A program made the translations under genes and the position numbers. Under the pieces are notes generated by a model, which made no database searches, had not been told where the DNA came from, and saw only the letters and a list, made by a program, of their open reading frames with translations. A stretch of 64,000 bases of DNA, taken from positions 119,153,281 through 119,217,280 of the forward strand of contig CP136067.1 of NCBI GenBank assembly GCA_032622095.1. The letters are read 5' to 3'. Origin of the DNA: Siphonodentalium dalli. Taxonomy: Eukaryota > Mollusca > Scaphopoda > Gadilida > Siphonodentaliidae. Every line of letters begins with the position of its first letter. The stretch's first letter is position 1. This document shows, piece by piece, positions 1 to 64,000 of the stretch.

Positions 1-661
1 TGGCCGCCATGTTGGATTTGATCGGTAGTACGGAACTCGCAACCAGGATTTGGTGGAAACGTGATGTCACATATCCTGGTCATGGTAACTTAATTCGAGG
101 TCCCAAATCCGGCTGTGACTAGCTGCAGCAGATCTCGAAGTCACTCAATAACACAAGCATCGCATAATGTATGCCGTCGCGCCGTGACTGTGTGATTATA
201 ATTCAGGGGCGTTTTCCTTGACTGGATATGAGGCCATGTGTGTCTATACCAGAAATAAAAAATGCCGAAAGAGAAAAATAACGTGCAAATTCCAAAATGA
301 AAAGAGCGTCTATTTCATTTCATGACGTGGACACAACCGCAACATAGACTCGACAATAGAAACCATTAATATCAATGTCAATCTAAATTCCGATGTTAGC
401 AAATGATAATCCTATCAAACAGGAATGTAATAGGATACAATAGGATGCCGTGCATACACACAATAGCACAACCCAAAACAATACTCCGCGGGTTCGTATT
501 GCATTAATATAATTATACCGTTGATACACGCGTGAGTATAATACACAATTAGCTTCGTACATCTTGCTGCACATATGTTATGTGACATACTCATTTCATT
601 AACGGTTATGTGACTGAAAGTTCATAGACCCGCAAGGAAACTGGTGCTATTTTCGGTAACT
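1..661. other. Downstream flank of the desaturase gene (3' UTR and beyond)
   Basis: No gene or clear repeat seen. It presumably begins with the 3' UTR of the minus-strand gene, but no AATAAA was found on that strand. A short open frame at 383-574 has no recognisable feature. Confidence 0.4.
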
Positions 662-884
662 TTATGGCGCTAAGTGTCCCATGCCTATGTGCCGGAGACA
701 ATTTGCATGCGGATAATTTGGCGGCGGTACTTTCTTCCGTTTGAAAACGGAAATTTTCGTTTTGGCCTTTGGTCTTCCTCTTCCATAAAATATATCTTCG
801 CCATATTCTCTGTCATCACATTCATTAGTGTCGTGTAACCAATCGAACAAATATGAGTTGAAACCGAAATTTACGTGAAAATAC
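662..884 (-). CDS. Exon 6, residues 290-363 and stop
   Basis: The acceptor is TTTCTTTCTTCTGCAG. One base completes arginine 290, giving RYFHVNFGFNSYLFDWLHDT. This is the usual ending of the family catalytic domain after HxxHH. A hydrophilic, lysine/arginine-rich tail of about 50 residues follows (GRGRPKAKTK, then VFKRKKVPPP) and ends at TAA 664-662. I could not find a convincing polyadenylation signal in the remaining bases to position 1. Confidence 0.9.
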
Positions 885-3800
885 CTGCAGAAGAAAGAAA
901 TGATTCAGATTAGGGTGAGTTTACATTGCTGTAGATCTGTATACATATCCGTGTGAAGTCACGTGTCGCGCATTACTGTGATCACAACATGATTACTGAT
1001 AGTGAACGCTCATCAGTACTCTGGTAATTGACAATTCACTATGCCTGTCGCGATGCCTCGGTGTTGACCATGAATTGTAACGGACACGATGTTTGCTCAC
1101 ACGAACGAATACCGTTTTCTTTCTGTGTGCATTTCTTTATCAACCTGTTTACACTAGTATGCGTGTAGAACTGTATACAGATCTAGAGTAATGTAAATGG
1201 ACCTCTAGGGGAGTATTTATTAAACACCTTATGTACTAGTAACCTTTTCTATACAAATTGAAATCTCCAATTCAGTTACAAAAAGTATACATTTGACCGG
1301 TCTGTTATTCATTTGGATGAGCGTTGATGTAATAAAAGCAGACGACATGAACAAAAACGGATAATTAAACAAGAGCAGAATGATTCACATTCATAGGTGG
1401 GGAATGTTCAGATGATAAATTCAACACATATGTATATGATCGTTTGTTGAACTTATTATCTGAACATTTTCTAAGGGATAAATACAGTAATGCCCTAAAT
1501 AATCGACTCCTTAACCACAGCAAAATTATGGGTAACTTTTCAGGATTTAGTCGGAAATATGGCTTGTTGCCATTCATCAGAAAGCTCTTGAGTATTTTGT
1601 ATAGATATGGTTAATATACGGCATATATTCATAAGTCATATAAAAGTATAAAAGAGCTTACATCGGATCCGATATAGAGTGCATGTAAGGAAATATATAA
1701 CCACTGTTGAATTACAGCTATGCTCTAATTAATTGACCGGCCTTAACAAGGTTGATCACCGGTATTACCGCGGTACTTGATACAATCAACCACGGTAAAT
1801 TTTAACAAGGGATGTAACAATTCATCATGAATTCAATGTATCCATAGCTTCAACATATCAAGAGGTATTAGACTGAATTTGATCAAAATATGTCATTTTG
1901 GGCGTGAATTTCTGGAGAATAATCAAAATGTGTGTAATTTTGTGCTATAAGAGCTGCGTGTACGCCTTTTTGTTGAATCCCGAATTCCGGTTAAATATGA
2001 ATCCCGAGTACCAGTTAACAGAGGGGAATGAATCCCACATACAGCCTGCAAATGGCCTGAATGCCGCGTACCAAAAGAGGGGGGGGGGGGGTGATACTCC
2101 TTTATATGCTGTACGTAGTAAACGGGCAGTACGCGGTACAGTACCAGTCAGAAGAAGTGGTATATTGAGGCGCGCCTTTATTGCGATATTGAGCGCGCTT
2201 AATTTCGAAAAAGGCGCGATTTTTGCGCAATACCAAAAATAGCTTATTTTATATGATGTACGTAGTGAACAGGGGGTAAGCGGTACAGTACCAATCAGAA
2301 GAAGTGGTATATTGAGGCGCGCCTTTATTGCGATATTAGCGCGCTTAATTTCGAAAAAGTCACGATTATTGCGCAATACCAAAAATCTGTCGCGCTTATT
2401 ATTGCGATATTGAGCGCAAAATTTCACACAGACGCGATAGTGTTATATTTATGTTAGATAAATACTGTGCATATAGTGTACATATAGTGCATATATTATA
2501 CATATACACATTGTCTCTATTTATGAAATAAACAATATAGAAGAAGCAATCATTTGCTTTAAATGTCTCAATTTTGAGCGAAAGATGCCGCAATATTAAG
2601 CGCGAAATATTGCGATATTAAGCGCAAAATATTGCAATAATCTCGAAAACGGCCCGCTTATAAGCGTTTCCACTTGCAATATAATTGCGATATTGGGTGC
2701 GAAAATAGCGCGCTTAATATACCACTTCCTTTGACTAGTACTGTTTTCAGATGAAGTCACCATATAATCTCCTTTTAGTTTAGCTTAATATGACATGCCT
2801 GGTAATTCCAATAAATCGCAATGCGATTTTAAAAGTATAATATCATATATCCCAATTCTTTCAATCCCAATATTAAATACCTGTGATGATTATCATGCCA
2901 CAGTGTTGGTGGTTGCCATGGCCACCACGACTCCATCATAACCCCCGAATGATCCATCAAACCAAAGTAGTATACGTAAAGTAAGGTGGTAACATATACA
3001 CCTGGAATGAGTAAAGTAATGTGGTAACATATACACCTGGAATGAGTAAAGTAAGGTGTTAACATATACACATGGAATGAGTAAAGTAAGGTGTTAACAT
3101 ATACACCTGGAATGAGTAAAGTAAGGTGTTAACATATACACCTGGAATGAGTAAAGTAAGGTGTTAACATATACACATGGAATGAGTAAAGTAAGTTGTT
3201 AACATATACACATGGAATGAGTAAAGTAAGGTGTTAACATATACACATGGAATGAGTAAAGTAATGTGTTAACATATACTCCTGGAATGAGTAAAGTAAG
3301 GTGGTAACATATACACCTGGAATGAGTAAAGTAAGGTGGTAACATATACACCTGGAATGAGTAAAGTAAGGTGGTAACATATACACCTGGAATGAGTAAA
3401 GTAAGGTGGTAACATATACACCTGGAATGAGTAAAGTAATGTGGTAACATATACACCTGGAATGAGTAAAGTAATGTGGTAACATATACACCTGGAATGA
3501 GTAATTTAAGGTGGTAACATATACACATGGAATGAGTAAAGTAAGGTGGTAACATATACACATGGAATGAGTAAAGTAAGGTGGTAACATATACACATGG
3601 AATGAGTAAAGTAATGTGGTAACATATACACATGGAATGAGTAAAGTAAGGTGGTAACATATACACATGGAATGAGTAAAGTAAGGTGGTAACATATACA
3701 CATGGAATGAGTAAAGTAATGTGGTAACATATACACATGGAATGAGTAAAGTAAGGTGGTAACATATACACATGGAATGAGTAAAGTAATGTGGTAACAT

Positions 3801-6800
3801 ATACACATGGAATGAGTAAAGTAAGGTGGTAACATATACACATGGAATGAGTAAAGTAAGGTGGTAACATATACACATGGAATGAGTAAAGTAAGGTGGT
3901 AACATATACACATGGAATGAGTAAAGTAAGGTGGTAACATATACACCTGGAATGAGTAAAGTAAGGTGGTAACATATACACATGGAATGAGTAAAGTAAG
4001 GTGGTAACATATACACATGGAATGAGTAAAGTAAGGTGGTAACATATACACATGGAATGAGTAAAGTAAGGTGGTAACATATACACCTGGAATGAGTAAA
4101 GTAAGGTGGTAACATATACACCTGGAATGAGTAAAATAATGTGGTAACATATACACATGGAATGAGTAAAGTAAGGTGGTAACATATACACATGGAATGA
4201 GTAAAGTAAGGTGGTAACATATACACATGGAATGAGTAAAGTAATGTGGTAACATATACACATGGAATGAGTAAAGTAAGGTGGTAACATATACACATGG
4301 AATGAGTAAAGTAATGTGGTAACATATACACATGGAATGAGTAAAGTAAGGTGGTAACATATACACATGGAATGAGTAAAGTAATGTAGTAACATATACA
4401 CCTGGAATGAGTAAAGTAAGGTGGTAACATATACACATGGAATGAGTAAAGTAATGTGGTAACATATACACATGGAATGAGTAAAGTAAGGTGGTAACAT
4501 ATACACATGGAATGAGTAAAGTAAGGTGGTAACATATACACCTGGAATGAGTAAAGTAAGGTGGTAACATATACACCTGGAATGAGTAAAGTAATGTGGT
4601 AACATATACACATGGAATGAGTAAAGTAAGGTGGTAACATATACACATGGAATGAGTAAAGTAAGGTGGTAACATATACACATGGAATGAGTAAAGTAAT
4701 GTGGTAACATATACACATGGAATGAGTAAAGTAAGGTGGTAACATATACACATGGAATGAGTAAAGTAATGTGGTAACATATACACATGGAATGAGTAAA
4801 GTAAGGTGGTAACATATACACATGGAATGAGTAAAGTAATGTAGTAACATATACACCTGGAATGAGTAAAGTAAGGTGGTAACATATACACATGGAATGA
4901 GTAAAGTAATGTGGTAACATATACACCTGGAATGAGTAAAGTAAGGTGGTAACATATACACCTGGAATGAGTAAAGTAAGGTGGTAACATATACACATGG
5001 AATGAGTAAAGTAATGTGGTAACATATACACATGGAATGAGTAAAGTAAGATGGTAACATATGCACATGGAATGAGTAAAGTAAGGTGGTAACATATACA
5101 CATGGAATGAGTAAAGTAATGTGGTAACATATACACATGGAATGAGTAAAGTAAGGTGGTAACATATACACCTGGAATGAGTAAAGTAAGGTGGTAACAT
5201 ATACACCTGGAATGAGTAAAGTAATGTGGTAACATATACACATGGAATGAGTAAAGTAAGGTGGTAACATATACACATGGAATGAGTAAAGTAAGGTGGT
5301 AACATATACACATGGAATGAGTAAAGTAATGTGGTAACATATACACATGGAATGAGTAAAGTAAGGTGGTAACATATACACATGGAATGAGTAAAGTAAT
5401 GTGGTAACATATACACATGGAATGAGTAAAGTAAGGTGGTAACATATACGCATGGAATGAGTAAAGTAATGTGGTAACATATACACCTGGAATGAGTAAA
5501 GTAAGGTGGTAACATATACACATGGAATGAGTAAAGTAATGTGGTAACATATACACCTGGAATGAGTAAAGTAAGGTGGTAACATATACACATGGAATGA
5601 GTAAAGTAAGGTGGTAACATATACACATGGAATGAGTAAAGTAAGGTGGTAACATATACACATGGAATGAGTAAAGTAAGGTGGTAACATATACACATGG
5701 AATGAGTAAAGTAAGGTGGTAACATATACACATGGAATGAGTAAAGTAAGGTGGTAACATATACACCTGGAATGAGTAAAGTAAGGTGGTAACATATACA
5801 CATGGAATGAGTAAAGTAAGGTGGTAACATATACACATGGAATGAGTAAAGTAAGGTGGTAACATATACACATGGAATGAGTAAAGTAAGGTGGTAACAT
5901 ATACACCTGGAATGAGTAAAGTAAGGTGGTAACATATACACCTGGAATGAGTAAAGTAATGTGGTAACATATACACATGGAATGAGTAAAGTAAGATGGT
6001 AACATATACACATGGAATGAGTAAAGTAAGGTGGTAACATATACACATGGAATGAGTAAAGTAATGTGGTAACATATACACATGGAATGAGTAAAGTAAG
6101 GTGGTAACATATACACATGGAATGAGTAAAGTAATGTGGTAACATATACACATGGAATGAGTAAAGTAAGGTGGTAACATATACACATGGAATGAGTAAA
6201 GTAATGTGGTAACATATACACATGGAATGAGTAAAGTAAGGTGGTAACATATACACCTGGAATGAGTAAAGTAAGGTGGTAACATATACACATGGAATGA
6301 GTAAAGTAAGGTGGTAACATATACACATGGAATGAGTAAAGTAAGGTGGTAACATATACACATGGAATGAGTAAAGTAAGGTGGTAACACATACACCTGG
6401 AATGAGTAAAGTAAGGTGGTAACATATACACATGGAATGAATGCACCGCCTCAAAATTCCGTTAAAACAACTAATCCTTCAAATTATTACAAAAAACTAC
6501 GGCTTATTACTGCAGGTTTTTCATTCACCAAAACCAGAAAGCTTCTAAATGCGGATTAAAAATTGTGTTCCGGCCATAAAATCTTCTAGTGTGCATGGCC
6601 CAGCCATTGTTCGTACCTAAACATCGAACGCAATTAACGCGGTAATAATAGTTAAATACTGCAACCATAAGACATCCAGTGAATACACACCCCACGAAAA
6701 CCCGAAATGTGTTGTCCTGCGAGATATCCCATCGCTATAGCTCAATTTGACACGGCCAGATTAGCCTTTCTACAATATCCTAAAACAATAAAGCTTCTCA

Positions 6801-9265
6801 AATCATCGGCATAGTCAATAGAACTTTTACGAACTTGGACATTCCAACTACAGCTTTTATCGGACTCGGGGTCGCAGTACAACTTTAACGCGTCCCAAAA
6901 TAACCGGAAAAAAACAATTATCTATTTATAAAATCCCCATAGGACCACAGATTTATAAAATTTGTAGAACAGTATACACCGGTGGCGTTAATGAAGCCGA
7001 TTAATGAGAAATGTCTGAATGTTTTATTGATACATCATTCCAAACGCTACACGAGCATTGAACTAATATCCTAGGACTTTGTGTTATCATAATCAGGGGC
7101 GGCGGAAGCTACAAAAAAGTGGGGGGGGCACCATTTAAAAAAATATATACTACATGTATGAATTGAAAACTGTTCCAATGTTCGCCAGCGCAAAGATTGT
7201 TTAGTATGATGTTATTCGTGGCTACCATTATGAAGGTAGAAACTAAGAAAGAGTTTAAAGGGGTACTGTACGCCACATGTTGTTGTTGGTTTCTATAGTC
7301 TCCGAGTCGGAGAATAAGGTAACAATTTTTCCATTATTTGAAAGTCTGTTGAGTACGAAGTCATGTTACGGATGACAAATTTACCGGAATGCAAAAATAC
7401 AAATTGTCGTTGTCGAGTAATTTTTGTAAAGTTTTCAACCAAATGAATCAAATAAAAGTTATATTATATGCATACTAGTCCCATATAATCATTTAAGTTA
7501 TTGTATCGTCGCTAGTCAGTGAGTGGCTTGAGTGTTCTCCCCGTATCATCATAATATTTTAAGCAATCGTGTGTGCGATCGGTTTAAAAATCCAGTATCC
7601 CTCAATTACTATTTTTGATTACGGTAATTCGTAATTTAATTGACGCCATTTTATGGCTCCAGTCATAAATTCAATTTATATCAAATTATTAACTTTTAAA
7701 TTATTAAATTTAAGATAGCCTATTAACCTGAGCGTTTACAGAATACATCTTCGACTCAAATTACTTATGTTTCTATATATTATCGATATTAGATCGTTGT
7801 TGTCACCTGAAATTTAATGAAAATGGCGTACAGTACCCCTTTAAATGATGCTACTCTGCTACTCACTTATTTTTGCAGCCAATGTGTGAAACATGACCTA
7901 TGACTTTGATACAACTTCTAAAACTTGCACCCTTTGTCATAAATGTTATGATGACATTAGTATTCACTATACTGTATAATCCAATTCACTCCACATACGA
8001 CAACCGTTGATATCGAAGAAACAATAATCACAAGTAACTTTGAATATTAAATAACACTATAATATATATGTACACATACACTTGCATGTACACAGTAAAC
8101 TTCGTGTAGAAAATAATTATTCTAACTCTTCTTATTTCTCTGTAATAACAAATTAGCTGAGTTGATAAAAATCATAGTCAAGTTATTCCAATGAATACTC
8201 AGCATCAACTGATATTGTATAATAGCAAGTGATCTCATATCAGGAGTTTGACCACCTTGGCATGAAATTGTATACCTGCCAAGCCCCAGGTTTGCACTTT
8301 TATTGAAGACACTCAAATTTAAACCTTTGATTTGTATGATGAATGTGATTTTAATTAGACAAGTTGCTGTGTCCAAGACATGGCTATAATGGTGCCCACA
8401 GAAGACATGAGCTCTACAAAGAACTCAAAGTATGTAGTTAAATTCCCAGAGGGCAATTACTCAGACACAGTGTCAATACTGACCAAGGGATTAACTATCT
8501 ATCTTGCTAGCCATAGCCATAGTGGCATGACTGATAAGATTAAACACATTTGTCTACTAATGGAATGTTTTCTTGGGAATAAAACATTATTTTCTCCAAT
8601 GTATTTAGTATTGGAAGATTATGTACCCATAATTGAGGGGGGAGTGGGGGGGGGGCACGTGCCCAACTGTGCCCCCCCGGCTCCGCCGCCCCTGATCATA
8701 ATCATAGGTTCTACAACTGAGACGGTTTAATCTGAAGTAAGATCTATGATGTTTGCAATCATTTAGAAAGCCGTCATTTAGAAGAAGACGTCAATGAATC
8801 CAGTGTGTGTACATGTATGAGGTGATAGAGATGCAAAGAGGATATACGATGTTATGTCGTTAGAAATGGCGACATTCTATTGAAATGTTCCTGTTTGAGA
8901 CACAATAGAAACTTAAAGATATCCAGCACTATAAAGGGGAAACGAGTGGTGTCAAATGATGTACATTCAGGCATGCTTTTACGTCATGCCGTCAGCCTGT
9001 TGCTAAGCAATCGATCAGTCACTTGATATCCCCATGTATGTGTTTCCTAGTTCATATAACACTATTATATATAGCAAGCTATATTTGATTGAAATGCAGG
9101 TAATTTTCCTCATATTTAATTGATATAACAGCTTTCAATTTTAAACGAATGTAACAGAAGAACTATTTTGCTAACTCAGATGTAGTTCTACTATGAGTAT
9201 AAACGTTTAACCCATGAAATGACGTTTGAAAATTTACAGAGAGGGGGAGAGAGAGAGAGAGAGGG

Positions 9266-9306
<41 letters not shown>

Positions 9307-9365
9307 GGAGGGAGAGAGAGATGGAGAGAGAGAGAGCGAGAGAGAGAAAGAGAGTGAGAGAGAAA

Positions 9366-9399
<34 letters not shown>

Positions 9400-12300
9400 C
9401 AGACCGACAGACATACATATATTTACTCATGTTTGTCCTGTATTAACCTTATATAGACTCTTATCTACATGTATATATTGTTTAGAACACATTATCTCAC
9501 TGTAGGGGGTCTAAATATTTAAATATGTTGTTTGAGATCACATTAAAATTATAGTATGGGTAACGGGTATGAATTTATATTTTGAGATGGTATGCACATG
9601 TAGACAGTGATTTATGTTCCCAATTTTATCAACAAACTGTATTTCGCACGAGGAATTAATGATGAAATAGTCATGAAAATTAATTGAATATATTTATGTA
9701 AACTTAAAAGTAATGCAAAACATAAAACTATAACAAATATAGTCGTCCTTACTTGACAGACAACCATCTGACACAACTAAAATGTATAACTAAAATGTAC
9801 GGAACCTTTGTGGGATAAAAATATGCTTTGATGTTCTGAAAGGTTGAGGTTGCATGCCACTTATATGTGAACCAGGCTCGATATCGTGGCCAGCATTCAT
9901 TGGAAGATTGTCGGGCAGATTGAAAATTTAAATATGAGCCAGTATGAGCGAAAGTTTTATTGAGATATTTATATTTAGCGGCGAAAGATGTGGTCGAAGT
10001 GATATCTGTACAATAGATAGCTTTCCTAACTTGTTCTTTTATTAATTTTAAGTGGCAATATAATTTGGTTTTTTAAATTAATAATAAAGACATGACCTGA
10101 CTCATTGTCGTGGTCATATAGAACCTCATCGGCATAATATGGCTTTAGCCCTTTAAAACGACTAGCCCCGTGTGTGCGACAGGCCTACTATGTAAACGGG
10201 TAATGCAAAAGGTAAACACGACGCGACCTGATTTCCAGGTTGTCCGAAGTGACCTTTTTGGTGAAAATGAGATATTGGTATTGTTGAAAGTAGAATTTCA
10301 TAGCGCTTCTAATGTTGGAAACGGGAAGTTCGTATTTTAACTTCTCGCGAAGATGTCAGGCATTATTTTCTGCCCGTTGTACTTGAAATACAATGTATGT
10401 AACTTCCAGGTTGTCACATCTCATTTTAAACATTATAGCCTTATTTCCACTTTGAACTGGAATTAATTGAATACTATTTTAGCGACATAGGACATTGTGG
10501 AATTGAAGATATGCTTGGAACAAAATAGAATTGTCACAATTGCATGTGAAGTGTAAGCACATTATTGCATAATTATAGAACAACATGGAATTTAATTGGG
10601 TTGTTATTACTAACGTATATATTTATATAATATCAGTTAGAAATTATCCGTACGTGCCATGGGCTGAGATGACTGTAGCCCTCCCAATACATTTTGCAAG
10701 TTTGAAATTTGGGCATTTTCGGGAAAATTACGTAAAAAGTCGGGCAATTTGTATGTTGATTCGGCTGGGAAATTGTGGTAATTTCAGGATTATTTTTCAT
10801 ACTTCCGGCCGAAATATACACAAGTTTGCATGTATTTTAATATATGTAACAAATACAGGATACATACCACATAGTTAATCGATCTACATAATAGCGGACC
10901 CATAATACAACTTAGTTCGTCGGCAGGGGTGTTGCGAAGGTGTCCTGAATTTGGAGGAGATTCCCCACTTCCCACATAAGAAATTCCGATTGCACCACCA
11001 GTCATAGCTTCCCAATGTGTACCCCTCTCATGTCTCTCATCTCTCTCAGGTCCCCATTTTCATAAGTATTGAAATGATATGGATATTGATATCTGGTAGA
11101 GCATGCACAGTAGCATGTTATATATATACTTGTCTCCGAGACTATAGTCTTGTCGAGCGTTGCCCTTTGTGTATACCTGGGTCTAAAAAATATCCGGGAG
11201 AAATTGCTCTTTGTAGATACCTGGGACTAAAAAGATGAATCTATACTATGGCTAACGCCCATATATATCATATTCCACCAGTACAAAACTTGGGAACTTT
11301 TTGATGTTCTGACCCGTTCTGACGGTTGGTGAGTGTATACCTTGAGGTCTGAATTTTTTTTTTTTGGGCCTCGTGTCGGCAAATATTTTCCAGACCCCTT
11401 GGTCATAACATCAAAAAGTTCCCAGGTTTAGTACTGGTGGGGTATGACCTCTACTGGCCTATACACTATGGAGTAGATATTCATGACACGATCTAGCATG
11501 GAATCATCAAATAATAAGCATCAGAATATACTTACCCGCGTGCAAGGGGACACAAAACACCGGTATTATTAGAGAAAACTGTAGAAAGAAGAATTCTGCA
11601 GGGTGCATGGCGACAGCACTGAATGCGGTCGGGCTGTGGTACCGGTGGTGAGTCTTATGTATATTCCTGTATATAATCGGTATATGCAGCCCTCGATGTA
11701 TGTAGTAGGCTGTGGCCTCTGTATACAGAAAGAACACCGGGATGCTGGCCAATAAATACAACCAGTCTCTCTCTAGTGGATAGAAATACAAAGTGTTGGC
11801 ACCTGAAAATAACAATAAATTAGGCTGCATTAACCCTTTACCCAACAGAACGGCCCTGTGCCAATGCATTCTCTTATATATGTGAGTCGACCACAGGTCG
11901 CCTCGCATATACAAGAGAATGCATTGGCTTCACACATATTAAAAATGATAAAATTGTCAAAGAATGTAGAAAAATATTATAGAAATTGTTAAAAAATGTT
12001 AGAAAAAATTATAAAATTGTTAAAGAATGTAGGCCAATGCATTCTCTTATATATGCGAGGCGACCTATGGTCGACTCGCATATATAAGAGAATGCATTGG
12101 CACATGGCATAACTGTAACCATCACAATATGGTCAATGAACCGGTTCCAATGATATCCATATTTGTATGGTGTTATTGAGACAGACCGAAGATATTTTAG
12201 GCTGTTGAAGTTTTATTTGGGCGTTTTTGGCCGTTTTGTTGGGTAAAGGGTTAACTCATTCAAGACTGGAGCTGCGCTAATGCAGCATTAAAGATCATGT

Positions 12301-15300
12301 TCCAGTGGATTCTCTTATGTATGCAAGTCTCCCATGGGGAGCCTCGCATATATAATAAAATACACTGGCCTACAAAGTCAAGGAACAATGGTTAAGCCAA
12401 TATATTCTCGTATATATGTGAGGCTCTCTGTGGGAGGTTTTTCGCAAAAAATTCAGGAAGCTCCACTCATGGAAGTGTTAAAGGCACTCAACAGGATTTC
12501 ACCTCTACCCTGCTGAATCCTGAATACCAGTTAACATAGATGGGTGAATCCTGAGTAATTGTTAAAAAAAATTTGGAATACATAGTTTTTGTGATTTTAC
12601 ACTACTATCATAGTTTTCACACATTTTCTGAAATACATTTAGTATCCATAACTGCAAGATATGACATCAAGAGGCATTAGACTGAATTACATCAAATTAT
12701 ATCATTGGGCTGCATGGACATTAATAAAAAAGTGGGTGTTTTTTGCTATAAAAGCTGCGTACCAGAATTTTTGTTGAATCGAAAACCCTGTGCCAATGCA
12801 CTCCCATCGGGATCCTGCCATATATAAGAGAATACATTGGCCTAACAATATTAATATTGAAAATTTAAGCCAATGCATTCTCTTATATATGTGAGACTCA
12901 CATATATACGATAATACACTGGTCCATGATATTTAATGTTGTACCCGCAGCTCAGCTTCCGTCAATGAAAGGGTTAACTAACACGTATAATCTAAACTGT
13001 ATATATTTGATTCTCAATGTGTCAACATTTTACTCACTTTGTATATATACGATACGAATACGATACCCATACGATACTTGCCTGTAATGTTATGCATTGT
13101 GTTACAAGTAAAGCTTTTGTTTTGTTTAAAGGTACTCAATCCGATTCGATATTCCCCATATCATCATATTCCAACAACAAGAACAACAAGAACAAGAAGA
13201 AGAACAACAACAACATCAACAACAACATTTCTTGAAATGCCGCTTCAGATATCAGAATCTATTAATTGTCCAAAAATAATGCTAACCACTGTCAACTATA
13301 GTATAAAATTGTCCAAAACCTGTTATTTATCAACATTTTGTTCAACGAAATGTTGCCGGTTTGTCAAATATCTGACACAAAAAAAGCTATCCATCTCCAT
13401 CCGCAATTTGGTCCGAGGTGGTCTTCTCGTCGACTTCTTACCAAGCCACTAAAAAGTATAAAAAGTACCGGTGGTGAAAATAATATATTTAAAAAATCGA
13501 TATCTGATCACTTTGAGCTTTGTTCCTCGACTCAAATCAAATATTTTTCACCCCGAAGCCAAAGAAATTGTGATTCGGATAATGCATCTTTAAAAACCAC
13601 GGAATAATAACGTAGGACGACTAGAGTGCGGCCATTGATGCTGCAAATAAGTTAAATGGTTAACCCCTTCATGGCGGGAGCTGTGCTGATGCAGCATTAA
13701 ATACCCTGTTCCATTGCATTCTCTTATATATGCGAGTCTCCCATATGGATCATCGCATATAAAAGAGAATACAATGGCTTAAACGTCAAGGTAACTATTG
13801 TTAGGCCAATAATTTATCTTATATATGCGAGGCTCCCTATGTGAAACTCGCATATATAATAGTATACATTGGCACAGGGTTTAATTCGCAAAATTTCAGG
13901 AATCTCCCGTCGTGGAAGGATTAACGCAGCGCCCACAATCTGATCATAAACAATTTACGATGTCTGTATTATAGAGTTATCTGTCGTTGCATTTGTTGGA
14001 AATATTGGCTATGCTGTTACAGTAATTGTTTACAAACAATGATTTCAACATGCATAAACTCGTTACTGGAGGATTATTTATATATAATTTGGGAGGGTTC
14101 TCTATTCCGAAGGTTCATTATTCCGAAGGTTCGCTATTCCGAAGGTGCATTATTCCGAAGGTTCCCTATTCCGAAGGTTCGCTATTCTGAAGGTTTTCTA
14201 TTTTGGGCGTATTTAACCATAAATGAATATAAATTTGCACCCCCCCCCCAAACAAAAATGACACGAGGAATGAAAAATACTATTACGCTACATATAGTAC
14301 ATTTATAGACCCCATTATAATACCCAGATGTCAGTTATTAATATCAAGAAGAAAGTATCAGTTTATCATTTATTATGGAAAGTTGACTGCATGACTGAAA
14401 TAAACTACACGTAAGAGATAGTCTGTCCGAACTGGCAATCTGTATTTGAAAGAAAAATCAACATTAAAGGCCCACTTAATTTTCGACCACCAGATCACAT
14501 ATATAAAATATATGCCATATTATATACCATTTGAAATAGGAAGCTCTTTAACATTGTATTATCAACTTATCCGGTGTAATAAACTGTGAACATGTTGTTT
14601 TTGGTCAGTTACCGACGTGTTTTTGTGCTTAAGTTTCATCTGGCTTGGTTGTGCAAAGTGTATTATTTTCAATGGAGGGGGAATAACTCTATATTTTAAA
14701 GATAGATTAATTCCTCTTCCCTTTTTTTAGTTTGAATTATGTTGCATTCTGAGACCCATAACAGGGGAATCTTTTTGTTATTTCAGCTGTTTTCTATTTC
14801 TCTATGGGCATCTTTTGAGACACAGACGTTTCAAATTGTGATGAATTATAGTATTTTAATCATATTTATGGCATAGATTGTTATTAAACCCGTATATCAA
14901 GGCGCTATAAACAAAATAATCGGTGACTCGAAAATTAAGTGTAAAGTTAATACAATGCCATAATTGCAGTTAGGATCATCTCATATATACCCGTATGTAT
15001 TGAGAAATAACGGCATACGTAATGACATTAAATCTCAAGGAAACTCCGAGGAAAAAAAATACATTTTTGTTTTAATGTTTTAAGTTATTTCCTTCATACA
15101 AAAATCTTCGTGATAAAGAACTCTCTCAACACTTTAGAATATAGAATTAACCTTTAAAATAACAAAAACCTTCGGAACAGCGAACCTTTGGAATAGAGAA
15201 TCATCGGAATAGCGAACATTCGGAATAGTGAACCTTCGGAATAGCGAACCTTCGGAATAGTGAACCTTCGGAATAGAGACATGTCCCCATATAATGTAAA

Positions 15301-18300
15301 TTCCTTCTATTTTTCCGTGCAACGCATTCACCATCAATATCCCAAGTAACGGGCCCTTTTCGGTGTTAAACGAAAGCTTGATATTCACTAAAACGATAGG
15401 TACCATAGATCTACTATAGTAGATCATGGAAAATGTGTATAAAGGACTCCCCAGAGGCAAAACTGACCCCAGATAAAGCAGAGTTCTACCTTATGTTACC
15501 CTCACACCATAGCGATCACCAGTTGCGTATGGTTGCGAATAAAAAATAGTGGTCATAAGTTCCGAACGCAACTCACACGCAACTAATAAGTTTTATAGGT
15601 TTGAAGTACGCAACAAGCACGCAGGCGATCGCAACAGGTACGCAACTCATAAGTTGTGAACGCAGGTGATCGCAGATCCAAATTTGATGTATCTGGCCAG
15701 GTTTTTGTACCGTACATGTTGCGAATGTGTTGCGTACCTGTTGCGTTCATTTTGCGATCGTGTTGCGTGCCTGTTGCGACACTGTTGCGTGTGTAGCGTA
15801 CCCCCAACCTATTGTGCTTATTCCCAGCGTATCCCCAACCTATGCCCTGCGTATCCAACCTATTAGTTGCGTGTGAGTTGTGTGTTAGTTGCGTACTTCA
15901 TGCGTGTTGAGAAATGGTATAAATAGTGGGCCTTTTCTAGATCCGTGTCAGTTGTTGGTGGACCTCCGAGGTGTTGACTCTTCGATGACCAAATCAGTAC
16001 TGAAGAAAATAATGAATCGGATCGGCTTTTATAGGTTTTTATCACGTGACCGATATCCGCAAATACCACGCAACTAGCACGCAGATCAAACGCAACTTGT
16101 AAGTTTTGAACGCAACTCAAACGCAACTCGTAAGTTCGGCACGAAACTCACACGCAACTCGCACGCAACTCGTATGCCGGTGATCGCAGATATTGGGGGA
16201 TCATAAGTTCAGTTCGCAACCAACACGCAACCCACACGCAACCCACACGAAACTCACACGCAACCCATATGTCGAATAGGTTACAAATTGACAAAATTGT
16301 TGATTTCGGTTGCGTTTGGTGCGTATACAAATATTTTTTACACGCAACTCATAGGTTTCAGCATACGCTATGGTGTGAGGGTAACAATACATGTATATAC
16401 TACTCACAATCTACCACCATACTTCTAATGGTGTTTGTGGAACTAAAATTGCTTGAGTGTGCAGCCAACACAATAGAACACTTAGATTAAACATAGCTTA
16501 TTGAAATAATTATATCACAGAGAGATCGGAGAACAAGTGATAGCACTTAGTCATTGCTCCTCCCCCCATGCACACACACATATTAAGTTGAAGTATATAC
16601 ATAAATATCATTTGCAAACATGGCATTTAAACACAAACGAAAAAATAAAGTAAATGTCTAATTAAATATATACATTTAGTGAGTTGACATATTAGGAGCT
16701 GTCGTTGCGATATAGTTTGATGTGTGGTTTCTTAAACGACATAGAGTTTTTCTTGAAACAATTGCTATCGCGGTTGAATTTCTGGGTTGCTTAGAATATT
16801 AATGTAATTTGTTGTGTGTATATGAGGGGTCCCCGAAGAGAGCCGTCATCGCCGACATACAGTAATGCCCTAAATAATCGACTCCGTAACAAAAGCAGAA
16901 TTATGGGTAATTTTTCAGGATTTAGTCGGAAATATGGCTTGTTGCCATTCGTCGGAAAGCTCTTAGTGAGAGCTTTCCGATGAATGGCAACAAGCCATAT
17001 TTCCGACTAAACACTGAAAAATTACCCATAATTCTGCTGTGGTTAAGGAGTCGATTATTTGGGGCATTACTGTATAAAGTAGGACAACATTTCTCGTTGA
17101 CGACTATATAGTTGGCATTCAAAAAAGAAGTGTTGTGTATTTACGACCGGATATCTACGCACGCATAGGGAATTGAGCAATAAATATGCTTAAATTATTT
17201 ATCGCCGTTCAGATGTGGATAACGTTTACACTTCAAATATTTGGGTTTAAAATATTTGGGTTGAATAGGTATTGGTGGGCAGATATAATTTATGAAGTGT
17301 ACACATGATGTGGATCGTTTATCTTTGTCTATTGCGTTCCATAGATTTACACGCGAAGAAGAAATGTTGCTTTGTATGACAGACTGCATCTTATTGTAAC
17401 AAGGTTAATAACGAATTTATGAAAGGATACCTGCTTATTTTGGATACATATTTAGGTAACTTCGCAGTAAAATAGCATAAAACACATGCAAGTTACTAAG
17501 ATGCTGTGGATTAGAATACATGTGCCTTTGAAATGAAATGATATTAATTGTTGCTTAAAATAGCTCAAACTAGAGGTGGGCTGTCACGGTCTTGCAGATA
17601 AAGATGGATAACTCTAAAATCAAGTGGTCATAATAACCACTTGATAATAGAGTTATTCATCTTTATCTGCAAGACCGTCCGTTTGACCCCAATCTTCATC
17701 GTGCAAGTGGCCCAAAAAGAATAGAAATAATAAACTTCAAAAATCGATATCTGATCACTCCGAGCCTTGATGGGTAGGTTCCTCGACTCGAATCAAATAT
17801 TTTTTATCCCCTAAGCCAAAGAAATAGTAATTTAGGAGCGTCTGGTCGGATTGAGTACCTTTAAGGAACATGTAATAACTAAGAAATCTATTCCTTTATA
17901 AGGTCTCTCTAAAAACTTCAAAAAGTTCCCACGTTTTGTGCTGGTGGAATATGATCTCTATACAGGCGTTAGCCAGAGTAGAAAATCATGGCATGATCTA
18001 ATGGAACCCATAAACGAACTTTGTCATTATGATAATTTTGTGATTTTTGGGCGCTGACCAAATTAAAATAATTAATTGCACCAAAAGTTGATATCTTTGA
18101 CGAAAGGGTTCACAAAGTGGAAATAATTACTTCCTTGTATAAGGAAGAAAAATGGGACACATTTAAAGGTACTCAATCCGATCAGATGGTCCCCAAATCG
18201 TCAAGTTACAACAACAACAACAACAACAACATTTCTTCAATCGATTAATTACAACAAAATAATGTTAACTGCTGTCAACTATCATCTAAAATTTCCCCAA

Positions 18301-21300
18301 AACGTGTTATTTATCAACATGTTGTTCAACGAAATATGGACGTATTTTAATTTGAGTATCACGAAATTTGGCCGTACATGTATTACCACTTGATTTTAGA
18401 GTTATCCATCTTCATCCGCAATTTTGTCCGAGACCGTCGACTTGACATCTCTTTTCTGGGCCACATATAATTACAAATTTCGAGAAATAACAAATTTCAA
18501 AAATCGATATCTGATCACTCTGAGCTTTGATGGGTGGGTTCCTCGACTCGAATCATTTTTTTTTTACCTCCGAAGCCAAGGGAATAGTACTTTTCGAGCG
18601 TTAATTCGGATTATGCGTCTTTAATTATATGCCTTATACCTCCGTTCATGACGTAAGTCGCCAAGAATCCAGATAGTAAGGAACCCAGCAGCATGTTCAG
18701 TGAGCCCAGCAGAATCTCATGTCTCTCATTCTCTTTGGTGAGGAATTTCTTCGGCTGACATTTCCATATCTCGGGCTGACATTATAAAGAAAAGAACAAA
18801 TTATATACAAGAAAACCATAATCAGAAATGGTAACGCGCTCAAGATAATATATTCTATACCCATGATTGTAATTATAGAATATAAAATATATTTGGTTTC
18901 ACGAATGACCAACCCAGAATTCCGTTAAAATAACAATAACAACCAGCACCTAATTAACGAACCGGCGGCCGACTCGGCCGTCTCCGACCACAACCATCAG
19001 TGGGCTGCAGAACGAAAAATATCTGTAAAATTTGAAATATAAGACTTACAAATTATCTTTTAAATTTCTTTTATTGGAAATTGACATAGCTTGTCACAAA
19101 CCAAAAATCAATATTATTAGCATAATAATGTAAAGGACAATAAACGAAATTGAAATTCCCAACTACACCTTTTACCGGACTTGGCCTCCTGGTCGCGCAG
19201 TTCGACTTTTAAACCGGAAAAACCAATTATCTATAAATAAAATGGCCCAGGGACCACGGCTATCAAGAAATTGCCGAATAGTATACACGCGGTGCGCGCG
19301 CTAATGACACTCGCCTTCTTAACACGAAACTATTAAACAAGCTACTCGTTCCAGAGTCTGACTTAAATCGTCGGGAATTCAGTTACTTCCAAGAAGCATT
19401 AAGTCAACCAATCACAACATTTAAAGACATATTAATGGACTTGTTCGGGTGCGAGAAACTGATAAGTTAGTACTCAGACGCTATGCCATCTGTGGGAATG
19501 TAGCATTCTACTAGCATCACCAAAAATCTAAAGAAATCGACCACACCACTCCATAGATATATCATCGTCTGCACTACGCTTAATTGTAAATATTTACATC
19601 TCGATTCGGGACGCGACAATCGGCGATAAACAAACGGAAATTATTTCGCCATCGAGAGTCATTGCATTTAATTAATATATAAAAATGACGGTGTGCGTAC
19701 TATAACTTGTATTAATATTCGTAAAAATAACTACTTTAAGCAAGAATATTCTCCATTTCTATTCGATCACCAACCGGAGTGTTTCACATCACGTTAACAG
19801 TAAAGCGATGAAGTCAATCTGGTGATTGTCGGAATTCCTTGGATTTGGTAGACTGTGTGTTGGGCGAGATAAAAGGAAAGTACTTCGCATCAGTATCTCC
19901 AACTCACATCTGTAAGCATGAGTGGAGCTGATGTGACAATAAAGCTCACTGCATGAACGATTTACAGAGATTCTTAAATTTTTGGTTGCCATGTTAACCG
20001 CCATCTTTGATTTGTGTGAGTATTCCTCAACTCAAATACAATAGGACTCATCGCCCGGGTATCGCCTACGTATATATACACATCGGTTGAGTATCATGAT
20101 GGACTAATTTGACTTTTATTGTTACGTGCGCTCGCGCAACAGTATGGCGATCAGACAGATTCGTAGGTTGGTGTCACCCTACTCCGTTTCACTCCATGAC
20201 GTCACCAAAAACGACGTAAAACCTCGTGGCGTTCTGACATTTTTACTGTGCCGCGTTTTTGCTATGTTTATTTTATGAGTTGTTTTCGATTATTTGTTTG
20301 TCGCCGATATCGCCATTTGTCGGGATTCCCTGTTTCTATATTTAAAACTGGCATGCTCGTAGTGAGCCTCGATTTCCATTTTTTCTCCCAGAACTCTAGA
20401 TCAAAGAGTCTATAGACTCATTCGGGACCTACATAGACTCCTTCATTTGGGTATTTTTACTTATAATTGGGAAGTTTTATCATTTTTGGTTCGTGCGAAG
20501 ACCTCTTTTTATCGTGCGGGAAAAGAGGGACATTCAAAACGCGATTTCGTAAATCGACGCAATAGGCTGAATAGCCTAACCTTCAGCCGAGTTCCGGGTC
20601 AAATGACGTAACACAAAACAAAACGCATTTGTTGACACAAACACCGTTTGAAGAGTTTATTATTACATAAATGATCGTTATTTATTAATTATTGATTAAT
20701 TATTGATATTTATTGTTGCATATTGGCTGCTATCAATATTTACACAAATGGTATTAATTATTTCTTATAATTGCTCCTTTGGTCAACTTTGACTATCGGA
20801 AAATGAAAATGAAAATATGCCGCTGAAAAAAATGTAATCGATATTAAAGTCTCATCCTTTCGGCAACATGGAATTGGTTTTAATTACGTAAATGATTAAT
20901 ATAGTAATTTGCCTTTTATCTGTGATGAAATGAGAAATGGTAATTGTCTTTTTTTGCTAACATTAAATTAAATAAATTAAGTAAAATACAGTGAAATTAT
21001 TTTTTAAATTATTGTTTATTACATTTTTGCGCACGTTGGCATCTCTCTGAGTGCATTCTAGTTTACATAGCAATGGTTTTGACATGCGAAATCTCATTAT
21101 TGGAGAGTTATTCGTAATGAAAATACGAACAAATTCCATCTATTTGTTCATGTACTTGTTGATTATTATTGTTTTACATACCTTTATGTTATTTAGTATG
21201 ACCCCCCCCCCCCTTTGAAGGCATTAAGCCCCTTTAAGCTGACATGCCTCATTTGGTCGTCAATCCTGCAAATAGCGTGTCTGGTATTTGCAGAATAAGG

Positions 21301-24300
21301 TCACCAGAGGGTGAATTTAGGGAGGCCATCCCGCACAGCTGGCTAGCATAACCAAATTCACCATCTGGGAACCTCATTCTGCTTAGGCATCATCTTCTGG
21401 GAAGTATCTATAGTTCTCAAATTTACATTGTTTGAAGCTACTTTTTCCCTTCTGAGAAGTTTCTATATCCCCTAATTTGAGGAAATTAAAATGCATAATC
21501 GAGGTGACTAATGCATGGGTGAACATCACCAACTTCAACTGGGGAACTTCAATCTGATCCTACGTCTCCCATAATAGTTGAGGTCTAAGCAGTATGAGGT
21601 CACCAGAGGGCGAATTTCATCCTCCGTGGACCTCACTCCGCAAATGACAGACACCATATATGCAGACTTGGACGTTACACCCATTATAGGTGCGTGCTTA
21701 CCTTGTCTCTGAGTTTAATATAGAATTTCCACTGGAACAGTCCAGATATCCCATAGTAGATGACGAACGATACAGACATGGAAACCAGCGACACCAAGTG
21801 GAGGTTTTCCAAACCTACCCGCTGCAGGAACGTAGCATCAACGTCCAATGACGTATTCGACATGGCTTTGATGGGGAATAACGACAGAACTTGGTCTCTG
21901 GCGATATATGTAGCAAACAGCAGCCATTCTCCTGAAGGTATAATAGTAACACATTGTTGTTAAAGTGATGTGAAACTCTCCGGTAGGGTGATCAAATATA
22001 AATGGAGAATACTCTTGTTCAAAGAAGTTATTTTTACAAATATTATATCTAAATTGAATTAAATGTAGTGACTCTCGATGGTGAAATCGTTTTCGTTAGT
22101 TTATTGCCGATAGATGCGTCCCGAATCGAGTAGTAAATATTTACAATAATTGAGAGTAGTTCAGATGATATGCGCCTCTGTTGTGATATACTGGCTAATT
22201 ATTCTCAGCTTAAAATAAATACTGCTTTAATTTAGCTACATGTGCCCGACACACATCGATATTTTAAGTTGTTTTTTAAAATGAAAATAAATCCTCTGTA
22301 TCGGGCAGATACAGTAGTGGAGAATCGTGAAAAGTCATGTGCTACTGACTGTGTTTTCTTTTATCTCAGAAGAAACTAAATTTTACTGCACACTGTGACC
22401 ACTATTTTTGAACAGGCCTATAGATTTACATCTCTCTTGACAAATTGTATCTTGTTTTGGAAAATATCTTGAACAGGAAAGACTCAATTTTGTTAAAATA
22501 CATGAGCCATTGTTACGTGCCATCCTCTGACGGTTCAAGGTCCCTCGTTTTGCAAGAATATATGTATATCTTAAAATAAACATTATATGTATCTGCTTTT
22601 TGCTGGATCACTATATGAATGCCATGTTTCCCGTCCCCTAATGCTTAGAACGAATAATGGAGATTACTATATTTAACTTTGGTGGATATCGGCGACTAAA
22701 ACATTCTAACCCACACCATTATCTTTCTCGGAAAAAGTTACCCCTGTTAGACCCCTTTGGTGCCGTCTACATGATCCCCGTGGATTTCTATAGAACACAG
22801 ACAGACAGACATTCGAAATCTTCTCTCCTATATATTTTGATACAATCTGTATTCGAGAGATAACCCACATCATCCGGACCTCAATGATATGATCGTGAAT
22901 GAGTATTGATATACCCCACTAAACTTTGACAAACACCAGTAATGGTGTGTAGATAATTTACATATCTCTCCTATATATTTTGATACAATCTATCTAATTT
23001 ACATATCTCTCTTATATATTTTGATACAATCTATCTGTTTGTCTGTTTGTCATTTATACAAATCTACGATTCTCCACCGATCGAGACCAAACTTCCTATC
23101 TAGGGGTAAAATCCCACGGACACGGTCGTTGTCGTATTGGCGATCCCGTGCGACGCCCGCTTCGCGCATGCGCAGACGAGATCTCGAAACGGGTGGAGTT
23201 TTCGACTTGAAATTTGGTGTGTGAATGTATCTTGCCCCGGATACGAATTTTATCGGGTCGCCGAGCCCGTGCGACGCAGCTTCGCGCATGCGCAGACGAG
23301 ATCTCGGAAACGGGTGGAGTTTTCGACTTGAAATTTGCTATGTGAATGTATCTTGCCCCGGATACGAATTTTATCGGGTCGCCGAGCCCGTGCGACGCAG
23401 CTTCGCGCATGCGCAGACGAGATCTCGGAAACGGGTGGAGTTTTCGACTTGAAATTTGGTGTGTGAATGTATCTTGCCCCGGATACGAATTTTATCGGGT
23501 CGCCGAGCCCGTGCGACGCAGCTTCGCGCATGCGCAGACGAGATCTCGGAAACGGGTGGAGTTTTCGACTTGAAATTTGCTATGTGAATGTATCTTGCCC
23601 CGGATACGAATTTTATCGGGTCGCCGAGCCCGTGCGACGCCAGCTTCGCGCATGCACAGACGAGATCTCGGAAACGGGTAGAGCTATCGACTTGAAATTT
23701 GCTATGTGAATGTATCTTGCCCCGGATATGAATTTTATCGGGTCGCCAAGCCCGTGCGACGCCAGCTTCGCGCATGCGCAGACCGGATCTCGGAAACGGG
23801 TGGAGCTATCGGCTTGAAATTTGGTATGTGAATGTATCTTGCCCCGGATACGAATTTTATCGGGTAGCTGAGCCCGTACGACGCCAGCTTCGCGCATGCG
23901 CAGACCAGATCTCGGAAACGGGTCGAGCTATCGACTTGAAATTTGGTTTTTGAATAGCCCGGACAACGTCAGGCTCATCGGCTAGTATATATATATATAT
24001 ATATATATATTGGTTAGACCATTAATTTCTTCATTCAGAAATTACATACTGCATCCTTTAAATTGAGTTTGTCATGGTCCATAAGATACTGGGACAACCA
24101 GAATAGAATATTTAGTTGTCAGTTGATTAAGTAATATGTATAATAACTAAGTGAGTCACAATTTGCAATCAGTTTCGGAACAGCAGAGAATATTGTTCGA
24201 GATATATGTGAACAAAATCTACACTTTTTACCAAATGTGGTTGCCATTTTGCAAGCTATCTTGGGGATTTGGTATAAACATTCCTCAGTGTGATGCATAC

Positions 24301-27300
24301 AATTCCAATCAAAACAACAAATGCATTTGATACCTAGCATAGTTCCAATTTATTTGGTAGTCCAAACCTGAAAAGTGAATTTTTGCCGATTTTAATATCA
24401 AGTTAGTGAGAGAAAATTCCAATACTTCTTGTAATGTCAATGGCTACAATAGAAAAAAATAGCCAATATGCTTCAGAAATGCTAGTATTCAATGTATACA
24501 TGACAGATTAGCCAATTTGATTCACCAAATACAACATGTAATCGATTACATGGCCTGCTGGGGCAATATTTACAATTTTCCTAATCTTGACCGCCATTTT
24601 GGCCGCCATTTTGAGAATAAGAGACAATTGGGATCAAATGAGTTGGACTATTTATAAGTAATGATATGCATCACTTACAGTGCACAGTTCTGCCCATTTA
24701 TTGTTCAAACATGACAAGAACACCAATTGTGACTTTTGGTAAAATTTTATACTGCGCTCTGTAAAATTAAATGTTTGATGTAATAGAAGGGGCTGGGACC
24801 ACACGAATGGCACATTTCATTGCTCCAGTGATCATTTAACATAAACAATACAAAAATAAAGTCACAATTCTGAACCAGTTCCACACAGCAGAAACTAATC
24901 TAGAAACTATTATTGAAAAATCGTCGATTTTTGGTGGCCATCTTGGACATGGAGTTCCAATTTTGGCCTAAAAATATGGCATTATATCTTAGCTTCATAA
25001 AAATACATACATTTGTTTACATATGACAAGATTTTCTCACTATAATTTTCATCAAACTGACTTAGTGACCCGTCTGAAAACTGCGGCCATGTTGGACGCC
25101 ATTTGTCTGGTGTCTAGACGGCCACTTTTTTCGTGATACATTGCTTAACATTTGAGGGAAATAATAAAGAAGAGAATGAGTTAAGTGAATGTAACTTCTC
25201 GGGGGGGGGGGGGGGGGTGCAGGGGGATCATAACAGCCCCTGGACTATACGTCATTCTAAACAGAAGCTGAAAATCGGATTCTGATGGAATGGTTCCAAA
25301 AGCCCATTATCATCTCAAACGCCAGGAAATATCGTTTCGTAAGTTATTTTTTTATGATCAGTGAACATTAGTTAATATTTACACCAAAAATGACGGATGT
25401 ACGCGAAAGTGTAATTGAAAGTGATTTTGTGGAGTTTTTTTTAGCGCTCCTTGCCCCTAAACGCCAGGTTTGTGAAACTTAAGAAATGGTGTTTCTCCAA
25501 TTATTCAAAGTTGATACCAAATCTAGGGCATCAAACCTTTCGTACGCGATAGAGATATTGAAACCCTCTGGACTCCCGGTCTAAATGGTCTATTTATGGG
25601 CTATCAGGTTGTTTATTTCTAGATCGCGACAGCGCCAATTCGCACGACAGTAAATATATTGTGATTTGTAATTTGCCGTACACCATCATCTAACATTTAA
25701 TGTGCTGATATTTTGAAAGTTACACTACAAATTCCCACCGATTTTCGTTGACTTAATCTCTTCATGAACACATTGATGCCTCAAGAAAATTTTAAAGGAT
25801 GTATTTTACCCTGTACCAATGCATTCTCTTATATATGCGAGTCGACCATAGGTCGCCTCGCATATATAAGAGAATGCATTGGCCTAACAATATTTTACAA
25901 TTTTAATAATTCGTTCTTGTATTCTTTAACAATTTTATAATTTCACCCATACAGAACCCCAGACAAACATGAGCAAACGACACTCTTCTATATGCTTCTA
26001 TATATGTGTGGGGCTCCCTGCAGGGTAATGGATGTTTTTTATTTTATGTCCTAAAAATTGTAAGAAACTTTATTTAAAAAAAATGATAAAAAATTGTTAG
26101 GCCAATGCATTCTCTTATATATGCGAGGCAACCTATGGTCGACTCGCACATATAAGAGAATGCATTGGCACATGATGCCTCAAGAAAATTTTAGAGGATG
26201 TATTAAATAAGATACGTTTTAGATCTCACGATTGATATGTTCCCATGCAGGAACGCAATGTCATTAACCCTTTACCCAACAAAACGGCCAAAAACGCCCA
26301 AATAAAGCTGCAACAGCCTAAAATATTTTCGGTCTGTCTCAATAACACCATACAAATATGGATATCATTGGAACCGGTTCATTGACCACATTGTGATGGT
26401 TACAGTTATGCCCTGTGCCAATGCATTCTCTTATATATGCGAGTCGACCATAGGTCGCCTCGCATATATAAGAGAATGCATTGGCCTAATAAAATTCTTT
26501 TTTTAACACTTTTTACCATTTTTTCTTACATTCTTTAACAATTTTATAATTTTTTCTTACATTTTTTAACAATTTGTATAATATATTTCTACATTCTTTG
26601 ACAATTTTATCATTTTTAATATGTTAAGCCAATGCATTCTCTTATATATGCGAGGCGACCTATGGTCGACTCGCATATATAAGAGAATGCATTGGCACAG
26701 GGCCGTTCTGTTGGGTAAAGGGTTAAATATTATCCACACATGTTGAACTGTTCAACTCATCGTCGATAATCCACCAATACCATTATATAGCGAACGTATT
26801 CAGCGAGAGACTTCGCCAAAAGTTTTACACATAAAAATTAAATTGATTAATTCTAACGGTGGTATACTACAAGAGGACAATGTTGGTAAAAATCATGCAC
26901 AATTTCCGGTGTCGGATATACACGATGTTATTGTTAGAATTTTTATCAGTGACGATTCGATTCGATGTGAAATCCTTGACCTGATTCGATGCGAGATTCG
27001 AATGACCGTTGTATATCATTATTATAGAATGGGCTTAATGGATGGAATACAGGTAGGATCGTGTAATAAAATGAATTATTACACATGATCCTACCCGTAT
27101 TCCATTCAATAAACCCATTATATAAATTGTGACACGCAACGTTCGTTGCATAACAGCAAATAGTGCCAGGTGACCTTTGACTTCCGGTTTGTCGTCTATA
27201 CATTCCGTACGCTATGTCTCAAAAATACTATGGCTTCTAATATTTTTCCAACAAACATTAATGAATGAATATTTTGAATAGTTATTTCATTAAATATGCA

Positions 27301-30300
27301 CCATTAAATACGTCAAATAGCTTTAATTATCTGGGACTGTTTTTTCACTTTTAGTTGCGTGAAATGCCATTGCATGCCTTATAGAAGCCGATGTTAGTTT
27401 CACGCCCCATTTGTTGATTTAAGTATGTTTTGTCGAGGTTTTGGTTCATGTAATAAATATAATCTACAACTCGTCCCCAGTTTATAGCGGAATTAAAAAA
27501 AACTCGTCCAGTAAATTAGGACTGGACCTCGCCAGACCAAATTTACTGGACTCGTTCTGTAAATTCCGCTATAAACTGGGGACGAGTTATATATCCTCTA
27601 TTTCTTCAATATGTGACTTTCAAAAGCTGGTGAAATAAACATCACACGTCTCATAACTGGACACAATAACCTCCTTGCAATGGTATTCATAATTATCAAT
27701 TGTCTTTCTACAAAAACTCCCAATGATAATCAGGGCCCTGTTTCATGAAGGCAACTTATGGCATAGTTGGGACTTAAGATGGTCATAAGTTCAAACTTCA
27801 GTCATAAGTGCGTTTCACGAACAAAGTCTTAACCTAAGATGGTCTTAGCTTTGGTCTTAACTTTAAGACTGGTGTGAGGTGTCATAAGATAATCTTAAAG
27901 TTAAGACCTACGTTGTGATCCGCAGTTGGTCCGAAATGTGGATGGGATCTAGTTCATGTATATATTATTATAAACACATTTAACTGAATAACACCTTGCT
28001 AGCACGGAGGGGTGTTTCAGAAATGGTAGTAATTAATAACCAACTGGTAAGCTATAGCAGTGACGTGGCCAGTGGTTGCAAGATTGGCGGGGTGTCCGCT
28101 ACTAACTGTAAACCGCCACGACCGGACTATATATACATTTCTAATTGCTGTAACAAAAGATATATTTACATAGAGTTGAACATCATTTGCGATTCAAATC
28201 ACCCAATCGCACTGTAGACAATAATCATGTTGAGACAATTAGTCCGAACATTTTCACATCGAGGATAATAGTGAATGATTATACTCATTTTTTTTAAATA
28301 AATGCTTATGTCAGCTATTATTATTATTATTTACTTGCCTTTCTATATTATTATGTTATAATTTGATTGTAAAATGTATTGTATATGTACCCCGTATATA
28401 TATCGGCAAGATAATAATACATAATATGTGTTATTTTATTATTATTATTATTATGTATATTATCATAATCTATTAACTATGAAATAAAAAGATATATAGC
28501 ATGTATATAGTATACGGACCGCGCGGGCACACCGGGATCCGCGAAAGAACATATAATATCACTGTGAACCGGCCCACAGACCACTGGGGGAATTACTAAA
28601 ATACCAATATAGACTATACCAGTGGTATAGTCTATATTGGTATTTTAGTAATTTTCCCCAGGGGCCTGTGAACCGGCCGTCTGGTCACGTGTTGTTCATT
28701 ATAAACGCTCTTTATTAGAAGTCGTTGATTTGGTTTTTATTAAAACATATATGCAGAATGTCGTTCAACGTAACGTACTTTCGAAGTGCATACGCAGTTT
28801 GTTAATTATAACAGGCGTTTAGCACATTTGTAAACAGAACCAGAGCAAATGGCATTAACATCATTTATATATGGCTTCTACAAGTATGTCTCTGATTGGA
28901 AATAAGTCTATTTGGAGCACGATATGAAGTCCTATTCACATTATAGCAATATAAATAAAGAGCGTTTTGTGTTAGTATTCCGTGAATGTTGGCAATTAAT
29001 AAAGAGCGTTTAGCTCAGTGCTTCCATTGTGGTGTATTGTATGTGTATGTCGTCGTGGCGACATATTCGGTTTCCTTGTATTATAGATGCTTCAAAGGCG
29101 TATAATGTATTAGAACCTAATATCAGCATTGAAAGGAGCGAACATATGTCTCGCGTCGCCTTAGTGGCATGTTATATGGGTGAAGGTTCACATTCCGAGT
29201 TACGATGTATAAGTCCCTTTAATTACTGAAATAAAATATTTTAGCTCGTTACGTTTGTATAAAATAGGCATTGGAAGCATGCAGCTATGTGTGGATGGGG
29301 TCTGACGCGAAAACACAGTTAAAAAGCGCGCTCGTGCAGTTAAGTATATATGCATGCACAGTCATTATACTGATTATCGCCCTTGCATTAAAATATCATA
29401 ATTATCTTAGACACGCCCTAGTATATGTCACCAGACACTGTATCTAGGCATATAACATACACAGAACCAACATTTTCTGTGCATAGCTGTAATATATTGT
29501 CGAGAGCCAGTCTAAAAGCGCGCGAACTTAAATTACTACTTAAGTAGGACTTAATCTTGTTTTGTGAAACGCGTTCTTGAAACGGAAAAGTTACATCCTA
29601 AGATCCACCTTAGATCTTAGATTAAGTCCATCTTAAGATAATCTTATGACATTGCTTCATGAAACAGGCCCCTGTACTCTTCATGTATAATCTAGATGCG
29701 ACGACAGACCATCATTTGGAATGTTCTCGATATAATGGTCCAAGAACTTCTTTGTTTGAGAAAGTTAATTCTGCATTAGCACAGACAAACAAATCTCAAT
29801 CTCAGCATAAGGAACATTAAAGGTACTCAATCCGATCAGACAGCCCTATATCATCAAGATGCAACAACATTTCTTCAAAATATGCTTTAGAATCGATGTA
29901 TTGCAACAAAATAACGCTAACCATTGTCAACTATGGTATCAAATTTTCCAAAACTTATTTATCAACATTTTGTTGAACAAAGTATGGCGTATTATCACTT
30001 AAGCATCACGAAATTTGGCCGTATTACCACCTGTTTTAGAGTTATCCATCTTCATTCGCAATTTTGGCAGAGACCGTCCGTTTGACCACGTGTTTCTGGG
30101 CCACATATAATTTAACATCTCGAGAAACAACAAACTTCAAAAATCGATATATGATCACTCTGAGCTTTGATGGGTGAGTTCCTCGACTCGAGTCAAATAT
30201 GTTTTACCCCAGAAGACAAAGTAATAGTAATTTATGAGCGTTAATTCGGATTATGCATCTATAAAGTCTTGAGCAGACACCCAACTGAATGGCTTTGCTA

Positions 30301-33300
30301 TCAATGTTAAATGGCAATGTGCACAAAATACTATATTATACGAAAATGTACAATTCATATTCATTGGTTGGTTCCCGGCGGTCTGGGACACTTTACAAAA
30401 ATGCGGCTGGCAAATAAGAAAGGCGATTGTTCTAAATATCATTATCAGCACAAAATAAACGTTTCACCGCTTTTATGAGATCTGAGTCAATTTGACGCTT
30501 TCGTGGAGAAAGAAATCCGCATATCATTCTGAATTTTGTAGTTTTCTACAGACATATATTACACAAGATAGACTCAAACAAGAGGTTAAAGGCCCATTTA
30601 ATTATCGAGTCACCGATTATTTCTTTATAGTGCCTTGATATATGGTTTTAATAACAATCTATGACATATAATATGATTAAAATACTAGAATTCATCACCA
30701 TTTGGAACGTCTGTGACTGGGAAGGTGCCAACATAGTAATAGAAAATAGCTGAAATTATAGAAACATTTCACCCGTTTCGCTTCCAGAATGCAACATAAT
30801 TCAAACTAAGAGATGGAGTTATTCCCCTTCCATTGAACATAATAGACTTTGCAAAACAGAACATATGAAACTTAAGCACAGAACACATGTTGGTATGCCA
30901 CAACAAAAACAACATGTTGACAGTTTATTACACCGAATAAGTAGTTAATACAATGTTTTGGAGCTTCCTCTTTCAAATGGTATATAATATGTTATATATG
31001 TTATATAATGTGATCTGGTGACATTACGTGGGCATTTAAATGCACCAGAATAACCCACAAGAGTTATTTAACTGTTTAGTATAGAAAGGGTTAAAAGACG
31101 CCCATAACACATAGGAAAATCGCGTTTTTATTTGCCAGCCGCTTTGTAAAATGCCCCAAGCAGTCAGGGAGCAACATATCCATATAAGTTATATCCATAT
31201 AAGTTACATATCCATATAAGTTACATATCCATATAAGTTTCATATCCATATAAGTTACATATCCATATAAGTTACATATCCATATAAGTTACATATCCAT
31301 ATAAGTTACATATCCATATAAGTTACATATCCATATAAGTTACATATCCATATAAGTTACATATCCATATAAGTTACATATCCATATAAATTACATATCC
31401 ATATAAGTTACATATCCATATAAGTTACATATCCATATAAGTTACATATCCATATAAGTTACATATCCATATAAGTTACATATCCATATAAGTTACATAT
31501 CCATATAAGTTACATATCCATATAAGTTACATATCCACATAAGTTACATATCCATATATTAAATAATGCCTTCTCTGAGAAATGAGAACTTTTATTAAAC
31601 AATATTTTGAAAACCAAGAGAATTATCTTAACTTCTGTGGGTATAACAATGAACGCATCTATTCGGCATCATACAGAGCATACCACACATTCTGACATGT
31701 AACTATCACAGATACAAAATAACTGACATGTATTGGCTGGATGGATGGAAAAATCAGGTATTGGTGCTTCTTAATGAAAATCGAACCAACCATAAATTGC
31801 CAGTTGGAAAGAATAGATGGACACACGGAATAGATAATTATGATTTAAACTGTGTTTTGTGCAGCGATAGCCCATGCGATGAGTACCATTTTTGACTATA
31901 TGTCAAGAGAGCTGAAAGATTTACGCGAATTATATATTCTTAAATATTATTGTGATAATCCGAACCGCAATAAATTCCATTGACTACTTTCTCTTGAAAA
32001 CATGAGCGTTCTAAAAATACTGAGCATATTTATTAAATTAGCATTGAAAAATATTACTTGAGCTACTATTAGATATAGATGAAACATATATTTAAATCTA
32101 TCTAATGCGACACATCTCTAAATTAGAAATTGCACAATTATGCAAGGTACTTGTTAATGGATTGTACGTGTTGTTTCTAGTTATAATATTATGGTGAATT
32201 TGTTATGGAAATATTATATGACTAGCAGGGTTACCCGACGTTGCCCAGGTTAAAGTGATGTGAAACACTCTGCTGTGGACATTTGGTGGGAATAGAGAAT
32301 ATTCTCGATTATAAGTAGTGCCTCACCTTGTCGGAATTATTGTCATTTTTGTTTATAGCGATTAATTCGTCCCATGCCCAAACAAAGAAATATTTATTTA
32401 TTTACAACTGCGCACGTCGACGTGGTTGGAATTGACGTTTGTTTTGTCTTTTAATATTTTAGTGGAATCAAAACATGAACATCATAAACACATTAATTCG
32501 CAAAAAATAAAAGACGACAATTTGGTTTTACATAGAGATGTATAACTCAATCTAGTGGGTTATACTAAGATTTTGAGGACACCTGGTTATCACATCTCCA
32601 CGAAGATGCGTATGTTTTAAAGAAATGGCCAGGTACTCCTCTGTTGGTGGTGCTATGCTGACTAATTATTTAAAGTTTAAAATAAATGTTGCAACATATC
32701 AGCTACATTAGCCCAACACAGAGCGAGATTTTAAGTTGTTTATATTAGGCTAATTGAATCTATTCTAAAAATGAAAGAATTCATCTGTATCTGGCAGATA
32801 TACATGTATACCCTTGTAAATTAAATTAAATTTATTTCTCTGATCATCAAATGAAGATATTACAGAGCGTAAGGCAGTTACAAATTCAAATAGTACAGTG
32901 TATAAGTAAGGAGCTGTGCGCTGCGACATTGGGCATGAGTGAGTAGTAATTTTGAGCTTTTATGGTGCTACCATAGAACGTAGCAATAGACATAAACTAT
33001 TATATTGGTGTTGGGCGTCATTCTTTATAAAGATTTGGTACATGTGTAAACAATCTGTTTATTAGGTCATGTTGGTATATTCTAGAAGGGGTTTCTCTTG
33101 TTATCCAGAAAATGTGTAATGCCTGTATAGGAGGATCCTGAATAGTCCTGTGCTTACTGACTGTGTTTTCTTTTATCTCAGAAGAAACTATATATATTTG
33201 ACTGCACTGTGACCACTTTTGTTTTAACAGACCATTTATACATATATCTTGAATGGGCCAGACTCAATTGTGTTATATAACTTATACTACATGAGTCATT

Positions 33301-36300
33301 CTAACATGCCATCATCTGACGGTTCAAGATCCCTCAATAATATGTAATATATAATATACATCCTTTAATGCTTTGTGCTATGTATCTGTTTTTTGCTAGC
33401 TCACTATATCAATGCCCTGATTCCCGTCCCCATATAAATATGACAGTTCAGAAGTAACCATTACATTTTTTCGAGGTTGTGAAATTTTAACGACAAAAAC
33501 TCCTTAGAATGTTAGAATGAATTACGGAGATGACTAAACATTCTTATCAATGTTAGTGCCAATCCTCTCTCCATCCCTGATCCAAATGGCACCACATGTG
33601 GCGTCTTTAACCCACATGGTTTGATTTCTCGTCTATCATCGGAGAAGAATGTGTTTGAATTTTGGGGGAAATTAGTGCCAAACATAATTGTATCAGCTTT
33701 AGTGTCACACTCTCCCCATTCATGACTCCAACGGTTCCACTTTTGACATAAATATTTAAACCTCGACCATTAGATTCCTGATATGATGGAGGCGATTATG
33801 TATCGTTTGGTGGTAATCGTAACTAGAACAAATCTGATCAAATTTAGTGCCCCCATCTCTCACCCAAAATTTGGCGTCTTTAAATCACATGATTAGATTC
33901 CTCGTATTATGGAGAAGAATATTTATCAATTTGTTGGAAATTGGCACCAAAATTAGTTTAGGTGTCCCTCTTCCACCTCGAACGGCGCCAGATCATGGAG
34001 ATGATTATGTATAAATTTGGGGGAAATCGGCGATAAAAATATTTCATAATGTTTGCTGCCACTGCCCCTTTTCTGCCCTTGACACCAACACTTTAGAAAA
34101 TATTATCCAGCGCTATTACCTTCCTCGTAAAAATTTACCCCCCCCGTTAGACCCCTTTGGTGCCATCTAGATGCCCCCCGTCATGTGAAGTTATAGCATA
34201 CAGACAGACAGACATTAGTAAATATAGGCACCGAATCTGGAGTCTTTAACCACACGATTTGATTCATTGTATCACTAGAGAAGAACGTGTACTAATTTGG
34301 TGGAAATTGGCGCTAAACATATTTATATCAGTTTTGATGACCATCGCCTCCCCATAACTGATTCAAGCGGCGCCACTTTTTGAAATCTTTAAACCACACA
34401 ATTAGACTCATTATGGAGATGAATAAATATATATTGGTAGAAATCGGCGACTAAACACCCAAACGTCACCAATTTGGCGCATTTAAACCACACAATTAGA
34501 TTTGTCGTATCACTGAGAGGAATATGTAGTGGAAATCGCGCTAAAAAATATTTTTAGCAATACAAAATAAAGTCACCCTTGACTTGAACTTAACACATCT
34601 TTAATCCACACGATTATATTCCGGATATCAAGGAGATGATTATGTAAAAGTATGGCCGTAAGCGGCAATTAAACAAATTATTATCAAATTATCTCACTCA
34701 AACGGCACCAATTTGGCGTCTTTAAATCACACGGTTAGATTCATCGCACCATGGATAGGAATGAGTATCAATTTGGTCGAAATCGGCGCTAAAATGTTGT
34801 TATCAATGTTTGTGCCCCTTCCCCTTCTGTGTACCCTGACTCTGACAGCGCCACTTTTGACATCTTTATATCACACAAATAGATTCCTCATATCATGGAG
34901 ATGATTATGTATAAGTTTGGTGGAAATCGGTGCCACTTTTGACATCATTAAACCACACGATTAGATTTATGATATCATGGAGATAAGTATGTATAAGTTT
35001 GTTGCTAATCGCCGACTAAACAAATTCTTATAAAATTTAGTGACCCCCATCTCTCATCCAAAAGACACAAATTTGGCGTCTTTAAATCATACGATTAGAT
35101 TCCTTTATCATGCAGAAGAATATGTATCAATTTGTGGAAATAGGCTTTGCAAATAAACAATCAATGAATGCACAGACGAGTGTCGACCATCGACAGAAAC
35201 AGGGACGCCGATGTCACCCGGACGTCCCTGCCGTCGACTTCGCGGTGGAGATGGACACACTACCACAAAGGGCACCGGAATGTTCTGCATTAATTTGCAT
35301 CGTTAACAATTAAAGCAATCAATACAATCACAGCTCGGTGTCCTCCATCTACACCAGCGCCAACAACAACAACAACAATAACAACAACAAAAACAAAAAC
35401 AACAACAGCACCGGCTCCACCCATTCGGCGGAACGCACAACAGGGCATAGCCAAATCTCAAAGAGCTGGAGAAGCCTGCGACTGGCTATTAAAAAGACGC
35501 AAGAACAAATATATGCTAGAGGCTACCATCTAGATATGTCATCAACAACAACAACACCAGCAACAAAAGAAGAAAAAATGAAATTGAAAACTAAATAAAT
35601 AAAAGGGCGTTTAAAAAGACAAAACAAAACGAGAGGCCGATCACGATCAGCAGATGTTTAACCCATACCTTGGCGACAGCGATGAGCTATTTTCACATAT
35701 CCTTACCCCACCCTTTTCATGAGTGCAAAACTTTAAACAATTCACACCTTACTATTAATTCACAAGTGAAATCACACTTATTGGGCACCTTGCTCACATT
35801 AACACAATGTTAACACAGACGTGGCTTCGATTTCAACCTATTAGTTACTCCAACACAGATACATGTATGTCTTATAGAGCTATAAGGCTAATTAAGCTCA
35901 ATCCATAGTCGGAGAGAAGCACCATAGCTGTTAAATATCAAATAGTTAAGAAATTAGGTAGATAAACATCATAGCAACTCAATTTATCTATTTATTACAT
36001 TGGAACATGAGACATTACATATTGTGTGTTTTTATTATTATCATTGCTATTTTTTGGTTTATTATATTTTGTGTCAGCTGCATATTAAAAATTCATAGCA
36101 ACCTATTAATATTTCACCACTAAAAAACAATCAATACCTGATCAACTATAGAAGTGAGGGATGTATAGACCTGGATATAAAATATGATTGCTAATGATTG
36201 GATATAAATGTTAATTTTCTTGTAAGTTGATCATTAGAAAGATATGTTTGTGAACAGTTTAAATATAATTAAAGTCAAGGTTAATATTTTCAAAACCATT

Positions 36301-39300
36301 CGATCGATACCAAAATCTATACAGGTGAAGAATGTGTCATGATTATCACAGATGTGATTATTTATAGAGTGATCATGCAAAAAATATTTAGCTATCACAT
36401 TGTGTCAACAGGATTGGTGAAGGATGTTAATATATTTAAGCAAATAAACCAAATGACCTTCACTATGCAGGTTAGAGGTGTGTTGTCATAAACTGTGCCA
36501 GAACTATAAACATAATCAATGGAAATATTTGAGTTATCAGATTGGATAGTAAGGGATTAATCTTACCCAAACTAATGAACTGATAAACACAGAGTAGTCA
36601 ACAAAAAGCATGTCATTGGATTTAGAAACCCATACAATAAGTCAGTCTCAAGAATCCCACCACTGTTAATATTATCCTGTAGCCCAAATGCAATTGAGGG
36701 AATTTCAAAATAAGACATATCCTCTAATGATGAATATTCAATTGGTCATTTCTTGAAACACTGACTGAACCTGGCTCAAAGTTAAAGTGATAATTTAATA
36801 TATGTCTATCAGATAATATGAGTCAATCGAATGGGTTAATTTTAATCCCAAATCCATGCAAGTTAAAAGTGGATCACCATCAAGATGTACATAGAATAGG
36901 AGAATGATCAAATAAAAAACATCAGAAGACCATACGATGTGTGCAGAGGGTTAATCATTTTCAATGACATCATATGATGGAACTAAGGAATGTTGTATTA
37001 ATTATTTTCTAAGTTATAACAACAGTGTCTCTGTAAACAATAATGCCATGAACTGCATGGTTTCAACACAGAGAACAGAACTGGAATAAAGAGTCTAACA
37101 TCAATCACAGTTTGACAGATGTTTATAAGTCTGCAGCCACCAGTGATACTATCAGGTCACTGTGTCCAAAGCAATAAATTATCTCCTTCCAATAACACAG
37201 GTGTGTGTTGTGTCTTGTTCTATTCCAATTTAATAGTGCATGGAAAAGAGGTATGAATTATATAGGGCCATAACTATGTTAATATATACCGGATCAAACC
37301 CATATTCGCACTTGATCTGTAATTCAGAAATTCATATATCAAAATTGGTGTCGATCAGATGAAAAATGTTTGAGACATCCTGGCTTGGGTGAATTCTATT
37401 TAAAAACAAGAGTGGAAATGGTTAACTAAACAATACCAAAATCCATACAGACGAAGAACGTGCTAAGAAAGACCTAGGTAAGAAATATGAGGCAGATCAG
37501 AAGAAAATTGTTTGATTTCGATACATCGGATAGCATTTGTGAGCAGGGTTAATTATTTTCTAAACCGATCAACCAATCGATACCAAAAACTATACAGGTG
37601 AGCCATGTGTCACCATAAACCTGCATATAAAATATGAACACAATGGGTAAAAAAATACATGAGTTATGGCATCAGATAGAATATGACCAGGTATGGATGG
37701 AAAGTGTTAATCATTTCTAAACCGAACAACCGATCGATACCAAAAACTATACAGGTGAGGGGTGTGTCATCATAAACATGCACATAAAATTTGATCCGAT
37801 AAAAACTACTCAAGTAATCGAATCGGATAGCAAGTGTCTACGGACAGACGGACGGACGGACGAACGACGGATGGTTGATCCGGACGTCGTCATTGTGTGT
37901 ACCATACATGGTATGGGTACACCTAAAAACACGTGGTCATCCTTATTGTAAAGCAGGTTACATAATTTAGTTATTAAAGGTGGATTATCTCTTTAAAGGT
38001 GTATTATCTCTTTAAAGGTGGATTATCTCTTTGTAAATATGCATTATATAGTTACCGGGGTATAAGATATTAGATCTGAATCGAAGACTTCTGTCCGGAA
38101 ATGCTTCTATCGATTAATATTGATTTTATTTCGAATATTTTCTGGTCTAAAAAGATGTGGTTGTTTAGCTAACGAACAATAGTAGTTACTGTTAACAGAG
38201 ACCAGAACTTTTATTGCGTAATTTTGTCACAAATAAACGTTAGTTATACCCATTATCGCTTATAACTATGGAATAACACAATAAAACCAATCAATCTGAG
38301 ACATTTGACGTTCGGTACGTAGGCGTAGGAACAGCCTAATGATCTCTATCGCTATATGGTATCACTCAAATGGTTTGTTCTAAAAATAGACAAATAAAAT
38401 GTCCCAAATTAATCGTCTCATTTCATAACAAAATATTCGAAATAAAATCAATATTAATTGATAGAAGCCGTCCCGGACAGGGGTCTTCTGTTCATATTTA
38501 TTATTTTATACCCACGCAACTATTTCAAATTTGTTATTTAAAGAGATAATCCATCTTTAAGAGTGGATCCATTCGTTGATATAATAAAATAAATTATAAT
38601 TGTCTTGAGGCTGAGGTTCTATGTAACAGTTTCCGTTAGACTGATATGCAATTTTCAATGCATCCGGTAAAAAACTTAAATGTCAAAGATTGGATTTTGT
38701 CATCGCTGCTATGGTCATTTAATTCTATAGAAACGGTTTCCATGGAAAATATGGTTTTCAACTGGACCAACGTGAGAAAAGTCAGTGAAATAAGGCGGTC
38801 GTTTGTTGAACTTATTAGCAGAACATTTCCCACCAATTAATGACGGTACTTCTGCACTTGTATTATTTTTTCGTAGGTCTGTCGTCTGCTCATATTCCCG
38901 GATTCCCCTCCAAATTCATAATAGGCAACTCCAATGTATATTTGCCTTCACAATAATCAGCAGCCTATATCCACACAATTCCGCAACTTTGGGACCCCAT
39001 CAGACACGTACTGTCAATTTATACAAAACTATTCCAATATTTACTTAGGGCATGCTTTTCTGCCCCCTCTCGGGTTTTCTTCTTCATATATATCAATGCA
39101 CCGATCAACAGCCAGATTTTTGTTTTCTGGAATGCGGATTCTAGTTTCCCCACGCATATTAAAGAAGGGAACTCTATAATTGTCATAACTGTGTTCGGGT
39201 TCCATTTCTCTTACCTCGTACAGCAGTCGCTAATATGAATATCAACACGGAGAAGGTTGTCTTGGAGATTACATCACGGATCTTCGTCGTTGCTTTAATC

Positions 39301-39329
39301 TCACTTGAACCTGGAGACTTTGTCGTCAT
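662..39329 (-). CDS. Fatty-acid hydroxylase/sterol desaturase-family membrane enzyme, six exons (whole gene)
   Basis: Join of 39329-39215, 21931-21702, 18775-18640, 11802-11536, 3001-2881 and 884-662 on the minus strand. The exon lengths (115, 230, 136, 267, 121, 223) total 1092 bases, which is 363 codons plus TAA. All five introns are GT..AG and all five split-codon phases agree. The joined protein has hydrophobic segments from the N-terminus onward. It carries the superfamily's histidine clusters: HRGLH (residues 196-200), HKTHH (209-213), then DHSGV and WWPWQPP, and HDNHH (285-289) followed by YFHVNFG. In this family these histidines bind two irons, and the proteins hydroxylate or desaturate sterols or lipids in the ER membrane. 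The substrate cannot be told: the WWPWQPP stretch is not what I remember from SC5D, MSMO1, CH25H or FAXDC2. Introns are 17283, 2926, 6837, 8534 and 1996 bp, in order. Confidence 0.9.
1396..1475. repeat. Small inverted repeat (foldback) in intron 5
   Basis: GGAATGTTCAGATGATAAA pairs with the inverted TTATTATCTGAACATTTT. A relative of one arm with its flank (GTTTGTTGAACTTATTA) occurs at 38800-38835 in intron 1, so this is a dispersed family. Confidence 0.55.
1485..1590. mobile_element. Half copy of the TA-flanked MITE seen at 16860
   Basis: TA-CAGTAATGCCCTAAATAAT starts the copy. About 105 bases match the left half of the element at 16860-17072 with scattered substitutions. It stops at the centre of the palindrome, so the inverted second half is missing. 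Confidence 0.75.
1820..2060. repeat. Dispersed repeat shared with 12500-12790
   Basis: Shares AGAGG(T/C)ATTAGACTGAATT, CTATAA(G/A)AGCTGCGT and TTTTTGTTGAATC in the same order with 12640-12780. Family unknown. Confidence 0.6.
2139..2743. mobile_element. Non-autonomous DNA element with duplicated left end
   Basis: The terminal sequence CAGTACCAATCAGAAGAAGT (2286) is inverted at 2725-2743 (ending TTTGACTAGTACTG). The neighbouring GGTATATTGAGGCGCGC also pairs with GCGCGCTTAATATACC. The left end together with preceding sequence is tandemly duplicated about 147 bp upstream (2107-2250 versus 2252-2395). The interior is rich in GCGATATT(A/G)AGCGC in both orientations. No coding capacity. Confidence 0.65.
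2881..3001 (-). CDS. Exon 5, residues 251-289: third histidine cluster; 5' end lies in the minisatellite
   Basis: The donor is GTATTTAAT at 2880. The acceptor CATTCCAG ends at 3002. After GT (completing glycine 250) it reads VYVTTLLYVYYFGLMDHSGV, then the segment ending in WWPWQPP and HDNHH. The first 26 coding bases (2976-3001) plus nine intron bases (3002-3010) are the first unit of the 35-bp array. The start was chosen because exon 4 leaves one base and this acceptor supplies two, and because VYVTTLLY continues the membrane segment before DHSGV. Identical AGs occur further upstream in the array, so other starts are possible. Confidence 0.85.
2976..6440 (-). repeat. 35-bp minisatellite, 99 units, seeded on the exon 5 splice acceptor
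   Basis: Plus-strand unit: GTAAAGTAAGGTGGTAACAT followed by ATACACATGGAATGA. The array is 3465 bases, exactly 99 x 35, and the unit register is identical at 2991, 3551 and 6421, so no net length change separates those points. Variation is concentrated at two sites: C or A in CAC(C/A)TGG and G or T in GTAA(G/T)GTGG. Rarer changes include GTGTT in the exon-proximal units, GTAGT, AGATGG and one AATTTAAGG. On the minus strand the C variant gives CCAG|GTGTATATG, an intact acceptor plus exon 5 start. The A variant gives CCATG and lacks the AG. The unit next to the exon is itself partly coding (2976-3001). The minus strand stays open over long stretches in all three frames, but this is a property of the repeat. 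Confidence 0.95.
6441..7085. repeat. Dispersed repeat shared with 18910-19330
   Basis: AATTCCGTTAAAA near 6449 recurs at 18919. The stretch 6836-7000 (CCAACTACA, CGGACT, ACAATTATCTAT, GGACCAC, AGTATACAC) recurs in order at 19155-19290. The sequence between these matches is less similar. No genes. Confidence 0.5.
7094..8694. mobile_element. hAT-type non-autonomous transposon, 1601 bp
   Basis: Inverted ends CAGGGGCGGCGGA (7094) and its complement ending CCGCCGCCCCTG (8694), each next to a poly-G or poly-C run. Flanked by a perfect 8-bp duplication ATCATAAT (7086-7093 and 8695-8702), the target length of the hAT superfamily. The internal open frames, such as 8380-8730 on the plus strand, show no transposase motif. 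A separate TTAA-flanked element lies inside. Confidence 0.88.
7259..7840. mobile_element. TTAA-flanked MITE nested in the hAT element, 582 bp
   Basis: TTAA (7255) then AGGGGTACTGTACGCCA. The other end is its perfect 17-bp inverted copy TGGCGTACAGTACCCCT before TTAA (7841). No ORF of note. TTAA duplication is the signature of piggyBac or Kolobok transposases. Confidence 0.85.
8703..9237. other. Intron 4 sequence without recognisable features
   Basis: No gene, tandem array or inverted repeat was recognised here. Confidence 0.4.
9238..9405. repeat. (GA)n microsatellite
   Basis: About 165 bp of GA with interruptions (GGGA, GAAA, CAGA), ending in (CAGA)n. The Ser/Leu-rich and Arg/Glu-rich open frames over it are artefacts of the repeat. 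Confidence 0.95.
9406..11240. other. Intron 4 sequence, no feature recognised
   Basis: AT-rich. Open frames at 10585-10878 (plus) and 10790-11005 (minus) have no family signature or splice context that I can support. Confidence 0.4.
11245..11515. mobile_element. Inverted-repeat element next to exon 4 donor
   Basis: CCACCAGTACAAAACTTGGG with the following AACTTTTTGATGTT (11268-11302) is inverted at 11407-11445 (AACATCAAAAAGTTCCCAGG, then TAGTACTGGTGG). A shorter relative at 17905-18015 shares AAAAAGTTCCCA, TGCTGGTGGAATATGA and GATCTA.ATGGAA.C. It ends about 20-30 bp from the donor of exon 4. Confidence 0.65.
11536..11802 (-). CDS. Exon 4, residues 162-249: first two histidine clusters
   Basis: Acceptor TTGTTATTTTCAG at 11803 and donor GTAAGTAT at 11535. 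It encodes ANTLYFYPLERDWLYLLAS, a membrane segment, then YYIHRGLHIPIIYRNIHKTH, then a second H and HRYHSPTAFSAVAMHPAE. This is the diagnostic HxxxH...HxxHH...HPxE pattern of membrane fatty-acid hydroxylases. The exon is hemmed in by repeats: a TTAA-flanked element starts 32 bp upstream of its acceptor, and another repeat ends about 30 bp beyond its donor. Confidence 0.93.
11834..12250. mobile_element. TTAA-flanked element, CCCTTTACCC family, copy 1 (417 bp)
   Basis: TTAA (11830) then CCCTTTACCCAACAGAACGG. The right end is inverted, GGCCGTTTTGTTGGGTAAAG then GG, before TTAA (12251). It contains two palindromes of about 70 bp (11861-11927 and 12033-12101). A full inverted-orientation relative is at 26268-26722. 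CCCTTT ends with TTAA resemble piggyBac elements. It lies 32 bp from exon 4. Confidence 0.85.
12255..12477. mobile_element. TTAA-flanked element, CCCCTTCATGG family, degenerate copy (223 bp)
   Basis: Shares its left TTAA (12251-12254) with the right TTAA of the preceding element. The ends CTCATTCAAGACTGGAGCTG and AGCTCCACTCATGGAAGTG before TTAA (12478) are imperfect inverted copies, matching the better-preserved copy at 13664-13920. It contains a degenerate palindrome at 12302-12368. Confidence 0.65.
12500..12977. repeat. Dispersed repeat plus palindromic modules
   Basis: 12640-12780 matches 1850-1980. At 12792-12841 and 12869-12923 are two shortened copies of the CCAATGCATTCTCTTATATA palindrome. 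AAAGGGTTAAC at 12967 resembles the right end of the CCCTTTACCC family, so this may be a decayed member. Confidence 0.5.
13130..13589. mobile_element. TTAA-flanked MITE, AGGTACTCAATCC family, copy 1 (460 bp)
   Basis: TTAA (13126) then AGGTACTCAATCCGATTCGA. The right end is TTCGGATAATGCATCT before TTAA (13590). It shares order and sequence with 18167-18620 and 29821-30260, including a (CAA)n stretch near the left end, GAGTTATCCATCTTCATCCG in those two, and ATCGATATCTGATCAC. Confidence 0.82.
13664..13920. mobile_element. TTAA-flanked element, CCCCTTCATGG family (257 bp)
   Basis: TTAA (13660) then CCCCTTCATGGCGGGAG. The right end is CTCCCGTCGTGGAAGGA before TTAA (13921). It contains two palindromes built on GCATTCTCTTATATATGCGA (13701-13776 and 13803-13873), the same module found in the CCCTTTACCC family. 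Confidence 0.8.
14075..15300. mobile_element. Foldback element with inverted 16-bp tandem repeats at its ends
   Basis: The left end has about seven repeats of TATTCCGAAGGTTCGC (14099-14195). The right end has about seven inverted repeats, GCGAACCTTCGGAATA (15165-15275). Outside them, ATATAATTTGGGAGGG and CCCCATATAATGTAAA extend the inverted relation. A TTAA MITE (14468-14946) is nested inside. Tandem-repeat inverted ends are the organisation of foldback-type elements. Confidence 0.75.
14468..14946. mobile_element. TTAA-flanked MITE, AGGCCCA family, copy 1 (479 bp)
   Basis: TTAA (14464) then AGGCCCACTTAATTTTCGA. The right end is CTCGAAAATTAAGTGTAAAG before TTAA (14947). A reverse-complement copy lies at 30590-31035, with long internal matches (for example TTCATCACAATTTGAAACG). 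Confidence 0.82.
15495..16385. mobile_element. Inverted-repeat element filled with GCAAC motifs, 891 bp
   Basis: Ends GTTACCCTCACACCATAGCG (15495) and CGCTATGGTGTGAGGGTAAC (16385) are perfect inverted copies. Inside, ACGCAAC/GTTGCGT motifs recur dozens of times in both orientations (for example CACACGCAACTCG and TGTTGCGTACCTGTTGCG). No transposase-like frame and no convincing target duplication. Confidence 0.78.
16386..16855. other. Intron 3 sequence, no feature recognised
   Basis: AT-rich, nothing identifiable. Confidence 0.4.
16860..17072. mobile_element. Palindromic MITE with TA duplication, 213 bp
   Basis: CAGTAATGCCCTAAATAATC begins the left arm, and the right arm is its near-perfect inverse over about 100 bp, ending GGGGCATTACTG. 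Flanked by TA (16858-16859 and 17073-17074), the Tc1/mariner target. A half copy occurs at 1485-1590. Confidence 0.9.
17587..17860. mobile_element. AGGTACTCAATCC family, rearranged right part
   Basis: The right terminus is CGGATTGAGTACCT before TTAA (17861), and 17740-17830 matches the right half of the other copies. The left part is replaced by a hairpin (17587-17686) made of two inverted copies of the internal GATGGATAACTCTAAAATCA segment, so the left terminus is missing. Confidence 0.75.
17905..18015. repeat. Partial copy of the repeat beside exon 4 (11407-11510)
   Basis: Shares AAAAAGTTCCCA, GCTGGTGGAATATGA and the GATCTA segment in the same order as 11407-11506. A single arm only. Confidence 0.55.
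18167..18620. mobile_element. TTAA-flanked MITE, AGGTACTCAATCC family, copy 3 (454 bp)
   Basis: TTAA (18163) then AGGTACTCAATCCGATCAGA. The right end is TTCGGATTATGCGTCT before TTAA (18621). It ends 20 bp beyond the donor side of exon 3 (exon end 18640), so a mobile element abuts another exon of the host gene. Confidence 0.82.
18640..18775 (-). CDS. Exon 3, residues 116-160
   Basis: The acceptor follows a clear pyrimidine tract (TTGTTCTTTTCTTT, then AATGTCAG) and the donor is GTATAAGG. It reads PEIWKCQPKKFLTKENERHE, then a hydrophobic segment (LLGSLNMLLGSLLSGFLAT). It begins at a codon boundary, matching exon 2, and ends with one base, matching the two-base start of exon 4. Confidence 0.87.
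18910..19330. repeat. Dispersed repeat shared with 6441-7020
   Basis: See the matching segments at 6449 and 6836-7000. This copy is G/C-richer around 18955-18985 (CCGGCGGCCGACTCGGCCG). Confidence 0.5.
19331..21701. other. Intron 2 and intron 2/exon 2 flank, no gene seen
   Basis: 19600-19795 carries inverted matches (GGGACGCGACAATCGGCGATA, and GAGTGTTTCACATCAC at 19781) to the repeat starting at 21964. 21190-21240 has a C run. The rest shows no recognised feature. Confidence 0.4.
21702..21931 (-). CDS. Exon 2, residues 40-115
   Basis: Acceptor ...ACCTTCAG at 21932 and donor GTAAGCACG at 21701. Two bases complete codon 39, then 76 codons run without a stop, beginning EWLLFATYIARDQVL. A membrane segment (LVSLVSMSVSFVIYYGI) follows, and the exon ends WKFYIKLRDK at a codon boundary. 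It sits 17.3 kb downstream of exon 1 and is the only open minus-strand segment nearby with good sites at both ends. Confidence 0.87.
21964..22820 (+). repeat. Dispersed repeat, 5'-truncated relative of 32221-34215
   Basis: GTGATGTGAAACTCTCCGG matches 32256. CTGACTGTGTTTTCTTTTAT, GCACACTGTGACCACT and CTCTGACGGTTCAAGGTCCC match 33150-33345. It ends GTTAGACCCCTTTGGTGCC ... ACAGACAGACAG, like 34145-34215. A (CAGA)n tail and lack of ORFs suggest a non-autonomous repeat of unknown class. Confidence 0.65.
23030..23985 (-). mobile_element. Tandem-repeat element, about seven 121-bp units
   Basis: The phrase AATGTATCTTGCCCCGGATA recurs at 23224, 23345, 23466, 23587, 23709 and 23831 (spacing 121-122). 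Units contain CTTCGCGCATGCGCAGACGA and are GC-rich against their surroundings. Read on the minus strand the element starts ACTAGCCGATGAGCCTGACG and ends in (ACAAACAG). This resembles the start ACTAGCAGGGTTACCCGACG at 32221. An (AT)n run follows at 23984-24010. The Arg-rich frames over it are repeat artefacts. Confidence 0.8.
24045..25190 (+). repeat. Solo arm of the large inverted-repeat family (about 1.1 kb)
   Basis: CATACTGCATCC, GTTGTCAGTTGATTAAGTA, AGTGAGTCACAATTT and several CGCCATTTTGG/AAGATGGC segments match 48755-49740 in order, and 45740-46730 inverted. Only one arm is present here. A poly-G run (25201-25217) follows. Confidence 0.75.
25770..26205. repeat. Pair of palindromic modules between direct repeats
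   Basis: GATGCCTCAAGAAAATTTTA, then (A/G)AGGATGTATT, occurs at 25778 and 26175 as direct repeats. Between them are two palindromes of about 70 bp (25815-25883 and 26101-26169) based on CCAATGCATTCTCTTATATA, plus a degenerate one near 25990. Confidence 0.7.
26268..26722. mobile_element. TTAA-flanked element, CCCTTTACCC family, copy 2 (455 bp)
   Basis: TTAA (26264) then CCCTTTACCCAACAAAACGG. The right end is CCGTTCTGTTGGGTAAAGGG before TTAA (26723). It is in the opposite orientation to 11834-12250 and contains palindromes at 26417-26485 and 26628-26697. Confidence 0.88.
27018..27126. mobile_element. Foldback hairpin, about 105 bp
   Basis: TTATAGAATGGGCTTAATGG, continuing through GGAATACAGGTAGGATC, pairs with the inverse GATCCTACCCGTATTCCATT over about 48 bp with a four-base loop (AATG). 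Confidence 0.75.
27467..27588. mobile_element. Small inverted-repeat element, about 122 bp
   Basis: AACTCGTCCCCAGTTTATAG, then CGGAATT, is inverted at the right end (AATTCCGCTATAAACTGGGG, then ACGAGTT). An inner pair TCCAGTAAATT / AATTTACTGGA lies inside. Confidence 0.8.
27733..29674. mobile_element. Possible DNA element with CAGGGSCCTGTTTCATGAA ends, about 1.9 kb
   Basis: CAGGGCCCTGTTTCATGAAG at 27731 and the inverse CTTCATGAAACAGGCCCCTG at 29653. Subterminal CTTAAGATGGTCATAAG / CCATCTTAAGATAATCTTAT also pair. I see no matching flanking duplication and no transposase, so the two ends could be separate insertions. Confidence 0.5.
28575..28667. mobile_element. Foldback hairpin with 11-bp direct repeat
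   Basis: ACTGGGGGAATTACTAAAAT and the following ACCAATATAGACTATACC pair almost perfectly with the second half. Both sides carry GTGAACCGGCC (28564-28574 and 28668-28678), which looks like a target duplication. Confidence 0.78.
29821..30260. mobile_element. TTAA-flanked MITE, AGGTACTCAATCC family, copy 4 (440 bp)
   Basis: TTAA (29817) then AGGTACTCAATCCGATCAGA. The right end TTCGGATTATGCATCT is followed by ATAA, a one-base decay of TTAA. Confidence 0.78.
30590..31035. mobile_element. TTAA-flanked MITE, AGGCCCA family, copy 2 (446 bp)
   Basis: TTAA (30586) then AGGCCCATTTAATTATCGAG. The right end is ACGTGGGCAT before TTAA (31036). It is the reverse complement of 14468-14946 along its length. 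Confidence 0.82.
31170..31558. repeat. 17-bp tandem repeat, about 23 units
   Basis: Unit TACATATCCATATAAGT, very homogeneous. Deviations are a truncated second unit near 31185, TTTCATA at 31238, TAAATTA at 31388 and CCACATAAG at 31535. Confidence 0.95.
31560..32220. other. Intron 1 sequence, no feature recognised
   Basis: 31730-31900 hints at decayed coding sequence on the plus strand (TGGCTGGATGG...TGTGTTTTGTGCAGCGATAGCCC), but I could not assign it. Confidence 0.3.
32221..34215 (+). repeat. Dispersed repeat starting ACTAGC...GACGTTGCCC with (CAGA) end
   Basis: Begins ACTAGCAGGGTTACCCGACG. Its body matches the repeat at 21964-22820, and it reaches CGTTAGACCCCTTTGGTGCC and CAGACAGACAGACATTA at 34215. 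No ORF. Confidence 0.65.
33590..35130. repeat. Degenerate tandem repeat, about eleven units of 85-190 bp
   Basis: The phrase TTTAAA(C/T)CACACGATTAGATT ... ATGGAGATGATTATGTATAA ... GTGGAAATCGGCG recurs near 33602, 33879, 34229, 34379, 34464, 34588, 34698, 34850, 34935 and 35075, heavily diverged. Confidence 0.7.
35150..35690. other. GC-richer unassigned segment with (AAC)n run
   Basis: 35338-35598 is an Asn/Thr-rich plus-strand frame running over (CAA)n, without a family signature, followed by AAATAAATAAA. The 52 bases at 35629-35680 (GAGAGGCCGATCACGATC, then CAGATGTTTAACCCAT) recur at 52609-52660 with few changes. Possibly a retroposed fragment; unresolved. Confidence 0.35.
35690..37930. repeat. 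Diverged repeat region ending in (ACGG)n
   Basis: GATACCAAAA(A/T)CTATACAGGTGA, then (A/G)G..TGTGTCA, recurs near 36306, 37431, 37580 and 37736. The region closes with CTACGGACAGACGGACGGAC then a GTAC-rich tail (37837-37930). No gene. Confidence 0.5.
37978..38556. mobile_element. TTAA-flanked foldback MITE, AGGTGGATTATC family (579 bp)
   Basis: TTAA (37974) then AGGTGGATTATCTCTTT, present three times in tandem at the left end. The right end is AAAGAGATAATCCATCT before TTAA (38557). Inside, CTGTCCGGAAATGCTTCTAT and the following 30 bases are inverted near 38430-38485, so much of the element can fold back. Confidence 0.85.
39215..39329 (-). CDS. Exon 1 (coding part), residues 1-38 and first base of codon 39
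   Basis: Starts at ATG 39329 (MTTKSPGSS). An in-frame ATG seven codons upstream (39350) is an alternative start; the frame is closed by a stop near 39418. The exon encodes a short soluble N-terminus and a hydrophobic stretch (SVLIFILATAV). It ends CGA-G before the donor GTAAGAG. The leftover G pairs with GA at the start of exon 2 to give glycine, which is strong evidence for the join. No TATA box or transcription start was recognised. Confidence 0.8.
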
Positions 39330-39880
39330 AGTTACCCAAGAGGTCAGCATATATCCGATATAGATCAAGTTGTTAAAGGTATCTACTTGACAATTGTGTG
39401 CAAATGTTCTTCTGGGCCATCAACTTGTATGTGTCGTGCAGTTTTCAAAATCAACAGTTTTGTTTACTCGTTTATTTTAGTAAGTTTCCTTCACTATCCA
39501 CGAACGAAGAACAGACATAATCCGTTAGTATGGACAAAGCCTATGAAATCGTCATCTCATATGTGAATTTAACACCGAATTCGCAATGCCATTGCATTGC
39601 TTTTAATTTTAAATGAGTTTTAAGGTGTATATAGCGATATGTTTCTCGATCGAGTCTAGACTTGAGATACAATGCCGTATATACTGAACCCTTGTTACAT
39701 ATGCCGCATTTGAAATCAACAAAAGTAAACATAACCGTGTGTTATCTATTGGCCATGTCAGTTGGTACGTGTCGCCAGACATATCGGTCAGTTTACACAA
39801 GGAGGAATGCGTTGGGCAAGTTCAGAGTCAAGAGCCCAGGTCGCTACTAATATGATTACTACTTTGAGCAAATATACATA
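39330..39880 (-). promoter_or_regulatory. 5' flank of the desaturase gene (position only)
   Basis: These 550 bases lie between the start codon of exon 1 and the tail of the LINE. The promoter and 5' UTR should be here or beyond the LINE. No TATA, initiator or other site is convincing. Confidence 0.3.
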
Positions 39881-40187
39881 GATAGATAGATAGATTTATT
39901 TATTATACCATACATCAATGGTTGAAAGAAAACATGTTTACATATGTATACATAATATCAGAGGCAGTGTTGGACGAATAAGGAATATATCAATTCAATA
40001 CAAATATATTGTTATGGCTGTAATCTATCAGGGGCAGGGTAAACCAGTCACTGGATAAGACCAGCGAGGACCCCCACACCATACCAACCCAAGGCACAGC
40101 CGTGGGGAGGCATAGTATGCGGCCTCTTCCTGACCTCATCAAGTAACTAGTCGACCCTCCATAATCTTGATAAATTTACAGAGTCTC

Positions 40188-43100
40188 CTAGCTATCGATG
40201 GTTTTCTCGTGGAGAACAAGATTCTTAGTTTCATTGGACTTGTGCAACAGCGTTTTTCGCTCTGTTGATAATGATTGACAGTAAAACATATAGTGAATTT
40301 CGTCACCGATTTGGCCGTTGTTACATAGTGTACATATTCGATCATCACGGGGTGTACTATGCCACCTACCCTTTTCTATTGGTAATGAGTGGTTGCTTGT
40401 TCTGAATCGAGCTAGGGTAAATTTTATGTCATCACGAAACTCGGAGATGTAATATTCCTGACCAAATTCCGGTTTTAATATCCTGTATATTTCTCCTCGA
40501 CTGGAGCGTTTACACGATTCATGCCATTGTTGAATATATTGATCAGTCAGTTTCTGTTTCACCAGCGATATGGTTATATTTAAATCTATGGCGGAGTTCT
40601 GTCCGATCCACATATATGATAACCCACAATCATTTAAAATACTTTTCACTTTTCTCAGCCAGGGTGTGTAAAATCCATCAGTTTCGGATATCATGAGGGC
40701 AGTTTGATATAGTTTTTGGGCGAGAGAATTAACTGATCCGTTCAAAAGCTTGATCCAATAGCTAATTATCCTCACCTTAATGGTGACATCGAGGGAGTAT
40801 CGTCCCAGTTCACCGTATACCATGAAGCTGGGAGTGGTGGATCTCAAGTGTAGCAACATTTTACAAAATTTCAAATGCATCCTTTCTATGATGGAGTTGT
40901 CTCCCACTCCCCATATTTCTGAACCATAAATAAGAATGGGTAAAACCATAGTGTCAAATAATCGCAAATGCGCATTGATCGATAGTTTGTGTACACGTCC
41001 GATTCTGAAGACTTCATACATTGAATGAGTAGCTTTTCTAACTGCAGCGCGTTTAGCTTCTGTAAATGACCCATTTCTGGAAAGAGGTATACCTAAATAG
41101 TTGAATGAGCTAGCCACTTCTAGATTAATATTATTGAATGAAAAGCCAAGTGGTTTGGGTTGTCGCCCCCGTGAGAAGTAAACTACCTTGGTTTTCGGAA
41201 TGTTAACCTTTAGTTTCCATATATGGCAGTAGTCTTCGAAACAGTTCAACTGGTACTGCAGATCTTTTTTTGATTCGGCGAATAAAACGGTATCGTCAGC
41301 GTAAAAAAGGACACACAATTTCAGATAACAGTCTAGTTTTCTCTCCATTTCATTAGAAACTGTTCCCATTCCCTCCACGTCTGTACTGGCCAAAAAATCG
41401 CTCAGGTCATTTATGTACAAGGAAAAAAGAAAAGGGGAGATATTATCACCCTGTTTTAAACCAACTGCAGAAGGGAACGGCTCTGACTCTTGGCCATTTG
41501 CTAATACTTTAGACTTAAAATTGTCATACATATTCACAATTACACGATATATTTTACCAGTGATTTGGTTTAATCTGAGTTTATACCACATACCTTCTCT
41601 CCAAACTCTATCAAAAGCTTTCTCGAAATCTATGAATGCACAGAACATCTTCTTTTTCTTATATCTAGCAATTTCAAGTAAAGAATTAATTATAAAAATG
41701 TTGTCAATGGTCGAGTGCTTTTTTCGAAATCCTGACTGATTTTCGTGAATTACATTGAACGTATGAGAAAATTGTGTGAGTCTCGTATTCAAAATTGACG
41801 TAAATAGTTTCCCCAAACAACTCAGTAATGTTATACCCCTATAATTGCCTGGTTCCTGCTTGCTTCCTTTCTTTTTATATATTGGGATAATAGAACCCAC
41901 AAGCCATGAATCCGGAATACACCCTATATCGAGCACGTAGTTAAAGAGTTTTATCAGTAACGGCATGAGTTTTCCCGCTGAAGCTTTTATGTATTCGTTG
42001 CGGATTCCGTCATCGGATGATGCTTTGTCTGACTTTAAATGGCTTATACAAGTGGCGATTTCACCCTCAGTAATGGGTGTGTTAAGTAAATCCGATCTGT
42101 CCGAGATTGTAGCCGTGGGAGTATCGGTCGGACTCGGTACCCCATTATCATGGTCGAATGATATATCTGGATCATTGGGATCGTGTGGTGTATTTAGCTG
42201 CTTAAAATGTCTACTGAACTCATCAATATTCACGCCAATATCTCGCGCAGTGTCGCGCCCCTTTACTGATTTCCAAAAAGCTTTCGGGTCGTGTTTATAG
42301 AGATGTTCCATCTTAATCTGCATTTCATTTTCGTATATTTTAATTGATTTATTCAGGCACTTTTTATATTCTTTCTCGCTCTGGCGGAGTTCTGTTCTGT
42401 TACTGTCACTGCGGCCATTAAGGTAGATTCTTAGTTTTTTCTTGTAATTTTTCCGCATACTGTTGCATTCGGGGGTTAGCCAGGGTCTGTCGGTTTTTGT
42501 GTATGGTTTATCATCGGTTTTCTTGGAATACTTATTTCGCCTACCGAAAGTGTTTAGGGCTGAACCAACTAAAATTTCTACAACTTTGTCCGTCAAGTTA
42601 TTCACGTTTTCTTTCGGAGGATTTTCGGATTGTATGCTTTCATCAAACATTTGAATCGCTAAATCAATGTTAGCATCATTTATATGTCCGATGTATTCCT
42701 TACAAAGCGAATGGTCCCATCTTGCGGGTTTCGGTGTTCCTGAATCTGTATTATCTACATTATATTTTTGGGGTTTTCGCTTCGATGTCAATGTAAATGT
42801 TAATGCACAGTGTGCGTCTGACCGTAATGAACTAAACTCGCTTACTACAAACGTTTTGAACGAACGCAGACAGTCGGTGTTACAAATTACATAATCAACT
42901 ACTGATGAGTTTTTACATGTGAGTTTACCGATTTTCGCATCCCCACCGAATCTGCCATTTACAATGAATAGATCAGATCTCCGACACATGTCTATGAGTA
43001 ACCTGCCGTGGCTATTAACCGTTTTATCACTGTTTTTCCGTTTCAGCGAGAAACCAAATTCGGTTAGTCTAGATATATCTTTCTGTATCACTATATTATC

Positions 43101-43613
43101 ACTACATGTATCTAAATTATCTCTGTCGGTATAAAACTCATCGTAGTCACTCAGTTCTGCAGTGCGGGCATTGAAATCTCCAGTAATTATCACCTTTTCA
43201 CAATCTAATGCTTTGCTGAGATATTCGCATTCAATTTCATTGAAAAATTCTTTATTAGCAAATTTGGATCTTTCAGGTGGAATGTATACGGCCCCTATCA
43301 TCATATCCCCATTCGACTTGGTAATGATTTTCGAGACTTTGACCCAATGTATACACTTACAGTCGGACGCAATGGGACTAATGTAGTTTTCGAGTTCCTT
43401 ACGATATGCGATGACAATCCCCCCAGATTTTCGAAATGAAAACTTTTGGCGATTTTTTGCGGTAAATTTGAAACCCTCGAGAATCAGTTCATCACAGTCG
43501 TCGGTTTTGGATTCCAAAAAACATAAAATGTCAAATTCATTACAAAATTCTACAAACTCGGGGCATTTTAAGCGTCTTTTCAAACCACACACGTTTAGTG
43601 TCAAAATTTTCAA
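40188..43613 (-). CDS. LINE ORF2: endonuclease-reverse transcriptase (1141 aa)
   Basis: Residues 1-275 are an APE-type endonuclease: LTLNVCGL (4-11), catalytic-type E34 in FLESKTD, GDFNAR (145-150) and SDAH (265-268). The reverse transcriptase spans about 515-850: YKKKGSKQEPGNYRGITLLS (579-598), FIDFEKAFDRVW (660-671), GLKQGDNISPFLFSLYINDL (718-737), catalytic YADD (771-774) and FNYLGIPLS (837-845). The tail has YGSEIWG and a CTLC...H...C motif. All catalytic residues I checked are present. It nicks DNA and primes cDNA synthesis there. The clade (L1, CR1/L2 or another) cannot be fixed by eye. Confidence 0.93.
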   Translation of the reverse strand: MKILTLNVCGLKRRLKCPEFVEFCNEFDILCFLESKTDDCDELILEGFKFTAKNRQKFSFRKSGGIVIAYRKELENYISPIASDCKCIHWVKVSKIITKSNGDMMIGAVYIPPERSKFANKEFFNEIECEYLSKALDCEKVIITGDFNARTAELSDYDEFYTDRDNLDTCSDNIVIQKDISRLTEFGFSLKRKNSDKTVNSHGRLLIDMCRRSDLFIVNGRFGGDAKIGKLTCKNSSVVDYVICNTDCLRSFKTFVVSEFSSLRSDAHCALTFTLTSKRKPQKYNVDNTDSGTPKPARWDHSLCKEYIGHINDANIDLAIQMFDESIQSENPPKENVNNLTDKVVEILVGSALNTFGRRNKYSKKTDDKPYTKTDRPWLTPECNSMRKNYKKKLRIYLNGRSDSNRTELRQSEKEYKKCLNKSIKIYENEMQIKMEHLYKHDPKAFWKSVKGRDTARDIGVNIDEFSRHFKQLNTPHDPNDPDISFDHDNGVPSPTDTPTATISDRSDLLNTPITEGEIATCISHLKSDKASSDDGIRNEYIKASAGKLMPLLIKLFNYVLDIGCIPDSWLVGSIIPIYKKKGSKQEPGNYRGITLLSCLGKLFTSILNTRLTQFSHTFNVIHENQSGFRKKHSTIDNIFIINSLLEIARYKKKKMFCAFIDFEKAFDRVWREGMWYKLRLNQITGKIYRVIVNMYDNFKSKVLANGQESEPFPSAVGLKQGDNISPFLFSLYINDLSDFLASTDVEGMGTVSNEMERKLDCYLKLCVLFYADDTVLFAESKKDLQYQLNCFEDYCHIWKLKVNIPKTKVVYFSRGRQPKPLGFSFNNINLEVASSFNYLGIPLSRNGSFTEAKRAAVRKATHSMYEVFRIGRVHKLSINAHLRLFDTMVLPILIYGSEIWGVGDNSIIERMHLKFCKMLLHLRSTTPSFMVYGELGRYSLDVTIKVRIISYWIKLLNGSVNSLAQKLYQTALMISETDGFYTPWLRKVKSILNDCGLSYMWIGQNSAIDLNITISLVKQKLTDQYIQQWHESCKRSSRGEIYRILKPEFGQEYYISEFRDDIKFTLARFRTSNHSLPIEKGRWHSTPRDDRICTLCNNGQIGDEIHYMFYCQSLSTERKTLLHKSNETKNLVLHEKTIDS

Positions 43614-43670
43614 TGAGTCATATTTATGAATGTAATTTTTCCTCCTCTTATCTCGTTCTCCTGATGTGTC

Positions 43671-44702
43671 CTATTGTGGCGTTGAATTTCGACGTTGTCT
43701 CTTTCTATCGCCGGGTGGGGGTACTGGTGTACACACCTCGCCATCTCTCATGTCATATTGGTACCTATGGAGGAAAACATCCAGCCTAGACTTCTCTTTA
43801 AATGTAGAGTTATACATCTTGTCGTCGATGAACAGTTTATCGTTAATAAGCTTCACTCTATGTCCATCGTTCCTGGCCTCTATCATCTTGGGAATTAGAT
43901 TTTTCCTCTCGTTCCTAACTTCGTCTGGGAATTGCTGGCTGGCCGAGAAGGGAGTTTTCGAAAGCTTCTGTCCGGCAGCACTATACACATCTCTCCGGTC
44001 TTTCCAGAAAATGAATCTTGCCACAATCGACCTGTGCCTGCCACGTCGCTTTCGACCAATGCGATGTACATTTCCAAGCTGGATGTTTTCACTGATGCCT
44101 AGCTCTGTTTCGATGAATTCCTTTAGCAACGCCTCTGTGTTCTCATTCTCAATCTCAGCAAGTCCGTGGAAGAGCAAGTTATTCTTCATTGAACGACATT
44201 TTAAGTCAGTCACGGTCTCATGGAGGGTGTTATTGCTCTCCTCGAGTTCACGGTAAGCAGCACAAAGCGCAGTAACCTTCACCGACACATCATCTAGTTC
44301 ATCTTTAGCTTCGCGAGTTGATTTATGCACTACCGAAATCGAAGACTCAATCGCATCGCATCGCTTCTTGGAATTCGCAACTTCCAATGAGAGAGCGTTC
44401 ATTTGACCAGCCATGGACGACATAGATGCATCGATACCATCAAGACGAGATACACTGGTTTCGATAGCAGTTAGTCTTCTCTCTAAACCCTGAAGAACCG
44501 ACGTCATAGTGAGTAGTGTTTGGTGCGGAACGGCGACGACTGAATCATTGCCGAGCTGGGTTCCCAATTCTGGTTGCAGCGTCCCTGGGTGGAATACACT
44601 GGCATCTGCACTTAGTCCATTCCCGATCTGTGTGGCAGTAGTCGAGCTCGAATCCGCCAAGACGTCTCTGGACTGCTTCAGTAAATCAGATGTTGCATCC
44701 AT
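43671..44702 (-). CDS. LINE ORF1: coiled-coil RNA-binding protein (343 aa)
   Basis: The Ser/Thr-rich N-terminus (1-60) is followed by heptad-like sequence (about 65-170; for example LERRLTAIETSVSRLD) predicting a trimerising coiled coil. Next is an RRM-like domain beginning KNNLLFHGLAE (173-183) and continuing through HRIGRKRRGRHRSIVARF. The C-terminal part contains QQFPDEVRNERKNLIP and KLFIDDKMYNS. This is the architecture of L1-style ORF1p, the nucleic-acid chaperone of the RNP. The C-terminus is basic (GDRKRQRRN). No stop or frameshift. Confidence 0.88.
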   Translation of the reverse strand: MDATSDLLKQSRDVLADSSSTTATQIGNGLSADASVFHPGTLQPELGTQLGNDSVVAVPHQTLLTMTSVLQGLERRLTAIETSVSRLDGIDASMSSMAGQMNALSLEVANSKKRCDAIESSISVVHKSTREAKDELDDVSVKVTALCAAYRELEESNNTLHETVTDLKCRSMKNNLLFHGLAEIENENTEALLKEFIETELGISENIQLGNVHRIGRKRRGRHRSIVARFIFWKDRRDVYSAAGQKLSKTPFSASQQFPDEVRNERKNLIPKMIEARNDGHRVKLINDKLFIDDKMYNSTFKEKSRLDVFLHRYQYDMRDGEVCTPVPPPGDRKRQRRNSTPQ

Positions 44703-45110
44703 TTGGAGTCACCCTGCGTACCCTCAATATAATCAGCGTGTAACGAGTATCGTGGTCCGTGATTCACCTTCCAGACCCTCAGTTTATTCAGCAAACGGTT
44801 ATTCGTGAGTGGATAATCAACACACACAATAGGCAATCAACCAACACTGTCAAGCAGTGCGGACAGGCGTACGATAAATAGTTAACAATGGCCGAGAAAT
44901 TACGAAAAAGTTTTATGTTCAAACCTCAAGAACAGGCCTTCATCGCAGTGTCCATAATATCACAAAGCATCGCCGCATAACACAGAACAACTTAAAGTTC
45001 TCCAGAGTCTAATATTCCAACTGGATCGCCAGAAAGCAACTTTTAATGAAAAATATATCACCGATCTGTTTGTTTACGTTTGTCCCTCGCTGCCTCGCTA
45101 CAAATGAGCA
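44703..45110 (-). other. Probable LINE 5' UTR
   Basis: Non-coding sequence upstream of ORF1 on the minus strand. The boundary is set only by where sequence character changes. Confidence 0.4.
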
Positions 45111-45117
45111 TAGCGGC

Positions 45118-45340
45118 CAATGAGTCTAGGTATAATGTAGGATCTGTGTGTCTGTCTGTCAAACTGTGTGTCTGTCTATTCGCGATTTTTCTCTGAGAAC
45201 CCTGGACCGATTTCTAATTTGGTGTAGTGACACGTGGTATACCGGCAGATATTATAACGGCGTTAGTTTTTTTCAAATTTGGATTAAAAACAAATAAGGG
45301 AACCAGTTTCAGATATATATGCATATATATTTATTTAAAG
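45118..45340. repeat. Fragment with (TGTC)n and inverted-terminal-like motif
   Basis: GTGTGTCTGTCTGTC ... CTATTCGCGATTTTTCTCTG ... ATTTGGTGTAGTGACACG. A similar end (CACCAAATAAAATTGGGTTG ... AGCAGACAGATTTTAG) occurs near 53390-53450, inverted. Class unknown. Confidence 0.45.
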
Positions 45341-45608
45341 GTATGTGGCACGGACTCAGTGGAATATATCACTTCTTTCTTTCACTGACCTTCAAGTTGG
45401 TGAACATTAAATGTGAGTCACCCCTCCGTGCTTGCTTTGATGGCTGATTGAAATGCTACGCTGAGGAGTAGATTAAGCATATCGATGTTGGTAAATAAAT
45501 TAAGAAATTGCCATTAAATAAATAAATAAAGGTCAAACAAAAATATTTCTTTCAAAAAGGTGGTAAGTGTTTTCTCCTGTTTTGAGCCTAATTGACAGTA
45601 TAAGCTAT

Positions 45609-48600
45609 TAGTCTGGTCGATAAAAGGTTTGACCTAGAATTTTTTTGGACTAAGTTGGTTTGTATACCATTTTGAAGAGGAATATATCCTCTATAACATA
45701 TCCAAAATCCGCTAAAATCCGCTTTGAGCATTTTTTGAATTCAAGATGGCGTCCAAGATGGCTGCCATTTTCCTATAAGTCAGCTTGATGCAATTATAGT
45801 GAGAACATCTTGTCGTATGTATGCACATGTATACATTTTTGTGAAGCTAAGACATAACGCCACCTTTATGTGCCAAAATTGGAACTCCTCGTCCAAGATG
45901 GCCGCCAAAATGGCGACCGGAATTGGATTTTTTACGTTGTTTTTACTAATATCTTTATTAAAGATAAGTTTCTGTGGTTTGGAACTGGTTGAGAATTGTA
46001 ACTTTATTTTGTATTTAGCATGTTAACTTACCATTGTAGCAATGGAATATGCTCTTCGTGGGGTCCACACCCCTTCCGATCACTAAAAAATTCGATTTTA
46101 CAAAACGCGGTATAACATTTCACAAAAGATCCCCATTGGGATTCTAGTCATATTTCACCAAGAAGTGGGAAGAACTGAGCAATGTAAGTGATGCATTCTA
46201 TATCTTATTGATATTTGAACTCAATGGTACCAAAATTGTCACTTTGGCTCAAAATGGCTGCCAAAATGGCCGCCAAAGTATGGAAAATGGTAATTATTAT
46301 CCCAGCGTGCCATGCAACCACTTATACAAGTTGTGATGATGCACACACTTGACTATTCTGTCTTATATAGCTTGACCACTAACATTTCTGTTGCACCTTG
46401 GGTATTTGTTACTATTTTAACCACTGAAATTACCAGAATTATTCGAAATTTTCTGTCACAAACCTGATATCAAAATCGGAAAAAAAAATCGCTGTTCAGG
46501 TTTGAGCCATTTTAAAAAAGTAAAATGGAACTATGTTTGGTATCAAAGATGTTTATTGTTACATGTGTCACACTGTGGTGTTTTAGACAAAATTACTCAA
46601 GATGGCTTCCAAAATGGCAACCAAATTTGGTAAACATTATTATATACATATACATATGTGTACATATGTATACATAATCAATTGTGACTCACATGCTACT
46701 TAATCAACTAAATGTTCTATTCTGGTTGTTCCGGTACCCTACGAGGCATGACAAGTTAATTTTGAGGATTGCAATATGGATTTTGCCAAAAAACTTCCTT
46801 GTTTTTGAACGGAAATGGGCAGAACGTTGAAATAGAACTGAGAGGGATCATATTATGTGGCTATTCTGGCTCATTAGCATCAACATTAATCAACTTAATA
46901 CAGTGTGTATGTCTGTTGACTGTATGGTCATAGGCGAGGCGAGTAGGTATACATGGAATTATTGTATTCATGAATGATGTTAATAGTTATACAATATGTG
47001 ACTATATGGTCATGGATGGGGTGTCCATGGTGAGATGTATAGGTATATACGGAGTAGATGTATGGTGATGTGTGAGGTGAACATGATTACAGTGAGTGGC
47101 TGTCCGTTCATTGAAGTGGTGTATGGGCATAACGAGAGCAGCTACACTGTCCTGTATGTATATATGGAGTGAGTGTGTGGCCAGGGGTGGGCTGTACATG
47201 TGTACATTGGGTGGCTGTATTGTCATGGTTGGGTGTATATGTATACATATGGATACATAGGGTGTGGTTGTATAGTTATGGGCAATGTGTATATGTGTAC
47301 ATGGAATGACTGCACGGTCATTGTTGAAGTGTATATGCATACCTGGAGTACAATTGGATGGCCATTGGTGGCTAGTGTATATAGAGAGTGACCTCATGAT
47401 GATGGTGGGATGTATATGTTTATATGTAGGCCTATTGTATTGTCATTGGTGGTGTGTACAAGCATACAGTGAAAATAGCTGAATGCTCATGGAAACGGTG
47501 TATAAGTATACAGCGGTTGAGTTGTATATGCAAGTCTGAAGTGTCCGAATGGCCGTGTGTGCGGGGTATTGGTATATCTAGAAGGGCTGTATGGCCATAT
47601 ATGAGGTATATATATACACCTGGAGTGACGCTGTGGTCATGGGTGAGGTGTGTATGTATATTATGAGTGACTATATGGCCATGGCACGGCCAATATGTAT
47701 ATAGGGATTGACAGTATGTCAAAATTAATGGTGGGGTGAATTGATATACAAGGAGTGACTATAATCACGAATGTGGTTTATGCGTATACAGCGAGAGGCT
47801 GAATTGTCATGGATCAGGTGTATATATGCAAGTCTGGAGTGTATGAATGGCCGTGTGCGCGGTACGGGACATTGGTATATCTAGAAGGGGTGTAAGGCCA
47901 TTGGTGATATCTATATGTATATACATGGAGTGACTCTATGGTTTTGTGTTGGTGTATTCGTATATCTTGGGTGGCTATATGGCCACGGGTGTCACAATTT
48001 CGCAAATATGTATATATACATGGAGTGAGACTGTATGACCACTGGTGAGGCAAATAGGTATACAAGAAGTGATGTATGATCATGGATGTAGCGAACAGGT
48101 ATACCAGGAGTGACTTTATGGTAATCGGTGGGTGTATATGTATATCTTTAGTGGCTATATAGCCATGCATGTGGCAAATAATTATACACGGAGTGACGAC
48201 TGTATGGCCTATGGTGAGGCGAATAGGTATACAAGACTGAAGAGGTTACTTTGTGTTCGTGTATGTAGTGAATATGTATACAGGTCGTGTGAGGTGTAGC
48301 TGTATACCTGGTGTGTCTGCATGGTTATTCGCGGCTATAGGGCCATGCGTTGGTGTATGGGTAAACCCAAGTGTGGCTGTATGGTAATGGGTGATGTGTA
48401 TGTCTATACAGCGAGTGGCACATGGCCATTTATGTGGTGTCAATGTATATATGGAGTGACTGCATGCTCATGTGTGATCCGTACTGGTGCAGCTTTGGGT
48501 GACTATCGCTTTCCACAATAACTCAAGGAAATGTTAATCGATAGCGGTAATATCAGTGTTCTGCACATTAATTGCGTTTTATATGCAACGTGGAGAAAAC

Positions 48601-49883
48601 GGTTTTCCTGACAAAATAGTTTATAAGTTAATCAATTGATGCTAATGGGCCAGAGTAGCCACATAATATGACCCATTGCAGTTCAGTTTCAACGTTTTGT
48701 CCGTTTCCGTTAAAAAACATGGACAGAATCCCAAAAGAGGAGTTCGGCAAAATCCATACTGCATCCCTTAAAATGAATTTGTCGTGCCTCATAAGGTGCT
48801 GGGACAACCAAACTATAAGATTTAGTTGTCAGTTGATTAAGTAGCATGTTTAATAAGCAAGTGAGTCACAATTTGGTACCATTTCGGAACAACAGAGAAT
48901 AATGTTCGGAATATAAACTTTTTACCAATTTGGTTGCCATTTTGCAAGTCATGTTGAGTAATATTGTCTAAAACACCACACTATGACACATTTAAGGCAT
49001 ATCAAAATAAAAAATATGGTCCAAACATGAAAAGTGATTTTTTGCCGAGTTTGATGTTGCTTGTGATAGAAAAATCCCATAATTCTGGTAATTTCAGAAT
49101 AGTAAATAGTAAAAATTAATCAAGGTGCATAAGAAATGTTGGTATTCAATGTATATAAGACAGAATAGTCAATTGTGTGCATCACCACAACTTGTAAGCG
49201 GTTGCATGGCACGCTGGGATAATAATTACCATTTTCCATATTTTTGCAGCCATTTTGACAGCCATTTTGAGCCAAAGTGACAATTTTGGTACCATTGATT
49301 TCGAATAGAAATAAGATATAGAATGCACCACTTACATTGCACAATTCTTCCCTCTTCTTGATGAAATATGACTAGAATCCCAATGGGGATCTTTTGTGAA
49401 ATATTATACCGCGTTTTGTAAAATCGAATTTTTGAGTGATCGGAAGGGGTGTGGACCCAACGAACAGCATATTTTATTTGCTCCAATGGTCAGTTAACAT
49501 GCTAAATACAAAATAAAGTCACAATTCTCAACCAGTTCCAAACCACAGAAACTTATCCACTTCCGGTCGCATTTTGGTGGCCACCTTGACGGGGAGTTCA
49601 AATTTTGCCACATAAAGGTGGCGTTATGTCTTAGCATCACAAAAATGTATACATGTGTATACATATGACAAGTTGTTCTCACTATAATTGCATCAAGCTG
49701 ACATATAGGAAAATGGCAGCCATCTTGGACGCAATCTTGAATTACAAAAAATTCTCAAAGTGGATTTTAGCGGATTTTGGATATGTTATAAAGGAGAGTT
49801 TCCTCTTCAAAATGGTATAAAAACCAACTTAGTCCGAATTTTGTCTAGGTTGACCCTAAAATTTGAGTTTATCGACCAGACTA
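45609..49883. mobile_element. Large inverted-repeat element with tandem core, about 4.3 kb
   Basis: The arms 45609-46900 and 48600-49883 are reverse complements. The ends are TAGTCTGGTCGATAAA and TTTATCGACCAGACTA, and the inner limits are TTATGTGGCTATTCTGGC and the inverse GCCAGAGTAGCCACATAA. Both ends are flanked by TAT, possibly a 3-bp duplication. The core (46905-48530) is a degenerate tandem repeat. Arms contain repeated AAGATGGC(C/T)GCCA segments. No transposase frame was recognised. A solo arm occurs at 24045-25190. Confidence 0.8.
46905..48530. repeat. Degenerate tandem core, period roughly 45-60 bp
   Basis: Variations on GACTGTATGGTCATGGGTGA, then GGTGTATATGTATACATGGA, repeat some thirty times with heavy divergence. 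The His/Tyr/Thr-rich open frames on the minus strand arise from the repeat. Confidence 0.8.
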
Positions 49884-52279
49884 TATCTGCACAGTACAGA
49901 AGTTACTCTCCACTGTAGATCCATAACTCCATGCACAGTAAGTTGAAGCCACTGACAATCCGAGCCAAAACACTACCAAACACCAGACCTTGTAATAAGT
50001 TATACGTTATATTATGCAAATGTCCACAATTCACTGGCATGGACTACAGCGCTGTCTGCATGACGCGCTCTTTACGCAATGCAAGATGACAGGCGTTTCG
50101 GACTCCCCGTGACGTAATGTGCTTGAAATGCGCTTAAAACAGAGAACCGAGTAACGGTAATACATTGAATGTCGGTTTGTTATTCATGCCAGTCACCTTT
50201 GACGAAATCAGTAAGAACTTACTTAAAAGTAAGGTGAGTCTTTCTCAAACAATAGTATATAGCGTAGTGCACAGCGGAGGATAGGTATTGAAAACCATCA
50301 TCGCAGTCTGGGCTAGTCGAGGTTGGCGCGGGTTCATACCCCGACATTGGCGAAAATCGGAACCAACTTTCATGCCTTTCCGATCAAGACATGGCCATTT
50401 CGATAATAAATTTGTTCATACTCACTGAAGCAAGCAAATTTGAAGCAGTATTAATGATACTTATATCAGTGTCTCCATTAATCTTATATATAATATTGGT
50501 GTCGAAGCGGAGCTCATATAATCGACAAACAGAAGACGGCTGTGACAATACAGAGACCACTGAATTCTTCCAAACCCTAAATCATCATCGCCGCTTTCAT
50601 TGACTAGTTAGTGTCCAATTGACTCCAATAACAGGCAGAAGATGAGATTCAGAAAAGATAGCATATGTCGTATAAATTCAGTTCCGTTAGATCAGATGTC
50701 ACATCTTACGAAAGATTATCATGTCCAGAACGAGAATCCCCTTTGCGTGTGCAAATTACTTGCAAAATGTAATTTTTGGTGAACAAGTTCGCCAAAAAAA
50801 GACCGTTTTGTCTGTAATATATGAACGTGATAACCTCCATAAATATCAAATGGTGGTTCCAACTTGGCAGAGAATTACACGTGGTTTCTCCTTTTGTGCG
50901 TTCTGTTAAATTTGGACGTGTCTTATGCAGACCAAAAGACCTGCTGTTGTTGCAAGTGACATTGGTATTTAAAACGTAAAAAACATGCCATCAATGTATC
51001 AATCGGGATGTGTGCAATATTCTTCTTATCACACAGCCTACACGGGCATAATACCCCCATCCCAATATAGTCCCGATTGTATAACCACATATGCATGCAG
51101 TCCTTGCACGCTATCCAGTAAAACAACTAGGTTATAATACACCAAATACAATTTAGTATAGAGTGATTTCCCCTGGGACCCCCAAGCTAGGATCAGCATA
51201 AAAAAAATCCTGGCAGCTGAATGGTCAATGACACATGGATGAAAAGTGCGCGAAAAAATGCACAAACATGTTTCCCGACGAGAAACATCAAATATAGCCA
51301 CACGGTGAACGGTTACGGCTGTCAAATTGGCGAATAATTTGTGGGAAGGATTGGCGTTTTTTTCGATGTCATTTGTTTGTCCATTTTAAGGGTATTGTGA
51401 CGTTTGTCAAAACTGCAGTGTGACGCAGTACGTTGAGAAGTACTTTTGGGCACATTTTCGTGTATAAAATGACGTTCTTCAATATTTGATACTCGTGCAT
51501 GGTCAAATCTTTCCTGCGAAAACAGGCCAGCGGGATTTGTTAACACTGAGGCCTATGCAAATCATTTGGTGTATTGTAACCGCTACGGCTGTTGTGTCTA
51601 GTTATTGCTTTCGCTCAGCACATTCGCAGTTGTTATGAATGAGCTATCCATAGATCATATTCTGGTCTGTACATAATTTGTTGCCATATGTCATTGCTGA
51701 GATGCAACGACACCTCACATCACTACTTATGACCCCCATTTTGCTTGTCACATTCAGCACTACCACAAAATAATTTCACAATCCACGAACGTCTGGCTTA
51801 GTAGGATAACTATAAATGCATTTGAATTTAACTGTAATACATATGGTGTTAGATATGAAGGTACATGGGTTGGAGTTATAATGCTGATATCATGCACGAT
51901 CGTAAACAAAATATGGAATGTTTTCATACACCCGACCTACTGGCATCAGCAGGAATCTACCCACATTATTTTTGGACTTATCTAGAAATATTGTATACGC
52001 TTCCTGGTACAAAAATGTATATGGTAATTGTAATTATCATCATTTTCATTTTGGTGTCAGTATGAGCTCAAACTTAAAGTGGGATACCAAAAGTTATCAG
52101 TCTCCATGACAAAAGTCCAATACTTCAATCTATAATTCCAAAACTTCAATCTATATGTTTTGGGAATATACAGCCTTCCAAACGTAATCATACCTGCCTA
52201 CCCATATATAAATAAAGATATATATGTGTAATGTGACTGCAATCAAAATATAGGAAAACATCACCGAAGTTCATATGAT
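49884..52279. other. Intergenic sequence, no supported gene
   Basis: The plus-strand frame 50391-50603 (70 aa, MAISIINLFILTEASKFEAV, then a hydrophobic stretch ending YIILVSKRSS) could encode a small single-pass membrane protein. It has no family match or splice support. Confidence 0.3.
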
Positions 52280-52660
52280 TTACATGACAGTTCGGTAAGT
52301 CAAATGTGTGTCAGGCAGAAAAAAATCAGTGAACGTATCTCCTGATGTATCGGATGTTGCTATATAGCATAGGATAACGGTCCATATTGGGGTACCGTGT
52401 CTTAGAAGCAATTGTTCAGTCACCACTGGATAACCACGAGGGCACATAGTCGCATGACACTCAAGAACCATGCAGATAATCATCCCATAATCGAAAGATA
52501 TAGGACCACAATTTGACTTATCATAGATGACATGCCACATCGCTGGTATATTCGCTATCGGAAATGCAACGTCTTCTCTATTCAACTTATATACTGATAG
52601 TACAATTAACGAGAGGCCGATCACGATCGACAGATGTTTAACCCATCCCTTGGCGATAGT
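52280..52660 (-). CDS. Unassigned open segment, possible exon or decayed gene fragment
   Basis: A minus-strand frame open from about 52690 to the stop near 52280: TIAKGWVKHLSIVIGLSLIV, then VYKLNREDVAFPIANIPAMW, and a Cys-containing region with YGMIICMVLECHA and HGTPIWTVILCYIA. Two or three hydrophobic segments suggest a membrane protein. The first part has a relative at 35629-35680 (IAVAKVWVKHLLIVIGLS). I do not recognise the family. It may be a repeat-borne fragment. Confidence 0.3.
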   Translation of the reverse strand, partial: TIAKGWVKHLSIVIGLSLIVLSVYKLNREDVAFPIANIPAMWHVIYDKSNCGPISFDYGMIICMVLECHATMCPRGYPVVTEQLLLRHGTPIWTVILCYIATSDTSGDTFTDFFLPDTHLTYRTVM

Positions 52661-53117
52661 GAATTGCCAAGATCGGAATCACAATAGAAGATTAGATGGC
52701 CCGTTAGTCTCGTAGCCGTTAGCCTCGTAAAATTCAGCCTCGACACTTTATCCTCATAAACTGTAACCTCGTAAATTTGAACTACCTAAATTAGCGTCAC
52801 ACATTGCTTGAGCTACACTTCTTTGTACGTCATAGTGAATTAAGTGTATTATCTAATTTGTTTGGCTCACAATTCACACAGAAAATAGCGGGTGAAAATC
52901 ACTGCTAAAACTTCCCTGTTGGTAATTTATTTCTCATATGAATAAAGAGCGTTATCTTACTTATATGAAATTACTGAGATGTGTTTATGTGTAATCACAT
53001 CTGGTGGAATTAATGTTTCAATCCTATGCTGCCCACATTACTCTTATAGGTAGAGTACACAAATTATGAGGGTGTGTGAACAAAAAAGTCGGTTCTCATC
53101 ACAATGGCGGATAACAG

Positions 53118-53345
53118 GTATTTTTTTTGAATGTTTTTAGATTGAACGCTTTGCTCAATTTAACATTTAAATTTAATTTGTTTAATTAAACAAATTTAAA
53201 ATTAAATATAATTTTTGAATGTATTTAGATTGAATTCCTTGCTCAATTTAACATTTAAATTTAAAATTTCAAAATTAATTTAATCGTTGCATTTTTTTAT
53301 AGATTGAACTGCTTGCTCAATTTAAAATTAAAAAAAATTCAAATT
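53118..53345. repeat. Three AT-rich tandem units of about 90 bp
   Basis: TTTAGATTGAA(C/T)GCTTTGCT, then CAATTTAA(C)ATTTAAATTT, occurs near 53138, 53225 and 53300. Confidence 0.75.
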
Positions 53346-54469
53346 AAAAAACCGAACGCCGTTATAGCATCCGCCAGGGTACTCCGATTCACCAAATAAA
53401 ATTGGGTTGATATCGGTCCAGGGGTCTAGACGCGAGCAGACAGATTTTAGTTATATATATTGCTACACCGGAGAAAAAAAATTCGTTTTGCCTTTATTTG
53501 TGAAAATTATGACAAGTGTCATGAAAAATAAAAATAAATGTTATAAGCAACATCATGGCGCAAATATAAATTACAGTACATTATGAGTTGAGATAAAAGA
53601 ATTTGCTTGAATATAGTCAATTTAACACTGCATGTATGCATTGATATCCAACTTAGGGTGAAGAAAGGTGGCATCAGAATTTGCAATGCAGCAAAAGACT
53701 GGCTCAGTTGCTGATTGGTGGAAAATATCTGCTAATAATTATTTGACTGACACCTTTGGAAAGGTATATTAGCAATTATATTTAGAATGACATCAGGCAT
53801 ATACAGGGTCAACTTATCGAGTCACAGAGCGAACAAATAGCCTCGGATTGTTGTTTAACTGGCCAGTGAACTTTAATTAGTTGTGTGGCGTATTATATAT
53901 ATGTAACTAAATTGGATACTTTTAAACGGTCATGGCTCATTCGAATCTCCAAATTATTTTCTACGTAATTTGGAGCGACGGATACGATAGGTCGATACAT
54001 ACACGAACTATTGATATATCAGCCTCATATACTCTGAAAACACTTGCCAAAGTCACAGCAATGTTTCAGCCGTTTTCAACTTATCGCCAGAAGTCAGACA
54101 AACGCTCTTTATTGTTACCATGTCAGGAATAGACTACCACGGAACGCAATTTTCTGTTCCATGTCTCGCAAATGGCGGGTTTTTTGTTTGGGACCCACAC
54201 ACCGTATTCACAGTTGTATTTTTCATTACTTCATTGCGTCTTTGTGGGTTACATAATGCTCGTAGAAAGGTAGTTGAGATATTTATCGAACTATTTCGAT
54301 ACTCCATGAGAACAATTCAAAAGCGAATAATATTATGTCTATTTTGGAGCGCAAACCGCCAAGTGGCTTTAATACAAATGCCAGTTACAACTGCGGATAC
54401 AACTAGATTTATTCCGAAATGAAAATCACTTATCTCGGTAAGTAATATGTTCATATTATTTAGTGTACG

Positions 54470-54646
54470 TTGTTTTCTGTATATGTCCTGACAAATGTTT
54501 ATACAGAGAGCGAGAGGTTTCGAAAAACTATAAATTTAGACGTATGATGAATTATGCGCATTAAGAACGACTCAATAGCAATTTTCGTGTTTGTTTAACG
54601 TACTTCAGTCAGAATGTATATAACCTGACAACTGTTTATAATGAGA

Positions 54647-54685
<39 letters not shown>

Positions 54686-54793
54686 TTCGAAAAACTATAA
54701 TTTTAGATGTATGATGATTATGCGAGTTAAGAACGACGCGTTAGTACTTAAGTCGTACTTGAGTCTGAATGTATATGTCTGACAAATGTTTAT

Positions 54794-54828
<35 letters not shown>

Positions 54829-54934
54829 TTCGAAAAACTATAAATTTAGATGTATGATGATTATGCGAGTTAAGAACGACGCGTTAGTACTTAAGTCGTA
54901 CTTGAGTCTGAATGTATGTCTGACAAATGTTTAT

Positions 54935-54979
<45 letters not shown>

Positions 54980-55000
54980 GGGAGAGAGAGGTTTCATCTA
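54470..55000. repeat. Four tandem units of about 140 bp, each carrying (GA)n
   Basis: TGACAAATGTTTATA(A/C)AGAGAG, then (GA)n, TTTCGAAAAACTATAAATTT and GTATGATGATTATGCG, recurs from about 54488, 54628, 54780 and 54920. The two central units share TAAGAACGACGCGTTAGTAC. Confidence 0.85.
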
Positions 55001-55004
55001 TTTT

Positions 55005-55940
55005 TAGAGGTATGATGCATGATGCGAGTTAAGTAATTTTCATGTTTGTTTGACGCACTTCAGTCAGAATTTATAATTTGTTCCAAATCGTTAATATGTT
55101 TATATTATTTGTATTTTCAGATTAGCGCCCCACCACAACGGATAACGACTTGGTGACACCTCTGTCGGAGGAAGAAATATTTCAAACAGATTGAATGAAT
55201 GCTTTATTGCAAAGACACAAATAAATGTGTAATGTGCTTAACACATATACAATATTTTATATACAATATGCACACAATAGATATGGGACCCCTCCCTACA
55301 AACGTGTTGTTTGTTTATCTTTGTTCCTTTTGTGTTCTTCTTTTAAATATCCTGTGTATATATATATATATATATATGTTATATTCTTCATTATAATTTC
55401 AAATGTTCTTTTGACTATCCGTTTGAATTTTTGACAGTACAATGAGCTAATTCAGCTGCCTTCCACAAGGTATACAATTAATTTAATTAAGAGACTTCTC
55501 TAAAGGCAATTTTTAGAAAAATACAGAGTACAAACGAAAGATATTTTCTATTGACAAGAGCCGATGAAACTTTTGCGCGAAGGATTTTTCCAGTAATATT
55601 TTGGGATATAGCGCTCACGTAGACATATATATTTGTAATACTCGTCTCCGATCGTGTCAGATTTACATGCATCGCACATCTTACTCTCTGTTTTAATGTC
55701 ATCGCGCTTTTTCAATTGGTAGTCTATGGTTTGATGTTCTGATGTCCACTAATGATGCTGTCATATGTTTAGGGAGATATAACAAATATCGGCACATAAC
55801 AGAGTGAGTATTTATAATATTATCCATTCCTTAACTAACACTATTTCTGACTGGGAAAAAGTGCCGACAAATACCAGAAATAACCACACAAGTTTTATTC
55901 CCAAAATTTGGATAAACATACAGATGGATAATAAAAATGT
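55005..55940. other. Intergenic AT-rich sequence
   Basis: Contains (TA)n at 55355-55380. No gene supported. Confidence 0.35.
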
Positions 55941-55944
55941 CATG

Positions 55945-56105
55945 ATACAATATTGTGTACAGTATGTGTTTTTCTTGTACTCGTCCAAGTTGTGGTGAAA
56001 AGTCATATTGGACTCAACACTGCGTGTCTCGTCCAATATGACGTTTCATCACAACATTGACTCGTACAAGAAAAACACACACTGTACGCAACATTGTATA
56101 ATAAC
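55945..56105. mobile_element. Foldback hairpin, about 160 bp
   Basis: ACAATATTGTGTACAGTATG, then TGTTTTTCTTGTAC and on to CATATTGGA, pairs with TCCAATATGACGTTTCATCA ... GTACAAGAAAAACACACACT ... CAACATTGTATA. The loop is about 17 bp. Confidence 0.8.
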
Positions 56106-56109
56106 TCTA

Positions 56110-56829
56110 TATTACTGTACATAATTGCTCTGGATGAATCTGAGTTTTTATTATCACTGAATATTTGTGTCCAGTGTTGTTCGATCATGTTTGATTTGAA
56201 ATTTCGGATTTGAGGTTTCGTAAGAGAGGATTTGGGTTTTTTAATTGATTAATTCTGCAAAATGCACCGAATGTATTGACTGCAATGTCAAGGTTAAAAA
56301 CCGGTGCCAATCGCAAGTAAACAAAACAGGTCTGACCAGTACACGTGCGGTGTAATCAGTGGTGCAATGTGGACTAGTTTTGACTAATAATGCAGACAAT
56401 TGTAACTGAATTTACAAGAATTAATATGTCACTTGATGATTTATTTTATATATCATTTCACCACGTAGCCATTGATTAAAACATTATTAATTCACCCAAT
56501 TTCGTGATGTGGGTTACCGACGGAGAAATTGAAACTGAAAGTCACATTGATAAAACAAAACTTACCTTTTGTTTGTTTATTACATTTATTGTTATAAAAT
56601 ATAAATATAAAAACTAATAAATATTCACCATACTATCATACTAGGTGAGGGGGATTCACAACTCTGAAACAAAATTACCCCCATACATGCAGATGGACAT
56701 AATTTAAAAAAACAAGAGCCACCATAAAATTTAGTAATAATATATTTTTTCCCAATAACTTCACCAGAAAGTTCTGTTGGCTGGGGTGGCGACATTCTCT
56801 CCTGTCAGTATTTGGTGGAGGCAATGACG
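56110..56829. other. Intergenic sequence without recognised features
   Basis: Nothing identifiable on either strand. Confidence 0.35.
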
Positions 56830-56832
56830 TTA

Positions 56833-57530
56833 GTGTCGGCGCACACGATCCCGATTGTGCTCGGTTAAATCCGGCTGCCGGATAAATCGGGCCCGATAAA
56901 ATCGGGGGTGGGGGGGGGGGGGATCAGCGCACACGAGCCGGATTTTCACTCTGGTCATATGCATGCTATGGCCACTGCAGTATATATAGCCAACTGGTGT
57001 GGTCAGTCTATGTAGCCAGTCATTATAGCTAGTCATGGTGGTTTATATTAATAATTTCTAAAGACTAATATTTATTAATAATAAATTAAATAAATATATT
57101 AATTTTATAATATATTGAGGTCACGAGCAATAGCCGTAAACTGGCGTATATACTAGACCTTTCCACAGCTGCCGTCCTCTTGTTGCGATTATTATACAGG
57201 CATCCATTTTCTGCCCACAGGTCTACCAGCCGTTGTTCCTTGTCGATCGATCAGAATTCTTGATTTAATTTCGAATAGCGGTCGCCGCTAACTATTCCGA
57301 CATTTTGAGTGAGGTTTTGGTCATGTAACGGTCATGTGACAAGCAAAACACGCGCGTTGCCATCGTCACGAGCCGGATTTTCCTGATGAAATCAAACTCA
57401 GTTTGATCAGTCCGATTAAATCGGATCCGACAAAATCCGCTACATTGTAATGCGCACACGGTCCCGATTTTTCCCGATTTATCCTGCAGCCAGATTAATC
57501 GGGGACAATCGGGATCGTGTGCACTGACAC
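56833..57530. mobile_element. TTA-flanked non-autonomous element (Harbinger-like target), 698 bp
   Basis: The left end GTGTCGGCGCACACGATCCC is inverted at the right end (GGGATCGTGTGCACTGACAC). The relation continues inward through ATAAATCGGG for about 75 bp. Flanked by TTA on both sides (56830-56832 and 57531-57533), the TWA target of PIF/Harbinger. No transposase inside. The diverged GATTGCGATGTCGTCG region just downstream (57545-57720) is compositionally similar. Confidence 0.8.
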
Positions 57531-57533
57531 TTA

Positions 57534-58330
57534 GTCATATTAGTGAACCTTCATACGACCACGATTCAATCGTAAGTGTAGGAATCGGGCCCGACGAAAT
57601 CGTGAATAGTTTGTTCACACGATTGCGATGTCGTCGTAGATGATGATATCGTGGGTTGTTCGTAAGCATGTGATCGACTACCCTACGATCATTCCAGCTA
57701 CGGTGTTATTTGAATCTCAAATACGATCTTAATCAAATTACTCTGGTTATTAAAACAGCCCTACATCATATTTATATATGAAATAAGCCAGCAGTGCTCT
57801 TACGGTCACGGCAACACGCTGGAAAATAACACGAATAAGCCAACTCATGACACCAGATTTATGTTCCTTATTTTTCGTTTTCACTGTGGCCCTTCCTATC
57901 CAACGGAATAAGTCCAATATAAACCTATATGAATATTTATGTCCAATGTGAACCTATATGAATATTTAGGTCTAATATGAACCTATTTGTACGTGGATAT
58001 GTTGAAAATTATAAATAATGTCGTGTAAAACTTTGTAACAGATCCTCGTACAAATACGCACATAATCAACCTATATTGTGCAAATTGAATAGATTCATAT
58101 TGGACTATTTTATTCTCAAATAAGCAGATAATGCACTCATCCGTTATTCCATTTTATGGCGCGGGCGACAGTGAAAGCACATTTTAAACAACATACACCC
58201 GATAAGTCGTGAGTTTGTTTATTTGTCTCACTCTCCTCACATAAGGAACCTGTTATGAAGCCATAGAGTCGATAATGTGACTAAAACGCTCTCATTTTCA
58301 GTTTATTGTTGACTCAAAATGAGGCGACTC
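57534..58330. other. Intergenic sequence with a short tandem repeat
   Basis: 57908-57990 holds three units of TCCAATATGAACCTATATGA, then ATATTTA. No gene. Confidence 0.5.
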
Positions 58331-59011
58331 TGTAAATAGTAAGATTTATGGCGATTTTAAAGGCACGTGCGGCCTTAGTTGTCGAAAATATTCATATTTG
58401 TTCCAATCACCGTAAACAGAAAAACATTAAAACGCATTCAGTTTCGTTCATATATACCATGACCATCTCGTAAACAGCATGTTATCATACAGATTTACTA
58501 TATTTTACCTAAGCAAGAGCCCGATTGTGTTACAGAATACAACACAATGCTGCTGGCTAATCACACACAAATGGCATAAACGCTCTTTATTCGTTCCATA
58601 TCAGGAATTCACCCACAAAGAACGCTCTTTATGTTTACCATCATAATATAAACAAACACCAGAAAAGTAACTTTTTATGCCTTTGTTTACATAACAATGG
58701 TAAAAAATATGACAATAACATACTGTTTATGCGATATTTCATATTTGTATACGGACAAAGTCTGTCTACATTTTGATGTTCTTTCTGTTTGTGGCGGTTT
58801 TTGACGGGTGGAAATATTTTCACAGGATACCCACCGCCAAGGCCAACCGTACCTTTAATGGGTAAATACGATGAACTATTCATATAATATTTAGCACGTT
58901 TTATTCCGTATCCCACAATACTTAATCACATCCGGATTCCACCAAGGTTACATGTATATTTTGGAATCAACAATAGATCATGAAACGAAACGAAACAGTC
59001 AAAACATGACA
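58331..59011 (-). repeat. 3' LTR, split by a TTAA-flanked insertion
   Basis: 58331-58360 and 58855-59011 together match the 5' LTR. It is preceded on the minus strand by the purine tract AAAGAAGGAAGAGA (59012-59025), the expected polypurine primer for plus-strand synthesis. Confidence 0.9.
58361..58854. mobile_element. TTAA-flanked MITE inside the LTR, 494 bp
   Basis: Left end AGGCACGTGCGGCC after TTAA (58357). Right end GGCCAACCGTACCT before TTAA (58855). The termini are imperfect inverted copies. The intact LTR has a single TTAA at this position, so the four bases were duplicated on insertion. Confidence 0.9.
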
Positions 59012-59087
59012 TCTCTTCCTTCTTTAGGAGAGAAAAATAAAATAAAAATTACAATGCATATAACATGTCAACAGTCAACACAATGTT

Positions 59088-59888
59088 TCACTGGGGTTCA
59101 AATCCACAAACATATTCCCGCATGTATGACGGCTTACTGTGAACTCTGCTCGGGTACCTTTTATCGTGAGTTATCTGAACATTAATAGGAGATTGGATGA
59201 TATCTGGTAAGATTTGAGAACCTCCGTTACAAGAACTTGAAGGAATAAAGTGTTCCAATGGATCCCACTCATCTTCAATTTCACGAGGTTCATCAGGGAT
59301 TGACACTGGTAAGAAGTGAGAACTGTTTCTCGTCTTCACCTCTTTTCCCCTTTGAGCAATTACCATAGAACCTTTTTTATGAATACCTGGAATGGATTTG
59401 GATCGAAAGAGGGTTTAAATTTACCGCCTTTCTTTGTTTTGATTAAGACTTTATCTCCAACTTCCATAGTGGATGTTCGGATAACTCTTCTTTTCTCAGC
59501 TAATGTTTTCATTTTTTCCTTTGACTGTTTGTCTTTATCTGATATCTCACGTTTTTCAACAGGAGACACTGAAATTTGGGGCAATTTAGTTTTCAAAGGG
59601 CGTCCAAGGAGGATTTCGGAGGGTGGAGCTCCAGTTGAAGAATGTGGGGTACTCCGGTAATTTCGGAGGAAAGCATAAAGTGCTTGCCGCCAACAACGGT
59701 TTTCCAATTGAGCTGTTTGACACACCTTCTTTAAAGGTCGCATGAAAGACTCTGCTTCACCATTTGCCTCAGGCCATAAAGGTGCACTTTGAAATGGTGT
59801 GCCACTATCACTGCGAACTACTGCCGGGATGCCATGTGTCGAAAATACACGATCTAACTTTGGAATGACAGACTGTGCAGACGTGCTA
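59088..59888 (-). pseudogene. gypsy pol: integrase C-terminal part with deletion and frameshift
   Basis: After the frameshift the core continues with VVRSDSGTPFQ (second Asp). It jumps straight to LWPEANGEAESFMRPLKK (third acidic residue), so roughly 15-20 residues normally between these are missing. LYAFLRNYRSTPHSSTGAPP and the SH3-like VGDKVLIKTKKGGKF follow. Another frameshift near 59375 moves the C-terminus (SMVIAQRGKEVKTRNSSHF) to the frame ending at 59088. Confidence 0.88.
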
Positions 59889-60712
59889 CTACAAATTTCG
59901 ACTGTAGTCGTCGATAATTACGAGGAGATACTGACCACATGGCAAAGGTCCGAATAAATCAATGCTTATTTCTGTCCATATTTCTGATGGGAGTGGGGTC
60001 ATTTGCAGTGGTTCTCGTGGAATTTTGTTGGTTACAGATTGACACGCACAACAGGTTTTAACATGACTTTCGACAAAGTTGTCTATACCTGGGAACCATA
60101 CTTTCTCCCGTAACAATGCTTTGGTTTTATTTATTCCCTGGTGACCCTCATGAGCAAGAGATACAGCTTTGTCATGTAGTGACTGGGGTAATACAATTTT
60201 ACTGCCCTTTAACAAAACACTTTCAATGTGAAGAGAAAGTTCTGTATGTATTTTCTTGTATGGTATAATTTCTCCAGAGGCCTGGTCCCAGTTACCAGAA
60301 TGATAAACATTAATTACTTGACTTAAAACCTCATCTTTTACGGTTTCTATTTGAATTTCAGAAAGAGCAAGGGCTTTAGGAACAGCATTTGAAATAATTT
60401 TATTTATGTACTCATCTGTCCGACTAACTGGAGAACATGTATACTTTAAAGGATGTCTTGACATGTAGTCGGCAGGATTATTGATGCCTTTCTGGTACTT
60501 GAGTGTGAATTGAAAAGCTTGTAGCCTAAGAGACCAACGCTCAAGTCTGGATGGTAAGTTAGCTTGTACTTTACCAAAAAGGCCCAAAAGGGGTTTATGA
60601 TCTGTAAAAACAGTAACTGAGTTGCCGACAACATACAACGAAAAATGTTCGAGGCCCCATACTACAGCTAATCCTTCGCGTTCTAACTGACTGTATCTCT
60701 GCTCAGTAGGGG
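59889..60712 (-). pseudogene. gypsy pol: RNase H C-terminus and integrase N-terminus
   Basis: Continues RNase H in a second frame (TEQRYSQLEREGLAVVWG; VTVFTDHKPLLGLF), then the integrase HHCC zinc finger (HEGHQGINKTKALL ... CCACQ). Next is the start of the catalytic core with its first Asp in WTEISIDLFGPLPCGQYLLV. It ends at a frameshift after DDYSR near 59890. Confidence 0.9.
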
Positions 60713-62463
60713 GATCGACTGCCGTACGAAGTTATTTTATCTGCTTGCACAAGGATTCCAGCTACTCCCACTGGAGATGCATCCACATATAATTCAGTTG
60801 CCTTATTTACATCAAAATATGACAATGTAGTTGGACTAGTTACATGAGATTTTATTTGGGAAAATGCTAACTCGTGTGATTTAGTCCACTCGAACTCCAC
60901 ATTTTTGTTCGTCAAATTTCTCAGTGGAGCAGTTAATGTGGACAAGTTTGGAATAAATCTTGCACACAAATTTAACATTCCCAACACACTTTGGACCTCT
61001 TGACGTGACTTTGGACTCGAGAGAGATTTAATGGCTTCTATTTTGCGTTTGTCCATTGACATGCCATTTGAGGAAAAATGTAAGCCATAAAAATCTATTG
61101 ATGACTGTTTGAATGAGCATTTTGGTAAATTTACTGTGAATCCATTCTGTCTCAAACATTCAAATGTTTTAATAAGATCAATGATATTTTGGGCCTCACA
61201 ATCTGAGAACACAAGAATATCATCTGAGAAATTGATTGCCGCCGGAATTGATTCCAACACTTGGTGCATGTGTTTCTGGGATATCTCTGAAGCTGTGTTG
61301 ACCCCGAAAAATAATCGTTTGTAACGAAATATACCTTTGTGTGTAATAAAAGTAGTGACTTGTCTTGATTCCTCATCAAGTTCAAATTGGTGAAAAAACT
61401 TTCTGAGATCGATCTTAGAGAAAACCTTCGCTCCATTTAATCTATGTACTATATCATCTACCGTTGGAGTGATATGTCGCTCGCGCTTTATGGCAGTATT
61501 GGGGACTCTCATGTCTACACAAATGCGGACATTTTCAGGGTCGTGAGGTTTTGGCACAATGACAACTGGGCTTATCCAATCTGTAGGTTCATTTACAGGT
61601 TCAATAATACCGTCCTTAAGTAAGGAGTCCAACTCTAAATCAACCTTTTTCCTAGTGTGGAATGGTATCCTTCTACATTGCTGCACAATAGGGTTAACAC
61701 TTGGGTCAACACAAAGCTTTACTTTACATTTGAAATATATTCCAACACCGTCAAACAATTGTGGGTGTTTCTCAACATATTTGGCAATATCAACATCATT
61801 CACCTTGCATGTATTAGCATATGCAATTTTGTCATCAACAATACAAGTATCAATCGGTTTATGCAGATTGTCTGCAAATTCAGCGTGATCAACAACACAT
61901 GTATCAGTAATTTTATGCAAATTATTTTGGTTTTCAGCGTTTAAATCAACAACATATGTATCAATAGGCGTGTGCAATTTTTTTGCCGTTTTTTGCCTTT
62001 TGGCATGATCAACAACGCTGGAATCATAATCATCAGGTTTATGCAAATTATCTGAAGTTTCAAATGAATTAGACTCAGTTTCGACAACATCAGCATTTGG
62101 AGCATGTACTATATCAGTTTCCTGTGAACTACATAAAGTAGATTTGATTTCACCGGCAATGTCAGGACAAATGGTTATCAAACCCAGCTGCTGTGATAAT
62201 GTACAACCTAGGAGTGTACATTTCCCTCTCTCGGTAACCGTGAATCTTGTAGGCACGGATTGATCCTTACATATTACAACACAGTCAAATTTCCCGATGA
62301 TTCGCAGTTGGTTGGAACCATAGGCGCTCACTTGTTTTGACGTCATAGACAATGTTGGCAGGGGTGAAAGTTTCTTATATGTGTCATAGTTCATCAAACA
62401 ACAAGATGCTCCTGAATCGGCAGTGGCTGTTATTTTGCACTGGTTGACATCGACTACGAACAC
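60703..62463 (-). pseudogene. gypsy pol: protease and reverse transcriptase, ends in RNase H frameshift
   Basis: The protease catalytic motif ADSGASCCL lies about residues 16-24 of this frame. A linker with a repeated phrase (see findings) follows, then reverse transcriptase with LDSLLKDGIIEPVNEPTDWI, FSKIDLRKFFHQFELDEE, FFGVNTA and catalytic FSDD (SDDILVFS). The RNase H start is YVDASPVGVAGILVQAD, and the frame then shifts near 60712 and stops. The frame is open upstream of the first M, so that M is not a true start; pol is probably expressed by read-through from gag. Confidence 0.9.
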
Positions 62464-62725
62464 AGGATGAACAACTATGTCTGATGTAATTCCGCATGAA
62501 AATACGTATTCGTCCGAGTCACTGTTTGAGTCGGCAGTGACATTGTTCGTGTTGAAATATTATTATTTTGCACCTCTTGATCGCTGATAATTATAGTTCG
62601 CAGATTTTTTTGTTTCACAACTTTGTGGGTTTGCGAATCGCGAGTCATAATTCTGGTTTGAAGATTGTCTGTTTTTGCATAACCTGGTAAAATGTCGTCC
62701 CGAACACACCGCACACCTGGTATTA

Positions 62726-63457
62726 CTAGTAATAGCGGGACCTCCGACCTCCCCTGTGTGGCCATTCGCCACCACAGCTGAAACACTGTCTGTTTGTCGA
62801 ATGATATTGTACTGGGTCACCAGATGACTTAAAATTGTCACTGAATTCTTGGGTGTCGTTGGATTTTTCCTTTACGTTATAGGCTTGTTGACTTTCTTTC
62901 ATGTTTTTAGTGTTTTCCTCTGTCAATTCCAAAGAACGAGCGTAAGTCAGCAATTGATCAAGGGTTAATGTGGGGTAGCCCAGTCCACGTTTTGTGACTT
63001 TGCCATTACAGCACCCTATGATGACTTGTGACTTTACCTCACCATCGCTGTCTGCAAACCCGCATGTGTTCGCCATTTGTTGTAGCCTAGAATGAAATTG
63101 TGTGAACGTTTCGATATCAGTTTGTTTTGCTTTTCGGAACTGAAATTTATTGATTTCCACATTTTGTTTGGGGTTGAAATAGTTCGATAATTTCGTGACT
63201 GCTTGAGTGAACACACCAACGGGATTAGCACCATCTGGTGGGGTTGGGTCAGGCGGCAAACTATCGTATATATCGTTGAGTTCGTCTCCGCCAAAGGTTA
63301 GCATTAGAGCCTTCTTTTGCCCGGCAACGTCGATTTTGTAGCCGGCGAATACATTGTCATTTAGGCGTCTAATCCACTTTTGCCATCTGAAATAAACGCC
63401 CTCCGAAGTGCAATCGAACCTTGGATAGTTTACGTTCGGTATCATACTCGCCGCCAT
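62726..63457 (-). pseudogene. gypsy gag, frameshifted in the zinc-knuckle region
   Basis: The ATG at 63457 abuts the LTR. Reads MAASMIPNVNYPRFDCTSEG, then a capsid-like region (FAGYKIDVAGQKKALMLTF; KFQFRKAKQTDIETF, FHSRLQQMANTCGF), reaching NRQCFSCGGEWPH. After that, about 62755, the frame shifts. The second zinc-binding half (CAVCSGRHFTRLCKNRQ) continues in another frame to about 62563. Gag forms the particle and packages RNA; this copy would be cut short in its nucleocapsid part. Confidence 0.88.
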
Positions 63458-63641
63458 TGTAAAATAGTAAGATTTATGGCGATTTTAATGGGTAAATACG
63501 ATGAACTATTCATATAATATTTAGCACGTTTTATTCCGTATCCCACAATACTTAATCACATCCGGATTCCACCAAGGTTACATGTATATTTTGGAATCAA
63601 CAATAGATCATGAAACGAAACGAAACAGACAAAACATGGCA
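63458..63641 (-). repeat. 5' LTR (184 bp), intact
   Basis: On the minus strand it starts TGCCATGTTTTGTCTG and ends CTTACTATTTTACA. It preserves the uninterrupted site GCGATTTTAATGGG. The following bases, TGGCGGCGAG (minus, from 63456), could be a tRNA primer-binding site, since tRNAs ending CGCCA pair with TGGCG. If so, the site overlaps the gag ATG. Confidence 0.9.
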
Positions 63642-63646
63642 GACTC

Positions 63647-64000
63647 TAATCAGATTATCTAACTAGGACCAATTATATTATTGTTCCATCTAAAAATCCA
63701 ATCCTCGTGCCAATAGGTTCAAATTTGGCCTAACTATTCACATAGTTTGAACGTCGCGTTTTATGCCCGTATTTTGGCAGGATATAGAGCATATTTTTCA
63801 CAAATATATACGCTCTATATGGGCCTAAACGCAACATTAAAAATAAGCCCGTATTATGCTTCTTTTCACGGGAGCAGGCTGTTTTTTTTTGCAAAAATGA
63901 GCACAATACGGACTTATTTTATAATTGCAGCAAAATAAGCTAATATTTGCATAATTTGAAAGCTGAACTACGCTCTATATGGACCTAATTACTCTGATTA
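63647..64000. other. Flank beyond the gypsy element
   Basis: CGCTCTATATGG(G/A)CCTAA occurs at 63811 and 63970, and GCCCGTATT(T/A)TG.. at 63764 and 63848. Too short to classify. Confidence 0.35.

What the first reader, a model, noticed from the sequence alone, without database searches (positions are those of the whole stretch)
2976..6440. Minisatellite seeded on a splice acceptor: each unit copies intron end plus exon start
The 35-bp unit, read on the gene's strand, is 26 bases of exon 5 coding sequence plus the nine intron bases TCATTCCAG, acceptor included. The unit nearest the exon is the real acceptor and codes VYVTTLLY. The other 98 extend into intron 4. Many keep the AG (CCAG|GTGTATATG); others lost it by a single change (CCATG). 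Of the 16 exon-proximal units, I count 11 with AG. This duplicates a functional RNA-processing signal nearly a hundred times. The join is supported by matching codon phase with exon 4 and by the family motif that follows.
Basis: partly seen in the sequence, partly recalled or inferred. Interest (0 to 1): 0.9.

Follow-up and report, generated by a model that had tools for sequence, protein, structure and literature searches.

The report
Repeat array copying a splice acceptor
A 35-base stretch that spans the end of an intron and the start of an exon in an animal lipid-enzyme gene has been copied about a hundred times into the intron, a large example of a rare kind of repeat described before in amphioxus.

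Summary
Observation confirmed. A 99-copy, 35-bp array fills 2976-6440. On the minus strand each unit is 9 intron bases (TCATTCCAG) plus the first 26 bases of a 121-nt exon (3001-2881). The gene is of the fatty-acid hydroxylase family (PF04116). Joining exons 4+5+6 through the exon-proximal acceptor scores 76.3 bits. Dropping the repeat-encoded residues costs 17.6 bits, mostly for their length and hydrophobicity. Four more distant homologous loci in the same genome have no intron there. So VYVTTLLY is very probably old coding sequence and the array was seeded from the junction.

New here: a second gene copy 730 kb away (duplicate or unmerged allele) has a 98-unit array with AG in 75 and unrelated unit order, while exons 4-6 differ at 2 of 611 sites. 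Only acceptors 1 and 4 (window) or 1, 4, 7, 10, 13 and 16 (second copy) read open into exon 6. The exon half of each unit supplies a branch-point-like, pyrimidine-rich stretch for the next acceptor.

Most likely a 'mirage' minisatellite, tolerated because the terminal acceptor is used. No transcripts were available. Known kind, extreme copy number.

The parts
2976..6440 (-). Minisatellite array, 99 units of 35 nt; unit = 9 nt intron end + 26 nt exon start; 29 units with AG, 70 with AT at the acceptor dinucleotide
2881..3001 (-). Exon 5 (121 nt), begins inside the exon-proximal unit at CCAG|GTGTATATG, ends CATCACAG|GTATTT; codes (G)VYVTTLLYVYYFGLMDHSG...HDNHHR
   Evidence: sequence; Pfam PF04116 on joined exons and controls; homologous loci L015-L018
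3002..3010 (-). Exon-proximal (terminal) 3' splice site TCATTCCAG, the acceptor inferred to be used
   Evidence: reading-frame and Pfam tests
11536..11802 (-). Exon 4 (267 nt), HRGLH and HKTHH motifs, donor CGG|GTAAGT
662..884 (-). Exon 6 coding part with stop; acceptor CTGCAG|GTATTT; YFHVNFGFNSYLFDWLHDT...
   Evidence: (acceptor)
3002..11535 (-). Intron 4, whose 3' end is the array
   Evidence: inferred from the exon model

Best explanation
A mirage-type minisatellite. A tandem duplication spanning the intron 4/exon 5 boundary of a fatty-acid hydroxylase-family gene produced a 35-bp unit carrying the 3' splice site. Unequal exchange or replication slippage amplified it into intron 4 to about a hundred copies. 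The last copy stays fixed as the real acceptor and the start of exon 5, because its 26 exon bases code for a hydrophobic segment of the enzyme. The upstream copies are intronic decoys that turn over fast and are free to lose their AG. They are tolerated because each new copy puts exon-derived sequence (TGTTACCACCTTACTTTAC), with a branch-point-like and pyrimidine-rich stretch, just upstream of the next AG, so the terminal site keeps a good acceptor context. Exon definition from the exon 5 donor (121 nt away) then favours the nearest acceptor. Shown: anatomy, frame and domain fit, two arrays with unrelated unit order, constraint on exons 4-6. Inferred: the amplification mechanism, the signals read by the spliceosome, and terminal-acceptor use.
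For: Array and unit anatomy. Of the joins scored, the terminal acceptor gives the best PF04116 match: 76.3 bits against 58.7 (9 residues dropped), 61.7 (+35 residues), 56.6 (exon 5 skipped). L015-L018, four of four other homologous loci listed, are one open exon across the point. Second gene copy with a 98-unit array at the same junction; exon 5 beyond the array is identical in both. In the aligned blocks used, 2 of 611 coding sites differ against 177 of 11,015 non-coding sites, binomial P = 0.003. Unit order of the two arrays is no more alike than shuffled (score 10.5; shuffled mean 10.7; 32 of 60 shuffles as high). The consensus unit has one AG only, the acceptor. Pyrimidine fraction at -20..-4: 0.76-0.82 for the AG units printed, 0.82 for exon 6, 0.71 for exon 4, and 0.53 for the distal flank joined to TCATTCCAG. 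Precedent: amphioxus BflGb6, tandem copies of intron 3' end + exon 5' part, many with AG/GT, with regular splicing suggested by RT-PCR (passages of PMC3087553).
Against: No transcript data. Most of the 17.6-bit gain is length (8.2 bits) and hydrophobicity; the real residue order adds 1.7 bits over a shuffle. Exon 5 with intron read-through alone had no Pfam hit at E <= 10, and exons 5-6 alone score 21.9, under the cut-off of 31. The L015 tblastn match runs 8 residues past the exon 4 donor into intron 4, and L015 had no listed match to exon 5; L017 matched it at E = 0.067 only. Acceptor 4 keeps the frame in both copies and may be used; acceptor 2 of the window has like local signals, so some mis-splicing is likely. 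The distal flank may be rearranged (foldback insertion in the second copy), so the pre-array acceptor context is uncertain. Exons 1-3 not found.
Confidence: 0.75

Rival explanations
1. Self-correcting (recursive) acceptor ladder: each AG-bearing unit carries AG|GT, so joining exon 4 to an upstream unit recreates a 5' splice site (CGG|GTGTAT) that can be spliced again to a later unit; every route ends in the same mRNA, and the array acts as stepping stones at the end of the 8.5-kb intron.
For: CCAGGT is present 28 times in the window array and 72 times in the second. The unit's own CAG|GTGTAT matches the recalled donor consensus at 7 of 9 positions, the same as the exon 5 donor. Dual-specific AGGT sites in tandem repeats are spliced in human UBC (passages of PMC10809524).
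Against: The recreated donor CGG|GTGTAT matches at 6 of 9 positions against 8 of 9 for exon 4. 70 of 99 window units have lost AG. A 35-nt step is shorter than usual introns (general knowledge).
Confidence: 0.08
2. Regulatory decoy array: the upstream acceptors compete with the terminal one, so copy number and AG content set the share of frameshifted, NMD-targeted or 35-aa-longer products.
For: Of 29 AG acceptors in the window array only 2 (units 1 and 4) give an intact reading into exon 6; of 75 in the second array 6 do. The G>T change that kills the acceptor is the commonest variant in both arrays (70 and 22 units).
Against: No expression data. AG enrichment near the exon appears in the window array (3 of 99 rotations as high) and not in the second (61 of 98), which points to array history rather than selection.
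Confidence: 0.1
3. Reverse order: a pre-existing intronic minisatellite was exonised and its last unit replaced the start of exon 5.
For: The array is open over 990-1083 codons in all three minus-strand frames, so some coding potential is automatic. The Pfam profile accepts other hydrophobic residues there nearly as well (74.6 vs 76.3 bits).
Against: The segment has the length the family needs and sits in the right phase; four other homologous loci carry a like segment with no intron; a repeat would have had to hit length, phase and hydrophobicity together.
Confidence: 0.07

Closest known systems
Amphioxus 'mirages' (Adh3; globins BflGb6 and BflGb9; PGBD5 repeats likened to them)
   Same: Minisatellite-like tandem duplication of an intron-exon boundary; BflGb6 copies the 3' intron end plus the 5' part of the exon, as here; many but not all units keep AG/GT; copy number differs between haplotypes (passages of PMC3087553; PMC3902484). 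The Adh3 paper itself is not held.
   Different: BflGb6 has 6 and 3 units of 150-160 bp; here 99 and 98 units of 35 bp, in a 2.2-Gb, 9-contig genome, too large for amphioxus (about 0.5 Gb, recalled).
Minisatellites carrying splice donors: human F7 intron 7 and IFI6/6-16
   Same: A minisatellite repeats a splice signal beside its exon (recalled; papers not read).
   Different: Those repeat 5' splice sites; here a 3' splice site with its upstream signals.
Tandem arrays of dual-specific AGGT sites (UBC, VCX3A)
   Same: Tandem units bearing AG|GT at which splicing can join repeats (passages of PMC10809524).
   Different: The UBC sites mark off coding monomers that are variably included; here the units are intronic and 35 nt, so two in three upstream acceptors shift the frame.
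Intron gain by tandem duplication of AGGT (Rogers 1989, as cited in PMC3087553)
   Same: Duplication spanning AGGT.
   Different: Here the array lies at the end of an intron; gain of a new intron is not shown.

Membership tests
Mirage minisatellite | Tandem units span an exon-intron boundary | tested here: met
   (boundary by homology and frame, no RNA)
Mirage minisatellite | Units retain AG/GT signals in part | tested here: met
   29 of 99 and 75 of 98 units with AG
Mirage minisatellite | Length or sequence instability | tested here: inconclusive
   Unit order unrelated in two copies of the locus shows turnover; unit number nearly equal (99 and 98); population or somatic variation not testable
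Mirage minisatellite | Regular splicing in spite of the repeats | not testable with these tools
   no RNA data
Mirage minisatellite | Host range so far reported (amphioxus) | tested here: inconclusive
   genome 2.2 Gb in 9 contigs against about 0.5 Gb recalled for amphioxus; species not identified. A matter of reported range, not of structure
Fatty acid hydroxylase family (PF04116) | Domain match above the curated cut-off over the whole profile | tested here: met
   76.3 bits vs 31, profile 3-132/132
Fatty acid hydroxylase family (PF04116) | Histidine clusters H-x3-H, H-x2-HH, H-x2-HH (recalled) | tested here: met
   HRGLH, HKTHH, HDNHH in the joined translation

The most novel reading that the evidence does not exclude
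The array is a self-correcting ladder of recursive splice sites: because nearly every copy that keeps its AG is AG|GT, a wrong acceptor choice regenerates a donor and is spliced on to the next copy until the terminal exon is reached. Such an array could therefore grow at a splice acceptor without harming the mRNA.
Probability: 0.08. Interest if true: 0.8.

Novelty: new member of a known kind. Interest (0 to 1): 0.52.

Why it matters
It is a natural test of how the spliceosome picks one 3' splice site among dozens of near-identical ones with the same local context. Two copies of the gene, with 29 and 75 AG-bearing acceptors, allow a comparison within one genome. It suggests that mirages are not confined to amphioxus, and why they may be tolerated: the duplicated exon start doubles as the pyrimidine-rich region of the next acceptor.

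Tried and rejected
An AG gradient as evidence of selection: 11 of 16 proximal against 18 of 83 distal in the window array (Fisher P = 0.0004), but the second array shows none. In the window array the C>A variant at column 22 is confined to units 3-9 and a 9-unit block recurs exactly (units 25-33 and 77-85), so later amplification explains it. RNA structure over window 2861-3150: z = -0.39, nothing. Solved structures: no phmmer hit at E <= 10. Prokaryotic relatives by the search for related loci: none confirmed of 12 pattern matches. NCBIfam: none. Pfam on the exon 5 open frame alone and on an array fragment: none. Whether the second copy is a duplicate or an unmerged haplotype is unresolved: colinear blocks broken by indels run through much of the 84 and 108 kb compared. 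Literature: nine answered searches, of which I saw listings with the starts of abstracts, and passages of three papers. One search listed 8 papers; the two that I opened for these mirages are on lancelets. I do not claim that other hosts are absent from print.

Full report
Observation. Cut from the exon end, all 99 units are 35 nt. On the minus strand the unit is TCATTCCA(G/T)GTGTATATGTTACCACCTTACTTTAC; the last unit reads TCATTCCAG|GTGTATATG and runs on into GTATACTACTTTGG. The consensus unit holds no other AG.

The gene. A Pfam scan of three minus-strand frames of 6441-13940 and one frame of 1-2999 found PF04116, fatty acid hydroxylase, at exon 4 (45.9 bits). Exon 4 runs 11802-11536 with acceptor TTTTCAG and donor CGG|GTAAGT; exon 5 runs 3001-2881; exon 6 starts at 884 and its stop ends at 662. 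The joined translation carries HRGLH, HKTHH and HDNHH, the last cluster close to the exon 5/6 join. Phases agree: exon 4 leaves one base, exon 5 gives GT, making GGT. I did not locate exons 1-3.

Is VYVTTLLY coding? With the terminal acceptor, exons 4+5+6 match PF04116 over 3-132/132 at 76.3 bits. Without GVYVTTLLY the score is 58.7 (still over 3-132); with the 35 residues of the next in-frame acceptor added it is 61.7 in two stretches; exon 4 alone gives 49.2, exons 5-6 alone 21.9 (under the cut-off of 31), exon 5 skipped 56.6. As a control, nine polar residues in place of GVYVTTLLY give 66.9 and the same residues in another order 74.6. So the profile wants nine residues there, hydrophobic ones, and says little about which. 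One search listed, besides the two gene copies, four other loci (L015-L018). All four have an open exon across this point, matching profile positions 2-131, 2-131, 15-112 and 17-112. L015/L016 look like SC5D-type desaturases (label recalled) and read PLHKMTYLMLFVFVNIWTVSIHDG, which lines up by eye without a gap against PLHAGVYVTTLLYVYYFGLMDHSG. L017 reads VTTMIYISLAVVITLSHHSG, aligned by tblastn with VTTLLYVYYFGLMDHSG at E = 0.067. Against this, the tblastn match of L015 to exon 4 ran 8 residues beyond the donor into intron 4, and no L015 match to exon 5 was listed. On balance the exon sequence is the source and the array the copy.

A second copy. The window lies in a 2.23-Gb, 9-contig genome. 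The 18-base core TCATTCCAGGTGTATATG occurs 96 times, all in two arrays on C7: 27 in the window and 69 near 119.886-119.890 Mb. The second array has 98 units at the same junction of a second copy of the gene. The surroundings are mostly 96-99% identical in long blocks broken by indels, with a few blocks nearer 92%. In the aligned blocks used (window -259 to 15490, array left out except where it is exon 5), 2 of 611 coding sites differ, one synonymous and one I to V, against 177 of 11,015 non-coding sites, P = 0.003. Allele or duplicate cannot be decided here.

Turnover. In the second array 75 of 98 units have AG. Both arrays share the same three common variants (columns 9, 22 and 26), so these probably predate the split, but the order of units is no more alike than when shuffled. 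The window array seems to have amplified an AT-bearing type over most of its length, leaving AG-rich units at the exon edge. The exon-edge AG excess is not seen in the second array.

What the other acceptors would do. Of 29 AG units in the window array 9 keep the frame and 2 (units 1 and 4) read through to exon 6; of 75 in the second array 25 keep the frame and 6 (units 1, 4, 7, 10, 13, 16) read through (the window's exon 4 end was used for both). The next AG downstream inside exon 5 is at base 70 and would remove the DHSG segment. So among the array acceptors only the terminal one gives the family's length, and unit 4 is the only other acceptor that reads through in both copies.

Signals. Upstream of the array acceptors lie TGTTAC (branch-point-like, its A about 24 nt away; motif recalled) and a pyrimidine-rich stretch CCACCTTACTTTACTCATTCC. 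Pyrimidine fraction at -20 to -4, for the unit positions printed (9 in the window array, 8 in the second): 0.76-0.82 at the AG units, 0.82 for exon 6, 0.71 for exon 4; 0.53 for the most distal window unit (AT) and for the distal flank joined directly to TCATTCCAG; the most distal unit of the second array, cut one base short, shows 0.88. Thus the exon half of one unit serves, by sequence, as the branch-point and pyrimidine region of the next. This is inference, and the distal flank may have changed.

Known relatives. Amphioxus mirages are the same kind: BflGb6 repeats the 3' end of an intron with the 5' part of the exon, 6 and 3 units in two haplotypes, units 150-160 bp, many with AG/GT; the authors' RT-PCR suggested regular splicing (passages of PMC3087553). 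Lancelet PGBD5 has similar repeats at splice sites (passages of PMC3902484). Tandem AGGT arrays that are spliced are known in human UBC, with VCX3A analogous (passages of PMC10809524). The F7 and IFI6 donor minisatellites are recalled; their papers were not read. What is unusual here is the scale, about 100 units in each of two copies, the short unit, and probably the host.

Verdict. A member of the mirage kind at extreme copy number; interest moderate.

Noticed in passing
G000 C7:119884437-119897292 (L009-L011), outside the window: Second copy of the gene and array about 730 kb from the window, in a colinear block broken by indels: recent segmental duplication or unmerged haplotype.
   Followed up: partly
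L010 bases about 3978-5368 (distal side of the second array): A ~1.4-kb insertion with an inverted copy of the array's distal flank and foldback arms lies between the array and the flank shared with the window.
   Followed up: partly
G000 C2:149.83-150.60 Mb: Dozens of near-identical protein-kinase genes (281-codon frames) close together on one strand.
   Followed up: no
window 23141-23955: A second minisatellite, 121-bp unit x 6.7, 95% match (TRF).
   Followed up: no
window 11830-13880 and 25710-26730: Many short copies, in both orientations, of an interspersed repeat whose translation reads ANAFSYICESTIGRLAYIRECIGL; also near the homolog L015.
   Followed up: no
window 40191-44708 and 59892-62559, minus strand: Long open frames that look by eye like a non-LTR retrotransposon and a gypsy-type element.
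   Followed up: no
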